Below, piece after piece: positions 1 to 64,000 of a stretch of DNA of 64,000 nt. Both the position numbers and the translations under genes were made by a program. Position 1 is the stretch's first letter, and each line of letters starts with the position of its first letter. Source of the stretch: Aquila chrysaetos chrysaetos (taxonomy: Eukaryota > Chordata > Aves > Accipitriformes > Accipitridae); contig NC_044006.1 in the NCBI RefSeq assembly GCF_900496995.4, positions 22,714,214-22,778,213 of the forward strand, in the 5' to 3' direction. The notes under the pieces were generated by a model, which worked only from the letters and a program-made list of their open reading frames with translations, did not search any database and was not told the DNA's origin.

Positions 1-126
1 CACACTTAGTGTGCTTTCTTTCTAGCTTCCCTGCAGAGTGATCATACCTATACTTTTCTAGGAAGCTGTTTGTTTTTCTTTCTGTGCCTATACACTAATG
101 GTACCATTCTTCTAATTTCTTTGTAG

Positions 127-366
127 GATTTTGATGAGTTATCAGAAACAGATATAAGCAGTGAGGATCAGCGTCATAATATCAAGCCCGACCTTATGGA
201 GGAGGAGCTTAAATCCAGGTTATTTCAGCTTGCTGCTAAAATGAGTGACAAGGAGACATCTTCTGGTGAAGAACAAGAGTCAGAACCTAGAACAGAACCT
301 GAGAACCAGAAGGAGAGTTTATCCTCAGAGGAAAATGGCAGAAGTATTCAGGAAGAGCTAAAGAAG
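127..366 (+). CDS. MYRIP: MYRIP coding exon (first in window), 80 codons
   Basis: A pyrimidine-rich tract ending TTTGTAG precedes GAT TTT GAT GAG, and the exon ends AAG AAG before GTAAGT. Both edges are in phase 0. It encodes an acidic, Ser/Glu-rich linker (SSEDQRHNIKPDL, then KSRLFQLAAKMSDKETSSGE). Bases 1-126 are upstream intron. Confidence 0.92.
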
Positions 367-3300
367 GTAAGTGGTCGTTGTAGAGGAGTGGGGACAGTAC
401 TGTAAAAGTTAGAATCCAGAAAGAGAAACTTGTGGTTAGAAAATTAAACATAGCTGCTTAAAAAAACCCTGCGGTCCTTTACACTGGGTCTGAGCCTGCA
501 ACCCTTGTGCCGTTAAAACTTCAGTTAAGGTGTGTGTTCCTCCCTGTGAGCCTACAGCATCAGTTCAAAGCAGTGAACTTAGCTTGTGTAATAACCTGTT
601 AAGTGACTGATACTAATGGAATTATGTCAGTTTATACTGACTGAGAATTGGCTTACATGTTTTTATTTAAAAATATATCCAGTTTTCCTTTTTTCTTCCT
701 TGCTAACCATCTGGTTTAAGTGGTTTTTTCCATCCTTTTATTCGCTCCTCTCTTTTTAGTATCATGTAGTTCATTCTGATGTCAAAGATTGTTCTTCTTC
801 CTCTCTGTTGGAATATTTTGTGGTTCTTTAAAGCTCTCCAACCCTGTTATTCTGTCAGCTAATAGGCCTCTGTGAGTAGAAACATATTCCAGTGAAACTG
901 AAATCCAGTGTCAGTTCTGATAACGTATGAGATCTTCCGTTTGCACCATTTCACCCTTGCAATGAGAGACCCGATTTCAGTGTCACTCCACAGGACTTGC
1001 CACCTGCTCTCTTCCCTTTCTGCCTCTGAATTTCTCTTCAGATCATGTGGTGTGCTTGAATTTGGTGCTGTAGAAGCCCAGCACTGCCCCTTGCCAGTCA
1101 AGCAATCTTATCCCTTAGATCCACTTAGGCTTGTTCTTGCCTGCTGTGTGTCTTGACTCACCTCTTAAGGTCTTGGCTGCACAGCAGCTCAGCTTTGACA
1201 GGGGGTGTGGACAGCTTTCTAAAGGAAATCTGTTCTTCATCATTTGAAAGGTGTTCTGCTCAAATTACATAAAGAACTAATATGCTGGAAGGTGAAAGCA
1301 GGATCTAGTGACCCAGGTGGACAATAGAGACACTGTCCAAGTGTGCAGGAATGGTGTCGGCAAACCCAATGCCCACCTGGAGTTGAATCTGGCGAGGGAC
1401 ACGAAGGGAAATAAGAAAGGCTTCTACAGGTATATCAGCAGCAAAAGGCAGATGAGGGAAAGGGGCTCACTACTGCAGTGACCTGGTGACACAGAACATG
1501 GGAAAAGCTAAGTTACACGCCATTGTTTTCACCTCAGTTTACAGGTAAGATTTTCCCTCAGGAATGCCAGACCCCTGAGACCTTTGGGAAAGTCTGGAGC
1601 AGTGGAGACTTACCCTTGGTAGAGGAGGATTGGGTTAGCAAATATTTCAACAAACGGGACATACAGACGTACATGGCAACCGATGGGGACATGCTCACAA
1701 GAGCTGAGGGAACAGGCCTATGTCATTATGAGGCCACTGTCATTCATCTTTGAAAGATCATGGTAATCTGAGGCATTCAGAGCACTGAATATTGTTTATT
1801 TTGACTTTAACGAGGCTTTCAACACTGTCTCACATAACATCCTCACAGACAAACTGGGCAAGTAAGGACTGGATCAGTAGGCAGTGAGGTGGATTGAAAT
1901 TTGCCTGAATTGCTGGGCTGAAAGGGTTGCGATCAGAGGCTCAAAATCCAGCTGGAGGCCAGTCACTAGTGATGTACCCAGTGGTCAGTACTGGGACCAG
2001 TACTGTTTAACATCTTCACTTTTGGCAGAGACAGTGAGACAGAGCGTACCTGAAATTTGGAGAAGCAGTTGATGCATGAGATGGTTCTGTTGTTATTCAG
2101 AGGATCTTGACAGGCTGGAGAAATGGGCCAACAGAACCTCATTAAGTTCAACGAAGGGAAATGCAAAGTCCTCCACCTGGGAAGCAATTATCCCATGCAC
2201 TCATAGACGCTGGAGGCCATCTGGCTGGGAGACAGCTTGGCAGAAAAGGACATAGGGGTCCTGGTAGACACCAAGTTGAACATAAGCCAACAATGTGCAC
2301 TTACAGAAAAGAAGGTCACCAGCATCCAGCAGACAGAGGGATGTGATTATTCCCCTCTATTCAATACTGGTGAGGCCACTTCTGGAGTGCTGTGTCCTGT
2401 TCTGGGCTCCCCAGTATAAGGGACACATGGACATGCTGAAGTGAGTCCAGTGAAGGGCCATAGAGATTATTAAAAGGTTGGGGCATCTATCATATGAGGA
2501 GAGGCTGAGAGAGCTGGAATTGTCTAGCCTAGAGAAGAGAAGGCTCAGGGAGGATCTCTTCAATGTGTATAAATACCTGGGGGGTGGAGGGGCAGTGTTG
2601 AGGTGGGAAATAAAGAAGTGGGAATCAGACTTTTCTAACTTGTGCCCAGTGACAGGACAAGAAGCAGTGGACACACAAATGGAAATACAAGAAATGCCAT
2701 CTAAACATAAAAAGCTTTTTCACTGTGAGGGTGGTCAGATGCTGGAATAGGATTCCCAGAGAGATTGTAGAGTCTATGTCCTTGGAGATAATCAAAATTT
2801 GACTGGACACAGCCCGGGGCAACCTGATCTAGTTGACTCTGCTTTGAGCAGAAGGGTTGGACTAGGCGATCTCCAGAGGTGCTTTCCAAACTTAAGTATT
2901 CTGTGACTCTCTGATTCTGAGATATTTAGCCATGGACTACGCAGCAGTGTAAGTACCTTCATCATCATGTATGCAAACACCTCCATGATGTACACACAAC
3001 CTTTCTAAGGAAATCAAATAAAAACTTTTATCACCAGTGCTTGTTAGCAGCATTCAATTTAGCTTGTCTTTGGTTTACAAAGACAAACCAGCAATATCAA
3101 ATTATTCAACAGGACATATAGGCTAGCTAGGGTATAACATGATGCAATTAAAGTCTAGAATTAAAGGCTGTGAATAGGACTTTCTGAAATGCTCCTGTAT
3201 GGTGAACTGAGCACAGAAAATGGCAAATGTATGTTTTGTGGTGTACTTACTAATCTGCATGCATCTACAAAGTAATATTAGTTGGTTTTTCTTCCTCTAA

Positions 3301-6300
3301 TTTTATTATTTCTTTAACATTTGTATGTCAGTTATTTAAACTAAAGCAAATATTAATATTTTTTTCCTCAGTAAAATTTCCTTAAGTTTAAAAAAATAAG
3401 AGACATACCATGTTCATCAAAAAGGGAATGCTTGGAGTTCCTAATTCTTTACTGGTTTTGGGTGAGAAAAAAGTCTTAGTCATTCATGGTCGCAGTATAT
3501 ATTCTTTCTGTCTATAATAAAGAAACCAAAATATCCCGCTACTATTCATGGTCATGACTTCAGCAGAATTGATAGCAGAACTTGTCCCAGCTGTAGAGAA
3601 ACAAGCAGGCTGCCTTCATTCTTATTCTTGACAGTTGTCCTTAAAGGTGATTTAAAATCTTCTGACACGTGCCTTCTCTTTGGAAGGGTGGCTGACCAAC
3701 ATCTTACAAGGAAATACTGAAGATGACAGTGTATAATACCAGTTGTGGCTATGGTAACCTAAAATACGAAAACATAGCTAAACTCATAAAACATGCAATA
3801 ACTTTAAGATGAGTAGATGGCAGGTCTCAATGGAGGCAAGCATAGAGAACATGTTTTCAGGGAACCAGTAATTTTAGATGCCTTAAAAGCCAGATGTCCC
3901 AATATGCTCTCTTTAAGAAGCCTGATTTTTGGAGAATGCCTATGTAGGGAATTACAGATCTTTCAGATTGGCCCTTAACATTCTTGGCCAGAGACCCAGA
4001 CTTCTGACCTGGGCATCAAGTTTCAAATTAGGTATACAGAAGCACTAATTCTGGGCCATTAAAATGAGAGCTCGAGTGCCTACAATCTGCTTTGAGCTCC
4101 TGAACACAAATTAAATACTGTATTTTAGCCATCTTGCTCATATTTTAGCCTTGCTGCTTGTCTTTGTTAGCCTTTACTCTTCTATTCTCACAACTTTATT
4201 CTGGAACGCATTAGCAACCTTAAATCACAGAGAATTTCTAGTTACAGTACGCCTGACCATAGAATAAGATTTCAAAAAACACATATTGTTTATTGAATCA
4301 CTGGAAATTAAGTACCTGGTGCTCATGAAAGTCTGGCTTTCACATGACTGCACCTTTAAAAGTCTGGACTTCTGTTTTTAATGGAAGCTGGGAATCTCAT
4401 ATAATGACATGTGGAGCTGATGCTTTAAAAAGGGTATTTAGTATGTTAAGATCTGAAGCAATGGGAAGAATTGGCACATCCTGAGTGGGGAGTTAGCTGA
4501 AGCTGGGCATTTACAGGTTCTCATTTCTCACTTCAGATGGAGCTTTTGAGTTTTATGTTTGCCTTTAAGATATAAGTTTGAAAATGCTGACCTTTGAGTT
4601 AATTATTTAGTTCATGTGGGATACTTGAGGCTTTAGGTGGGTATTAATTAACACAGTTTAATTTTATGCCTTAGACTTAAATCTGCTTAGACCTTCACAC
4701 AATCATTTTCAATATTTCGAAGTTTGTGATTGCCTAAAACGGTCTTGTGGAGATTCACAGCTCTCTACAACAAACATAATCCTGCAGCAGACTTGTTTTT
4801 ATAGGTAACATTTTGTGCTTATAAGCTACAGAAGTAGCTTATGGTCTTTCATAGGAAAGATATGGTATGCAGACCCCTGAAAAGCCTGCTTGTCTCAGTT
4901 GTGCAATGAAAGTCCATGGAGTCCTTTATGCTCACGGTAGAGTTAGCCTTCAGCCCCTCTAGATCTCAGGTGTGAACAAACCAAAAATCGCATTGTGCAA
5001 CTGTTGTGTTTGTGAAGCATCTTGTACTAGCACAGTGATTTGCATGGTTCTTTCTGCCTTGCTCTTTTTTTTTGTTTTTGTTTTGTTGTTGGTTGGTTTG
5101 GGGTTTTTTTGCTTCACCCCCCCAAACCCTAATCAAATACCTAAAGAAAAAAGCAAAATGTAAATCCCCTTGGAAGTATCTTAATGATATTGATCCTGAG
5201 AGTGGCAGGCATGATAAATGGGATGTATATTTAGTTCTTGCTCTCTTCTATCCTCTCTCTTTCTCTTTTAATGCTTTCATGAAGGTCGTACCTATGTTTC
5301 ATGGTATACCCCAGAACTACATTCTAGAAGGCAATTTTAGCAGTGCCTAATGCAGACTGCATTTTGATTGCAGTTATCACTGTGACCGCTTGATCAGAAA
5401 CTAGAGAGATACTGGTTTTTGTTGTTTTTTGTTGAGTTTCTCTCCCCTTTGCATTACCTTGATGCAACGTGCTCTGTGCCTGAGAAATTTCTTTTAATCC
5501 CTTTATGCATTTACTTCTGCTCAGAGAATCTTACAACCAAGGCTTAGTACCTTTCTTTAAATCCTGCTGTTTCCGACACTCGTACGTGACTAGGCACACA
5601 ATAGCTCTTTTCTGAATGACAACCTGTAAGTAAGTTTGTTAAGCAGCACAGTGGGATCCTGTTCCCTAAGTGAAACCTCCCAAGTTCCTTGACAGTATGA
5701 ATAACAGCATAAATATTCTTGCCGTAAAACATTTATGCCTTCATTCTCTGGAAACATTTTATTCATCTTAGGTTTTGTAAAGCTTTATTTTGGGAAGAGT
5801 GTGTACTACAAGCATCATCTTCATGTGTATTTGTGCGAGAGGCCTATATTCTTTGTTTTGAGAGAGTACATCTTAGATTTTTCACCAGGTAAATTAGCGC
5901 CTTTTGACTACTGGTATAATGAGATTGACACATTTCAGAAAATCTGGCTGACGTCTCTCTTTAGCGAGAGGAATAGCCAGTAGCTGTGCATGTGAGTGCA
6001 TGTTACCGCAGCAGAAGAGACAGCGAGCTCCCTGGTGTGGTGTGTGCTGGTGGCAATGCCTGCGGATGGCCTTGGAGAGGGTGGCCAGGGCTCAGTAAAG
6101 GGAGGTTAGGTGAGGGAGGGCTCATGGGACTTGGTCACTGGAGAGAAATATGCTCATGGCCTTGATGGAGCTGGAGAATGGCACTGGACACGCACATGGC
6201 AGTGAATCAGGTGTATCACAGACTTGTTAAAGCATCACTGTAGGGATGGCAGCAATGTTATAACAGCAGTGCTATAAGACCAAGAGAGAGCCTGTGTCTC

Positions 6301-9300
6301 CTGGTCACTGGGCTTCTGTCAATCTTTGTGCTGGTGCATGCGCCATCCTCGTAGAAGATGATGTAGTAGTTTTTGTGATCGTTATCTTGCAACTCCCTGA
6401 ACTCCTGGTATTTTGGTTGGTGTGTTGGTCTGGGCAGAGTTTAATAAGAAACTGCCATCCAGCTTCATATGCCTGAAAGCTTTAGAAATGACTGAGTAAA
6501 AGTTCCTAAAGGAGCCAGAACCCCATGGCTCACTTAAGCAAGAAAATGTAATAGCGTAAGTGTAGTAACTTTACTACTTTGCTACGACTATGTTAATAAA
6601 GCTGGATGGTATAATACAATGACATCTTCCTGGGTTAACAACTCAGAAGGTATTTGTGTCTCTGTTGTTTCACATTTTTGTGTGCAAGATGCTTGGAATA
6701 ATTCTTGTGTTTTGGTGGATCACAGCTTTTATTATGATGTGAATTATCTGGGCAGTCTTCCAAAGTCCAGGATTGAAAACTGAATGTGGGCAGCATTGTA
6801 AAAAGTGATCTTTAAAGTTTATGAACTGCAGATAATCTACACACAGGATTTTGAATGACAGCAGAGAAAAAAGATTTTGGTTATGGAAGGTGAAACAGTG
6901 ACTTTTTCTTCTAAAAGCAGTATGAGACTTTAATCTTCACATTGGGCTAATGGATCCAAAGTTTTAAGTTCTCAATTCAACAAAGCAGTCAAGTATATGT
7001 TCAGTTTTAAACTGAGGACTAAGTATTTTGCTGGCCAAAAATCCTGTTCAAGAGATTTCTCCCATGTGTTTACTACTAGTTATTGTCTTTAGTATGGAAA
7101 ATTAAGTTGATCCTAAGTTTGTTGGGTCAAAATCTGAGTCTTTGGTTTCAAGCAAAATAGTTGCTTCCAGACCATAAACATTTGTTTTTAAAAAGTTTTC
7201 AGAAGTGGGCAGTGATGTTTGTGTTCCTCCAACTCTGACACTTTCTGGGCTCAATACAGCTGTGTAAGTATGGATATAGACAGTCCATCTGAGATGCCCT
7301 AGGGTATCCCACAGGGCCTTAAGCTGCTAGTCCAGAGGAAAGACGCATCTCCTAGGTCCCTGACATATCTGACAGCGTTGTTTGAAAATCCTCAGATACT
7401 TCAAGCTGTTTCAAGTTGCACCTTGTCTGCCTGTGTTTAAGTAACTGAATCAAAGCCCTGTTGAATCTACCTGGGGAAGTGCAGAATAGGTGAGACTTCA
7501 GCTGGCTTCACGCGGGGAATGCAGCGTCTTTGTAAGCAAGATTCTCAAAGTCTCAGGTTTGATACTTAGGTGCATGCATGCCCAAGCCAGCTCTGTCCAG
7601 CATGCGTGCAATGGGAATCTCCTTCAGTTGTCTGACCACCAAAGATTTATTTACCTAGGAAGAAAATGTAAAAGCCATTTTGCAGATACAGTTACAGAAT
7701 ATCAGTGAAGATTAGTGTGAGCTGCTGTAACAAAACGGCAGGGAAGAGACTGTAATAAAAACGTTACTATTTTCTTGTCTTCTTTTGTAAGCAGCCCAGA
7801 GACTTGGCAGTGACAGATGAGCTCTTTCAGATCTAGCTGGAAGAGGTTCAAGAAAATGCTGCTCCTCAGCCGGATGGTACTTCTGTCCCAGCACAGCCCA
7901 CAGGGTAACTGTGGTTGGGGCATTACTTCAAGGCAAAACCGGTCAGTTTAGTTTAAATAGACCTAAGTAAATTAGGGGGATTAAGGTAAGCCTACTGACT
8001 TGACACTGGCGAGCGGTAGTATGAATGGTTTTAGCTGTTCATTTTGGGCCAGTGAAGTCCACGAGAGGGACTGCAGCAAACAGTAGGAAGTGATTTGGCA
8101 CAAGATATCTGACTTAACTCAGCCCAGGGGTTTCCGATGTGAGCATCTGACTGTGGCATAAGTGAGGTGCAGACCCTTTTGTAACTAGAAACACATCCAG
8201 TGTCCAAATTGCAATTGTGTAGACCCAAAAATTGAAGATAGATGGCTTTTCTTCTTAACACTGCTGCAAAACTCTTTTTCTATTGCTAGTGCTGCTTCAT
8301 TTTGTGATGGTGAAAATCAGTATTTCCCATCTGTTTCATTTTACAAAAAATGATGTGTCATTTGCAATATCTGTCTTAATGAGATCTGTTATTCTAGATC
8401 CCACAAACAAAAATAAATTAGGCATTGCTTTGTTTTAAATATTTTAGCAATAAATGTAAATTCTAAATTTTGTGGTATTTTATATTTGCTAGTTTCTTTA
8501 TCCTTGCTGTTCATCCTAAAGTTCTCTGTAACTCTGAACGTATAGAAATGTTAACCTCTGTAGCTGTTAATATAACTTTTCTGCCTTTTTATTTAACTGC
8601 TTTCCCACTATCTAGGAAAAACAAAAGGCTTTTGATCTTCATTTAAAGCTGCAGTTTTTGTCCACTGTATTGCAGCAGGTGAGAATGCTTTGTTTTGTCT
8701 GTGTCTTCTTACATCTCTTACGTAGTTAGAGATGCTATAAAGTGATATTGAGGGTTTCTGCATTTCCCAAGCATAATTCTCAAACTCAAAATGTTTTCCT
8801 GGAAATATCAGGCCTGAAAAATCATACCTTTTGGCCACAATCAATAATCACTGCAGAAAGTTATTTTATAATCACAGCTAGCCCTGTGTTACAATGGGAA
8901 TGATGAGCATGAAGTTGACATGTGGAGGAGACTGGCTCTTTTATTTGGCTTTGTGATGAGAATTTGGTTTTATCAGTAAGGAAGAACAGAAGACAAAGCT
9001 AAGGTGTATGATCTTCCTATTCTCATGTACTCAGCTATATTAAGAAATTTGGAAGGAAAAAAATTAAAATTTTATTTCAGCAATAAGATTTGTAGCAGTT
9101 TCTGACCATAGTGGTCTTCAAAAATCTTTCTAACCTCCCAATTTAAAAAATAAACAAAACCCTTAATTCATCGTAGAGATTGTACACAGTGAATAAGCAC
9201 TTTCTCACTTTGCTGCTAGTGTCTATTGCTTATCATTCGTCTAGGTGGGAGGAGGTTTCATATTCTGTGCTATTTGAGTCTCAGCTTATGAGAATCAGAT

Positions 9301-12300
9301 ATTAAAACAGATTTTCATTTTATTCCCTGAGCAAATATATGCTTATCTTATATTTTAAAATACATGCTATTTTTAGTATGTCATGTGTAGTGCTAAGCAA
9401 ATTAATTCCATAGCATTCTGTCAGTCATATAAGAAGAGTCACTTTTTAGTGTCAAAAGTTGATGCTTAATTCAGCAAAACACCCCTCTCAGCTTTTTCTT
9501 TTTTCCTTACTCTCAGAGTTAAATTTTGTACTATGAATTTTAATCACCTTTTAATCATCTTGGGTTTATTTAATAAAAATACCAAGAATGATTTTAAAGA
9601 AAAAATGTTTTTCCTATTGTGCAATGTCGCTAGCCTGTGTCCATTACAGATACTCTTACACAGTCCTGTGTGGATTTTAAGATTTAAATATTTCCATTTC
9701 CAACATGGACCATAATATTTCACCTCTTAGAAAATAACTTCTTTTCTCATGATTATAAGCAACTTGTCTCTAGAAATGAGGCATTACAAATTATTAGGAA
9801 TAACATCTGTAACTACATTAGGACAGTGGATTGAATTCGTTAGTAAAAATCTTAATATTTGGAATGACCTAGCACAATCAAAAAGGGGGACTGTATTTCT
9901 CGGTGTCATACTTTGGAGATTGTCAGTAGAATAATAGCTCACTCTGTAAGATAATTTAGCTTTCTTTTTCTAAATGAGTTCCCATTAATGAAGATCCTGA
10001 TGGTAAGGTCAAGGCAGGAAGTCTTAAACTTGCCCAGAAAAGTAATTCCCTAATACCACAGTTTATCATAGTATACTTGTCTTCCACCAAACTTCAAAGC
10101 AAATTTTAGCTTTCTTTCCCAGTCTTTGTGGTAATGAGTGGTTAGGGCTCACTTTTAGGCCAAAGATCTTTCGGATGTCAGGGTTGATGCCTGCCATTGA
10201 TAGTTGGGCATTGATGGCCCTGTTCCTCCCACACTGTGACTTGGCTGGTGTCCCAGACCTTGCTTGCCTGTGAAGGAGATGGACTTTTGGTGGGCTTTTC
10301 AGGGCCTTCTCAAAGCTGTACAATGAAGTCCCCCAGGGTGGGGAGATGAGGGAGGCAGGTTTGGGTGTTGGGTTTTTTTTCATCAAGTTTGGATTCAGTC
10401 AGGTTACTCTGAAAAGATGAATCAACCAGTGGCAAATCAAAACTCATCTTTTCCCCAGCCCCCCTCAACTCCCTGCAAAAAAAATGAGGGTTACTGACTG
10501 CGAAACGGGCACGCAACTTGGACCATGATAGAATGGCTTGAGACTGGAGCTAAAAATGATTGCACTACAAGCCATCAAGGATGTGGTCAATACTGCCAGA
10601 GCTGCTAGTGATGGAAAGTTTTTCTTGCTCTACTTCTTGATCTAACTGTTGATGTCAACTGTTCTCTATTGTATTGTAAGTCACTGCCTCCCATGCCAGT
10701 TTAATAGAGCCTAACAATGGCGTAACATTATAGTAGCAAAAAAGAGAAAATGCTAATGCCGGAGTACAACATGGAGAAAAAATTAGTGCAAGTGATAGAG
10801 AATGTAACTACTTTAAGAGCATTAAAAATAAAAGCAGTAATGTTCATGCAAAGGAAACCTGATGTGGAAATGTCATAGGCTGCTGAGATTCATACAAGGA
10901 CTTAATGCTCCCCTACTCTCAGCAGTTTGGATGCTTACATTGCTTCTGTTTTATCATCCCGCTTTCCTTCCATTACTCATCATCCTTCGTGCAAAGATGC
11001 AAATGCAGTTCTATAAAGCACCTTCCAGTGTAGCATCCTGAAGTAAAACAACAAAGGAAATATTGGCAGCATCAGCAGGGCAAGGAAAGAGAGACAGCAG
11101 AAGGGGAGGGAAATGGCTAACGGTCAGCAAGAGCTAGCTTAGACCACTGAAACAACCTTCAGCAAAACAAATCCTTTCCATCTGTCCAACCACACACAGA
11201 AATGACAGTAAAGAAGTTTTACAAGATGCTGTTTGTTATACACGATGCACACATATATGTACATGTGCTTGCGTGCACACACTTTTTTAGTATTTCATTG
11301 GTTTTAAAACTCTTCTGTGAAGAACTCGGAGAAATTGAGCATCTCCTTTTGACTGTGTCTGTAATGTATTTGTGAGTGTGGGCATTAATTATCATAAAAA
11401 GAATAAATGCATGTTTTCCTTATTCCATTAAACTCTTAGTCTTGAATTCCGTAAAAAATGAGATTCTCATAACCAGTAGAAACACTCAAATTTGGATCAG
11501 CTGCATCGATTTAATTTGGGAGGGGTGGTGTTAATCCAGAAGTAGGGTAGCACAGTTGAAACCAGAATGTATCCCAGTGTTTCAAGAAGAATGGTTGTGC
11601 TTAACTTTTCTGTGCTAGATATTCATAACAGAGATTGCTTTCTGCGTCTATAACATCCATATTAGTTCTTTGACTTGCTTGACAAGACAGACGGGAGAGA
11701 CTTCATTATGGCATGATAGCTGTCTCTCTGAATCACTTATAGGGGTTAACAATGACCTTTCCTGCAAGGGCAAGATAAATTAGACAGCCAAGAGGTCTTT
11801 ATAGCAATTTGAAATGTCCACCTACCAGGATGATCTTGGTGTGCGTGTGTCTGTGAATTTTAGGTGATTTTTATAGAACCTCGTAAATCCTAGGTTTGAC
11901 GTGGGTGGTCAGGGAGGGGAGAGGATTGTGAAGCACTAAAACTCCAGGACACTTCTTTTTTTTTTTTTTTTTTTTTCCTTTTTTTTCTTCCTTACACATG
12001 TTAAATAATTATATCTAGAGTATCCCACTAGGTTTGCAAACTGGCCATTTTGGAACATGGGCTGTTTTAACAGCTTTTGACAGTTGACAGTTACTCAAAA
12101 AAGAGGTCAAAACATATGCAAAACCATTAATTGAGTATCCAATTTTTCCAATTTGAGAACCCTAGAACTCCCCACATGTTGATTTTATGTCTCCCTCAGG
12201 CAGACATTAATCTCTTCTTGCTTCTGTGTAAAATACAGCCCAGGACAAAGCTGAGTTCCAAATATCCTTTAGCAGAAAACTTTCACAAAGTTTAGATTTA

Positions 12301-15300
12301 AATACATTGAAATATTGCTTGTGCTCTTAAGTTTTGGGAGATCTACTCTTCAGATATACTCTACAGAAAATCACCTTTGCTTGCCATGTATTTCTTTACA
12401 GTGTTTAAACTCCAGTGCTGTATCCTTGTTATACTATAAAGAAGATGTTTCACAAGCTTAAAGAAAAGCTTTAATGTTGTGACTCCTGTGTCTAGATACC
12501 TGCAGGATAGGATCGAGATACGTTCAGTGATGCACACATTTTTAAGAACATTCATCTAGCTGCCTTGTGCAATGTTTAATGGGAAGCGAATCTTTGGTTT
12601 TAAAAGTCAAACAGCATCTGCCACTAAGAACTTACCTCAAAATTCTAGAAAAGCTAAGAATCACATTTCTGCACTAGGGGAGGTTTAGACTGGACATTAG
12701 GAATCATTTCTTCTCTGAGACGGTAGTCTAAACACTGGAACAGGCTTCCTAGAGAGGTGGGCGATGCCCCAAGCCTGCCAGCGTTTAAGAGGCATTTGGA
12801 CAATGCTCTTAATAACATGCTTTAACTTTTGGTCAGCCCTGAAGTGGTCAGGCAGTTGGACTAGATGATCATTGTAGATCCCTTCCAACTGAAAAAAGAT
12901 TCTATTCTATTCTATTCTATTCTATTCTATTCTATTCTATTCTATTCTATTCTATCTCATTGAACTTTTCTTCCTCTATCCATTACCTATTGAGGAGGTA
13001 GAGTATTTTACTCAAATTTTGATTTCATAAAGCTTCCTATCACAGAACACTTTACCAGGAAAACAGAAACCAAAAAACCTGTTTTGTAGTAATTGGTCTG
13101 TAATAAATGCCAATATGGATTCTCATATTCTGGTATATGAACACGTTTTTCTAATTTAATTTAATTTTTTTTTAAATCCATTATTAACTACAAAGGATAA
13201 TAAAAAAAAATTAAGAAATAATGAACACTAAAGTGAGGCTACAGTTCTTGAAATGGAGAACATACATCAGTGAAGATGATGAAGAAAATGTAGTGTCTGG
13301 CCTTTATCTTTTTATATTCACTACTCATAGAATAAGAATTAGGTACTTGTAAAAGCAAATAATAAAACAAAATAACATTGATTTCCTCTCCTGTCCTATA
13401 AAATTATTGATCTGTTTTTAACCTAATTGGCACTTGGGAAAATAAATGGAAAAAACAGTAGGCTATTTATGGGATTCAAGTATTTGTTCTCAGTGAAAGA
13501 GTCCTGGCCCTGCTTGTTCAGGACTGTGTTGGCCATCCTAACAAGCTAAAGATCTGAGTGCTGTAGCATACTGTATTTACTTTGTTCTCCTTCTCTTTAA
13601 TCTCATGTATCTAATTATTTCTTGTAATTCGGAGAAGTAACAGTGCTAACGATGCCTTAATGTATTGATACACAACAATTGAGCACACACTGCTAAAAAA
13701 GTAGTTTTTCAGTAAAAGTCTTATCTAACATAAAAATGAAGAGCTTGATTAAAGGAAAGAGATAATAAAAGTGGTTTTCCAGTTAAACACACCAGAGTTT
13801 GTGTGAAGCAAAGGAACTTTATTTCTCCTATATCCTGCCTAGGAGGCCAGCCGACGTATTGATTAATACAATGTTTACGTAACACACGGACATTTTTAAT
13901 CAGTTATACTTTCCTGAACTGTAGAATTTACTATGTAGAATCCAAAGACTTTCTGTTTCCTTGGGTTTGATCCTCAGATATTTTGTTTGTGGGAAAATTT
14001 ACAGATGGCCAGGCCCCTGATTCACATGCATAAATATTTTCAGGTTTGGGGAATGAATTAAGTTTAGGTCTAAACTTCCCACGCTTTCTTTTAGACAAAG
14101 CAACACTAAAGGTATTGCACATAAATTCAGTGACAGTATTTGTATTGGCTTCAACAAGCTTTGGCTCAATCTCCAAGCTATATAGTATGGATGTTGAGCT
14201 TGGTGCTTGAAGGTACATCAGGTGAAATTTCATTGCCATCAGAGAAGTTGTCCTGAAGCCTAAAGCTCTCTGAGAATCATCAGAATCAGGATGGTTAATT
14301 ACAAATTACAAATCACAAAGGAGGAACACTGATAAAAAGGCTTACAGTTGTTTAAAAACAAGGGGGGGGGGGAATAAAACTGCATGCTTTTCCTTGGTAT
14401 TTGATATAATTTATTTCATAAATACTAAAAAAATGGTAGATTGAAATTTTTAAAAAATGAGGATACAAGTGTTTACACACTTGTAGCTCAACCTTTGTTT
14501 TTTGGGGCTATCATATAATTCATAGCAAACATCTTTGTAAAATGCTGTCCTCACAGGGCTGCTGAAGATTGCTTTCCCATGTTTGCAGCTGCAGTGCGAT
14601 AGCTCGGGTGGATGTGGATACAGATGATTCCACATCTGTTTGCCAGTACCCAAAAAGGAAGATTGTATTTTAAAACCTGTTTAAAACACTATTGCAAAAA
14701 TAGCCTTATCTAGCTCACTTGGATTTTAAAGCTGGATATTTGTGTGCTCCTTTGGGATAAGATTTGGACCATCCCTCCAGCAGAAATTGTGTTGTAGAAG
14801 AATTGCATGTGTATGTTATTTTGCATGCTGTAGCAGTGTGCATATGTGAAAAAGGGAGGGAGAAAAAGAGAAGTAGATTCCAATTTCATTACATAGTTCT
14901 TGTGTCCATTCACAGCAGTTAGCCAGGTATATCGTTTTAGCATGGCTAAAGCTGCAGCTATTAGCAAGGTGATTTTACATATTACCCCTCTGTGTTAATT
15001 TAATGCTGTTGTTTTCTCTGTCTGCTCTTGTAACAAAACAGAAGTACTCTGCTGTCTCTCTCTGCAACATATCTACAGAAGTCCTGAAAGTCATCAATGC
15101 CACTGAAGAACTGATAGCAGAATCCACCAGTCCCTGTGATCTCCCAGCTGACATTCAGGACAGAGGAAGAGGCACCTTCCCACTGGGGATGGACCCCGTC
15201 AGACTTGATGAGCAGCTCACCACGTTGGAAGAAAACGTAAGAACATGAATCAGTACATGAAAGTGTGACGTGTGAGTGAGTGTACCTATGTGTGTGTGCC

Positions 15301-18300
15301 AACTGGAAAGGGAAAGCGCATAGGCAGCATCAGTGGATGTTCAGAATTAATTTTGAGTTATCAAACAAATATGCAAACAGAACAAAAAATCCTGTTTCAA
15401 AGGGGTGCTCAGCTGTGTTGTTTGGGGTTTTTTTTAATGTGTACTTTCAAATATCTGGGGGAGAGGGAAAGTTGGGTGTTTTGGGGGTTTACAACTAATT
15501 TTAGAAGCTCTGTCTCAAAAGTTAACTTAAGCCCCCTGAACCTCTGTGGCTGTGCGGCTGCACCATACCTGCCTGAAACCACATGTCTCTGAGTCCCAGC
15601 ACAGCCTCATTACTGTAAGGACAGGTAGGGCAAGCATGTCCCCATTCACACAGAGAAGAAGTGGAGGAGCTCTTCCTCTACCCACACGTCCCCAGCATAC
15701 CACGCTGAGCACCCAGGGAGCTGGAGCTGCCTGCTGCACTGTTAAAAAAACAGGCCGGAGAAGCCGAATTAAACATTTGTTTGGCTGCGTCCGAATCATC
15801 TGTCCTTTTTCATGAGTACCTGTCATCTGCAGGGAAAAGTGCAATGCTGAATCATAAAGGGAAGTCACTATTCATTGGAAATTTTTATGCATCCACTTAA
15901 TGGAGTTGGTACACTTGTAACTTTCGATTTTCTCTTCTTCCCACATTTAACTGATTACATTTCAGTGATTTTTCCCTTCATTAGGAGCTCTTAAAGATCT
16001 CATAGGAATCCACGCTGTCCCATTTTAACATCCTGATCAATTCAAGAAAATAGATCCTGGGTTCATTTAGCCCCAGAAAATTTTCAGACAGAATCTCTTC
16101 TTGGGGGATAAAATCAGTTTCCTCCACAGAAACGCACTTCCACAACAGCCCCAGGCTAGGGACTGAGTGGGAGATAATCCATGGCAATAAAAGCAGGTCC
16201 TGGCACTGGGTCTGTCCTACCCCAGAGCCCTCCCACCAGTCCCACAACTCCCCTGTGCCTCTCACCACACCTTTATCTGAGCTCAAATCTCCCAGCCCTG
16301 CTTTGGTTCGAGGGTTCCCAAACTAGACCCTACCCCTCCTAACCTCATCTGCTCCAAATCCTTTTCCATCTCGGACCTTTCCCCCTGCCCACACCAACAG
16401 GATGCCCTCCAACCCACCCCAGAGCACCTTCACTCCTCCTCAACCAGCTCGCAATTGTAACCTGACCACCAAACCTCTCCTTCCCACCTCTGCTCAGCCT
16501 TCCCAGGCATCCTGCTGTGCCAGCTGAGGTGATCCCGCTCTTCCTCACTCCCACATGCTCTCCTAGTTGTTGACATCTCCTCCCCTCCATCCTGGAGCAC
16601 CACAGCCACCTGAACCTGCCCCACCACAGGGTTTTCCACGCAGCAGCCATGCTCCTGGCTCCTCTCTGGGAGGGCAATTCTAAACAAACAAGCAAAATAG
16701 GCTAGGGAGTCCTCCCCAATAGGGCTGGGAGGGTGGGAGAGGAGGATGTGTGCAGGAGATGCTGGACGTGTGGCAGCTCAGATATGGCCCTCTGCAGAAT
16801 GGTAAAGGCTTCCCATGGCAGCTGGTGCCTGGAGAAGGGTATCACGTGATCTTGTGGCGAGCAAAGCGCCTTCCTCATGCCATCTACCGTGATATCCACT
16901 TCATTCTCACACGACAGATGTGCACCCCCCCGCCCCAGCTTCTAGTTGGGTTTGGTTTATTTTTTTCAGAATAATAGAAGTAGGTAAGTAGATGGAGATT
17001 TTCTCCCCCATGAAATACTAAAGTACCCTAGGTCCAAACATCACAGAATGCATCTGGCACAAGACTGAATACGGAATGAAAATCCAAGTTTAGGCTGGAC
17101 CACATCTTCAGAAAAACTAAGAAATTCTGCAGGAGGACAGAGAGCAATTTGGGGAGAGTTGGTCCCATTTTTTTTCTGTGGAGAACTGTGTCGTAAACTG
17201 TCTGAGGTGCATTTTTTTTCCCCAATTACACTCCGACAATCCCTTCTGTCTTTGTGGAGCTTTGACATCTATGGTGCCTTGGTCCCCCAGTCATTCATTT
17301 GGGCCAAGCATTTCTCACTGAGCAGAGACTGGGCGCTGAGGCAGAGCATTTTGTGCTGTGGTGTTGCCCTCTTTGCAGCATATCTCTGGTTTAGCTTCTC
17401 TCAGTTCCCTGCGTAGTTCATAAGGTATCCAGCTCAGCCTTGCTGTGTCCCCACGCTACATCTTTCTGTGCCCCACACAGGATACAAAGTGGATGGCAAA
17501 ACTTCATGGTTTCAAGATTTCACCACCACACTTCATAGCAGAGTTAAAATGCCTTTAGAAATCCAGGAATCCATAACTTTTTCCAGTGCAACTGATAGCA
17601 TGCCTGCGTGCAGCATATCCTCTTTGCAGCAAATTTTGGAAGAGGATCTGGGTGTATATAGACACTTTGCTCATTTTTGCTCTCTCTAGCATTTCGGGGA
17701 CTGTGCATGCATCAGTGTGGAGAATGTAGGGCCACCTGTACCAGCACAGGGTCAGGTGGGTTTTAGTGGAAGCTATACTGCCTAAATGGTAGTAAAATAA
17801 GTCTCCACAATCTGAATGCAAATGTGTGCATAAGGTCATAATTTAGTGGAGACCTGCAAGTACACCATTGCTGTTCAGAAGCACAACGATTGTTCAGGTA
17901 AAGAGAATATTCTTTAGAAAAATCTTTTATTTAGATCTAGGAGGAAAATGTTCGATCAAATTAAAATTTAACAAATGTAGGGGCTGATTGAGTGTCCTCG
18001 TTTCAGCTGGGAGAGAGTTAATTTTCTTCCTAATAGCTGGTATAGTGTTGTGTTTTGGATTTAGGATGAGACTAACGTTGATAACAAACTGATTTTTTAG
18101 TTGTTGCTAAGTGGCATTTACACAGAGTCAAGGTCTTTTCTGCTTCTCACCCCACCCCACCAGCGAGCAGGCTGGGGGGCATAAGAAGTTGGGAGGGGAC
18201 ACAGCCAGGACAGCTGACCCCAAATGACCAAAGAGATATTCCAAACCATATGACGTTGTGCTCAGTATATAAACTAGGGGGAAAGCTGGCCTGGGGCCAG

Positions 18301-18375
18301 TGCTCGGGAACCGACTGGGCATCAGTTGGCGGGTGGTGAGCAGTTGTGCATCACTTGTTTTGTATATTTGAATTC

Positions 18376-18449
<74 letters not shown>

Positions 18450-21400
18450 CTTCCTTTTCTGTCCTATTAAACTGTCTTTATCTCAACCCACAAATTTTAC
18501 ATTTTTTTCTGACTCTGTCCCCCATCCCACTGCAGGGAGGAGTGAGCAAGCGGCTGCGTGGTGTTTAGCTGCCTGCCGAGTTAAACCACGACACTGAGTT
18601 ACAAAAACATAATGACTTTCGCTTCCCACTTTTTTCTCTCAGTCCTATTTTCTTTAGATATTTTTTTCCCCTCTTGAAAAGTACAACTTAGTGTGCAGAG
18701 AATTTTGTCACAGCATTTAAGTGCATCTTTTCTTTAACTTTCTAAAGATGTTTCTGTTCATAATGTTCCCTTTTCTTCTTTCTCTGAGCTTTTAGGCATG
18801 GTAGGGAAATTGAAAAAATCACCTTTTAATCTGAAGTGGCTGTGGTATGTCACACCACAAAGATGTATCATTTAAATGAATGGAAAGAATAATTAAAACC
18901 CACAAAAGCAGGAGCATTTGTTTAAATCAGCATGTTAACTTTATGGCCCACCTGTGTCTCCCAAGTACTTCAGCAAAGATGTTAAATCAGATCACTTATT
19001 TGTTCTAGGTTCATTTTTCAAAGATTTCATGCCTGCAGTTAGACTGTGGTCTTACAAGATGCAGTGAATTTGTTTCTTAGCAAAGTCACATACATGAAAA
19101 AAATGTATCTACAGTTATGCCTTGAAACAGCTGATAGAAAGGAGAAAAAAACTATTGCAAGTAATTAAGAAGCAATAATATAATAAAAAATAATAAAAAA
19201 TAAACACTTTCTTAAATCTTAATCTAGTCATTATCTACCACTTTTGATCCATAAAGTCACAGCACGGCCAGAAATTATTTGAATACCTGTTGTGTCAAAG
19301 GACTCCATGATCTACGAATTGTGGGCAGATACAATGACTTGAGTGGAAAACATGTATGAAGTGAAGGTATCTGCTCAAGGATCTGGTTCAGATCCTGCTT
19401 GCTTGCCCCTTGAACCATGAAGTCACCCACAGAACATGTTTAATTCATGCAAGTTTTGTAGCACCACAGTCTTTACTGCTATTCGAGTGAGTGAGGCTGC
19501 CAGTGAGAAAAATCAGAATATATATTTCATTCCCACTGTGCTGTTACCAGCCTCATGGAAACAGTCTCTTGGCTATCTAGTAAACAGGCAGAAGGTGCAG
19601 TATTTTCACATGGGTCTGCACAATTTTGAGCACAGATGTCAAAAGCTAATGCTTGAAAATTCCATCCAGCCATGTACCTTATATTTCTTTGTGAAATAAA
19701 AGAAACACATAAAATACAGTGTATCATGAATTATTGCTCCAAGGAGCTGAATGGGAAATGAAACCTTTACCTGCAGTTATCCGAGGTATCATAGGTGGGT
19801 CAAAATATTAAAAGTTGTTTGTTTTTATGGAAGATCTCTATATGATAAAGTCTGTTATTCTCTCGTATGTGGCCCAGATAAGTCTATTGACCCTCCACGG
19901 ATTCACTCCAAAGGGCCAGGAGGTGGGAAGGTTTTGGCTGCTGTATATTTGGGTGAGAGCAGGATGGGATGGAAAACCGTCTTGTACATGTAAGCACAGT
20001 TACTCTGTAAGAAGTTAATAACCATGTGCTGCTGAACAGTTATTCTTACAGAGTTTTGATTGCCAGAAGGTATTAGGTGTGTTTCAATAAACACAGCTTT
20101 ACATGAGGTGTGATCTGTTGACTTCCCAGTGTAGACTTAGGGGTTTTGTTATGCAAAAATAAGAAAGCAGACTTTTCAGCTTTTTTTTTTTTTTTTTGCT
20201 GGTGAATCTGGAACAAATCTGTTTTGAAATACCATTGTAGCACCCACGAAATTTGGAGTGCAGCCACCTCATGCCTCCCTTCTCTTTGTGGATGTGTGTT
20301 TTCAGATTATTCCCCCATGACTTTCCTCTGCCAGCTAAGTCTCCCTGTAGCGGGTTAGCAAGGAGGGAAGCTCAAAGAAGATGCAGTCTGCTCAAACCTC
20401 TGTGTCCACAAAACAGAAATCACTGATGCCTCTCCCTGCCTTGGCCCTGCAGGTGTACCTGACAGCCAGCACTGTTTATGGGCTGGAGGGGCAGCTGACC
20501 AACCTGGAAGACGCCGCGCGCAAGATCAACAGTGTCACTGCAGAATCTGAGCTGGCCGATCTGGAGGATCAGGTAGCCACAGCAGCCGCCCAGGTTCATC
20601 ACGCAGAGCTTCAGGTGAGGACAGCAGCTCCTCCCTATCTGCAGGTTTCACACTGCCTTGCCTAGCGCTTACCTGTTGTCTGCACACACGCCCTTTCGAT
20701 ATTCTTTTGTACCACAGTGAACAGATGATCCAAGGATGCTGACTGCATCGCACAAGCTGAGCAAAGCATAACTGAGATGTGTAACTCAGCCCAGCCAGAT
20801 GTACTGTATTTGTTTCTTCCCCCAGCTTGTTTTCAGACATGGGAGTGCAACAGCTTGTTAACTGCAATACTGATTCTGAACCTGCTCCTTGCTGCCAGGC
20901 AGCTCACGTGGTGTGCTCTGTCACATGCGTGGCTGTGGTCAGGCTGCAAACACAGTCTTAGACAGCTTGTCTAATCAGCAGGTTGTAAAGCGCTTCCCAA
21001 AAGAAGCCAGCGTCTGTACTGTTCTACTGAAAAAGGCCAACGGCAGCCAGCTGCTAGGCCAAGTGCAGAGCCTACCACTTGCAAGCCTGCCTTGGGATTT
21101 AGCCGCTAAGCAGCACACATCCCAGCCAAAAGGCAATTGCTCTTGCGGTCTGCGATCTAGCGTCTCTCTAGCGGGCTCCAGAAAGTCTGGGGCTCAGAAG
21201 AACACATAATGATCTGGTGCTAAAAGCTGAACGAGGTTACGCTGCCAGATCTCAAGGGTCTAACACTGCTAGCAACTCACTGCCAGTGACTTCACTGACC
21301 AGTCTGTACCAAGCGAGGCACTCTGACCTGCCTGTGCCAGGCTTTAATGGGAAATACCTGGTTATTTTCCTCAGCAGGAGCATGCTCCATTTAGGACTGA

Positions 21401-24248
21401 GCAAAGATCTGAGAGTCTGACATCTCTCTGATGTCAGAAGTGCATTGCTGCACTAGATGGTGAACTGGCAGTGACATTTTGTTGGCTTCAGTCATTATTT
21501 TATGGTAAATATGTTAACGGGGGTGGGAGGTGAGGAGGAGAGAGACCTAAGCTATGCAAGGAGGAAGACAAAGAGGCCAATGGAAGGTCTTCTGCAGAGT
21601 GAACAGCTTCAGGTGTCATCGTGATTCAGGAGTCAGGTTATATGTCTGACTTCTCTGACACTTCTTTCCCTTTTGGCAACATTTGTTTCTGCTAGTGTCA
21701 ACATCAGCCTACTTTCGCCCCCAGATGTTTGCTTTCCTGGACTTTAGTTTTTCCTAGCAATTTGTTTTCCATTGAGTGTTTTTATATAGTGTGTACCTGC
21801 ATTTATGCATGTTTGTGTATAACATACATATACACTTAAATTATAAATATTTAAGATCAAATGTTTAGATTTTGTGACGGAGGATGTACTTTGCAAGTGC
21901 ATGAAATTAATTCTGAATTAGGAAATGTGTCCCACAAAGTCATTCTTGGAATGTAGCCTTTGAAAAGCATAGCCTGAATGATCTTGGGTTTATGCAGCTA
22001 AAGGTAACTGGGAGATGGCAGACACAGGTTTTCTTTCCTCCTTTCTTTTTTTCCTCAAAAGGAGTAAAATGCCTCTTCCTTGGAGTCACAAGGTAGGTTG
22101 GATTGTTCTTTTACTCCATCTTTACTAACAAATTAAGCCCCTTTTAACATCAGGACTAAAAAATACAGAAAAGCATCAGAATTGCTGAAGAAGTTAGCCA
22201 TCTGTTTATATTTTTTGATTAAAGAGGATTTGATGGGGGGAGGGATATATTTTAGTAGTGGCATCCACAGTAATTTTAAAAACTTCTTTTTCCCCCTCCC
22301 CACCTGTCTGTCTCTCTCTTTTATTTTCTTTGAAGATTTCAGATATTGAGAGCAGAATATCAGCTCTCACTGTTGCAGGCTTGAACGTGGCTCCCTGTGT
22401 TCGCCTGACAAGGAAACGGGATCAAAAGCAAACAAACCAGGTGCCAGAACATTATGTAGTATTCAAAATACATTGGGGAAATCTTGCCTCTTTTTCTGTA
22501 ATGGAGTTGAGTAATGCATATGTGTTGTTTACAGATGCATACAATAGACACATCAAGACAGCAGAGGAGAAAACTTCCAGCTCCACCAGTAAAAGGTGAG
22601 CTTAAGTTGTTACATACATTATAGAGTCTCTCTTTATAAGGTTCAATGTAATGTACAGTTCAGCAAAGTAGGGGGAAGGTCAAGTTACAAAAGGAACAGA
22701 GAAAGCCTAATTATGTCCACCCTCCTCACTTCCCATTGTACTTGCATTACATAAAATACCCATTTGTCATGTTAAAAAGCATCACCACTTTCTCTTCAGT
22801 GGAAGTTGTGTCAGTGGTGAATTAATAGGAGCAGAAGCAGACGGCTGGGAAAAGCAAATGAGGAATGCTGAATACTGACCCTGCACCAGGGCTGCTGCTG
22901 CTCCAGCGTGCCTGGGGTTAGTTTGTGAGGCCCAAGCAGTCGCAGTGTTTAATTACTAAAAGCCAGTTGCCACCCTCCACAACCCACTGTTGCTTTGTTA
23001 AAGCCTATGTACGCTGATTTCAGTCCATATAATGTGGCTCAGCAATGTTCCTGGTATGTTAGGGTATGGCTGTGAACTGGCTTTATAAAATAAAGTGCTT
23101 TTTCTTTCATGTGTTCTCTTTTTTTTTAACTCTGCAGTGCATTAACTCTGACAATTCTAGGGCCTGCTTCACTTTGCATTACTCTTGTTTTACTCTTGTG
23201 TAATTCCACTGATTGACATGGCCTCAAACTTTAATAAATTTGGAGTATCACAGCCTGCTGTTTTTCATTTAAATTAAATCCAGCTTTCCTCATACATCTT
23301 AGGGGAAGTTTTATCTCTCTAGAAGCTGTGACTCTTCAGAAGTATTGTTACATCAGCTTCAAGCTGTTTTGTGAAAAATCTCCCTTTTTGTATTTTTCCC
23401 AGGTGAAAAAATAGATGGTTCTCCAGTTACCACTGTCAGAATGTTTAACAGAAACTTCATGCTTCAAGGATCTCTAACACAAAGAACTAAAGAGAGGAAA
23501 AGCACTGCCAAGGACTTAATGGTAAATTCATAACAAATGTTTTTAAAACTGCTATTAAAAGTAGTAAATAGAGAGACAGTGGTATCTGTGTAGGCAGCTA
23601 TATATTTCAGCATCTTCACAAAACTTCTTTTCATAGTTTAAGGAAAAAGAATAGAGACCGCTGAGGCAGCTCTGAACAAATACGACCAGTGTCCTGGAAG
23701 ATGTCTGACTGTATACTGTAGTATAGCAGCTCCTGAATGTCAGCCGGTGTGAATGTACCCTGGCTGCCAGGTCTCCAGGAATGTGCTACCTTATTTAAAA
23801 AAAAAAAAAAAAAAAAATCAATTAATGGTCCCCTGCAATTCATACTTCTGAGCCAGACCCTCACAGAACCAGCTGCACACTGTAACTCAGCAGGTGAGAG
23901 TCACCTGGAATCTCACTAATTTTTGAGAAATGTTCAAAGGTTACCTAAGTGGAATTTAAGGGGTAGATAGGCCACGCATTGGCTCTGCAGGCTTTGAACA
24001 AATAGGCTTCACTGGACAGCTGTCAATCATTTCTTCTGCGGCAGCCATACAGGAATAAGGAAAAAAGCTGACTGTCCCGAAGCAGTCTGCCACTAGATAT
24101 GTGGAAAATAAGTGGGGAGGTGAGAAAGGGAAGGACCTGACTCTATAGGAGCTTCAGCAAGCTTGTTTTGTGTTTCGCTCATGTTTTTGTTCTTTCCTGT
24201 CCCTCTCTGTTCTAGGAACCTGCTATAGGATCTGCTGTGATGTACTAA
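127..24248 (+). CDS. MYRIP: MYRIP (myosin VIIA and Rab interacting protein, Slac2-c), C-terminal seven coding exons
   Basis: Join 127-366, 15042-15236, 20453-20614, 22336-22440, 22535-22595, 23403-23521, 24216-24248. All junctions are GT/AG and the frame stays open through them, giving about 304 residues plus stop. The human protein is about 859 residues, so the N-terminal Rab27-binding zinc-finger domain and the myosin-binding part lie upstream of the window. The protein links Rab27a on secretory granules and melanosomes to myosin VIIa/Va, actin and the exocyst. The part present here covers much of the C-terminal actin-binding region. It includes an acidic Ser/Glu-rich stretch, then a heptad-like helical region (VYGLEGQLTNLEDAARKI, LADLEDQVATAAAQV, SDIESRISAL) shared with melanophilin, a basic Pro-containing segment (RRKLPAPPVK), and the terminus ending SAVMY. 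Assignment to MYRIP rather than melanophilin rests on the tail sequence and on EIF1B as the next plus-strand gene. The 5' end of the gene is missing. Confidence 0.93.
1290..2919 (+). mobile_element. CR1 LINE, 5'-truncated and heavily decayed
   Basis: Sense-strand remnant of CR1 ORF2 and 3' UTR. Recognisable pieces include the reverse-transcriptase box DFNEAFNTVSHNILTDKL (about 1,800-1,860), a frameshifted GVPQGS-type region near 1,970-2,010, the AEKD-GVLVDTKLN segment near 2,240-2,285, and [20 protein letters not shown] near 2,495-2,555. The end is a degenerate CTGTGACTCTCTGATTCT at about 2,901-2,918. Several frameshifts and deletions make it inactive. The 5' boundary is approximate. Confidence 0.88.
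11947..11990. repeat. Poly(T)-rich low-complexity tract
   Basis: An almost pure T run of about 25 bases followed by interrupted T/C sequence inside the large MYRIP intron. No element boundary was recognised. Confidence 0.8.
12675..12898 (+). mobile_element. CR1 LINE 3'-end fragment
   Basis: About 220 bp similar to the CR1 C-terminal and 3' UTR region: TTTAGACTGGACATTAGGAA, an ACTGGAACAGGCTTCC motif, and a GGACTAGATGATCATTGTAG motif just before the tail. It is shorter and more diverged than the copy near 41-42 kb. The normal octamer tail is replaced by an ATTCT array. Confidence 0.85.
12899..12955. repeat. (ATTCT)n pentanucleotide microsatellite
   Basis: About eleven near-perfect copies of ATTCT directly abutting the CR1 3' end. 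It was probably seeded by the CR1 3' terminal repeat (ATGATTCT/ATTCTATG type) and expanded by slippage. Confidence 0.95.
15042..15236 (+). CDS. MYRIP: MYRIP coding exon, 65 codons
   Basis: The acceptor is AACAAAACAG and the donor is AAC/GTAAGA, phase 0 on both sides. It encodes KYSAVSLCNISTEVLKVI and ends LDEQLTTLEEN, which continues directly into VYLTAS of the next exon. That junction is typical of the Slac2/melanophilin family. The preceding intron is 14.7 kb. Confidence 0.93.
17993..18593 (+). mobile_element. Avian ERV solo LTR (copy A)
   Basis: Starts TGTCCTCGTTTCAGCTGG and ends AAACCACGACA, flanked by TTGAG and CTGAG (4 of 5 bases match), an imperfect 5-bp target duplication. It has a TATATAAA promoter box at 18,266-18,273 and an ATTAAA poly(A) signal at 18,466-18,471. 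It is closely related over most of its length to the LTR at 37,280-37,860. No internal retroviral sequence lies next to it. A (TTA)n array is expanded in its 3' half. Confidence 0.85.
18376..18448. repeat. (TTA)n trinucleotide microsatellite
   Basis: About 73 bp of uninterrupted TTA/ATT repeat, roughly 24 units, inside the solo LTR. It creates spurious poly-Ile and poly-Tyr open frames. Copy number is likely polymorphic. Confidence 0.97.
20453..20614 (+). CDS. MYRIP: MYRIP coding exon, coiled-coil segment, 54 codons
   Basis: The acceptor is GGCCCTGCAG and the donor is CAG/GTGAGG. It encodes VYLTASTVYGLEGQL and LEDQVATAAAQVHHAELQ, a helical heptad-rich segment strongly conserved between MYRIP and melanophilin. 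It is GC-richer than the flanking introns. Confidence 0.95.
20615..22335 (+). other. MYRIP: MYRIP intron (1.7 kb)
   Basis: Unique sequence. No repeat, RNA gene or extra exon was recognised. Confidence 0.6.
22336..22440 (+). CDS. MYRIP: MYRIP coding exon, 35 codons
   Basis: The acceptor TTCTTTGAAG precedes ATT TCA GAT ATT GAG (ISDIESRISAL). The exon ends CAA ACA AAC CAG before GTGCCA, a weak donor beyond the GTG. It continues the coiled coil of the previous exon and then becomes basic (RLTRKRDQK). Only 94 bp separate it from the next exon. Confidence 0.92.
22535..22595 (+). CDS. MYRIP: MYRIP coding exon, 20 codons plus 1 nt
   Basis: The acceptor is TTGTTTACAG and the donor is AAAAG/GTGAGC. 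It encodes MHTIDTSRQQRRKLPAPPVK and leaves one base (G) that completes a Gly codon in the next exon. The exon is 61 nt, so skipping it would shift the frame. Confidence 0.9.
22596..24215 (+). other. MYRIP: Last two MYRIP introns around the exon at 23,403
   Basis: Introns at 22,596-23,402 and 23,522-24,215. The second contains a run of about 21 A bases at 23,797-23,817. Nothing else was recognised. Confidence 0.6.
23403..23521 (+). CDS. MYRIP: MYRIP coding exon, 39 codons plus 2 nt
   Basis: The acceptor is TTTTTCCCAG and the donor is ATG/GTAAAT. It encodes GEKIDGSPVTTVRMFNRNF and then LQGSLTQRTKERKSTAKDLM, matching the conserved C-terminal part of MYRIP. It restores phase 0 for the terminal exon. 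Confidence 0.92.
24216..24248 (+). CDS. MYRIP: MYRIP terminal coding exon (10 codons and stop TAA)
   Basis: The acceptor TGTTCTAG precedes a short tail encoding EPAIGSAVMY and then TAA at 24246-24248. It is in phase with the preceding exon. The exon continues as 3' UTR. Confidence 0.9.
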   Translation, partial: EPAIGSAVMY

Positions 24249-26470
24249 ACTTACACTTCCCTACTGCCAATAACACACTGCCTAAGGCTGTACACTAGAG
24301 TGCCTTTACTTAACAGCCATTGTGTATGTCCAGCTGAAAACGGACCCTCACGAACCCACAATGCCTCAGTTATAGGGCTTCGTTTGGATACCTCACTGGG
24401 AAAGCTGTCCAAGTCTTCAGCATTGTGGTCTGCTAAAGGAAACTCTGCCTTAAAGTTCTCACAAGACTCTAGAAAGGATGCTGAGTTTCAAAAGCAAGGC
24501 TCCACATTTTAAGATGCACTTTTGTTCCCTATTGATTGTACTAAAGTATGTCGTCTTTAAACTGCAGTATGTTTTTGTACACTGTCAATCATAATTATAG
24601 GCCAATATTTTGTACAAAAAGAAAGAACAAAGCAGACCTGTGATCCATATTTGCTGGCCTCTTACTGTTCACGTAGGCATGCGCCTTGTCGAGCAATAAG
24701 AACAAGTCTGTGCAGTGTATGCTGCTTTTCAGCTGTGTGGTGGGAATGGAGAATCGGTGCACGTAGCTCTGCTCCCTGGGAGTCAGTGGAAGTTTTGACG
24801 GAGTTTGTAGGAGGAGATGGTATGTGCAAAGACTTCTCTGTTCGCTGAGGGTACATTTGGCAGAGTTAATGTTCTAGCTCCAGAGCTAGGTATTTTGCTC
24901 TTGGCAGCAGGGGGAACGTGGATGTCGTGTTGAACTGTGAATTGGTGGCAGCACATGTGGACCAGATGTCTGTTGAGTTATGATCCTGGCATCTGGAAAC
25001 ATCTGAACACTGTTGTGAAACCAACACCTTTGTATGTCTCGTTCTTCTTGGTAGCATTGTCCTCTTGGTGGTGTCCAACCATGCTGTGGTTCCGAATAAA
25101 TTGTGACCAAATCTTTGAGATTGCAAAAAGAAAGTAAAAGCATTGTGGATGAGATCTCTGCTGACTGGCTGGTGGTTGTAGGGTGGCTGCAGCCTGTAAG
25201 AGATTCCCTTCTGCCATTTCCTGGCTTTTCTGAGGAGGGGGCAAATGTAGCCCGGACGTCTCTTCCTTTGCTAGTCTATAGCCAACATAGAGTAGCTGGG
25301 GCCTGTCACTGGTGCCATGTGCACCGCACTACCATTGCACCACTCTTAATTGGATTGTGAATAGTAAAATTTCTTCTGTTGTTTCTTGAGACTTTTGAAA
25401 GGTGAGACAAACTGGAAGGCCCTTGAGCAGATGCGCCAGGAGGGAAGATGCTGCTTACAGGGTGTCCCTCTCACCCTTTTTGGGGAGGACCTTGCCCATT
25501 TGTGGTACTTTTAGCTCTGAAGAATACCAGGGAGGTAGTTGGAGGGCATGATGAAGCAGTGAATCCCTTATCTTCCACACAAAGTGCAGAGCGGGTACCC
25601 AAATGCAGACTGGGTCGATGTGAGACGTGCTGTGAAGGAGGGCATGGGCTGGCAAGTTGCCCCTCGGCGTTCAGAAGTGGTGAGCTCTCCAGAGAGCAGT
25701 GGGCAGCAGGGAAGGAGGAGAGCTGCTCCTTTCCCTGGGCTCCCAGCGAACGCCCACTAGCAGAGTGCCACACGTTACCTGCCATGCGGCAGGAAAGCAG
25801 TCTCCCAGGACCCCAGGCCACAAAATGTCTGTGGTTGGACAAATATGAGCAAAATTGGGCAAATTCCCTGGCTAGGCTGGATGTAGGGTGGCAGGTGGGG
25901 AAGGTGAGGAATGGCTGGATGGGATGGTTGGAAAAATGGTGCCAGTTGCAGACCTGCCACCCACATTTGACATCTAGCTTGTCAGTACCCTGATGTCCAG
26001 CTGCATGTAAGGAACCCTCGGAATAAATACAACCATCTTCCCACCTAGAATACATAAGCATCACTCCATCCCTTGAAGGAATTTCCCTCTGCCCGAGATC
26101 TGACCCAATGTGTTCGTTCTGGGTGAAAGTATGCCTTCTTTTACTTTCATACAATACTAGTTCTCTGAAATTGGTTTGCACAGATGTGAGGGCAGAATTT
26201 GGCCCACTCTGTTTAATATATAAATATATGTATAAAACGAATAGATTTTATTTATATATGCAATCCAGTAAAGGAGATTAAACAGAGTAGGATGCCTAGT
26301 AATTTTTTTTGTTATCCAGTCTCCTCCTCCTTCCTTGACTGTTCTCGTGTATGTATACAACACATTCCCAGGTTCTGGTTTATGCAGGTATGCGTGTTAT
26401 GAAATGTCATTAATGGTGGTTGGTCTACATATTCGTCTAATAAATAATAACTAATATTGTGTATGTAATA
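24249..26470 (+). other. MYRIP: Probable MYRIP 3' UTR
   Basis: Non-coding sequence follows the MYRIP stop. Candidate poly(A) signals AATAAA lie at 25095-25100, 26022-26027 and 26439-26444. The last is followed by AT-rich DNA and is my best guess for the distal end. A GC-richer block at about 25,440-26,000 has long open frames on both strands that resemble no protein I know. The extent is inference only. Confidence 0.45.
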
Positions 26471-27399
26471 TCAATACAGAAATGACTAATTTTAATAGAA
26501 TAACTCTTTGGCTTTTGTTCTGTTAGTGTGATTTAAACAAGCCAACAAAGTTTGGAATAGGTTGTTTTCCTTAAGAGGCATGAAAAGCAACTATTATCGT
26601 GTTACAATGTTAAAATATTCAGTCTTCTTTGACAGAAAAATGTGTACTGTGTAGGCATTGCAAAAAAAAAAAAGAAAAGAAAAAATTTTAAAAAAATCCC
26701 ACCTGCTATAAGGCATTTGAATTTTTACAAATGTTTATTGTGCCAAATATGTGCAGAGATATAATTTACTGTTTTAAAACAATCATAAAAGCATATGTTA
26801 TAGCACACAAAGAATTATTTTGTCATCAGGTGATTTCAATCTTTAGTGTTAATATTTATATTTAGATTAATTTTTATAAATGAAAATATTTTAATGGGTA
26901 AAATGAAGACTATATTATCTATTTGATTAAGTCTGAGTGAATATTAAGCTTGCCTTGTTGTTGTTATCTGCATACTCACCAAGAATTATTGTCAAGAGAA
27001 ATTATAAAAGAGTAAAAGTGATTTATGAAAAGAATGCCTTTTCAAGGACTTGATTCATAAAGAAAAACCAAAAGTTCTTCTCTGTTGTTTGGATTTGTGT
27101 GCACTTCGGCCAGGAAGCGCGCAGAACATGCTGCCGCACGTGGCGCTCAGGTACGGCCTGTCCACGAGTGACCCCAATAGACCCAGGAGATGGGCAGCTC
27201 TTCAGAATCACCTTGCTTAGCTGAGTGGAGGAACACACATTAATGCACTTGGTTCAGATTTTCTCCGCTGGGGCTGGGGTGGGAGGAATCTGGTTAGGAA
27301 CATTTGATGGTTAGTCTTCTCCAAACTGTCGAGCCCGTTGGGCGAAATACTGTCTCAAACAGAATTTCTCGGGCAGAATTTCTGTAGCTCTCATGGGGA

Positions 27400-28085
27400 T
27401 TGCTACAAAATGACAAACTGAGCAAGAACTCTGCCCATAATCTTAGTCTAGTATTTCCAAAGTTCCATGCAATGAACGCGGATCAAAATATTTCTTTATC
27501 AGCGTATTTTCTCCACCATACGTCTGCTATTATCATCATTTAAACTAGCATGTTTTAAGTGACACTTTGGGTCAGCAGGTACATTGTATTATAAATAGCA
27601 GTAACTACCTTATTATAATAAAAATCCACTCTTTGCTGACAGACCATTTGCAAAGAGAAAAAAAGGTTAAATTATCTGCAATGATTAATTCAACCACTAT
27701 TAAATTTTAGTAGTAATTCTAACACAGCGCAACTAGAAATGCAAGTTTATTCTAATTTGTCTTTTGCAGAATGATTCGTGACCTGGATTTAACCGTCGGG
27801 CATTAGCTAAATTGTAAACTTTCTTTTTTGGATATAAGCCGTAGATTAAACTGCATTTGAATATTATTGCTGGTAATAGTTATTAATCAGGATTAAACAT
27901 ATTATAAATAACATTTCTTATAAAATTAATATAACAAAGTTAATTACCGTGGCATACATGAGTATTGAGCCACAACCGCAGGCTTATTGATGTGGACTAA
28001 TGTAGTAGATGGTACACGGCTTGTGATCCTCAAAGAGTGACTTTCACTCGATCAGGTAACATACTTAAAAACAACTACGTGGTTT
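27400..28085. promoter_or_regulatory. Candidate AT-rich regulatory element between MYRIP and PRLH2
   Basis: Unique AT-rich DNA with many homeodomain-type cores: TTAATCAGGATTA at about 27,883-27,895 (two opposed TAATC/GGATTA-like sites), TAATTACCG at 27,941-27,949, and numerous TTAAT/ATTAA cores. It lies downstream of the inferred PRLH2 3' end and contains no repeat that I recognise. The enhancer role is inference from motif density only. Confidence 0.3.
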
Positions 28086-28419
28086 TAAAGGGATCAGCTC
28101 ATTTAGGCCCTTATCCCTTTTGGATAATGGTGCACGATCACATGCAGTAGGCACAAAACTCCTCTGAAGAGTTGAATTAGCCAATTTTTAATTTGTTTTC
28201 CTTCAGCGGGGAAGATAGGAGCTTTATCTTTGATAGGAGCTCCTTTTTGTTCATTAATATATCTCTGCAGCAGTACAGGAAGAATCATGAAGGGCTGGTA
28301 GGTAGCTCAGGGCTACATTCCTACGAGTGGATGTTAACAGCCTATACAAAAACTACACACAGAGCACCAGCTTTTCATGCCATTAATGCAGGTACATTAA
28401 AAATTAGTAAGAGCCTTTT

Positions 28420-28827
28420 TTCTTTCTTCCAACCATTGCTTTTTATTTTTACATATTAACAGCCATTGACTTTGAAATGTGACAAGAAGGTTTCATGATA
28501 CACTTAACACTGCAGAGTTTAAATCCCAGCACAAAAGCTGTGTGGTTTTTAGATAAACCTAATGTTACAGTGAACAGCATCAAGGGACTGGTGGGGATGT
28601 AAGATGAAGAAACATTTTTGCAAGCTGTGGTGGCACTCAGTGCTAGTGTCTATGCATTGTCTTTTACCTGCACCCTGAACATGTTTCTTTTTGAAGGAAC
28701 TTGCACAAGGAGCAGAAAGAAGAGCAGCGTGGGACTGCTAAGCAACAGCAGAACTGGAGGTCTGAGGTGCAGGGGAGGGCACAATTCAAAGAACTAGAGG
28801 TTGGGTCATCACCTCGGGGAACAGGGA
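28420..28827 (-). other. PRLH2: Probable PRLH2 3' UTR with AATAAA signal
   Basis: Minus-strand sequence after the stop. The first clear AATAAA on the minus strand is at 28,447-28,442, about 380 nt past the stop, so the transcript may end near 28,420. Inference only. Confidence 0.4.
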
Positions 28828-29006
28828 TCACCAGTCATCGTCTTCTGCATCCGACACTTTTTGCTCCCACAAAGCGTTCAAGATGAAATCCAGGTGCCTG
28901 CTCACAGGCCTGAGGCTGCCACGGCTGCTTCTCAGCTGCCTCTTCCCAAACCGACCGATGGGGCGAACACCACGGCCCACGTACCAAAAAGGATCAATCT
29001 CAGGAC
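28828..29006 (-). CDS. PRLH2: PRLH2 exon 3: C-RFa hormone and C-terminal flanking peptide
   Basis: On the minus strand the acceptor GAATTCCAG (AG at 29008-29007) precedes GTCCTGAGATTGATCC. The first two bases finish the Ser codon. The 20-residue peptide runs to about 28,948, the Gly-Lys-Arg processing signal is at 28,947-28,939, and the stop TGA is at 28830-28828. Residues after the dibasic site are rich in Arg/Ser, then a LDFILNALWEQ helix-like stretch and DAEDDDW at the end. Confidence 0.95.
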
Positions 29007-30869
29007 CTGGAATTCAAAGCAGTCAGTGAAGCAAATTCCACTGTACTTAAAGGCAGCATTTCCTGAACATCTTGAGTGTGTTAGATGGCTTATTTGTAGT
29101 CCGGGAAAAAAACCAAGGGGAAAGGCTGCAGCTAGACATACAACTTTCTGGTGCCTTTTAGGGTTGCTTTCCGTGTGTAGAGCCCAAAGGAAGAGGATTC
29201 AGATGCAAAATTAATTTTCATCCGTCTGGGCTCCGACCTGCAATTCTACACAGCCTATCAAATTCAGGAGGGCCCAGCATGCTTTAAAACTGATTTGAAC
29301 CCTGGAAGAGGTGACAAGCAGCCTACATCCAGAAAGACCATCGTAGCTCCCTGTACCACCACTTTTAAACTCTTAGCTGAAGTCCTGAAGGTCCTACTGT
29401 CCAGCCTCCATTTCTGCTGTATGCACCAGGTACGCTATCTCTACAGGCTAACAAATCCACTGGGTTGCAGAGGGCGTTTCTACTTGAGAGATAAACATAA
29501 AAAGCTAATTCTTGTTCACTTAGGAGGCTGTTTTCATGGATGACTTTTTTTCTTTTAAAGCATCTGAAGTACACTTGGCTGATGTTTATAGTCTAGTCTA
29601 GTTTTAGAGCAGGTGTGGGGAGGGGTGTAATTGTATTAAAAGACTAAGATATACAACAGGGAAAATCTACAAAGTGTAGATGGAGATGATGCTACCCTGA
29701 GGAAATGCCAAATCATTCCAAAGCTGGAGCACTGTCAGGAACAGGAATAAACTTCAATTTAAGTGCATTATTTATCAGCCAAGTCATATGAAAGTCTCAG
29801 GCAAGGCAGCAGGATTATCGCCTGTGCATTTTGATGCTTGAACAGAGAAAATAAAAAATCCACTTTGGCTGTAAATTTCTCCATAAATACATGTTTTAAG
29901 TCTTTCCACACAGTGTTTAACACCTGTCCTGCCCACCAAAACCCAAGTAACTTCATTTTTTTCACCTGGGAACCTAAAAACTGAGGCTCCCAACATCTCC
30001 AGTTCTCTTTAATAGGGAAAGGTGTGCCACTGAGAGCTCATGCACCTTACTCCCCACACCCCCTCTCTCCCGCTCCACATAAAATTATCAGCCTTTGCTC
30101 CTTGGGGGAAGATGAGATTTCCCGATAAAGATTTTCTCAAAAATCTTTTGGACTGTGTGTTAGCTTTTACTTGAGATATATGGTATTGTCCCTCACCTGG
30201 CCAGCCTCAGTTCTTCATGGCATCTCTGAATGGAGACGCTTCAACCACTTGTGTTTTGACTTTCAGACAACTCATGGTTCCCGACAGAAATTAAGGTGTC
30301 TGTAAAACGAACTTAAGCTTCTGGCCCTTGCTTTCTTGTTACTCTGCAGAACTAGCTGTGAACTACCCCAGGTCTACAGAACACAGCTGAAAATTTGGTG
30401 CTTAAATATTCGATGTATACTGCCCTAAGTTTTCTCTGTCAATCTTTTGTACATTAGGGTCTTCTCTGGTATTTAACACAAACTATGCTATTTCCCTTGA
30501 CTTATTAAGGGCTGTGAGAAGGACATTCGGTTCTCTATATGCATTTAAAAGCGTAAATGGAAGTACAGGACCCCACACCACCATTTCGCCATAGAAGCAC
30601 CCACAGGGCTTTGCTGCTGAACTTTGCCTGACAGCCCGACCCTGATCCCTCAATGCACCAGAGACCGCGGGGTCATCATACAGGAGTCCATCACATTACA
30701 TCAGGTGAGATTCGTACTTACTTCTGTTGTCTATCTGATGTTTAAACGGTCTGCTCTGTCTTGAAGCAAAGCTGAGCGATACCAAGAGCACCAGCACGTA
30801 GACAATGACCAGCTTGCAGTGCTTGGGTGACCACTGGGCACGTGGTATCCATGAGATTGGATGCCACAT
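28828..30869 (-). CDS. PRLH2: PRLH2: C-RFa / prolactin-releasing peptide 2 precursor (108 aa)
   Basis: Coding join on the minus strand: 30869-30722 and 29006-28828. The A at the end of the first part plus GT from the second forms Ser50. Residues 1-19 are an unusually long N-region, 20-35 a hydrophobic signal core (LVIVYVLVLLVSLSFA), 36-49 a short basic spacer ending HQIDNR. Residues 50-69 are SPEIDPFWYVGRGVRPIGRF, then Gly70 (amide donor), Lys71-Arg72 (dibasic cleavage) and a 36-residue C-terminal flanking peptide ending in acidic residues and Trp. This 20-mer is the C-RFa/PrRP2 hormone known from fish, amphibians and birds; the RPxGRF-amide end is the family hallmark. The family signals through prolactin-releasing peptide receptors (GPR10 type) in brain and pituitary. 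The gene lies tail to tail with MYRIP and head to head with EIF1B. The peptide identity is near certain from sequence; the exon joins are inferred from splice sites and phase. Confidence 0.95.
29007..30721 (-). other. PRLH2: PRLH2 intron 2 (1.7 kb)
   Basis: Bounded by GTAAGT and CCAG on the minus strand. Open frames on either strand inside it (for example near 29,300-29,570 and 29,770-29,990) are short and unrecognised. Confidence 0.8.
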
Positions 30870-30890
30870 GATGGAGCAGTGGTGGGAAGG
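30722..30890 (-). CDS. PRLH2: PRLH2 exon 2: 21-nt leader, signal peptide and pro-spacer
   Basis: On the minus strand the acceptor TTTTCTCCTCACAG (AG at 30892-30891) is followed by a 21-nt leader without ATG. The start ATG is at 30869-30867 with A at -3. There are 49 codons plus one base before the consensus donor GTAAGT (30721-30716). The frame is also open upstream to about 30,992, so an unspliced longer start is formally possible, but the strong acceptor makes it unlikely. Without splicing at the donor, the frame stops eight codons later. Confidence 0.9.
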
Positions 30891-31447
30891 CTGTGAGGAG
30901 AAAAGTGAATGTGGGGAACACGTATGGGTTAAAGCTTTCAAGGTGAAGGAAGGTGTGAACTCTAACAGCATGTTCCTATCCATCAGAGCCATTTCATGAC
31001 TAAGTTCTGTGAAACACTAATGCTGGGGATGTCCTGGGTATTTCTGTTTGAAGGCAAAGGCTATGCAGTGAGCCATCCACCGAGGTAAGTCTGCAACTGG
31101 AGGGGTTTTCTCACCATCAGTGAAAGCACCTCTCATGGCTCCACAGGACACTCAAGTCCTGGCCCTGAGCTTGCTGCTGACTTTCTGTGTGGTCCATGGG
31201 CACTGGCCACCAAAGTGGTTTTTAGCCACTACCTCCATCATCCTTTCCTCACTTGTAAAATATGTCTAACGTTTGTATTTTACACACTCTTTTTACAACT
31301 ATATGCATTTCAGTATGAAAGGGAACGCTCCTCCTGTGTCATCACTCCCTTTCACAGCCTGCATGCAAAAGCACAACTTCCAGTTATGGTTTCCACTGGT
31401 ACATGTCCTGATGCTGTAAAGGCACCTAGATGCAAACACATGAGAAA

Positions 31448-31448
<1 letters not shown>

Positions 31449-31493
<45 letters not shown>
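31449..31493. repeat. (CA)n dinucleotide microsatellite
   Basis: About 22 uninterrupted CA units. It produces artefactual His/Thr-repeat open frames. Confidence 0.97.
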
Positions 31494-31494
<1 letters not shown>

Positions 31495-33109
31495 GCGCCC
31501 CCTCGAGAAGGGTTGTTTAGAACAGAAGGTGCTGAGTTGTGAAAATCACATCCAGGAGGTGAAGAATCCTGGGCTCATGTTGCCACTGCACCGTCTCTGG
31601 CATTTTGTACAAGCTTCCTCGCAGCAGCTCTCCCAGCTCTCATGCTAGGACAGTCTGCATTGTAATATGCAAGGTCTGCCTAGATATTTGACAGCCTGGA
31701 GCCTCTGCCTGCAGAAGTCAGCAGGAGCCCTGTTTGCTTAAGCATCACTTAAGGTAGATATACAGGTACAGAGCTATAGGAGATCCTCTCGGCTATGCCT
31801 ACACAGAGGCTTCTCCTTGTGTACAAGTGGGATTTTTCCCCTGTTGCTGCCAAAATCTTAGCCTGCTTTCGGTACAGGCAGAGCAGGAATGAAAACTTTT
31901 TGATGCAAGATGCTCCCAAGCACACTGCACAGGCAACACAACAAAAGCATGTGGAGAATCTGGTTGTGTCTTTCATTAAAATGCAAAGTCAAAGGCTCCT
32001 TAACCCCTGGTATTTCAGTGAAGGTTTGTTGGGGTTTTTTCCCCACGCTGACAGTTACTTAGCAGGCAGCTTAAAGGAAAGTGATTTTAACCCACGATTT
32101 CAACAGGACCATGAATTAACTTTTTCTAACTGGAATATCTCATGACAGGAATAAATGATCATAGCACGTAAAACCACATGGGATGAAGTCTGCGTTCAGT
32201 TTCAGCTGGTGTACGTCTCTTGTTGCTCCATGTTTAGCAAAACCTTAAGTTCAGTCAGACAGAAAGATGTTTTGAGGAATCTCTTCCATGTGCTTACAGG
32301 GCTGCTGACAGGTTTTCCAGATTACTTGCTGTCTGGTTTTGTGTCTTGTTTTTCTGGGAACTGAGTGACAGAAAGGAAGAGCTTGCCTTGAGCTCATTGT
32401 TGATGAAAGACAAAAATACAGGGAAAAGCTTTTCGCACAAGCTTTTTCCTAAGCAGTGCTGCGGCTCAGCCTCCACCAGCTGGTCCTGTGCCCGCATCAG
32501 CCATTCCGACCACCTTCTAGAGTGCCGTTATTTATTGAACTTTTTGCTTATACGCTTGACCTGGCTGGGATTTCTATGAAGAACATGGCTCCCACTGCTC
32601 CTCAGTAAGTAACATGCCACCCCTAAATAGTCAGCGTGCCTAGCAACTCCAATCCTCCCTAATTTTTTTCCTAATTTCCTCCTCCTAATTGTCCCTCCCC
32701 TGTTTGTATGGGGAGAAACTGAGGCAGAGATAATGCCACAAACTTGACCCTGCATGATGCTGAGCATTTCTAACTCCAAGATAAGCATAAAATCCTGGTT
32801 ACCCCCTCACAGTCCCTTCACATTGGCCCTTATGAATAATGGGGCTGGGAGATGGTGTGTGATCTCCTCAGGTCCAGATCTGCGTTAGCCCACAGCTCTG
32901 CAGCTTTCTTCCAAAGGGAAAAATCAAAAAAACAAGACCTCATACAGTCACTCTGTATGTGCCCTCCATTTCCAACCATTAAATGATCACCAAAAATTTT
33001 AAAACCTCACTAGTTTCAACAAAACTTGACACAATTAAAAGTTTCAGGAATAATTTTTCTCCTGGAGATCAGCAGAAGTCGATACCACTGCTGTTTGGTC
33101 AACTTTCTG

Positions 33110-33171
33110 CTTGGTCCCTAAGCAGAAAGAGGCTTTAAATCTTGGTCCCTAAGCAGAAAGAGCCTTTAAAT
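33110..33171. repeat. 31-bp tandem duplication
   Basis: Two adjacent copies beginning CTTGGTCCCTAAGCAGAAAG and differing at one base (GGCTTTAAAT versus GCCTTTAAAT). Units are 33,110-33,140 and 33,141-33,171. It is a recent local duplication in the inferred PRLH2 intron 1. Confidence 0.93.
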
Positions 33172-33839
33172 TTTGGCTGTGACAGTGGTCTGGCAATGTC
33201 CATCGACATGAGAGGGGAAAGTTAAAGCCGCTAGTAAAGTTACAGTGAAGCAGCGGTATCACAGCTTGCCATGGGTCTGCCTCACACGAGCAGTGGGAGA
33301 CCACCCTGGTTCTCACTCTGGGCACACAGGGACTCTCCACACACCAAACTCAAGCTCTGCTGCAGATCCATCAGGTCTAAATCTACCATGGATGTCCTCA
33401 GAAGACAAAGTGCTATTAACTCTTTAAACCCTAAAATAGCATCTTACTCAAGATCAATGACTGCGTATGACCCCTCCAATGCAAATGCGAACAGTTTTCA
33501 TGTTTGAAAGCAGCATTAGAAATCCCCACAAGAGATCAAATCCTGGGTGAATCCAGGCCTGGGACCGCGGCTCATTTCAGGGCTGAGCAGCACGAAAGGC
33601 GCACTGCTGTGCTGCAGGCTCCTGCATGCACTTTCCCTGCAGGGGCACAACGCTGCCTGCAGGTTCAGCCGTGTTGCCTCAGCATGGTCTCCTTCCCTGC
33701 AAAAACTGGACAAAAGTTACTGAGCACAGAGCACAGCTATGTACATTAGTGTAGAAAAGCTAAAGCCCCCAAAGAAAAAAGGAAATCCAGCAAGAAAGAG
33801 CCAGAACAAGCGCTGAAGCAGATAGAGGGAGGCACTTAC

Positions 33840-33891
33840 CTGTTTGCACCAAAGCTGCTCCTCAGGTAGCTGCTGCTCCAAGCAGAAGCAG
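33840..33891 (-). other. PRLH2: Inferred untranslated exon 1 of PRLH2
   Basis: On the minus strand a consensus donor CAAACAG/GTAAGT (donor 33839-33834) closes a short sequence lying just below a TATA box. The stretch contains no ATG, and together with the exon 2 leader gives a clean 5' UTR of about 70 nt. Intron 1 would be 2.95 kb. The link to exon 2 is inferred from strand, order and splice-site quality. Confidence 0.55.
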
Positions 33892-33912
33892 GGCAGCTGC
33901 TGGGGGCTTGTG

Positions 33913-33921
33913 CCTTTTATA
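33913..33921 (-). promoter_or_regulatory. PRLH2: TATA box (TATAAAAGG) of the inferred PRLH2 promoter
   Basis: TATAAAAGG on the minus strand, about 30 bp upstream of the predicted start site near 33,890. The upstream side (33,930-34,500) is G-rich and GC-richer than neighbouring intergenic DNA, including G-runs at about 33,939-33,957. Confidence 0.55.
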
Positions 33922-33929
33922 CTGAAGGG

Positions 33930-36180
33930 AAATGGGCTTGAAGTGGGGGTGGGGGGAGTCAAGAGGTGGGCCAGGAGGACGTCAGCAGTACTAGTGAGCA
34001 AAATTTAAATGCACAAAAGGAGGGGTAGAGAACTGTGGCTCTATTAGAAAGCCATTGATCAGGGCAGGGAGCTGGAGGAGAGGGCGGTGCCGGGAGTTTG
34101 CAGGGGGAGCCTGGCAGGACATCTGGCTGAGGCCCCCCGGCCCACCAAGAGAAGAGCGGAGGGGAGGGGACCGCTGCCATGTCCCTATGGATGGGGGACA
34201 CGGGCAGACCGGAGCAGCACTGGCTGCCACACTCTCTGCACATGAGAGCCAAGCTCTCTGTGCTGCCCAGCTGAGATGCTCTGTCTGAAGCACGTGTCTG
34301 CGGGGGGAAAACGCTCATGGCTGGGGATGAAGTGTGGGGAGAAAGAGGAGATGGACTGCAGGAAGCTCTCAGGGCCAGCAAGGTGGAGCAGTCAGTCCAC
34401 ACGCCCCTTCCCAGCCCTTATTCCTCTTGCTGTTGTCCCACCTCTGCTTTTTGCTTGGGATCTTACTTGACGGCAGCTCTTGTCCCATTAAGCCCCTAAC
34501 CCACAGCTGGGATCAACTCACCCACACGTAGGTTTTAGGCCATACTCCAACACAGCACACAAGTAGCTGATGAAATCACTTGTGATTCAGTGCTTAAGCA
34601 GGTGCTTACTGGTTTTGTGGCAGAGAAAATTTCATCTGCATGAGGCTAATATCTCGAGCAATATTGTATTTCTACAATAGGCATCTCTTCTGTGTGGTTA
34701 TTTTTAACTCTGTCTCTTGACTAATGTGTTGTTGCAGTCTTGCTGTTACAGATCTCGCTGCTTTAATAGCTAAGACGGTGTTTACTGTCAAGGTTTGCAG
34801 AGGAGCAGCAGTTGAACTGGCAGGTGTTTCACTCCTTCAGCACCATCCTGCGGCGAGGCTGACATGTGAAGCGTTACTGGGCTGCCTGGGGACCGCAGGC
34901 TCTCTTGCAGAGATCTTTGCAGATGCAGGGTTGTGCTCCGCTCCTGGTGAGACTGACTACCCGAAGAAACAATTTTTAAACCTGTGCTTAGAAGAGGGAG
35001 CTCTGAGGCACGACCTGGTCTCTAAGCTGAGACTGGATAGGACATGCTGCAGTCCCATTAGGATGAAGTGGAAGTTCAATAGCAAATCCGATGTTTAGTT
35101 TTTCTATAAAGATGCTTCCAGCCGGGAAAACCTCAAAGTACAAATGACCCTATTTCACTGCAGCCACATCCCAAAAGAAATGAGATGGGTTTTTTCCTAG
35201 GGGCAATTTGTGGGGTACTTCTACAAGGAAGCATAACTGAAATTTTGCCTGGCCTTGCCCTTACTCAGTATCCAGGCATCAGGTAGATGATGTCACCACC
35301 ACTGGGGGGCTATGATCACTAATTGTGGGCATTAAAATAAATTTCTCATTTACATGTAATAGTTTGCTCTATGGTCATGTGTATGAACACAAATGCTAAA
35401 GAAGCCTGAGAAATACTCTGCCATTCTCCATTTTCCACCTAGTAATAGCTAAAAGAAGTGTCTTCCTCATCCAAGTTTTGAAGAGTTTACTCAGACTACT
35501 CAGGATTATAACTGCAAAATATGAAGAGCACTTCAAGTCCACGATAGCACAAAAGGTCCTTCCACAGCTAACACAATCAATAATGTATATACACGCTTTC
35601 TCCAGCAACCTCCTTTTAGCATGTTCCCTTTGAACCTTGCAAATGCTCCCTACCTAAAAATCAGTCTGCATCCAAGCACCAGGCAGTGGCTATGCTTCTG
35701 CTGTGCTAATTTTGTGTACAGGCGTGGAGAGGGTATCTTCTTAATAAGTAAAACCCTTCATGGTTTTGCATCGTAGATCTTTCCCCTTACTGCTCTTCAC
35801 ATTGACTTTGACCAGAAAATGTGGGTATCCTTTCTTGATCTCTAGTGGGCAGTTGCTGGAGTGAGGGCTTTTTCTCTCCAGGATATGTAGGACCCTGTCT
35901 TGTTTTGCTGTTTTGCTAAGGATCCTATCATTTTAAAACAGAAATAAAAGCCTTTTTCATCCCATTTACTCCTTCTAGTCTTGCTGTCACTGCAATACGA
36001 GCCCTTCAATAGCATTTTCACTGATTGACACCTACATGGAAGTTGCCATGTAAAATAAAACTGTGCAATGTCTTCATGTTAACATGGTTTGCTCGTTGGT
36101 AAATGCTGCCTGCCAAATAGTATACCATACAAAGAAAAATCATTATTAGGAGTGCCAGCATTTAAAATGCTCTATTATGA
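33930..36180. other. Intergenic DNA upstream of PRLH2
   Basis: A purine-rich, moderately GC-rich stretch (33,930-34,500) grades into unique AT-rich DNA. Open frames here, including one of 124 codons at 34,724-35,098 on the plus strand, resemble nothing I know. No repeat was recognised. Confidence 0.5.
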
Positions 36181-36184
36181 TCAG

Positions 36185-36545
36185 CTGCCTTCATTCTGGC
36201 CCAAGGTCCATCTACTGCAGTATCTTGGTTTTGACAATGGCCACCAGAGAACATCTAGGGAAGAGTCTAAAAATAGGGCAGCATATTTTGACATTCCTCA
36301 CTACCAGGCCCCTGAGCCTGGTGGTCCAGAGGCTTCCCAAGCCAAATGTTTCTTTGTGGTAGGTGGCCCTTAATGGACTACTTTTCTTTCACAGTTGCTT
36401 CTTGAACCCATGTAAATTCCCAGCATCCACAAGGTCATGTGCCAAGGACTTCACAGCTCTCTCCCTCCTACAAGAAGGATCGTGGCCGTGCATCTGTTCT
36501 GGACATAACACTTGCCCGTTTCAAGTACTTATTTTTTCATTTTTG
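36185..36545 (+). repeat. Old LINE/CR1-like interspersed repeat remnant
   Basis: Contains phrases of a dispersed sauropsid repeat: GGCCCAAGGTCCATCTACTG, a GACAATGGCCACCAGAG segment, and TTGAACCCATGTAAATTCCC followed by GCATCCACAAGG. The boundaries are approximate and the family name is uncertain. Confidence 0.5.
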
Positions 36546-37279
36546 CTTTCAGTCATTCTGCCTTCATGAAAGGCTACTATTAAATGTTCTAAGCAATGAA
36601 AAGTAATAACCTATGTGACAGTCTCTTTAAATGAGTCTCATCAGGCATTTCTCTTACCAAAGCACTGTTTTACTCCATCCTCATTGACCGTAAGTTACCA
36701 TTTCTTTCCACTATACCACGACTGAACTACCAGAATGCTATGTATAGTACTCAGAAGCTTCACAGAAATCATCCTGACTTCTCAGGGTCTTTTCAGGCAG
36801 TTGTGATTTTATTTTATTTTGTTATCCCACTCATAGCAGGGCTTATGCTTTGGCTGAGGGAAGCAAGTCAGCTCATGAAACACAGAAATGTGAAAGCCAC
36901 TCAGACTTGGAAGAAACTGGGAAAGAGCTGTCAGAGGAAAGGGGCTCATGAAAGAGTGAACAGAAAGATCATTTAAAAGACAGCTTGGTCTGTAGTGAAA
37001 GGGCAGAGGTTTGCATGTTAAAACCTCCATCTTTCTTCTGTGTCTGAGTGAGAGGCTGGGCATGTGCTCTCTTCTTTATGGATGGCCCATGGGAAGGTCT
37101 TAGGCCGCCATCACTTCCCTGCCCCACACATGACCAAGGACTCCTGCATGTAAAATTTCTGCGTAGGTTATGGGAAGCAGGAGCAGGGCTGAGCCTGCTG
37201 ATAGCTGGAGTGTCTTGATGTTTTGGTGGGATGGCTGACCAGGGAGACACTGTGGGATGCAACTTCTTAGAAAGGCAGC

Positions 37280-37860
37280 TGTGCTGATTTTGGCTGGGAT
37301 AGAGTTCATTTTCTTCATAGTAGCTGGTATGGGTCTATGTTTTGGATTTGTGCTGAAAACGGTGTTGATAGCACAGGGATGTTTTTGTTATTGCTGAGCA
37401 GTGCTTGCACAGAGTCAAGGTCTTTTTTGCTTCTCACCCCACCCCACCAGCGAGCAGTCTGGGGGTGCACAAGAAACTGGGAGGGGACACAGCCGGGACA
37501 GCTGACCCCACCCCAAGGGATATTCCAGACCATATGACATCATGCTCAGCATATAAAGCTGGAGGAAGAAGAAGGAAGGTGGGACGTTCGGAGTGATGGC
37601 CTTTGTCTTCCCAAGTCACTGTTACACGTGATGGAGCCCTGCTTTCCTGGAGACAGCTGAACACCTGCCTGCCGATGGGAAGCAGTGAGTGAATTCCTTG
37701 TTTTGCTTTGCTTGCACGCGCAGCTTTTGCTTTCCCTATTAAACTGCCTTTATCTCAACCCACGAGTTTTCTCACTTCCGATTCTCTGCCCCATCCCACG
37801 GCGGGGAGTGAGCAAGTGGCTGTGTGGTGCTTAGCTGCTGGCTGGGGTTAAACCATGACA
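37280..37860 (+). mobile_element. Avian ERV solo LTR (copy B) with intact 5-bp target duplication
   Basis: Starts TGTGCTGATTTTGGCTGGGA and ends AAACCATGACA, flanked on both sides by GCAGC (37,275-37,279 and 37,861-37,865). It shares long blocks with the LTR at 17,993, for example ACACAGAGTCAAGGTCTTTT and CACCCCACCCCACCAGCGAG. It has an ATATAAAG box at 37,551-37,558 and ATTAAA at 37,738-37,743. No internal region is present, so it is a solo LTR left by recombination. Confidence 0.9.
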
Positions 37861-37865
37861 GCAGC

Positions 37866-40800
37866 AGATACACGGGTGTGAAGGGCTGTGGGATGGAAAG
37901 CAACTTCCCAAGGTTAAAGAGAGGTCGGGCTCCTTGGCAGGAAATGGTGAGGAGGATGAATGGTGGCAATGGGAAGGTATTGCCTGGAGGTTGGAGTGAC
38001 CCAGGAGGATGAAGTCCAGCGAGCCTGCCACAAAGAAATATTGTTTGGGAAGACAGCAACAGAGGCCAACAGTGAACTACAGTTTGATGTCAAACTCTAC
38101 CATCTGCTCTAAGAACTAATCCAAAACTTCTTTTTTCTGTACTACTTCTACTGGTAGGACCCTTCCACAAATAGAAGGTGAAAAGAACAAAGCAAATACA
38201 TTTGATGCAGTTGGATGGAGAAACAAACTGGTTTTTTCCCAGCCCACAACTCTCATTGTTTCACATACCAGCATGTGAATAGTTTGCAAATGCCATGAAC
38301 TACTGCCTGACCCATGAGTCTGCCCAACCTTCTGTATTGGGGTAGAGCATGACTTCTGTGTGTGAAATGAAGTAAAATATTGCTTGTCTGATTTTGCTTA
38401 GCATTCAATGAGGTGGGGGAATAACACTGACACTTTTGCTGCTTGGAGCTGGAAATTCTTAACTGACATTAACTAGGAAGTATTTGATGATTGATAGGAG
38501 GCCCGGTTGCACTAATTGAGTTTGGAGGAATCAGGAAAAGTTGTATTCAAATCTATTCAGAAAACCATGTCAATTCAAGCAACTAGATGAGCATGTTAAT
38601 TATGTGTAGCTTTACACTGAAGCTGTTCTCTACTAACATTCAGGTTCAGAGAAAAGCCAGGACTGGCTTTGTTTTGGAGCTATTTTTTCTTTGAGAAAGA
38701 GGGCCATCTAGTGGTTAACACAGAAATTGTATTCTTGCTTTCAATCATAACTAAGCAAGGAATGAACCCACACACGTTTCAAATGAACGCATGTGTATCT
38801 TGAAATCTGACCATATACTGAAGCTAAACCAAACTCCATATAACCCAGATTCTGATAAGTTAGACTGGATAACCAGTTGTTTACCACCAGCACAATTCCC
38901 AGTTTGCCCAGTTCTCCCAGTTAGCACTGGAACAACTTGTTAGCAGCTGGGCAGCTGAACCATAGGCTACAGCTCAGGACATCAGCCAGTCTCCCCAAGT
39001 CCTTCCTCAGCACACTGTGGAGGCTTTGCACCAGAGTTAGAGCTCGGATGGAAAAATAAGAGTCACACTTGGCATGGTTACAGCCACCTTCGAAACTATT
39101 CTGCTGAGAGTACAGATAGAGGGAGGATTTCTTCTGACACTATTCTTCTTCCTTGTTAGAAAGCCACCGGACAGCCTTCTGCACAGTGGTTCGGGATGTG
39201 CAGCTTCCAAACACAGCTGGATATAGTAGGTAGAGTCATGTAGCAGGAGCAGGGAAGATTACAGTTCAAGAAAAAAAATCAAGGATGGAAATATTTTTGC
39301 CTCTCTCTCAAGCATCCAGCACTTTGACATTATTTTTTTAGGATGCCAACATTAGGCCTGCAAAGGCAGGCTTCTGGCACTGGTGCGGAGCAGAATTTGC
39401 GTGTAGAGTAGCTGCATTGCTGGAATACAGGACAGAAATTAGTGCTGCTACATGCCATTTGCACATTTCATGCACAATCACTTTGTCAGGCAACTTAAAC
39501 TGCTCTTTGAACACTGTGTGCTTCAAGCAGTAATTGCCTGGGTTTCCAGGCTGTTGCAGAGGACAGGTCAGCATGCGAGACTGTCATTTTCTGGTAAGGC
39601 AGACTGCAGGACCAGGTACAGGGAATCTGCCTACAGGAGCAATCCTTAATTAAATTACATTTTGGCTTTGTAAAAGCTCCTAAGGAATAAAACTTAAAAT
39701 ATTAGGGTGCTGCACATGAAAACAATAGTAGTATATATTAGAACTGTGTCCGTAGATGAAAAACAATGTTGTTCATTCTGGTTATTCCAGAGGGAATTGA
39801 AGGCAACTGAAGGTAACGGCAGCCTTGTGCGTGCACGCATGCAAAGACAGATGTCATACAGAGTCCTAAGTTAAAGCAGAGCTTTAGCCCCTACCATGTG
39901 GGTGACTTTTTTTCCTGATGCAAGGCGTTCTCATGGCATTCCCAGCCCATATTTACAACACAGCAGTTCTCTGGAAGAACAAAGTTTCTCCCACTGGTCT
40001 GGGTTACTTGTTGCTCCTAAAGGACAGCTGAAGTACTTCTGAGGGTACCCCGTGAAGGTGCGGTTCTGCACTAGGGTGACAATTTTTACCAAAGTGTACT
40101 TTATGCCTTCAGTATGTCATATTTTTCATTTGCACGCCAGTGAGTCCCTGGTTTTAATCCCTGCATCTAATCCAGTCATAAATAAGCTCTAGTTATTCAC
40201 ATACAGTTTGGCAGATGAACTGAAATACAGTAAAAGGCAAGCAAGGGGATCTCGTAATTGCTATTCATAACCAGGTCTTGGAACTATTACACTTAAATAG
40301 CTTGAAGCCACGATCAAGATAATTAGAGGTTATGTTCTTCTTTTCCAGCACAATAGTTGCCAGGTTATACATTAGTCATGGAAAGGCAAGAGTCTCATTC
40401 TCAATCCATTGCTTAAACCCTGATGTCTAACAGATATTAGCAAATGAGATTAACTCCAGCCTCAGCTCCAGGATCATTAGCCGTAATCTGAAACTTAGCC
40501 TAAGCAACAACACCTCTTGCTTCCACTTAGGTTTTAAACCCATTTTAACTGCTTCTACCTTTTTTGTTTGCTGCTGTGCCATGTCTGCTTGGCCCACCTT
40601 TCCACAGTCTGGTGTGGCTGGAAGCCCTTGCAACCAGGACTTTCACAGGTCTATTGCCACGAGTGTCTGCTCAAGAACAATGGGAAGAACTCAGTCAGGA
40701 CACAGGACCTCAGAACAGCAGTCAAGGGGCAAAAGCAGGAGAAGCCCATCCCCAGCAGGATGTCACCTGCCTCTGCCCACAGTGACCAAAGTTTGGTGCA

Positions 40801-41220
40801 AGGCACTGGCACAGACTATATTTCTGTCAGACCTAAGTGACGGACGTGACATGGAGACGTGCAGCTCCCTCTGAGAAGGACAGCAGACGGAGAGCTCTTT
40901 GCATTGACACAGCCCCACAGCAACCCCATGCCAACGCACGTGGCCATTGCGGCCTGCTGCCAAGAGAACAATAAGCATGCTGGCCATTGCCTTTGTTTTA
41001 ATTGCTGCCCAGTACATGCCAAACTGTGCAATTAGGGTTTGTTTCCATGCCCTCCGCAGTTGTCAAGGTTTGCACTTAAGAACTGTTCATTGTGGTTTCG
41101 TTTTAAGGACAACAAAGTCACATATTTGTGGCTTATAAAGGAGCTTTGTTGTTTCCCAGACAACAAATCTCATTTGTCTGAAAACTGTACAATGCATCCC
41201 ACAGATGCCCAATGAGCCCA
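37866..41220. other. Intergenic DNA between the solo LTR and the CR1 fragment
   Basis: Mostly unique sequence. A small cluster of SOX-like cores (AACAAAG 41,111-41,117, CTTTGTT 41,144-41,150, ACAACAAAT 41,160-41,168) and a TATAAAG at about 41,134-41,140 lie just before the CR1. Overlapping open frames at 40,560-41,030 on both strands are unrecognised. Confidence 0.5.
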
Positions 41221-41227
41221 CAGGCCC

Positions 41228-42357
41228 AGGTTAACCCTGCGGCGGGAACTAGAATACTCCTTGAGAAGCTGGCGTCTCATGGCTTAGACAAGTGTACTCT
41301 TCGCTGGGTGAAAAACTGGCTGGATGGACAAGCCCAGAGGGTTGTGGTGAATGGGGTGAAATCCAGTTGGCAGTGGTCACAAGTGGTGTTCCCCAGGGCT
41401 CGGTGTTGGGGCCGGTTCTGTTTAATATCTTTATTATTGATCTGGATGAGGGGATTGAGCGAACCCTCAGCAAGTCTGCAGATGACACCAAGTTGGGAGG
41501 CAGGGTCGATCTGCTCAAGGGTAGGAAGGGTCTACAGAGAGATCTGGACAGGCTGGATCGATGGGCCGAGGCCACTCGTATGAAGTTCAACAAGGCCAAG
41601 TGCTGGGTCCTGCACTTCAGTCACAGCAACCCCATGCAGTGCTACAGGCTTGGGGAAGAGTGGCTGGAAAGCTGCCCAGCAGAAAAGGACCTGGGGGTGC
41701 TGGTTGACAGCCGGCTGAACATGAGCCAACAGTGTGACCAGGTGGCCAAGAAGGCCAACAGCATCCTGGCCTGTATCAGAAATAGTGTGGCCAGCAGGAG
41801 CAGGGAGGTGGTTGTTCCCCTGTACTCGGCACTGCTGAGGCCGCACCTCGAGTACTGTGTTCAGTTTTGGGCCCCTCACTACAGGAAAGACATTGGGTTG
41901 CTGGAACATGTCCAGAGAAGGGCCAACGAAGATGGTGAAAGGCCTGGAGCACAAGTCTTATGAGGAGCGGCTGAGGGAGCTGGGGTTTTTTAGTCTGGAG
42001 AAAAGGAGGCTGAGGGAAGACCTTATGGCTCTCTACAACTACCTGAAGGGGGATTGTAGTGAGGTGGGTGCTGGTCTCATCTGTCAGGTGGCTGGAGATA
42101 GGACGACAGGAAATGGCCTCAACTTGTGGCGAGGGAGATTTAGGTTAGATATTAGGAAAAATTTCTTTACTGAGAGGGTTGTCAGACATTGGAATAGGCT
42201 GCCCAGGGAAGTGGTTGACTCACCATCCCTGGAGATATTCAAAAAGCACGTAGACAAGGTACTTCAGAACATGGTTTAGGGGGCATGGTTGGTGGTTGGA
42301 CTCGATGATCTTGAAGGTCTTTTCCAACCTAAATGATTCTATGATTCTATGATTCTA
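41228..42357 (+). mobile_element. CR1 LINE, 5'-truncated, relatively young copy
   Basis: The 3' 1.1 kb of CR1, sense strand. It reads [19 protein letters not shown], then after a frameshift near 41,370 [16 protein letters not shown] and ADDTKLGG (the catalytic-box region, with Ser in place of the usual Phe before ADD). After a second frameshift near 41,930 it reads [19 protein letters not shown] and the [20 protein letters not shown] tail. It ends with the diagnostic GGACTCGATGATCTTGAAGG and three copies of ATGATTCT. The copy is dead: 5'-truncated and frameshifted. Confidence 0.96.
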
Positions 42358-43860
42358 AGTACAAAACTATTTTAAATGCATGAGGATTCAAAGTAAGCAC
42401 AAGTAGCGCCACAGGTGAGCAGAGAACTCGCCTACACCTGCAGACTTGAACTTGGGATTTGTGTCTGAAGACCTGCTGTCCTCTCATCCATGGGCAGGCC
42501 TGTCCTCAGCCTCTGTCCTCTTCGGTTCTCCCAGTACAACTGTTGCAGGATTATGTGAGCGCAGTGGATCTGAGGTTTTAAACTTTATTTTATAACTCAA
42601 ATCACTTTGCTGATCTGGCTCATCACAATGCCCCACAGACAGCAGTACTGCCAGCCAAGGTAACAAAAACCCTGCTTTGCTGCTGGGAAGAAGTTTCATA
42701 GGATGATGATGGGAGAGAAAAGGTACAACAAAATTTCGCACAGAGATGTAGAGTTTGCAAAAATGCATCAGAGCCAGAAATTCCCCACATTAGTAGTAAC
42801 GCAAGTTCTCCGAGAGAGGTGCTGGAGACATCGCGGGGACATGTCCCTGAGGATGGGTGTCCCAAGCTTGCTCAGCCTGCCTAGAAGGTCTCTCAGTGTC
42901 TAGCTCTGTGTCCTTAATCCACAGACACTATCCAAATCGTAGCATGCCTCTGTGACTGAAGCAGGCGCCTCAGGCTCTGTAATTAGCATCTCCCCATCCT
43001 CCCCTAACTGTCCCAATAGTGCCTTTTGCAGCTGCTTGGGAAAGAGTTAGACAACCCTTCTCTATAGCCCATACTGCAGCAACAGGCTTCATCAGTGATG
43101 GTAGCGAAGGGTAAGCAGGGGCTTTGTACCATGGCAAATGGCCTTGCCTTCCCCAAGTGAAAAAGAAAAGCTTCCTAGCAAAGTGCCAGGACCAGAAACT
43201 TTCTTAGACCAACGCACGCTGACATTCGTAAAACTACTGCAGTGCTGATCCAGGCCTCGGATGACAGAAGAGAAATATCCCTTTGATTTAAGAGGGCTGA
43301 AGCTTAGTATAAAAGCCAAAAAAAAAAAAAAAGGAGAAATATAGGTTCTGGCAGTCATGCCAATTCAACTAGGTTATTGTACATCTGCAATGCCTTTAAT
43401 CACCTCCCGAGGACTGGCAAGGTTTGTAACAGAAGCACGCCTTTTAAAGGCAAAACCTTTACATTTGCAGCCTCAACACCACTTATGCCTGGGGAGTCCT
43501 GTGGGGCCAGCTGGCCATGGCGGCACCCAGGGCTGTGGGGAATGCAGCAGCTCCGGCCTCGCTGGCAGCCCCCACCTGAAAGGGAGGGCCAGCATGCATT
43601 GCTGCAGGCAAAGGGGGGGCATGGGTGGTTTGTGGGGTGCTAACTGGCTTTCCTCGGCAGATTCGTGCATGTTAAAGCAGCATTTTGTCCATCGAGGTAG
43701 GTGGGAGGGAGGGGGGGGTTCCCACATGCTTGAGTGGGGAAGAAAGGGGAAGCACTCTCCCCATTTCACATCAGCTTGAGAAGTCACCCCAGCAGCTGAC
43801 AGGAGCTAGCGTGGAAACACGGAGGGAGACCAGGAAACGGCACCACCCAAGCCAAAGGCA
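42358..43860. other. Intergenic DNA upstream of EIF1B
   Basis: Unique sequence with an A-run at 43,318-43,332. It becomes GC-rich from about 43,500 toward the CpG island. No gene was recognised. Confidence 0.55.
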
Positions 43861-43869
43861 TGCGAACAC

Positions 43870-44990
43870 GGGATCACCCCTCCGGGGCCTGCACCGTCCC
43901 TGCGTGGAAAACGAAGGGCTCCAGCGACCCGCCAGCGCTGCTTTCAGGGCCCCTCCCGTGGGGAATCGGGCTCCTGGGCAGGTGATTTCCCGTTGCCCCC
44001 TCGGGGAAGGCAGCGATGGATGTGCGAAGGGTCAGCCCGACCCTGAAGCGAGGCCGGCGCCCCGCCACCTCCTCCCCCGACCGCCGCGGTGCGCCCTGGG
44101 CGCTGTAGTCCTTGGGCCCGGAGCGACCCTCCGCGCTCTATGGCGGCGGGGGGGACGGGGGGAGAGGGACTCTCCTTCCCGTGGGGCAGCACGGGGGCGG
44201 GGGCGGCCATCACGTGCCTCGCGCGGCCCGGGCGAGGCGCCATTTTATGAGGAAAAACGGCGGCCGCTGCCCGTTAGCGGTAGCGTGGGGCGGTGTGCCG
44301 TGGCTGAGGGGCGGGGGGCTCCCACCCCTTTTTATTTCCCTTGGCGCTTTCTCCTCCTTTTAATCCTTTCTCTCCCCCTTCCCTCCCTCTCAGATTCGCC
44401 TCCCTCCCTCTGCTTTTGTTATCCCTCCCCTCGCTTCCTCCCCTCCCTCCCCTCCCCGCCCCCGCCGGCACTGCGGAGCCGGAGACGTGACCCGGGCGGA
44501 CCCAGCCGCGGCCTTTTCCCCGCTGCTCCAGCCTCTCGCCGCAGAGTCGCATGTCATCTATCCAGAACCTCCAATCCTTCGGTAAGAGCCGCCGCCTGCC
44601 GGCACTCCTCACCCCCTCCGGCCGCAGGGAGCCCCACAGTGACCCCCCCGCCCCGGCAAGCCCACCCCGGGGCGGGGGGACAACTGCGGCCGTCCCCGCC
44701 GTCCCGTCCTCGGCCCGCTGTCCGTCCTGTCCCCCCCGTCCCCCGGCATCGTCCTGCCGCCGCTTTCCTGAGGGCTCCGGTGAGATGTATGTGCGCCGCT
44801 GTCGTCGTCCCCCCCACCCCGCCGCCCAGGTGGGGTGACATGTCTCAGGTGACATTGAAGCCGTTGCTGAGCCGCTCCCGTCCCCGGCGCTACGCAGCTG
44901 ACTCTGTAAAGGAAGCTCTGGCTGCTCGTCCTTGTCCTGCCGCGGTGCCGGCCGCGGGACACGCAGTGTGTGTGTGCAGCCGACAGGCAT
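43870..44990 (+). promoter_or_regulatory. EIF1B: CpG-island promoter of EIF1B
   Basis: Very GC- and CpG-rich block surrounding EIF1B exon 1, with no TATA box near the likely start. Visible motifs include CACGTG (44,211-44,216, USF/MYC E-box), ATGGCGGCGG (about 44,140) and GGCGCCATTTT (about 44,236-44,246), both YY1-like, and a GACTACAGCGCCCAGGG motif on the minus strand near 44,095-44,111 resembling a ZNF143 site. The transcription start is probably within about 44,250-44,500. Such islands often fire in both directions. Confidence 0.85.
44551..44581 (+). CDS. EIF1B: EIF1B coding exon 1 (10 codons plus 1 nt)
   Basis: ATG TCA TCT ATC CAG and onward to TTC G before GTAAGA. It encodes MSSIQNLQSF; human EIF1B has Thr at residue 3 where this has Ser. 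The leftover G joins AC of exon 2 to give Asp11. Confidence 0.95.
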
Positions 44991-47900
44991 GCGGTAGGAG
45001 GCTCGTCTCCCTCTCCGTTTGCTCCCTTGCCGCTCCCGCAGGAGATGCTCTGTGTGCCTGGATGTCTGGTAGCACCCCAGACTGGGCTTTTCTGTCAACT
45101 CTGCCGTCCCAAAGTTGTAATCTTTGTGGGCAGAGGGAGTCCAGGGTTCATATCCTCTGCTAAGGAAGGAAAGCATTTCCTCAGTTCCAATTGCTTGTTG
45201 ATTTGCTGCCTCATCTTATCCTTACCAACGTCCCAAAACCTGATACATGCCCTGCAAAAGGTTTTGTTCCTATAGATCGAGCTATACAGATGGTAGGTCA
45301 TTCCTTTTCTATTAGCAGGGAAGTTTGACATGCTGGGCCATGGTTCTCCACCTTCCTTATCTATAGACAACAGAAGTGAGCAAGTTAACACTTTATACAG
45401 TAATGTTGCCAGGCTTTTGGTCTCAGTTTTGTCTCTAATCTTCTGCACGTACAAGCCATGTGAGAAGGTTATGTTAATCACGATTTGGGAGCTGACCCCG
45501 TGCTTTGGAAGGTGCTGCCCAAAAGATTTGTTTGAAGTGATCCAATGTTAATACCTTACAGTGCTGGCTTATCTCCAACTTAGAATCCTAAACTCTGCCA
45601 AGTGATCTTTGTGACAGAGTCCTCTTTTTCTTTCACCTTTTCTTTGACTGAAATTTTCTATTACTGTTTGCCCCACAAGCTGTGGGGCACAGTGAAATTC
45701 AGCATGTTTTAACAAATGCCTTAGTAGAAATCAAGCCAGTCAAGCTTCTCTTGTGCTGTACTTCTTTCCTGTGGTGCTTGCATCCTTATGCTGCTTTCAG
45801 TGCCTTTAATGCTCTTGTCATTCTTGTTTCTACAAGGGTCAGCCTGTCTGCAGCTGAGCTACTTCTTTTCCTATTTCTGCTGAAGTTTTACTCTTGGGGC
45901 ATTTGTTTCGAGTGGATGGCAAAACTTCATCAGTGTTTTTAGGTTTGAGTTTTGGATGGAAGTTTGGGAAATTGTAGCTTTCATGGCTGTTGAACCTACG
46001 CTTTCTGAAGATGGGACTCTTCAATGTGATTCTGATTAGTATCAAAAAATTACTTGTGATTAATCTTAAAAATTACTTAAAGTACTTCATGCTTCAAGAT
46101 TTATTTGGAGCTACTGATTAGGAAACTTGTACAGCTATAAAATTTCTTGATAGAGTGAGCGTTAAATATGTTTTTGTGGAGAACAGAGTAAGAAGTATAA
46201 CCTGGAAACCCAGCGTATTGTGTTTGCGTGGCAAGGTTTTGGTAGCGGGCTGCTACAGGGGTGACTTCTGTGAGAAGCTGCTAGAAGCTTCCCCTACATC
46301 TGACAGAGCCAGGGTCAGCCAGCGCCAAGGCCAACCCCATCAGTGACAGTGGTAGTGCCTCTGGTATAATGTATTTAAGAAGGGAAAAAACTTGCTGCAG
46401 AACAGAAGCTGCAGCTGGAGAGAGGAGTGAGAACATGTGAGAGAAACAACCCTGCAGACACCAAGGTCAGTGAAGGAGTGGAGGAGGTGCTCCAGGTACC
46501 GGAGCAGAGATTCCCCTGCAGCCCGTGGGGAAGACCATGGTGAGGCAGGCTGTCCCCCTGCAGCCCAGGGAGGTCCACGGTGGAGCAGATATCCACCTGC
46601 AGCCCGTGGAGGACCCCACGCTGGAGCAGGTGTGTGCCCGAAGGAGGCTGTGACCCCATGGGAAGCCTCCGCTGGAGCAGGCTCCTGGCAGGACCTGTGG
46701 CCCCATGGAGAGAGGAGCCCACGGAGCAGGTTTTCTGGCAGAACTTGTGACCCCATGGGGGACCCACACTGGAGCAGTGCGCTCCTGAAGGACTGCATGG
46801 CGTGGAAGGGACCCACGCTAGAGCAGTTTGTGAAGAACTGCAGCCCGTGGGGAATACCCATGTTGGAGAAGTTCATGAAGAACTGCAGCCTGTGGGAGGG
46901 ACCCCAAGCTGGAGCAGGGGAAGAGTGAGGAGTCCTCCCCCTGAGGAGGAAGGAGCGGCAGAGACAACATGTGATGAACTGACTGCAACCCCCATTCCCC
47001 ATCCCCCTGTGTCACTGCGGGGAGGAGGTAGAGAATTTGGGAGTGAAGTTCTGTTTGGGAAGAAGGAAGGGGTAGGTGGAAGGTGTGTTAAGATTTGGTT
47101 TTTATTTCTCATTACCCTACTCTGGTCAATTGGTAATAAATTGATTTTCCCCAAGTTGAGTCTGTTTTGTCTGTGATAGTAATTAGTGAGTGATCTCTCC
47201 CTGTCCTTATCTTGACTCCTGAGCCTTTCATTACATTTTTCTCTCCCCTGTCCAGTTGAAGAGGGGGGAGTGATAGAGCGGCTTTGGTGGGCACCTGGCA
47301 TCCAGCCAGGGTCAACCCATCACACCCTTCTTCCTAAATGCCTTCTGGTTTCACCTGTGCTAGATGAATTTAAACTTGGAAGAATTTGAGAACTGACCTT
47401 TCTATAGTCAATGCCTAAAATGTTGTTACAATTCTTGCCTAAAACTACTGACTGGCAGAGGGGTGCTAGATTACAGACAGCCTCTGACATCTGTTAGTGT
47501 CTGTTGCCATTTTTTGTTTACATTAGTGCCAAGAATTACATCCATGCCTTAAAATGCTGTTAGCATGGTAGTTGTCATGGTATAAGACTTCTGTTCTGGA
47601 CCAGTAAAGGAGTGTGGGTATAAGAGCTTTTTTATTTGTCTGTACTTGTCAGCTGATCTGACAAAAGATAAGACTTCCATATTTCACTTAAAATGCCTGT
47701 GGCTGTCTAAGACTATGTGCACTTGATGTTCTCTCAGAACCATGTTTTCAGGTTCAAAGCTTCATGATTTACAGTTTGCAAGAAATAGTGAAGTAAATTG
47801 ATACTGTAGCTGAAAGTTGTTTATATCTGGGAAGGCATTGAAGAAACTGGAAGCGTGATAGTTGAGAGCACTATGCTGAGTTAGTAGGCTGGTGGGACTT

Positions 47901-49660
47901 AATACAGCTGTAGAAAAAAGTACTCTGATTTTAACAGTGTATTTTTAAAGAGGGAGAAAACAGCAAGATTATCCACTAAATCAAGCTCTTTGTGAAGTGA
48001 GAAACTTATCTGTTAGTTTTGAGCTTGGGTGGGCATTACATGAATCTTTTTCTTCCTGCAGACCCCTTTGCTGATGCAACAAAGGGTGACGACTTACTCC
48101 CGGCGGGGACTGAGGATTACATTCATATAAGGATCCAGCAACGAAACGGAAGAAAGACACTAACAACTGTTCAGGGAATTGCAGATGATTATGACAAGAA
48201 GAAACTTGTGAAAGCTTTCAAAAAGGTGAAGTTGCTGATTTGATTTGATAATAAAGATATTATATAAAGGAGTATGATAGCTTTCAATACTAAGTAATGT
48301 AATGTTTGTTTTATTTTGTTCTTGCCAGTACACATCACTTTCATATTCAAGTTGATCCCTTTCCTTGTCTTTCTCAAAACTCCTGTGTCACCAGACACTC
48401 ATTTTTGCTAAAAAGTTAAATATTTCTTCCTATAAAGAAGTAAGTAAAATATATTCTGAATGTTTCATTAAAATTTCACGGATACCTGGCTTTGTTGATG
48501 TGAAGAATAAAATCAGTTTAAAGTAGAACTGGTTTTGCATTCCTGCTTCTGTCATAGCTGGGTTGCTGTTGAAAATAGAGATCTTGAGTTTCACCAGGAT
48601 GAAAATATTTATTTTAAAATAGTGTGGAGTTGAAAGGCTGTATCTTATGACTTTGTTTTCCATTCTTGTAATGAGTGTTGGCCAGTTTCTTCTGCACAGT
48701 AGCTAATCCTGTCTTTGCCTGAATTTACCACCAGCAGCTTAGTTTGTGTCTGTATGCATCAGCAGGTATATTCCATTTGCTCTCAAAACCAGTGTAAAAC
48801 AGATCTAGCGTTTGCCTTGCTTGGCATCAGAATTTAGTAAGCAGCCCCTGTGACAAAATTCTGGTGAAAAGACTTACTAAGCAAAATCGTAATGTACATC
48901 AGATGTCTTATAATATGAATGTTTCTCTCTAGAAATTTGCTTGTAATGGTACTGTGATTGAACATCCTGAATACGGTGAAGTTATCCAGCTTCAAGGTGA
49001 CCAGAGGAAGAACATTTGCCAATTCCTCTTGGAGGTGAGAGACTGCAGATAAATATCTAAACCTCTCTGGAAGCAATAGAGTGGCAGGTGGCACTGATGT
49101 TAATTAAGCAGCTAAAGATGTCCCCTTTAGTTCCTTTGTATTTTCAGCCAAAAAAGTAAAGTGACACTTGCAGAATGAGAGTAAACCTCTGGTAAGAATC
49201 AAAAGCACTGTAGAATGCATTTACCCTGCTACAACAGACCACTTGTTCTCTGGCAGCACAACTCAAGTTCTTCATTTGTAAAATCAAGTGTTTGATGCAA
49301 ACCATAATTCTGAGACTGAAAACACTATAGAGGAAAGAGGCTTACTGATGTAAATCATGATGCAGAGATGTTACACTGTCAAAGAATAAGTGCTAGTACT
49401 ACAGAACGAGTCAGATGTCTGATTAGATTTTCTGTTTTGTGTAGTCAGTTACTCTGCTTGGCCCAGAAACATTCTGAAAACTAGAAAACTGCTTTATTGA
49501 GTATATACCGTATTGCAGTTTCTTTAATCAGAGTATAAAATTGTGGTAACTTGATATCACTGTTAATATCCTAAGTGGGTAAGCTTTACTGAAATATGTT
49601 GCTTTTCTCCTTTAGATTGGCATTGTCAAGGAAGAACAACTGAAAGTTCATGGTTTCTAA
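44551..49660 (+). CDS. EIF1B: EIF1B, eukaryotic translation initiation factor 1B (113 aa, complete)
   Basis: Join 44551-44581, 48062-48225, 48933-49034, 49616-49660; every junction is GT/AG and the frame is continuous. The product is 113 residues, the family length. eIF1 binds the 40S subunit near the P site, keeps the scanning complex open and enforces start-codon fidelity. Visible segments: a flexible N-terminus (MSSIQNLQSFDPFADATKGD), then the SUI1 fold beginning DYIHIRIQQRNGRKTLTTVQ (basic ribosome-facing loop NGRK), ADDYDKKKLVKAFKKKFACN and HPEYGEVIQLQGDQRKNI, and the tail KEEQLKVHGF. The KEEQ tail separates EIF1B from EIF1, which has KDDQ there. The start ATG has C at -3 and T at +4, a poor context. 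The spliced structure excludes a retrocopy. Confidence 0.98.
44582..48061 (+). other. EIF1B: EIF1B intron 1 (3.5 kb)
   Basis: Begins within the CpG island and contains the ERVL-like LTR at about 46,219-47,324. Otherwise it is unique sequence with no extra coding exon. Confidence 0.85.
46219..47324 (+). mobile_element. Avian ERVL-like solo LTR with internal degenerate repeats
   Basis: About 1.1 kb. It begins near TGTGTTTGCGTGGCAAGG and ends CCAGGGTCAACCCATCACA, a widespread avian LTR family. It has TATTTAAG at 46,372-46,379 and AATAAA at 47,135-47,140. The centre (46,500-46,930) is a ladder of degenerate units around GCAGCCCGTGG, ACCCCATGGG and GGAGCAG. It lies in sense orientation in EIF1B intron 1. 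I found no matching target-site duplication, so the exact ends are uncertain. No internal viral genes are present. Confidence 0.85.
48062..48225 (+). CDS. EIF1B: EIF1B coding exon 2
   Basis: The acceptor is TTCTTCCTGCAG and the donor is AAAAAG/GTGAAG. It encodes DPFADATKGDDLLPAGTEDY through LVKAFKK, the first half of the SUI1 fold. Confidence 0.97.
48933..49034 (+). CDS. EIF1B: EIF1B coding exon 3
   Basis: The acceptor is TTTCTCTCTAG and the donor is GAG/GTGAGA. It encodes KFACNGTVIEHPEYGEVIQL and then QGDQRKNICQFLLE. Confidence 0.97.
49616..49660 (+). CDS. EIF1B: EIF1B terminal coding exon (14 codons and TAA)
   Basis: The acceptor TTCTCCTTTAG precedes IGIVKEEQLKVHGF and the stop TAA at 49658-49660. 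This is the diagnostic EIF1B C-terminus. Confidence 0.97.
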   Translation: MGIVKEEQLKVHGF

Positions 49661-50140
49661 AATACCTGTACTCTCATGAAGAACCCTGCAGTATTTGGTC
49701 TTACCTAGCCTGGCTCTTCTGTGAAAAATGAATCTTTGCAGTGAATGGACTTCCATGTTACCTGAACATTTAAAATTTGATTCACATTTGCATGACTGCG
49801 TGAAACATGTGGTGTGTAGACTAGAAACACATAAGAAAACTTCAGTGAGGTGGTAATGAAGACACTTGTGAACTTTAACACATTTCCAATGGAAATGTTT
49901 TAGCAATGCTTGTTCAGTTGAGTACTCACCACCTGACTGAAATGTGTGGGTTGTATTACAATAGAGTGTGTTGTTGCTTAAAAATAAAAGTTTATTCATA
50001 TATTTTCTGGGATATCTGAAATGCTTTAGCTTAAGTTTTAAACTAGCGCAAGCAGCCTTACTAAAGACTGGCTTAACTGATTTGTTGCAAGTGTAGCTCA
50101 CTGCTGATTGAATAAATTGGAAAATCTACTTAATAAAGTG
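49661..50140 (+). other. EIF1B: EIF1B 3' UTR with poly(A) signals
   Basis: AATAAA at 49,983-49,988, about 325 nt after the stop, is the most likely signal. Additional AATAAA at 50,111-50,116 and 50,132-50,137 could give a slightly longer form. The long minus-strand open frame across this region (171 codons) is antisense noise. Confidence 0.75.
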
Positions 50141-53100
50141 TTAGCTAATTAATCAGTAGATTAGCTTGATGTGATCTTATCCTGTAGCTGTAAGACTAGA
50201 GCTTTAAAGTCTTTTGTGTAGGTGTATTTTAGTAGCAGCATGATAAGACATAAATTGTTTGCTGAGTAAGTAACTGGATCTTCTCTAAAATTTACTGCAG
50301 TGACTATGAAGTATTAGTGTTAAGCATAGTAGGACTAAAATAAGCTGAACTCCTTAAGGCTGCTATTACTGATAACATGCTAAACATCTAGGTCTTGCAT
50401 AGTAATCCCAAAACATTTGAAGGAAATGCATGGGATTTTGTATCTCTTCTGTCACTGAGTGAAGGGAAAAGACATTGAGTTAGCTTCTGCCATGACTGTG
50501 CCTTTAACATTGGCAAGCAGAGCGCTTTAGTTAGCTGGTAGTGTTAGCTGCAGAAGTAAAGAAGGGAACAGGCTCTATGCTAACCTTTTTACCTTTTTTT
50601 TTTGGTTTTTTTTTTTTTTTTTTTCCTGGTATGAAAAGTTTTGCTGTGATTAATGTTTAATATGGAGGGGTTTGTAGTGGGGTTTGGGTGTTACTACAGA
50701 AAGCTGATTTAGCCTACTTTTTTAGCAGGCAATTTATTCAGTGTTATCTGAAGTTATAATAGGTTTGTTCCACCATGCTTTTCATCTAGTTTTACTTAGC
50801 TGTAGGCATTTGGTATTCTGCTTTTAAGAGATGTCTCTTTACAGAATGAAATTACTTCATTTGGTGAAACATGCAAAACATGTGTCTTCCTTGTGAGACA
50901 GGCATGGAAATTTTCTCTGAAACATTTGAAAACATGCTGAGCTGGGAAATGGTAAAAATAGCGGGAAATGTTAAAAAAACCTTCTTGTAATATAATGCAT
51001 TCTCTGGAAAGGAAGAAAGAGACATTTCTTTACTGCTAAGACTTATTAATAACAACTTATTCATAGAAAAAAAAATCGATGACTACCTAAGTAAACATCA
51101 AGAATAGGCAAAACTATATTACTCTAATATCACCTGTGCCTATACTTTTTTCCTGTTCAGACTTGACTTTCTAAACAGAAATGCTAAATTTTAACTCACT
51201 TGAACTTTTTTTTTTTTTTTTGATTTCTGGATTTAGATATGAATCTTTATGGCATTAGCAACAATTAGGGGAGCATTATAGAGCATTTATATGACAATTT
51301 CTCTCTCTGTCTGGTCTAGACAATTCCACCTGTAAGAATCCAGTGTCCAGTCTCTCAATCTCCACAAATTCTGCCTGGTGTTACAGATCTTAACTGTTCC
51401 AGACAAAGGATGTTCCAGAAGATTGTATACTGTTAAGGTATAATGTGTTCAAGAGGAGAAGGAGGGAATGCCTGCTGCAAAACATGAAATGCCAGCACAC
51501 AGAAGGAAAATCCAAAGAATAAGTCTTTTGCAAGTTTTGCACATTAGCAGAATAAAATCATTATACTGCAAGTTTACCTAGTCCTGATTCATAGGTGCTA
51601 AGGTAATTAATCCTTTGGGGGTACCTAGCACTTAGTGATTTTCATTTTCTCAAATGCCGGACAAACAGACGTTCTTATTTAAAGCTTGCTCTCCTGCTCA
51701 AGAGGAAAAACAAGCAGTATCTTCTCGTGTTTCACTGGTATTATGTGAGTACTTCTGGTGGTTTTTGAATTGGAGATTAACAAACGATTAGCAAGTCTCA
51801 TGTGTTACTGAGTCACTCTTCATTTCAGATGGCATTCCATTAACTTTTACTACCTAAGCTTGAGTCATTTCTCCATAGTCATTCTATGTGGAATAAATAA
51901 GAAAAACCTTTGTTTTCTTCCTCCTCATTTAAAAGTCCTTTCTGGTGGGAGGAATCTTGCAGTTGATAGGCGTCTTGGTTTTATGCTCTAGTGGAGCTGT
52001 TTGTATTTTGACCTTTGACCAAAATTAAAAGGAGAGGGAATAAGAAGTAACACAATTGAAGTTTAAATACATGAAATTTGTTGTGGCAACAAACAATTTA
52101 CTCTTTGTAGAAGGAAAGCAGAAATGTTTGTCCTTGAAGTGTTTTAAACCAGAACAGCGTATCGATAAGATTGTAACTAGTCTTGTTACAAGCCCAAGCC
52201 TCTTTGCACATTCTGGAGGAAGGGCTTCAGCAATTTCATTTATTATCATCTTATGCTGAAACTTCTTTGTCAAAGCTCAGCCTATTTGGAATATGTATCT
52301 GTGTTTCAAGAATGCTGAAGAACATGGAAGACTTTGGAAAAGAGCTGTTTAAATTACTGCCATGAAAATCTGTTTTCACAGTGAAGACAGGTTTCAGTCT
52401 TTCTGTCTATTCCAAAATAGGTTAAAAAATGGTAAAGGATGTGGCCCATAAATGTCGAGGCAGTAAAAGGGAGCTAATAATAGAAAACACTTTTAAAACC
52501 TACTAGTGGGACTTGAGACTGGGCAAGCTCAGACTGCAAAGAGTGGCGGCTTTTTTTTTGTTTTGTTGGAATATTGTTAAGTCCATGTCCTTCAGATCTC
52601 CAAACCAAGACTGCCGCCTTAGTGATATCTAGGCTTGACCACAAGCTGCAGTTGGATGTAGGAACTGCCGTTTCAAATTCACAGCCTTGCTGTTCATAGT
52701 TGTATTAGGCTGTTGTAGCTGACTCTTTCAGCTGATACACTGGACTAAGGTGTTGCATAAATAAATTAATTGAATTGTCTGTTCAGAGCCTACGTCTACT
52801 TAATGCAGCTATGAACAGTGAAACCATCGTTTACCAAATGGTGGTAGCAGTCCCTATTTGTAGAAGATGAGATTTAGTAATTTAAGTCTGTAAGCTGCCT
52901 ACTTCCTCTTGTTGTGTGAATTATCAGGCCCTTGATCTTCACCTGTGGTCTGCTAAATCTGACCATGTGTTTCAGAGATGAGCGTGAAGAGCGCAGCTAT
53001 GGGCAGATGAGCAGTAATTTTTTCAAGGGAAAGAACCTTTGAAAAGAATAGTGCCCGGATTATGTGTGCATGCTATTCATTGGTCCAGTGGCTTTGCTTA

Positions 53101-56100
53101 AACCTTATTTCCTGTACTGCATTCTTGCACAGCCTAAATAAAAAGCATTTTGTTTGGGAGAACTTTTTTGGAGAGGGAGGAGGGAACCCCACAAAAAAAA
53201 AACACCTTAGGAAATAAGTTTGTATCTTAAGTCTGTTTTCATTAACTTAGGTTCTCCTGGACTGCAAGACCTCTATAACATTTTTATTTCTGTCTCTGTA
53301 TCTTTAAAAATCCTAATTAAACTTCTTGAGAGTTTGGCATTTAAGGTTCTAAATATATGTAAAGCCATTGTAAAACTTAAAGTTGTGAAGAGTTGTTGAA
53401 GCTTAATTTTTAAATATTTGAAATAATAATCATCAAGCAGAGCTCTGCATTTTGTCTTATACTGCCATCCTACTTATAATCGATATGTAGTTTTCCTGAA
53501 GATGCATACATATTTACAGACTTGCCAGTAAGTGGATATCCTTGCTGCGGTGCAATACCCTGTTTGTAGTTTTTGTAAGATCTTATCTAATGTGCTGCAC
53601 TGTTACAGGCTGTATTACTCTAATTTTACAGTATAGGACAGATGTACCTTCAGTTCTGGTCAGCAATTATCTTTTTCTTAATCCTCCTGGAAGGCTCTAG
53701 AGCACAGGATCCATGTGATACAGCCTCGTTTAAAGTGGCTCAGTTGTTCCTCTTACGATGTGAAAGTATGTACAAGATTGGTATTTAGCCAGTTAAAGAA
53801 TGGGAGAGGCCTCTTTATAGATTACTTTGGGACACGGTAGGGGTTACTGTCACTTTTGGTGTGTTCAGTGTTCATTAATGTCACTGAGTGTTCCTCTAAT
53901 TAGTGTGCTACTGCCACTAGGGAAATGGAAGTGGTCTTAGAGGGTCATGTGTGTTTAAGTACTAAGAATCTGCCTTCGTCCTAAGACTCTTCATAAATCC
54001 ATACTCAGTTTAGTTAGGAACGTGTCTCCCATGCTTGGCAACATGAAGGTTATTTTCCAGTCGCCAGATCAAAAGCTCTTGAGATGAGTAAGGGAAAAAA
54101 TGACATAGTTGGTTTTGTGTTTGCTGTACAGATGCTTCATGCCTACTGTTTCCAGTTTACATTTTAAAAAAAAAAAAGGATTTGTACTTGGCATGCCTTT
54201 TTAATGTTTACTACATGCCTGTGATTGATCTCTTTATGAACAAGTCTTAACCTGTATTGGAGTATTGCTAGAGAGTTGAGACAACAAAGTCTTTTGAAAT
54301 AAAATGTACCAATGTTATTTTATGTATGCTTTTCTAAAACAAATGGAATTTTATGCTGTTATTAAGGAGGACTATTTTTTTGGGTGGAAGACAGAAGTAG
54401 TGTAATTTAATAGTGATGTATGTGATCTTCTTGTAATCAGCTTTGATTTTGTCAAGAAATGTTATATTTCCTCTTTCAAATTTCGACCATAGTCTGTACT
54501 AACCAACTTAAAAATATTGTGACTTGTACTGGGATATCATAGCTCTAAAACAAGGTAATCATATTGGCTTGAGGTCTAAAATTTTGGGTAGAAGAGGATC
54601 ACCTAATTTCTTGAATAAGAAGAATGCACAGTGTTTTAAGATGAAGCCAGTAACGTGTGCTCAAGTTTGGTCTCAGCTATTTTAGAACGTCTTGCATCCA
54701 TGAAATGTGACAGCACATTTCTGAAATTAATTTGGGCTCTGATTAAAAGTACTTGTGTATATAATAAATGCTTTTTTTTTTTTCCATTTTAAGCCATCTT
54801 TGCTATGATTATGCAGAAAAAACCCCCATGGTCCATGCTCAGTTCTCTTAAGTTACGAGTAGCTGAATTCAGCAGATGTGGTTGCAAGTAAAACAGTCAT
54901 GCTCCTCAAAGACAGGGTTTAGCTGTCAGCTGTGTTTGTGGTCCCTCTGACAATCGGACAGGGAGACAGCGCTGTTCCTACAGTACGGACAAACAAGCCT
55001 TGGGAATCGTGATGGCACAGCTAACCCCATGGAAGTGGTGGTGCAGCGGTTAGTTCAGTAGCTGTCCCACAAATTACCTGGAAGGTCGCTCTTTTAGGTA
55101 AACACAACAAATGACATAAATGCATTGGATATGTAATCAGAGAATAGTTTTGGGGTAGGAAAGGTTAAAAATGGTCTATTCCCAAGAGTCCTGCTGGAAA
55201 AATCTACTGAAGGGCAGCTCCTGTTGTAGAGGAAGCAGCCTTTAGCTACCCTCCAACAGAGAAAGTTAGATTACTTGTGTGATGGGGGTACCTCCTGATG
55301 AGTGATGGGCTACACCTCAATAAACAGACCGAACAGACATCGGTGATATCAACACATCTGAGCTCGGTAACACTGGTGAAAAAGATGGCCTTGCAGACTG
55401 ATACTTGTCCGTATCTGATGCTGTCAGTATCTTTGAGTTACACCTGTAACTCAAAGCCCAGATCTGCATTAGGACTTGAAGATGCGAAACAAAACCACTG
55501 TTTTAAAGGTTCCTTTAGTAAATAGTAACCTGTAAATTAAGCCATGCATTATTCAAGATAATTTATATTAATTGGTATGAAAAAGGTCCTTGGGGAGTAT
55601 TGAAAGAAGAGTATTTTCCTTCCTTACCTAACTTTCCTTTAGGTAAGATTTTGCAGTGGCATGGAGCAACTTTCTGATTGTCCAGTAGTGCTTTTATTTC
55701 ATAAAAAAATACGGTGAACAGTGCTCTGTTTGAAAGTAGCTGGGCCTGGAATCCTCACCCATCACTGCCTTCCATGCTAAGCTTTTTTAAAGGGCACCGA
55801 GGGGAGGAACATCTCCAGGGGTCATCAAATTCTTTCATTTCTCCTGGTAGTAGAAGCCAATTCCAGTACTGGCTTAAGTCACGCTGAAACTAGAGCATCC
55901 TTCAGTAATGCTATGGAAGATAAAGAGGGTTTTCTGCAGAGGGTGAGAGGGAATGAGGTGCCTGCATCTTGCTTTCAAGTAGAGCAATGCAGGGCCCTTC
56001 AGGCTGCTTCTACCTGAAGCCAGTCTGAACGCGGCAGTGTCTGCTGCCTTGGGGTTTGTACTGCACAGAAGCAGCTGCATGATTTCCAGGTCTTGGCTGG

Positions 56101-59100
56101 TTCTCATAGCAGTTCAGACAGATACACAGCTGGGTCTCTGGCAATAAGTTCAAAATACCAGAGCACTCTGGTCATGGGATGTGATCTGACCATGCAGAAA
56201 TGGACATCTACTGTGGGTCTGTCCCTACAGCTCTTTAATTACTTTTTGTCTCTCTGATAGAAGTAGTATCCTAACAACTTCAGGGCAGTATCCTCTGAAG
56301 AGGGAAAATTGACAGTTGTCTGCTGTGGAGATTCACAGGGAAAAAAAAACCCAAACAAACCTGTAGCGTTCTAGAAATCGTCCAGGCCAACAATTAGAAG
56401 ACAGCAAACAAGCATCTGAGGACACAAGTTATATACAAAAGCAAGAGCACCCTGTTGCTAGCAGCTGCATGTTGCTGGATGAGGCTACAGGCAGTAGGAA
56501 TGCAAAGGAAACATGCTTAAAATGGTAATACCCCTTTATATACTGTCTCAAGGGTCTACAGGCCATTATGAAAAGAAAGTGGTGATGTGTTACTTGAAAT
56601 TTTTGTGTCTAGGCTGTATTCTTAGCTCTGTTTACTCAGTTGCACCCTCCTGTCCCCAGTCACCTAAATTTTATAGGAGATGATCTCTAATCTATTAGTT
56701 TCTAACGTCTTACTAGCTGTCTCAATTTGATTTTGGGCTACTAATGTTCACATTGTTAAAGTGTATTTTCAGGAGGAAGGCATTAGGGGTGCTTTAAAGG
56801 GAAAGCCTAGCTGAAAAAATTGAATATAAGGAGACAATGTGAGAATCTTCCAAGTACATGATTTGGGTGTTAGATTTCTGCAAAGAAGCTATTAAAATTG
56901 AAGCCTGTCTTGTGTTACCTTAAGAGGCATTTCCTGCCAGAAGATTTCTTGCTGTATTTATTTCAGTGCCCCAAATCGGCCCTGAAGCAGTGCTTTTTCC
57001 CAGGTCCCTGTGTGGAAGGCACAGCACAGGTTGTGTGAACTTTCAGAAAGCCTGCTGCAGCTGGTGCTGCTCTCCTGAATGCCAAGAACCTGCAAGTTGT
57101 GCATCGCTGCCCCAGGATGGGCCACCGGCTCTGGCTGCTGAGCAGCATTGCTGTGTGATGGGAACAGCAGAGGTGGCAAAAACAGAAACAAAAGGTTTGG
57201 CTTGTGATTTCTGCTTTCTATAGTGGTTTAGTGATCTCACAAAGTGGCTGCTGGGAGCAAGGAGATGGTCATTTTTTCCAGTTCCTTCGTGGATATGTAG
57301 CAAGAGAAATTGCCCTGAAGTTAGTAGAGTTGGACAGACCATATTTTCAGGGTCACATCTTGTAGTGCTGATACTGGTGAAGCATCCACTGACTTATTTT
57401 TCAAAAGTTCACTTGACCTTTACTTTTGGACAGAGTTTTTCCTGTTCACTGAAATTTGGGCCTCAGCTGGCACAGCTCCATCTGATTGGAGCAAAAGATC
57501 TTGAGAAACCAGCAGCTTGCCTCTGTCCTCACCCTCTCCACACTTTTTCCATGTGAGCAGATTTAAATACTTTGGATTTGGACATACAAGCCCCTGGTAC
57601 ATGTATAAGGACTTCTCTTGGTGTCTTCTCCTTCTGAGAATATGTTCCATGTTTCCTCCTGCCATCAGAGGCACATATTTTGGGGGGCTCTCCAAAGGTC
57701 CAGGAATGAATTAGCACAGGATTCTTTTGTTCTCATGGGTCGTGAAGAATTAGGAAGTCTAATTTTACAGGGGGAAATCCAGACCAGATGTAGATTCTGC
57801 AGTCACACCAAGCCTGTTTTAAAAGAGCTAGCCTATACGTTTCTGCATCTGATGCAGTGTATTACACAGGCACATAGTGCGATTTCTATCTGATCCTGCT
57901 TGGCTGTCCCTGGCTATGCTCTGGAGGAAGCCTGCCTGCTCCTCCAGTAAAGAAATGAAGGCACAGCGGGAAGACTTGCTGCTGCTTCGGCTTTGTTCCT
58001 TGCATTCTTTGTACCAGCGTGAAATGTGTCAATCAGTGCCATGTCTCTTGTTTCCACTTTATGAAATTCATGCTAATGCACATGAGCTGAGGAATGGGCC
58101 TCGAGTATGATGCATTAATCCTGCAAAACATGTGAGGTGCTTTTCCCCTGATCTTAATTGCAATTGTTCCTTCAGCCATTGGCTTATTTAAGATGTATAG
58201 GTTTGCATCCATTGCATGATTGAAGTTTTACAAATAGTTATCAGGAGATTACAAGAAAAAATTTTTAAAACTACAAATTCTGCCATGAGAAATTTTTTTT
58301 TAAGTTTCTGGGGGTAGATAGGGGACTCCTGGGCTTTTTTTTTTTCTAAAGCAATTAAATAATTGGTCTCTATATCAAACAAACCAGTTTTATCAGCTTG
58401 AAATATGTTTTAAACAATGCTTGTGTAAATGGCCAGCTTGCTATTTCCAGTCTCTAGCCCTAGATGTCACTGGAAAACAGCACATGCTGAAAACAGTGAC
58501 ACTGAAGCCAGGAAAAATGACTGTAAATCTTAGATGGGGGAATGCAGAGGGGAAAATTTGGTAAAGTTCCCGGGTGGTTGCAGGCATAACCCGTGTGAAA
58601 CTGTACCCCAAATCTCCTCTGCCTGAGAGGGAAGGGATCTGAAATCTGTCCTTAGATGTACCCCTTCCCTACGGTGGCTGCACATCATCAACCACTCGTA
58701 GCCCAGTGCATGCTTACCACAGAGCCCTGTGCAAGAGGTGTGAGGAACAGAGTCCCAGTGCACCACTTCAGAGAGAAGAAAGAAATATGCTGGGAGAGGC
58801 AGGAGATGACAGCTACGGCTTCATAACAGGCAAAAGTCATCTCATGGCAAGGTGCCGCGGAAAGAGGCGGACTTGCCTTTGTTCATCTCGAGTTTCCGCC
58901 AGCTAGTGCTGCCCCTTCTCTTGACAGCAAGCCAGTTCTGGGAGGTGAATCTGGAGGAAATTATTTGCTTTTGGGGGTTAAGGAGTCACTTGTCCACTTA
59001 GTTCTCTGCAGGCTCAGAGATGGTGTTGGGTCTGCTGGAACGAGGCGGAGGAGAGGAGCTCGGTGCACTTGTGCATGGAGGCAATGGGAGTGACTGCGTG

Positions 59101-62100
59101 CCAGACCCAGCTGCCTACAGGGAAGAGCGGTAAGGAACCAGCATTGAAAAAGCCATTCAAAAACATGGCAGAAGTCAGAGGAGGCAACTTTAGGGATCAG
59201 AAGTTGTACGGATGATGGTCCTCTCCAGTGCCACCCCAGAGTGGCCGAGCCCATTTGAGTGGATCTGGGTATGGACAATGCCTGGGGACCTGTTCCTCTC
59301 CCAAGGCTGTAAGAGTTGGAAGCAGCCCATTAGAGATGGGCTCCTCAAACATTCGCACCACTTTGGATTTCAGTGGGTGTTTTGGTCATGAAAGGAGGCT
59401 GAAACCAGTTTTTAACGTCTATAGGATCAAAGCTATAGTTGGCTTTTATTAAAACTGTTACAAAAGAGAAAAATGCTCTTATTTGGTAAGTGTTGGAAAG
59501 TACTCCTAGGACTTTTGCGAAGAAAGGATAAAAGTTGTCACCACGTGATCTTTTAGGAAGCTAGTTTTTTCCTGAGCTGAAATTGTACAAAGTGTAGTTT
59601 CTAATTCAGCACTCAATTCAAATGCTGTTATGAGTCAGTAGCAGGATTCAAGTGGATAAAGGGAGCTTTGTAAAACTGAAACCTTCCTTTTGTATGTTAA
59701 CCTTTTTTTATTATTATTTTCCAAGAGTAAAGCATCAGCTACAGTACAATGACTTCGAGATTACACAGTTAGAAAGTACACCGTGTCCACGAGATCAGAG
59801 TTTCTGAAACTCTGGAGCTGGTTATATCCGATGGGTAGATGACTTGCATCAAGTGAGATCCTAGTTCATGGGCGTGTGATTGCAATCAGTGCTGTGTCGT
59901 GCCAAGATACGGCTCCAGAGAAACGTGTGGGTAATTTTGAGCCTGTTTTCCTAAAATAATGGCAGGGATGCTGACCCCTCCGCTTGGGCATTTTAGATGC
60001 TTGTGGACTCTCTCAGCAGGCGTTGCCGGTGTCAGTGTTTAATGCCCTTAGGGCTGGTGGTGGGATGCACTGTGATTTCAACCAGCCTCGCTGTGTAACA
60101 AAACCAAACAGGTACAGCTACACTGACAACGGTGGGAGACCAGGTTTGGGAGTGTGGGGAGAAGTTAGCCCCTCTGGGCTGATACAGAGATCCTGCCTGT
60201 ATTTTGGGGTCTGTGACATGCAGGAAGGGACTAGGCTGTTCACTGCCTATTTCTTGCTCAGCCAAGCAGCCACAGCTTGTGCTGCCGACCATCAGACCAG
60301 CTTGACATGAAGTTCATTGCACCCCTCTCTCCGAGACGCACCTTTTCTGACTTGGCATCTGCTTTGGGCTGAGACCCTGAAGAGCTACAGACATGTTTCC
60401 TGTCTTTGCTGAGGCCGGTATACAGGAGTGTAAGCTAGGCTCAGTGATGGAGGAAAACAAATTGGCCCTTCTCCAGCACTTGCTGGAGAAACTTGGTTGG
60501 TTCAGCCCCCATGGACCTGAGAGTATGTTCCATGAGAATAATGTCCTACCCTACAGCTGTAAGGGCTCTTTCCTGCCAAAGGCCCTGACTGATCTTGCCA
60601 TTGGTAAGATCTCAAACCACAGCCAGCGGGCGTAAATTGCTTGGGTCTAGCGGCCTCTCCGCTGCTGTCCATGCAGTTGTATTGCAGAACAAGCTCTAAT
60701 CCAAAATGTAGCCTAACATCAGCTCACATGTGGAGAGACTTCCTGATACCTGCTGGGGAATCTTTCAAGTAAATAAATTAATAGCATTTCCTGCAACGTA
60801 AGAAAGTACTGAATGATTTTCTTTTTTTTTTTCCTAGTATTGTGAGTATATTAATTCCATTAAGGTTAACTATGTGGAAAGTTTCAGCTGCTGATGGAAA
60901 TGTTAGCCCAGCAGAAAAGTGGCACTGAGCTCACATTGGTAACTCCGACACTCATCCTGGCTGCATTCACTTGAGAAACAGTGGTCATTTCAGGTGAGTA
61001 GCTTTATAGTAGGATTTAACCTTCATATACATTATTTGAAGTTTGTCATGTTTAATAGAGATTTAACAGTCAGATGGCCTTATGTGATCAGTGACGTCCA
61101 GTCCATGTACCTTTCTGTATAGGCATGGCACTCTAACTGAGGTATGTTATCCCAGTGCTACCTGAGGCTGTTCTCGCTTGTGCAGAGCTCGGATGAAGCC
61201 GAAAGGGCTTTCATGTGAGAAAACACGTGAAGCAAAAGCTTTAGATTTAGCTGTTCCCCACAAAGACATATGTGTGAGGAAGAGCCTGGTTGCGCTACCT
61301 CAAGAGAGAAAAAAGGTGGTCTATTGCTGATACCAGGAAACTGAAGCTATGATTTTGTGACAGAGGAAGATCTCCTAATGATATGGTGCCACCGAAATAA
61401 AACTATGAGTCACTTTTACTGAGGATGAACACACTAGTTACAATACGAGGAGTCACCCCACAGACCAGGAGCCCATGGTATAGACACCATACAACATCAC
61501 AAAACAGTGCCTGCTCCTCTCCAAATAGATTGAAAGTAGGCATCGGTTGTAGGTTTAGGAACAGAATTTCAGAACCACCAAGGTTGATGGCATTGGCCTT
61601 AGATGGTCCCTGGCTGCCTCCAAATGTGAATTAAGAGGTGGTAAAGCGAGCACAGGCAAAATCCTGATGCGGGAGTCAGTCCCCTCCCACTGACTTCACT
61701 GGTGGCTGTGCACACCCAGAAATGGATGCAGCCCATATGGCCAGCCAGCTGCTGCTCAGCCACCTTTTGGAAACTGCCAATATTACTTAAGGACAGGCTC
61801 CAGCAAGTCTCTTAGGTGCCTGAGTGCCTATTGATTGCTGTAGGCACCTAAATATATTTCTCTATTTGACCCAAAGCTTTCCTAATCCTCTCCTTGCCTT
61901 CCCTTTCAGGAAATGAAACGCATGGAACTGGCTTGTTTGTTTGGGAAGCATAAATGTTCCCTAGGAAACAAGGACATGCAGACATGTCACTTAATTCTGG
62001 AATTTATTGATTACAAGATACAGAATCCCAAGCCAAATAGTTTGTAGGTCAGAGAGATTAGAGAGTAATCCTTACCAATTTCATTCCTGGTCTAGATTAA

Positions 62101-64000
62101 AGCTGTAAATATAACTTGAGCATTGCACACTCCTGCAAGCAAAAACTTCTCATAAGACTTAGGGACTGAGCCCATCAATCTAGCTATCAGTAAGAAAACC
62201 ATTTGGAATTACATTTATATAGCTTAGCTTGGGTCAGTTTAATGGAAGTACTGCCATTTTACATGTTGGGTGAGCTCAATTTCAGCTACTTTAGCAATCT
62301 AAACATTTTGTGTAAGCTCCCTTTCTCGTTGATGAAGACAGGTTGACTTGAATGCTTCCTATTACAGGTGATCTTGGTCACTCACTGGAAGTGGGGATCT
62401 CCTCTTACGTGCTGACTAGCTGGGTAAGATCTGGCTGGTTTCAGCCTAGTTAACAGAGATTTCCCACCAAAGAGACCAGCTGTAATTTGGGCTCTGCAGC
62501 TCTCCTGAGGTCAGGAGCTTACTGTTACATGATGGAGCCCAGTCTGTGGCTGACTTTGAGACCAACAGACCCGGTGAACAGGTACCCCGAAAAGGAGTCT
62601 GTCCTTTAGGAAAAGCTATAATGCTGGAAAGTGGAGAAACCAGGATCGATTGGTCTTTTGGAGTCTGTCCATTGAATTCAGAGAGATGCCATCTATACAT
62701 CATTTTACAATCATTCCTCTAGAATGCAGAATACAGAGAAAAGGTTTCAAAGTTAGACCCACAGTTGGGAACACAAATCTAAATCAATGTTATTCCTTTC
62801 CCCAAAATGGCAGTCATACAACAATTTTGACGGCTGGTGAAAAAGTAGCGCTAAAGCACTTTGCTCCCAGCTGAAGAACTGGACCAATTTATATTGCATA
62901 ATAGAAGGGTTATTCTGAGGACTGTGGCATTGCTTTTAAATAAGTGTGGATGATTGAGACCTAGCTGGAAATTAATTCCTTCATCAGCTCTTTTGTAAGT
63001 AAAGAAATTAGGTCTGCCAGTGTTGGTTTGGATGAAAAACTGAGGTTTCATGACACTGATAGCTGTTCTGGAGGCATGAAATGGAGTTCTACTGGGGCTT
63101 GTATCCATGGGCTAGATCTGAAAGTCATAAATTGATCAGATTCTTTAGCAAATACCTTTTACAAGTAAAAACAGATGCATTTAATAACCCAGATTGGCAG
63201 GGCCTAAAATGATTTCAAAGGTAGCTTTGCATTTTATCAAATTTCTAAGATTCCTGTCCTCTTAACCAGCACCAGGCACCCCTCTTCAACTTGTTCCCAA
63301 AGTCCTGTCCTCTTACCAGAAACAGCAGCCTTATTGGGGATTTTTCCTCCTTCCTTTAGAAGCAGGGTGGGAAAGGATCTGCTGAAATAAAGTATTCATC
63401 TGCTTGCCTTGATCCTGTCCCTCCAGCCCCTCTCCAGCAGCAAAAGCAGAGTGCAGAAGTGACCTCCTGCTAGTGCCACAGTGCTGTGCCAGGGTCTGAA
63501 ATTCAGACTTTACGGCTTCAGGCAAAGGGATGGCCCTGCATGTCTGCAAGAGACCTCTCCTAAGGAACCGTGGAGCTGGGTGAAAAGGCACAGGGTTGGT
63601 GTTTTTATATTGCTGGAGGGAAAGAATCAAGCAGGGTGATGGGAGGGGTTGGAGGGAAGAGGTTGGTCAGCTCTGCCCATCATACAAATTCTGGGAACAA
63701 AATGAATGCTTGCTGGACTGAATAAATACACGTCTCTTCAGCATTAACAAAATACTGCAGTGTAGAGAAACTCAGTCTCTCTGTCCACCCCCACCAAAGA
63801 AACCAAATAATAACCGAAATTTTCCTGCACAGCATGAGATTTCATTGGAATAAACAGTTTAATATCTATTTCTGCTCTTACTTAGTTGTGAGCCACTTTT
63901 CTCAGAGGTGAGTAATTGAGGAAGAGCTACTGGTAATTTAGCAATAATGTTTAATGAACTGAAAAATTATCTGTTTGTAGGAGGATTAATAGCTCTCTGC
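50141..64000. other. Intergenic region downstream of EIF1B with no gene recognised
   Basis: 13.9 kb of mostly unique AT-rich DNA. It contains T-runs near 50,597-50,627, 51,207-51,222 and 54,772-54,785. All open frames are short and unrecognised, and no tRNA or other RNA gene was seen. In human the next gene on this side is ENTPD3; I saw no apyrase motif, so its exons are probably outside the window. Confidence 0.5.
50588..50627. repeat. Poly(T) low-complexity tract
   Basis: Two long T runs separated by GG. No parent element was recognised. Confidence 0.85.

Follow-up and report, generated by a model that had tools for sequence, protein, structure and literature searches.

The closest described relative of the gene analyzed here is chicken C-RFa, also named PrRP2. 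Chicken preproPrRP2 is reported to be 108 amino acids long and its gene was placed on chromosome 3, with MYRIP on the same chromosome or scaffold (PMC4226156). According to that 2014 review both PrRP2-31 and PrRP2-20 occur in chicken brain, and feeding of chicks is stimulated by the 31-mer but not by the 20-mer. Mammals are reported there to lack PrRP2, an absence wider than the placental mammals. Identity to the grass carp C-RFa 20-mer, which its authors name PrRP1, is given as 100% for zebrafish, salmon, alligator, and chicken; for the frog peptide it is 95% and for that of sturgeon 85% (PMC8595397). The other hormone of the family is PrRP (PRLH), for which the published neighborhood comprises MLPH, COL6A3, RAB17, and LRRFIP1 (PMC4226156). 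A cryo-EM report describes residues W8, Y9, R12, R15, P16, R19, and F20 of human PrRP20, together with its amide, as receptor-contacting or helix-stabilizing (PMC11369081). Extra PRLHR receptor sets are listed for sauropsids, one of them also for marsupials (PMC6504862), and an association study in chicken that concerns PRLHR (PMC6693279) has no bearing on the C-RFa/PrRP2 gene.

The window, by which we mean the whole 64,000-nucleotide stretch of Aquila chrysaetos chrysaetos DNA that was analyzed, carries on its minus strand what appears to be an intact neuropeptide gene orthologous to C-RFa (probability about 0.97). What was seen in the sequence is the coding exons, their frame, the family match, the neighbors, and a paralogue elsewhere in the genome. 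Another bird genome thus carries, in apparently intact form, a hormone gene known from chicken and reported to be absent from mammals. As chicken preproPrRP2 and its 20-mer are already in print (PMC4226156 and PMC8595397), the gene is the orthologue of one described in chicken, frog, and fish. The suggestion in the initial annotation that a hidden gene had been newly uncovered therefore does not stand, since the 108-residue chicken precursor, its peptides, and the MYRIP linkage have been reported (PMC4226156). What is added here is a gene model that includes a likely 5' exon; the view of the family is unchanged. Because the coding sequence is divided among short exons, the model should be useful to annotators.

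Exon 2 (30722..30890, minus strand) contains the ATG at 30869, a hydrophobic signal-like stretch, and the N-terminal part of the 31-mer. The coding part of exon 3 (28828..29006, minus strand) contains the 20-mer SPEIDPFWYVGRGVRPIGRF, the Gly amide donor, Lys-Arg, and a C-terminal tail that ends at a TGA stop codon (28830-28828, minus strand). When the coding parts 30869-30722 and 29006-28828 were joined, they gave, in phase and with no internal stop in either exon, a 108-residue precursor containing SPEIDPFWYVGRGVRPIGRF-G-KR. The intervening phase 1 intron begins at 30721, has GT-AG ends, and falls between the first and second bases of the codon that opens the 20-mer. The first ATG past the exon 2 acceptor AG (which ends at 30891) is that at 30869 on the minus strand. 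Among the 15 junction offsets tried (five donor by three acceptor positions), GT and AG ends were found at one only, 30722/29006, which gives the 108-residue protein. Four further, non-canonical offsets leave the hormone in frame, two giving 108 residues (one of these being the same protein), one 107, and one 109. Splice sites were ranked by a crude score. The exon 2 donor was fifth of the 349 GTs in the window and the exon 2 acceptor was joint first of 452 AGs. The hormone-exon acceptor is weak (rank 32 of 452), and this was counted against the gene model. The two minus-strand exons, in-phase junction, intact frame, and processing site that had been claimed for this locus are thereby confirmed.

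At the 5' side a TATA box, TATAAAAGG, lies at 33913..33921 (minus strand) and is the sole copy in the window on either strand. Downstream of it is a CAG/GTAAGT donor (33842-33834, minus strand), which is the best of the 349 by the same crude score, and its nonamer, CAGGTAAGT, is the only one in the window. The TATA box and this perfect donor suggest an extra 5' exon, non-coding and some 50 bases long (33840..33890, minus strand; the start at about 33890 is placed from the TATA box), followed by an intron of about 2.9 kb. Hence, the two-exon gene first proposed is right as to its two coding exons, whereas a third exon, without coding sequence, is probably present in the transcript. At the 3' side, AATAAA at 28442..28447 (minus strand) fits the 3' end as a possible polyadenylation signal, but is weak evidence because the hexamer is common in the window. 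With that reservation, the outer limits originally given to the gene, 28420..33921, agree with the TATA box and the hexamer. Upstream of the TATA box is TGACGTC (33978..33984, minus strand), which we take to be a CRE-like site. As the window has three copies of this heptamer, both strands counted, it was given little weight and may be due to chance. The TATA box, 5' exon, and AATAAA are putative gene ends. Note that a (CA)22 microsatellite (31449-31493) lies within putative intron 1.

The precursor matches the Pfam family Prolactin_RP (PF15172) with an E value of 8.5e-21 and 73.8 bits (cut-off 27), and two other Pfam families listed for it each fell below their own cut-offs. Precursor residues 39-69 align with 31 residues of human PrRP31 (PDB 9k26, E = 1.2e-7). 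The match to human PrRP20 (PDB 8zps) has an E value of 7.3e-5, and a third PDB match, with E = 2, is unrelated. On the basis of the Pfam score, chance was rejected for the whole precursor; the short RFG-basic motif by itself gave no ground for rejecting it. The motif R[FY]G[KR][KR] occurs once in the window versus a mean of 0.8 and a maximum of 2 in 30 shuffles and, being at chance level, is alone no evidence. A strong hydrophobic stretch is found within residues 17-36. It begins about 19 residues into the precursor, and this was weighed against the gene reading.

The 20-mer is identical to that reported for grass carp C-RFa (PMC8595397), and its Arg-Phe end is followed by the Gly amide donor and the dibasic site. 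All seven of the human PrRP20 residues named above, with the amide of F20, are kept, and V17, given as a backbone contact in the human peptide (PMC11369081), is I. The human PrRP31 and PrRP20 peptides (PDB 9k26 and 8zps) share with this precursor the RF-amide end, the Arg preceding the 20-mer, and the 31-residue form, whereas the human 20-mer is identical at only 12 of 20 positions. The likeness to chicken, where precursors are compared by published description, extends to the 108-residue precursor, the 31- and 20-residue RF-amide peptides, and MYRIP linkage (PMC4226156), together with a 20-mer reported as identical (PMC8595397). In the papers searched by text, the 20-mer itself occurs in one (PMC8595397) and the longer letters QIDNRSPEIDPFW in none. 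It is very unlikely that the tail beyond Lys-Arg (QLRSSRGSLRPVSRHLDFILNALWEQKVSDAEDDDW) is a putative second functional peptide, so far unnoticed, or a precursor sorting signal.

The gene sits antisense between the exons of two plus-strand genes, the location given for it in the initial annotation. To the left, four frames (127-402, 14973-15245, 20351-20662, and 22234..22596) match the Rab_eff_C profile at positions 415-493, 492-559, 552-613, and 611-648 (E 1e-18 for the last), the profile ranges thus running consecutively across the frames. Rab_eff_C is the family of MyRIP and melanophilin. A likely last exon of the same gene was seen by eye within 23375-23530. To the right, a first coding exon reading MSSIQNLQSF was recognized by eye at 44551..44581, and the frame enclosing it gave no Pfam match. 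Exons at 48001-48240 and 48933-49049 have SUI1 matches, and the last exon is near 49625 by eye. Partly from their position, we take these neighbors to be MYRIP, not MLPH, and EIF1B, not EIF1. When plus-strand frames of at least 60 residues in the flanking DNA were inspected by eye, one MYRIP-like exon was seen (L019) and no ENTPD3-like gene was recognized. Searches of the window with Rfam (gathering thresholds) and ARAGORN gave no matches.

A search of the genome (1,233,704,830 bases in 144 contigs) for Prolactin_RP, in which 17 candidates were scored and the counts are lower bounds, gave at least two places, the C-RFa/PrRP2 locus and C6:12982027-12982125. Joined to its signal exon the C6 copy (L001:1118-1600, C6 at about 12.982 Mb) reads NPDIDPSWYTGRGIRPVGRF-G-RR. 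Of four donors the second was taken, which leaves MEIR adjoining the 20-mer, as human PrRP has it. The acceptor was placed by eye, and the chosen donor gives a precursor of 92 residues. As all four donors are phase 1, the donor choice does not affect the phase shared with C-RFa/PrRP2: in both genes the intron interrupts the opening codon of the 20-mer between its first and second bases. Two of the donors are GTAAGG sites 15 bases apart and could yield two precursor lengths. Of the peptides from the four MYRIP frames, three matched MLPH-like exons at C6:12971530-12974316 (2.2e-6, 1.2e-7, and 3.5e-6), and the fourth gave nothing better than E = 0.99. COL6A3-like frames were seen by eye at about 12.900-12.916 Mb. 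The neighborhood comparison covers MLPH and COL6A3 of the four published PrRP neighbors. The C6 copy resembles C-RFa/PrRP2 in its split codon, in the Gly plus two basic residues, and in 14 of 20 hormone residues, but differs in its MLPH-like and COL6A3-like (not MYRIP and EIF1B) neighbors, its 92-residue precursor, and its Arg-Arg dibasic site. Given the C6 copy, the MLPH-like exons, and the MYRIP exons, in this genome a PrRP-like gene lies close to MLPH, and C-RFa lies close to MYRIP, an arrangement that fits the origin of the two genes from one ancestral gene as set out in the review (PMC4226156).

These data bear on whether the gene in the window could instead be PRLH, the orthologue of the mammalian hormone. 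The Pfam family is common to both and 12 of the 20 hormone residues are identical to human PrRP20. However, the C6 copy is closer to the human peptide (15/20) and is the one adjoined by MLPH-like and COL6A3-like exons, which are published PrRP neighbors (PMC4226156). The window gene has MYRIP and EIF1B as its neighbors and, with a second Prolactin_RP copy on C6, the PRLH identity was rejected as extremely unlikely. The name C-RFa/PrRP2 given at the outset is supported by the 20-mer, RF-G-KR, the Prolactin_RP match, the MYRIP linkage, and the separate PrRP paralogue. A gene recently silenced, with its frame still open by chance, also seems extremely improbable. The gene model is known from DNA and would to that extent allow it, but neither coding exon has a stop, the intron has GT-AG ends, the TATA box and AATAAA are in place, and the 20-mer is identical to that reported for fish (PMC8595397).

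If the C-RFa gene is active as modeled, transcription would run leftward from the TATA promoter, two introns would be removed, and the precursor would enter the secretory pathway. By analogy with chicken, cutting at Gly-Lys-Arg and amidation would give the 31-mer SRPFKHQIDNRSPEIDPFWYVGRGVRPIGRF-NH2, and a further cut at a single Arg would give the 20-mer. The amidated Arg-Phe end may then activate PrRP-type G-protein-coupled receptors. Processing, receptor, and effect in this scheme are taken from the chicken work and the human receptor.

The remainder of the window contains several repeats. A reverse transcriptase remnant at 41182-42357 (RVT_1, E 8.9e-10, in 41265-41960), presumably CR1-like, is followed by an 8-base tail repeat, (ATGATTCT)3, and pieces resembling it were seen by eye at about 1296-2799. 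Like the C-RFa gene, this remnant is what would be expected of a sauropsid, such as a bird. A tandemly repeated ORF-like stretch at 46340-47170 is an interspersed repeat, with a look-alike seen by eye at about 3600-4400 of flank L025, about 24 kb beyond the window. The microsatellites (TAT)24 at 18376-18448 and (ATTCT)11 at 12899-12955 are possible markers, as is the (CA)22 repeat noted above.
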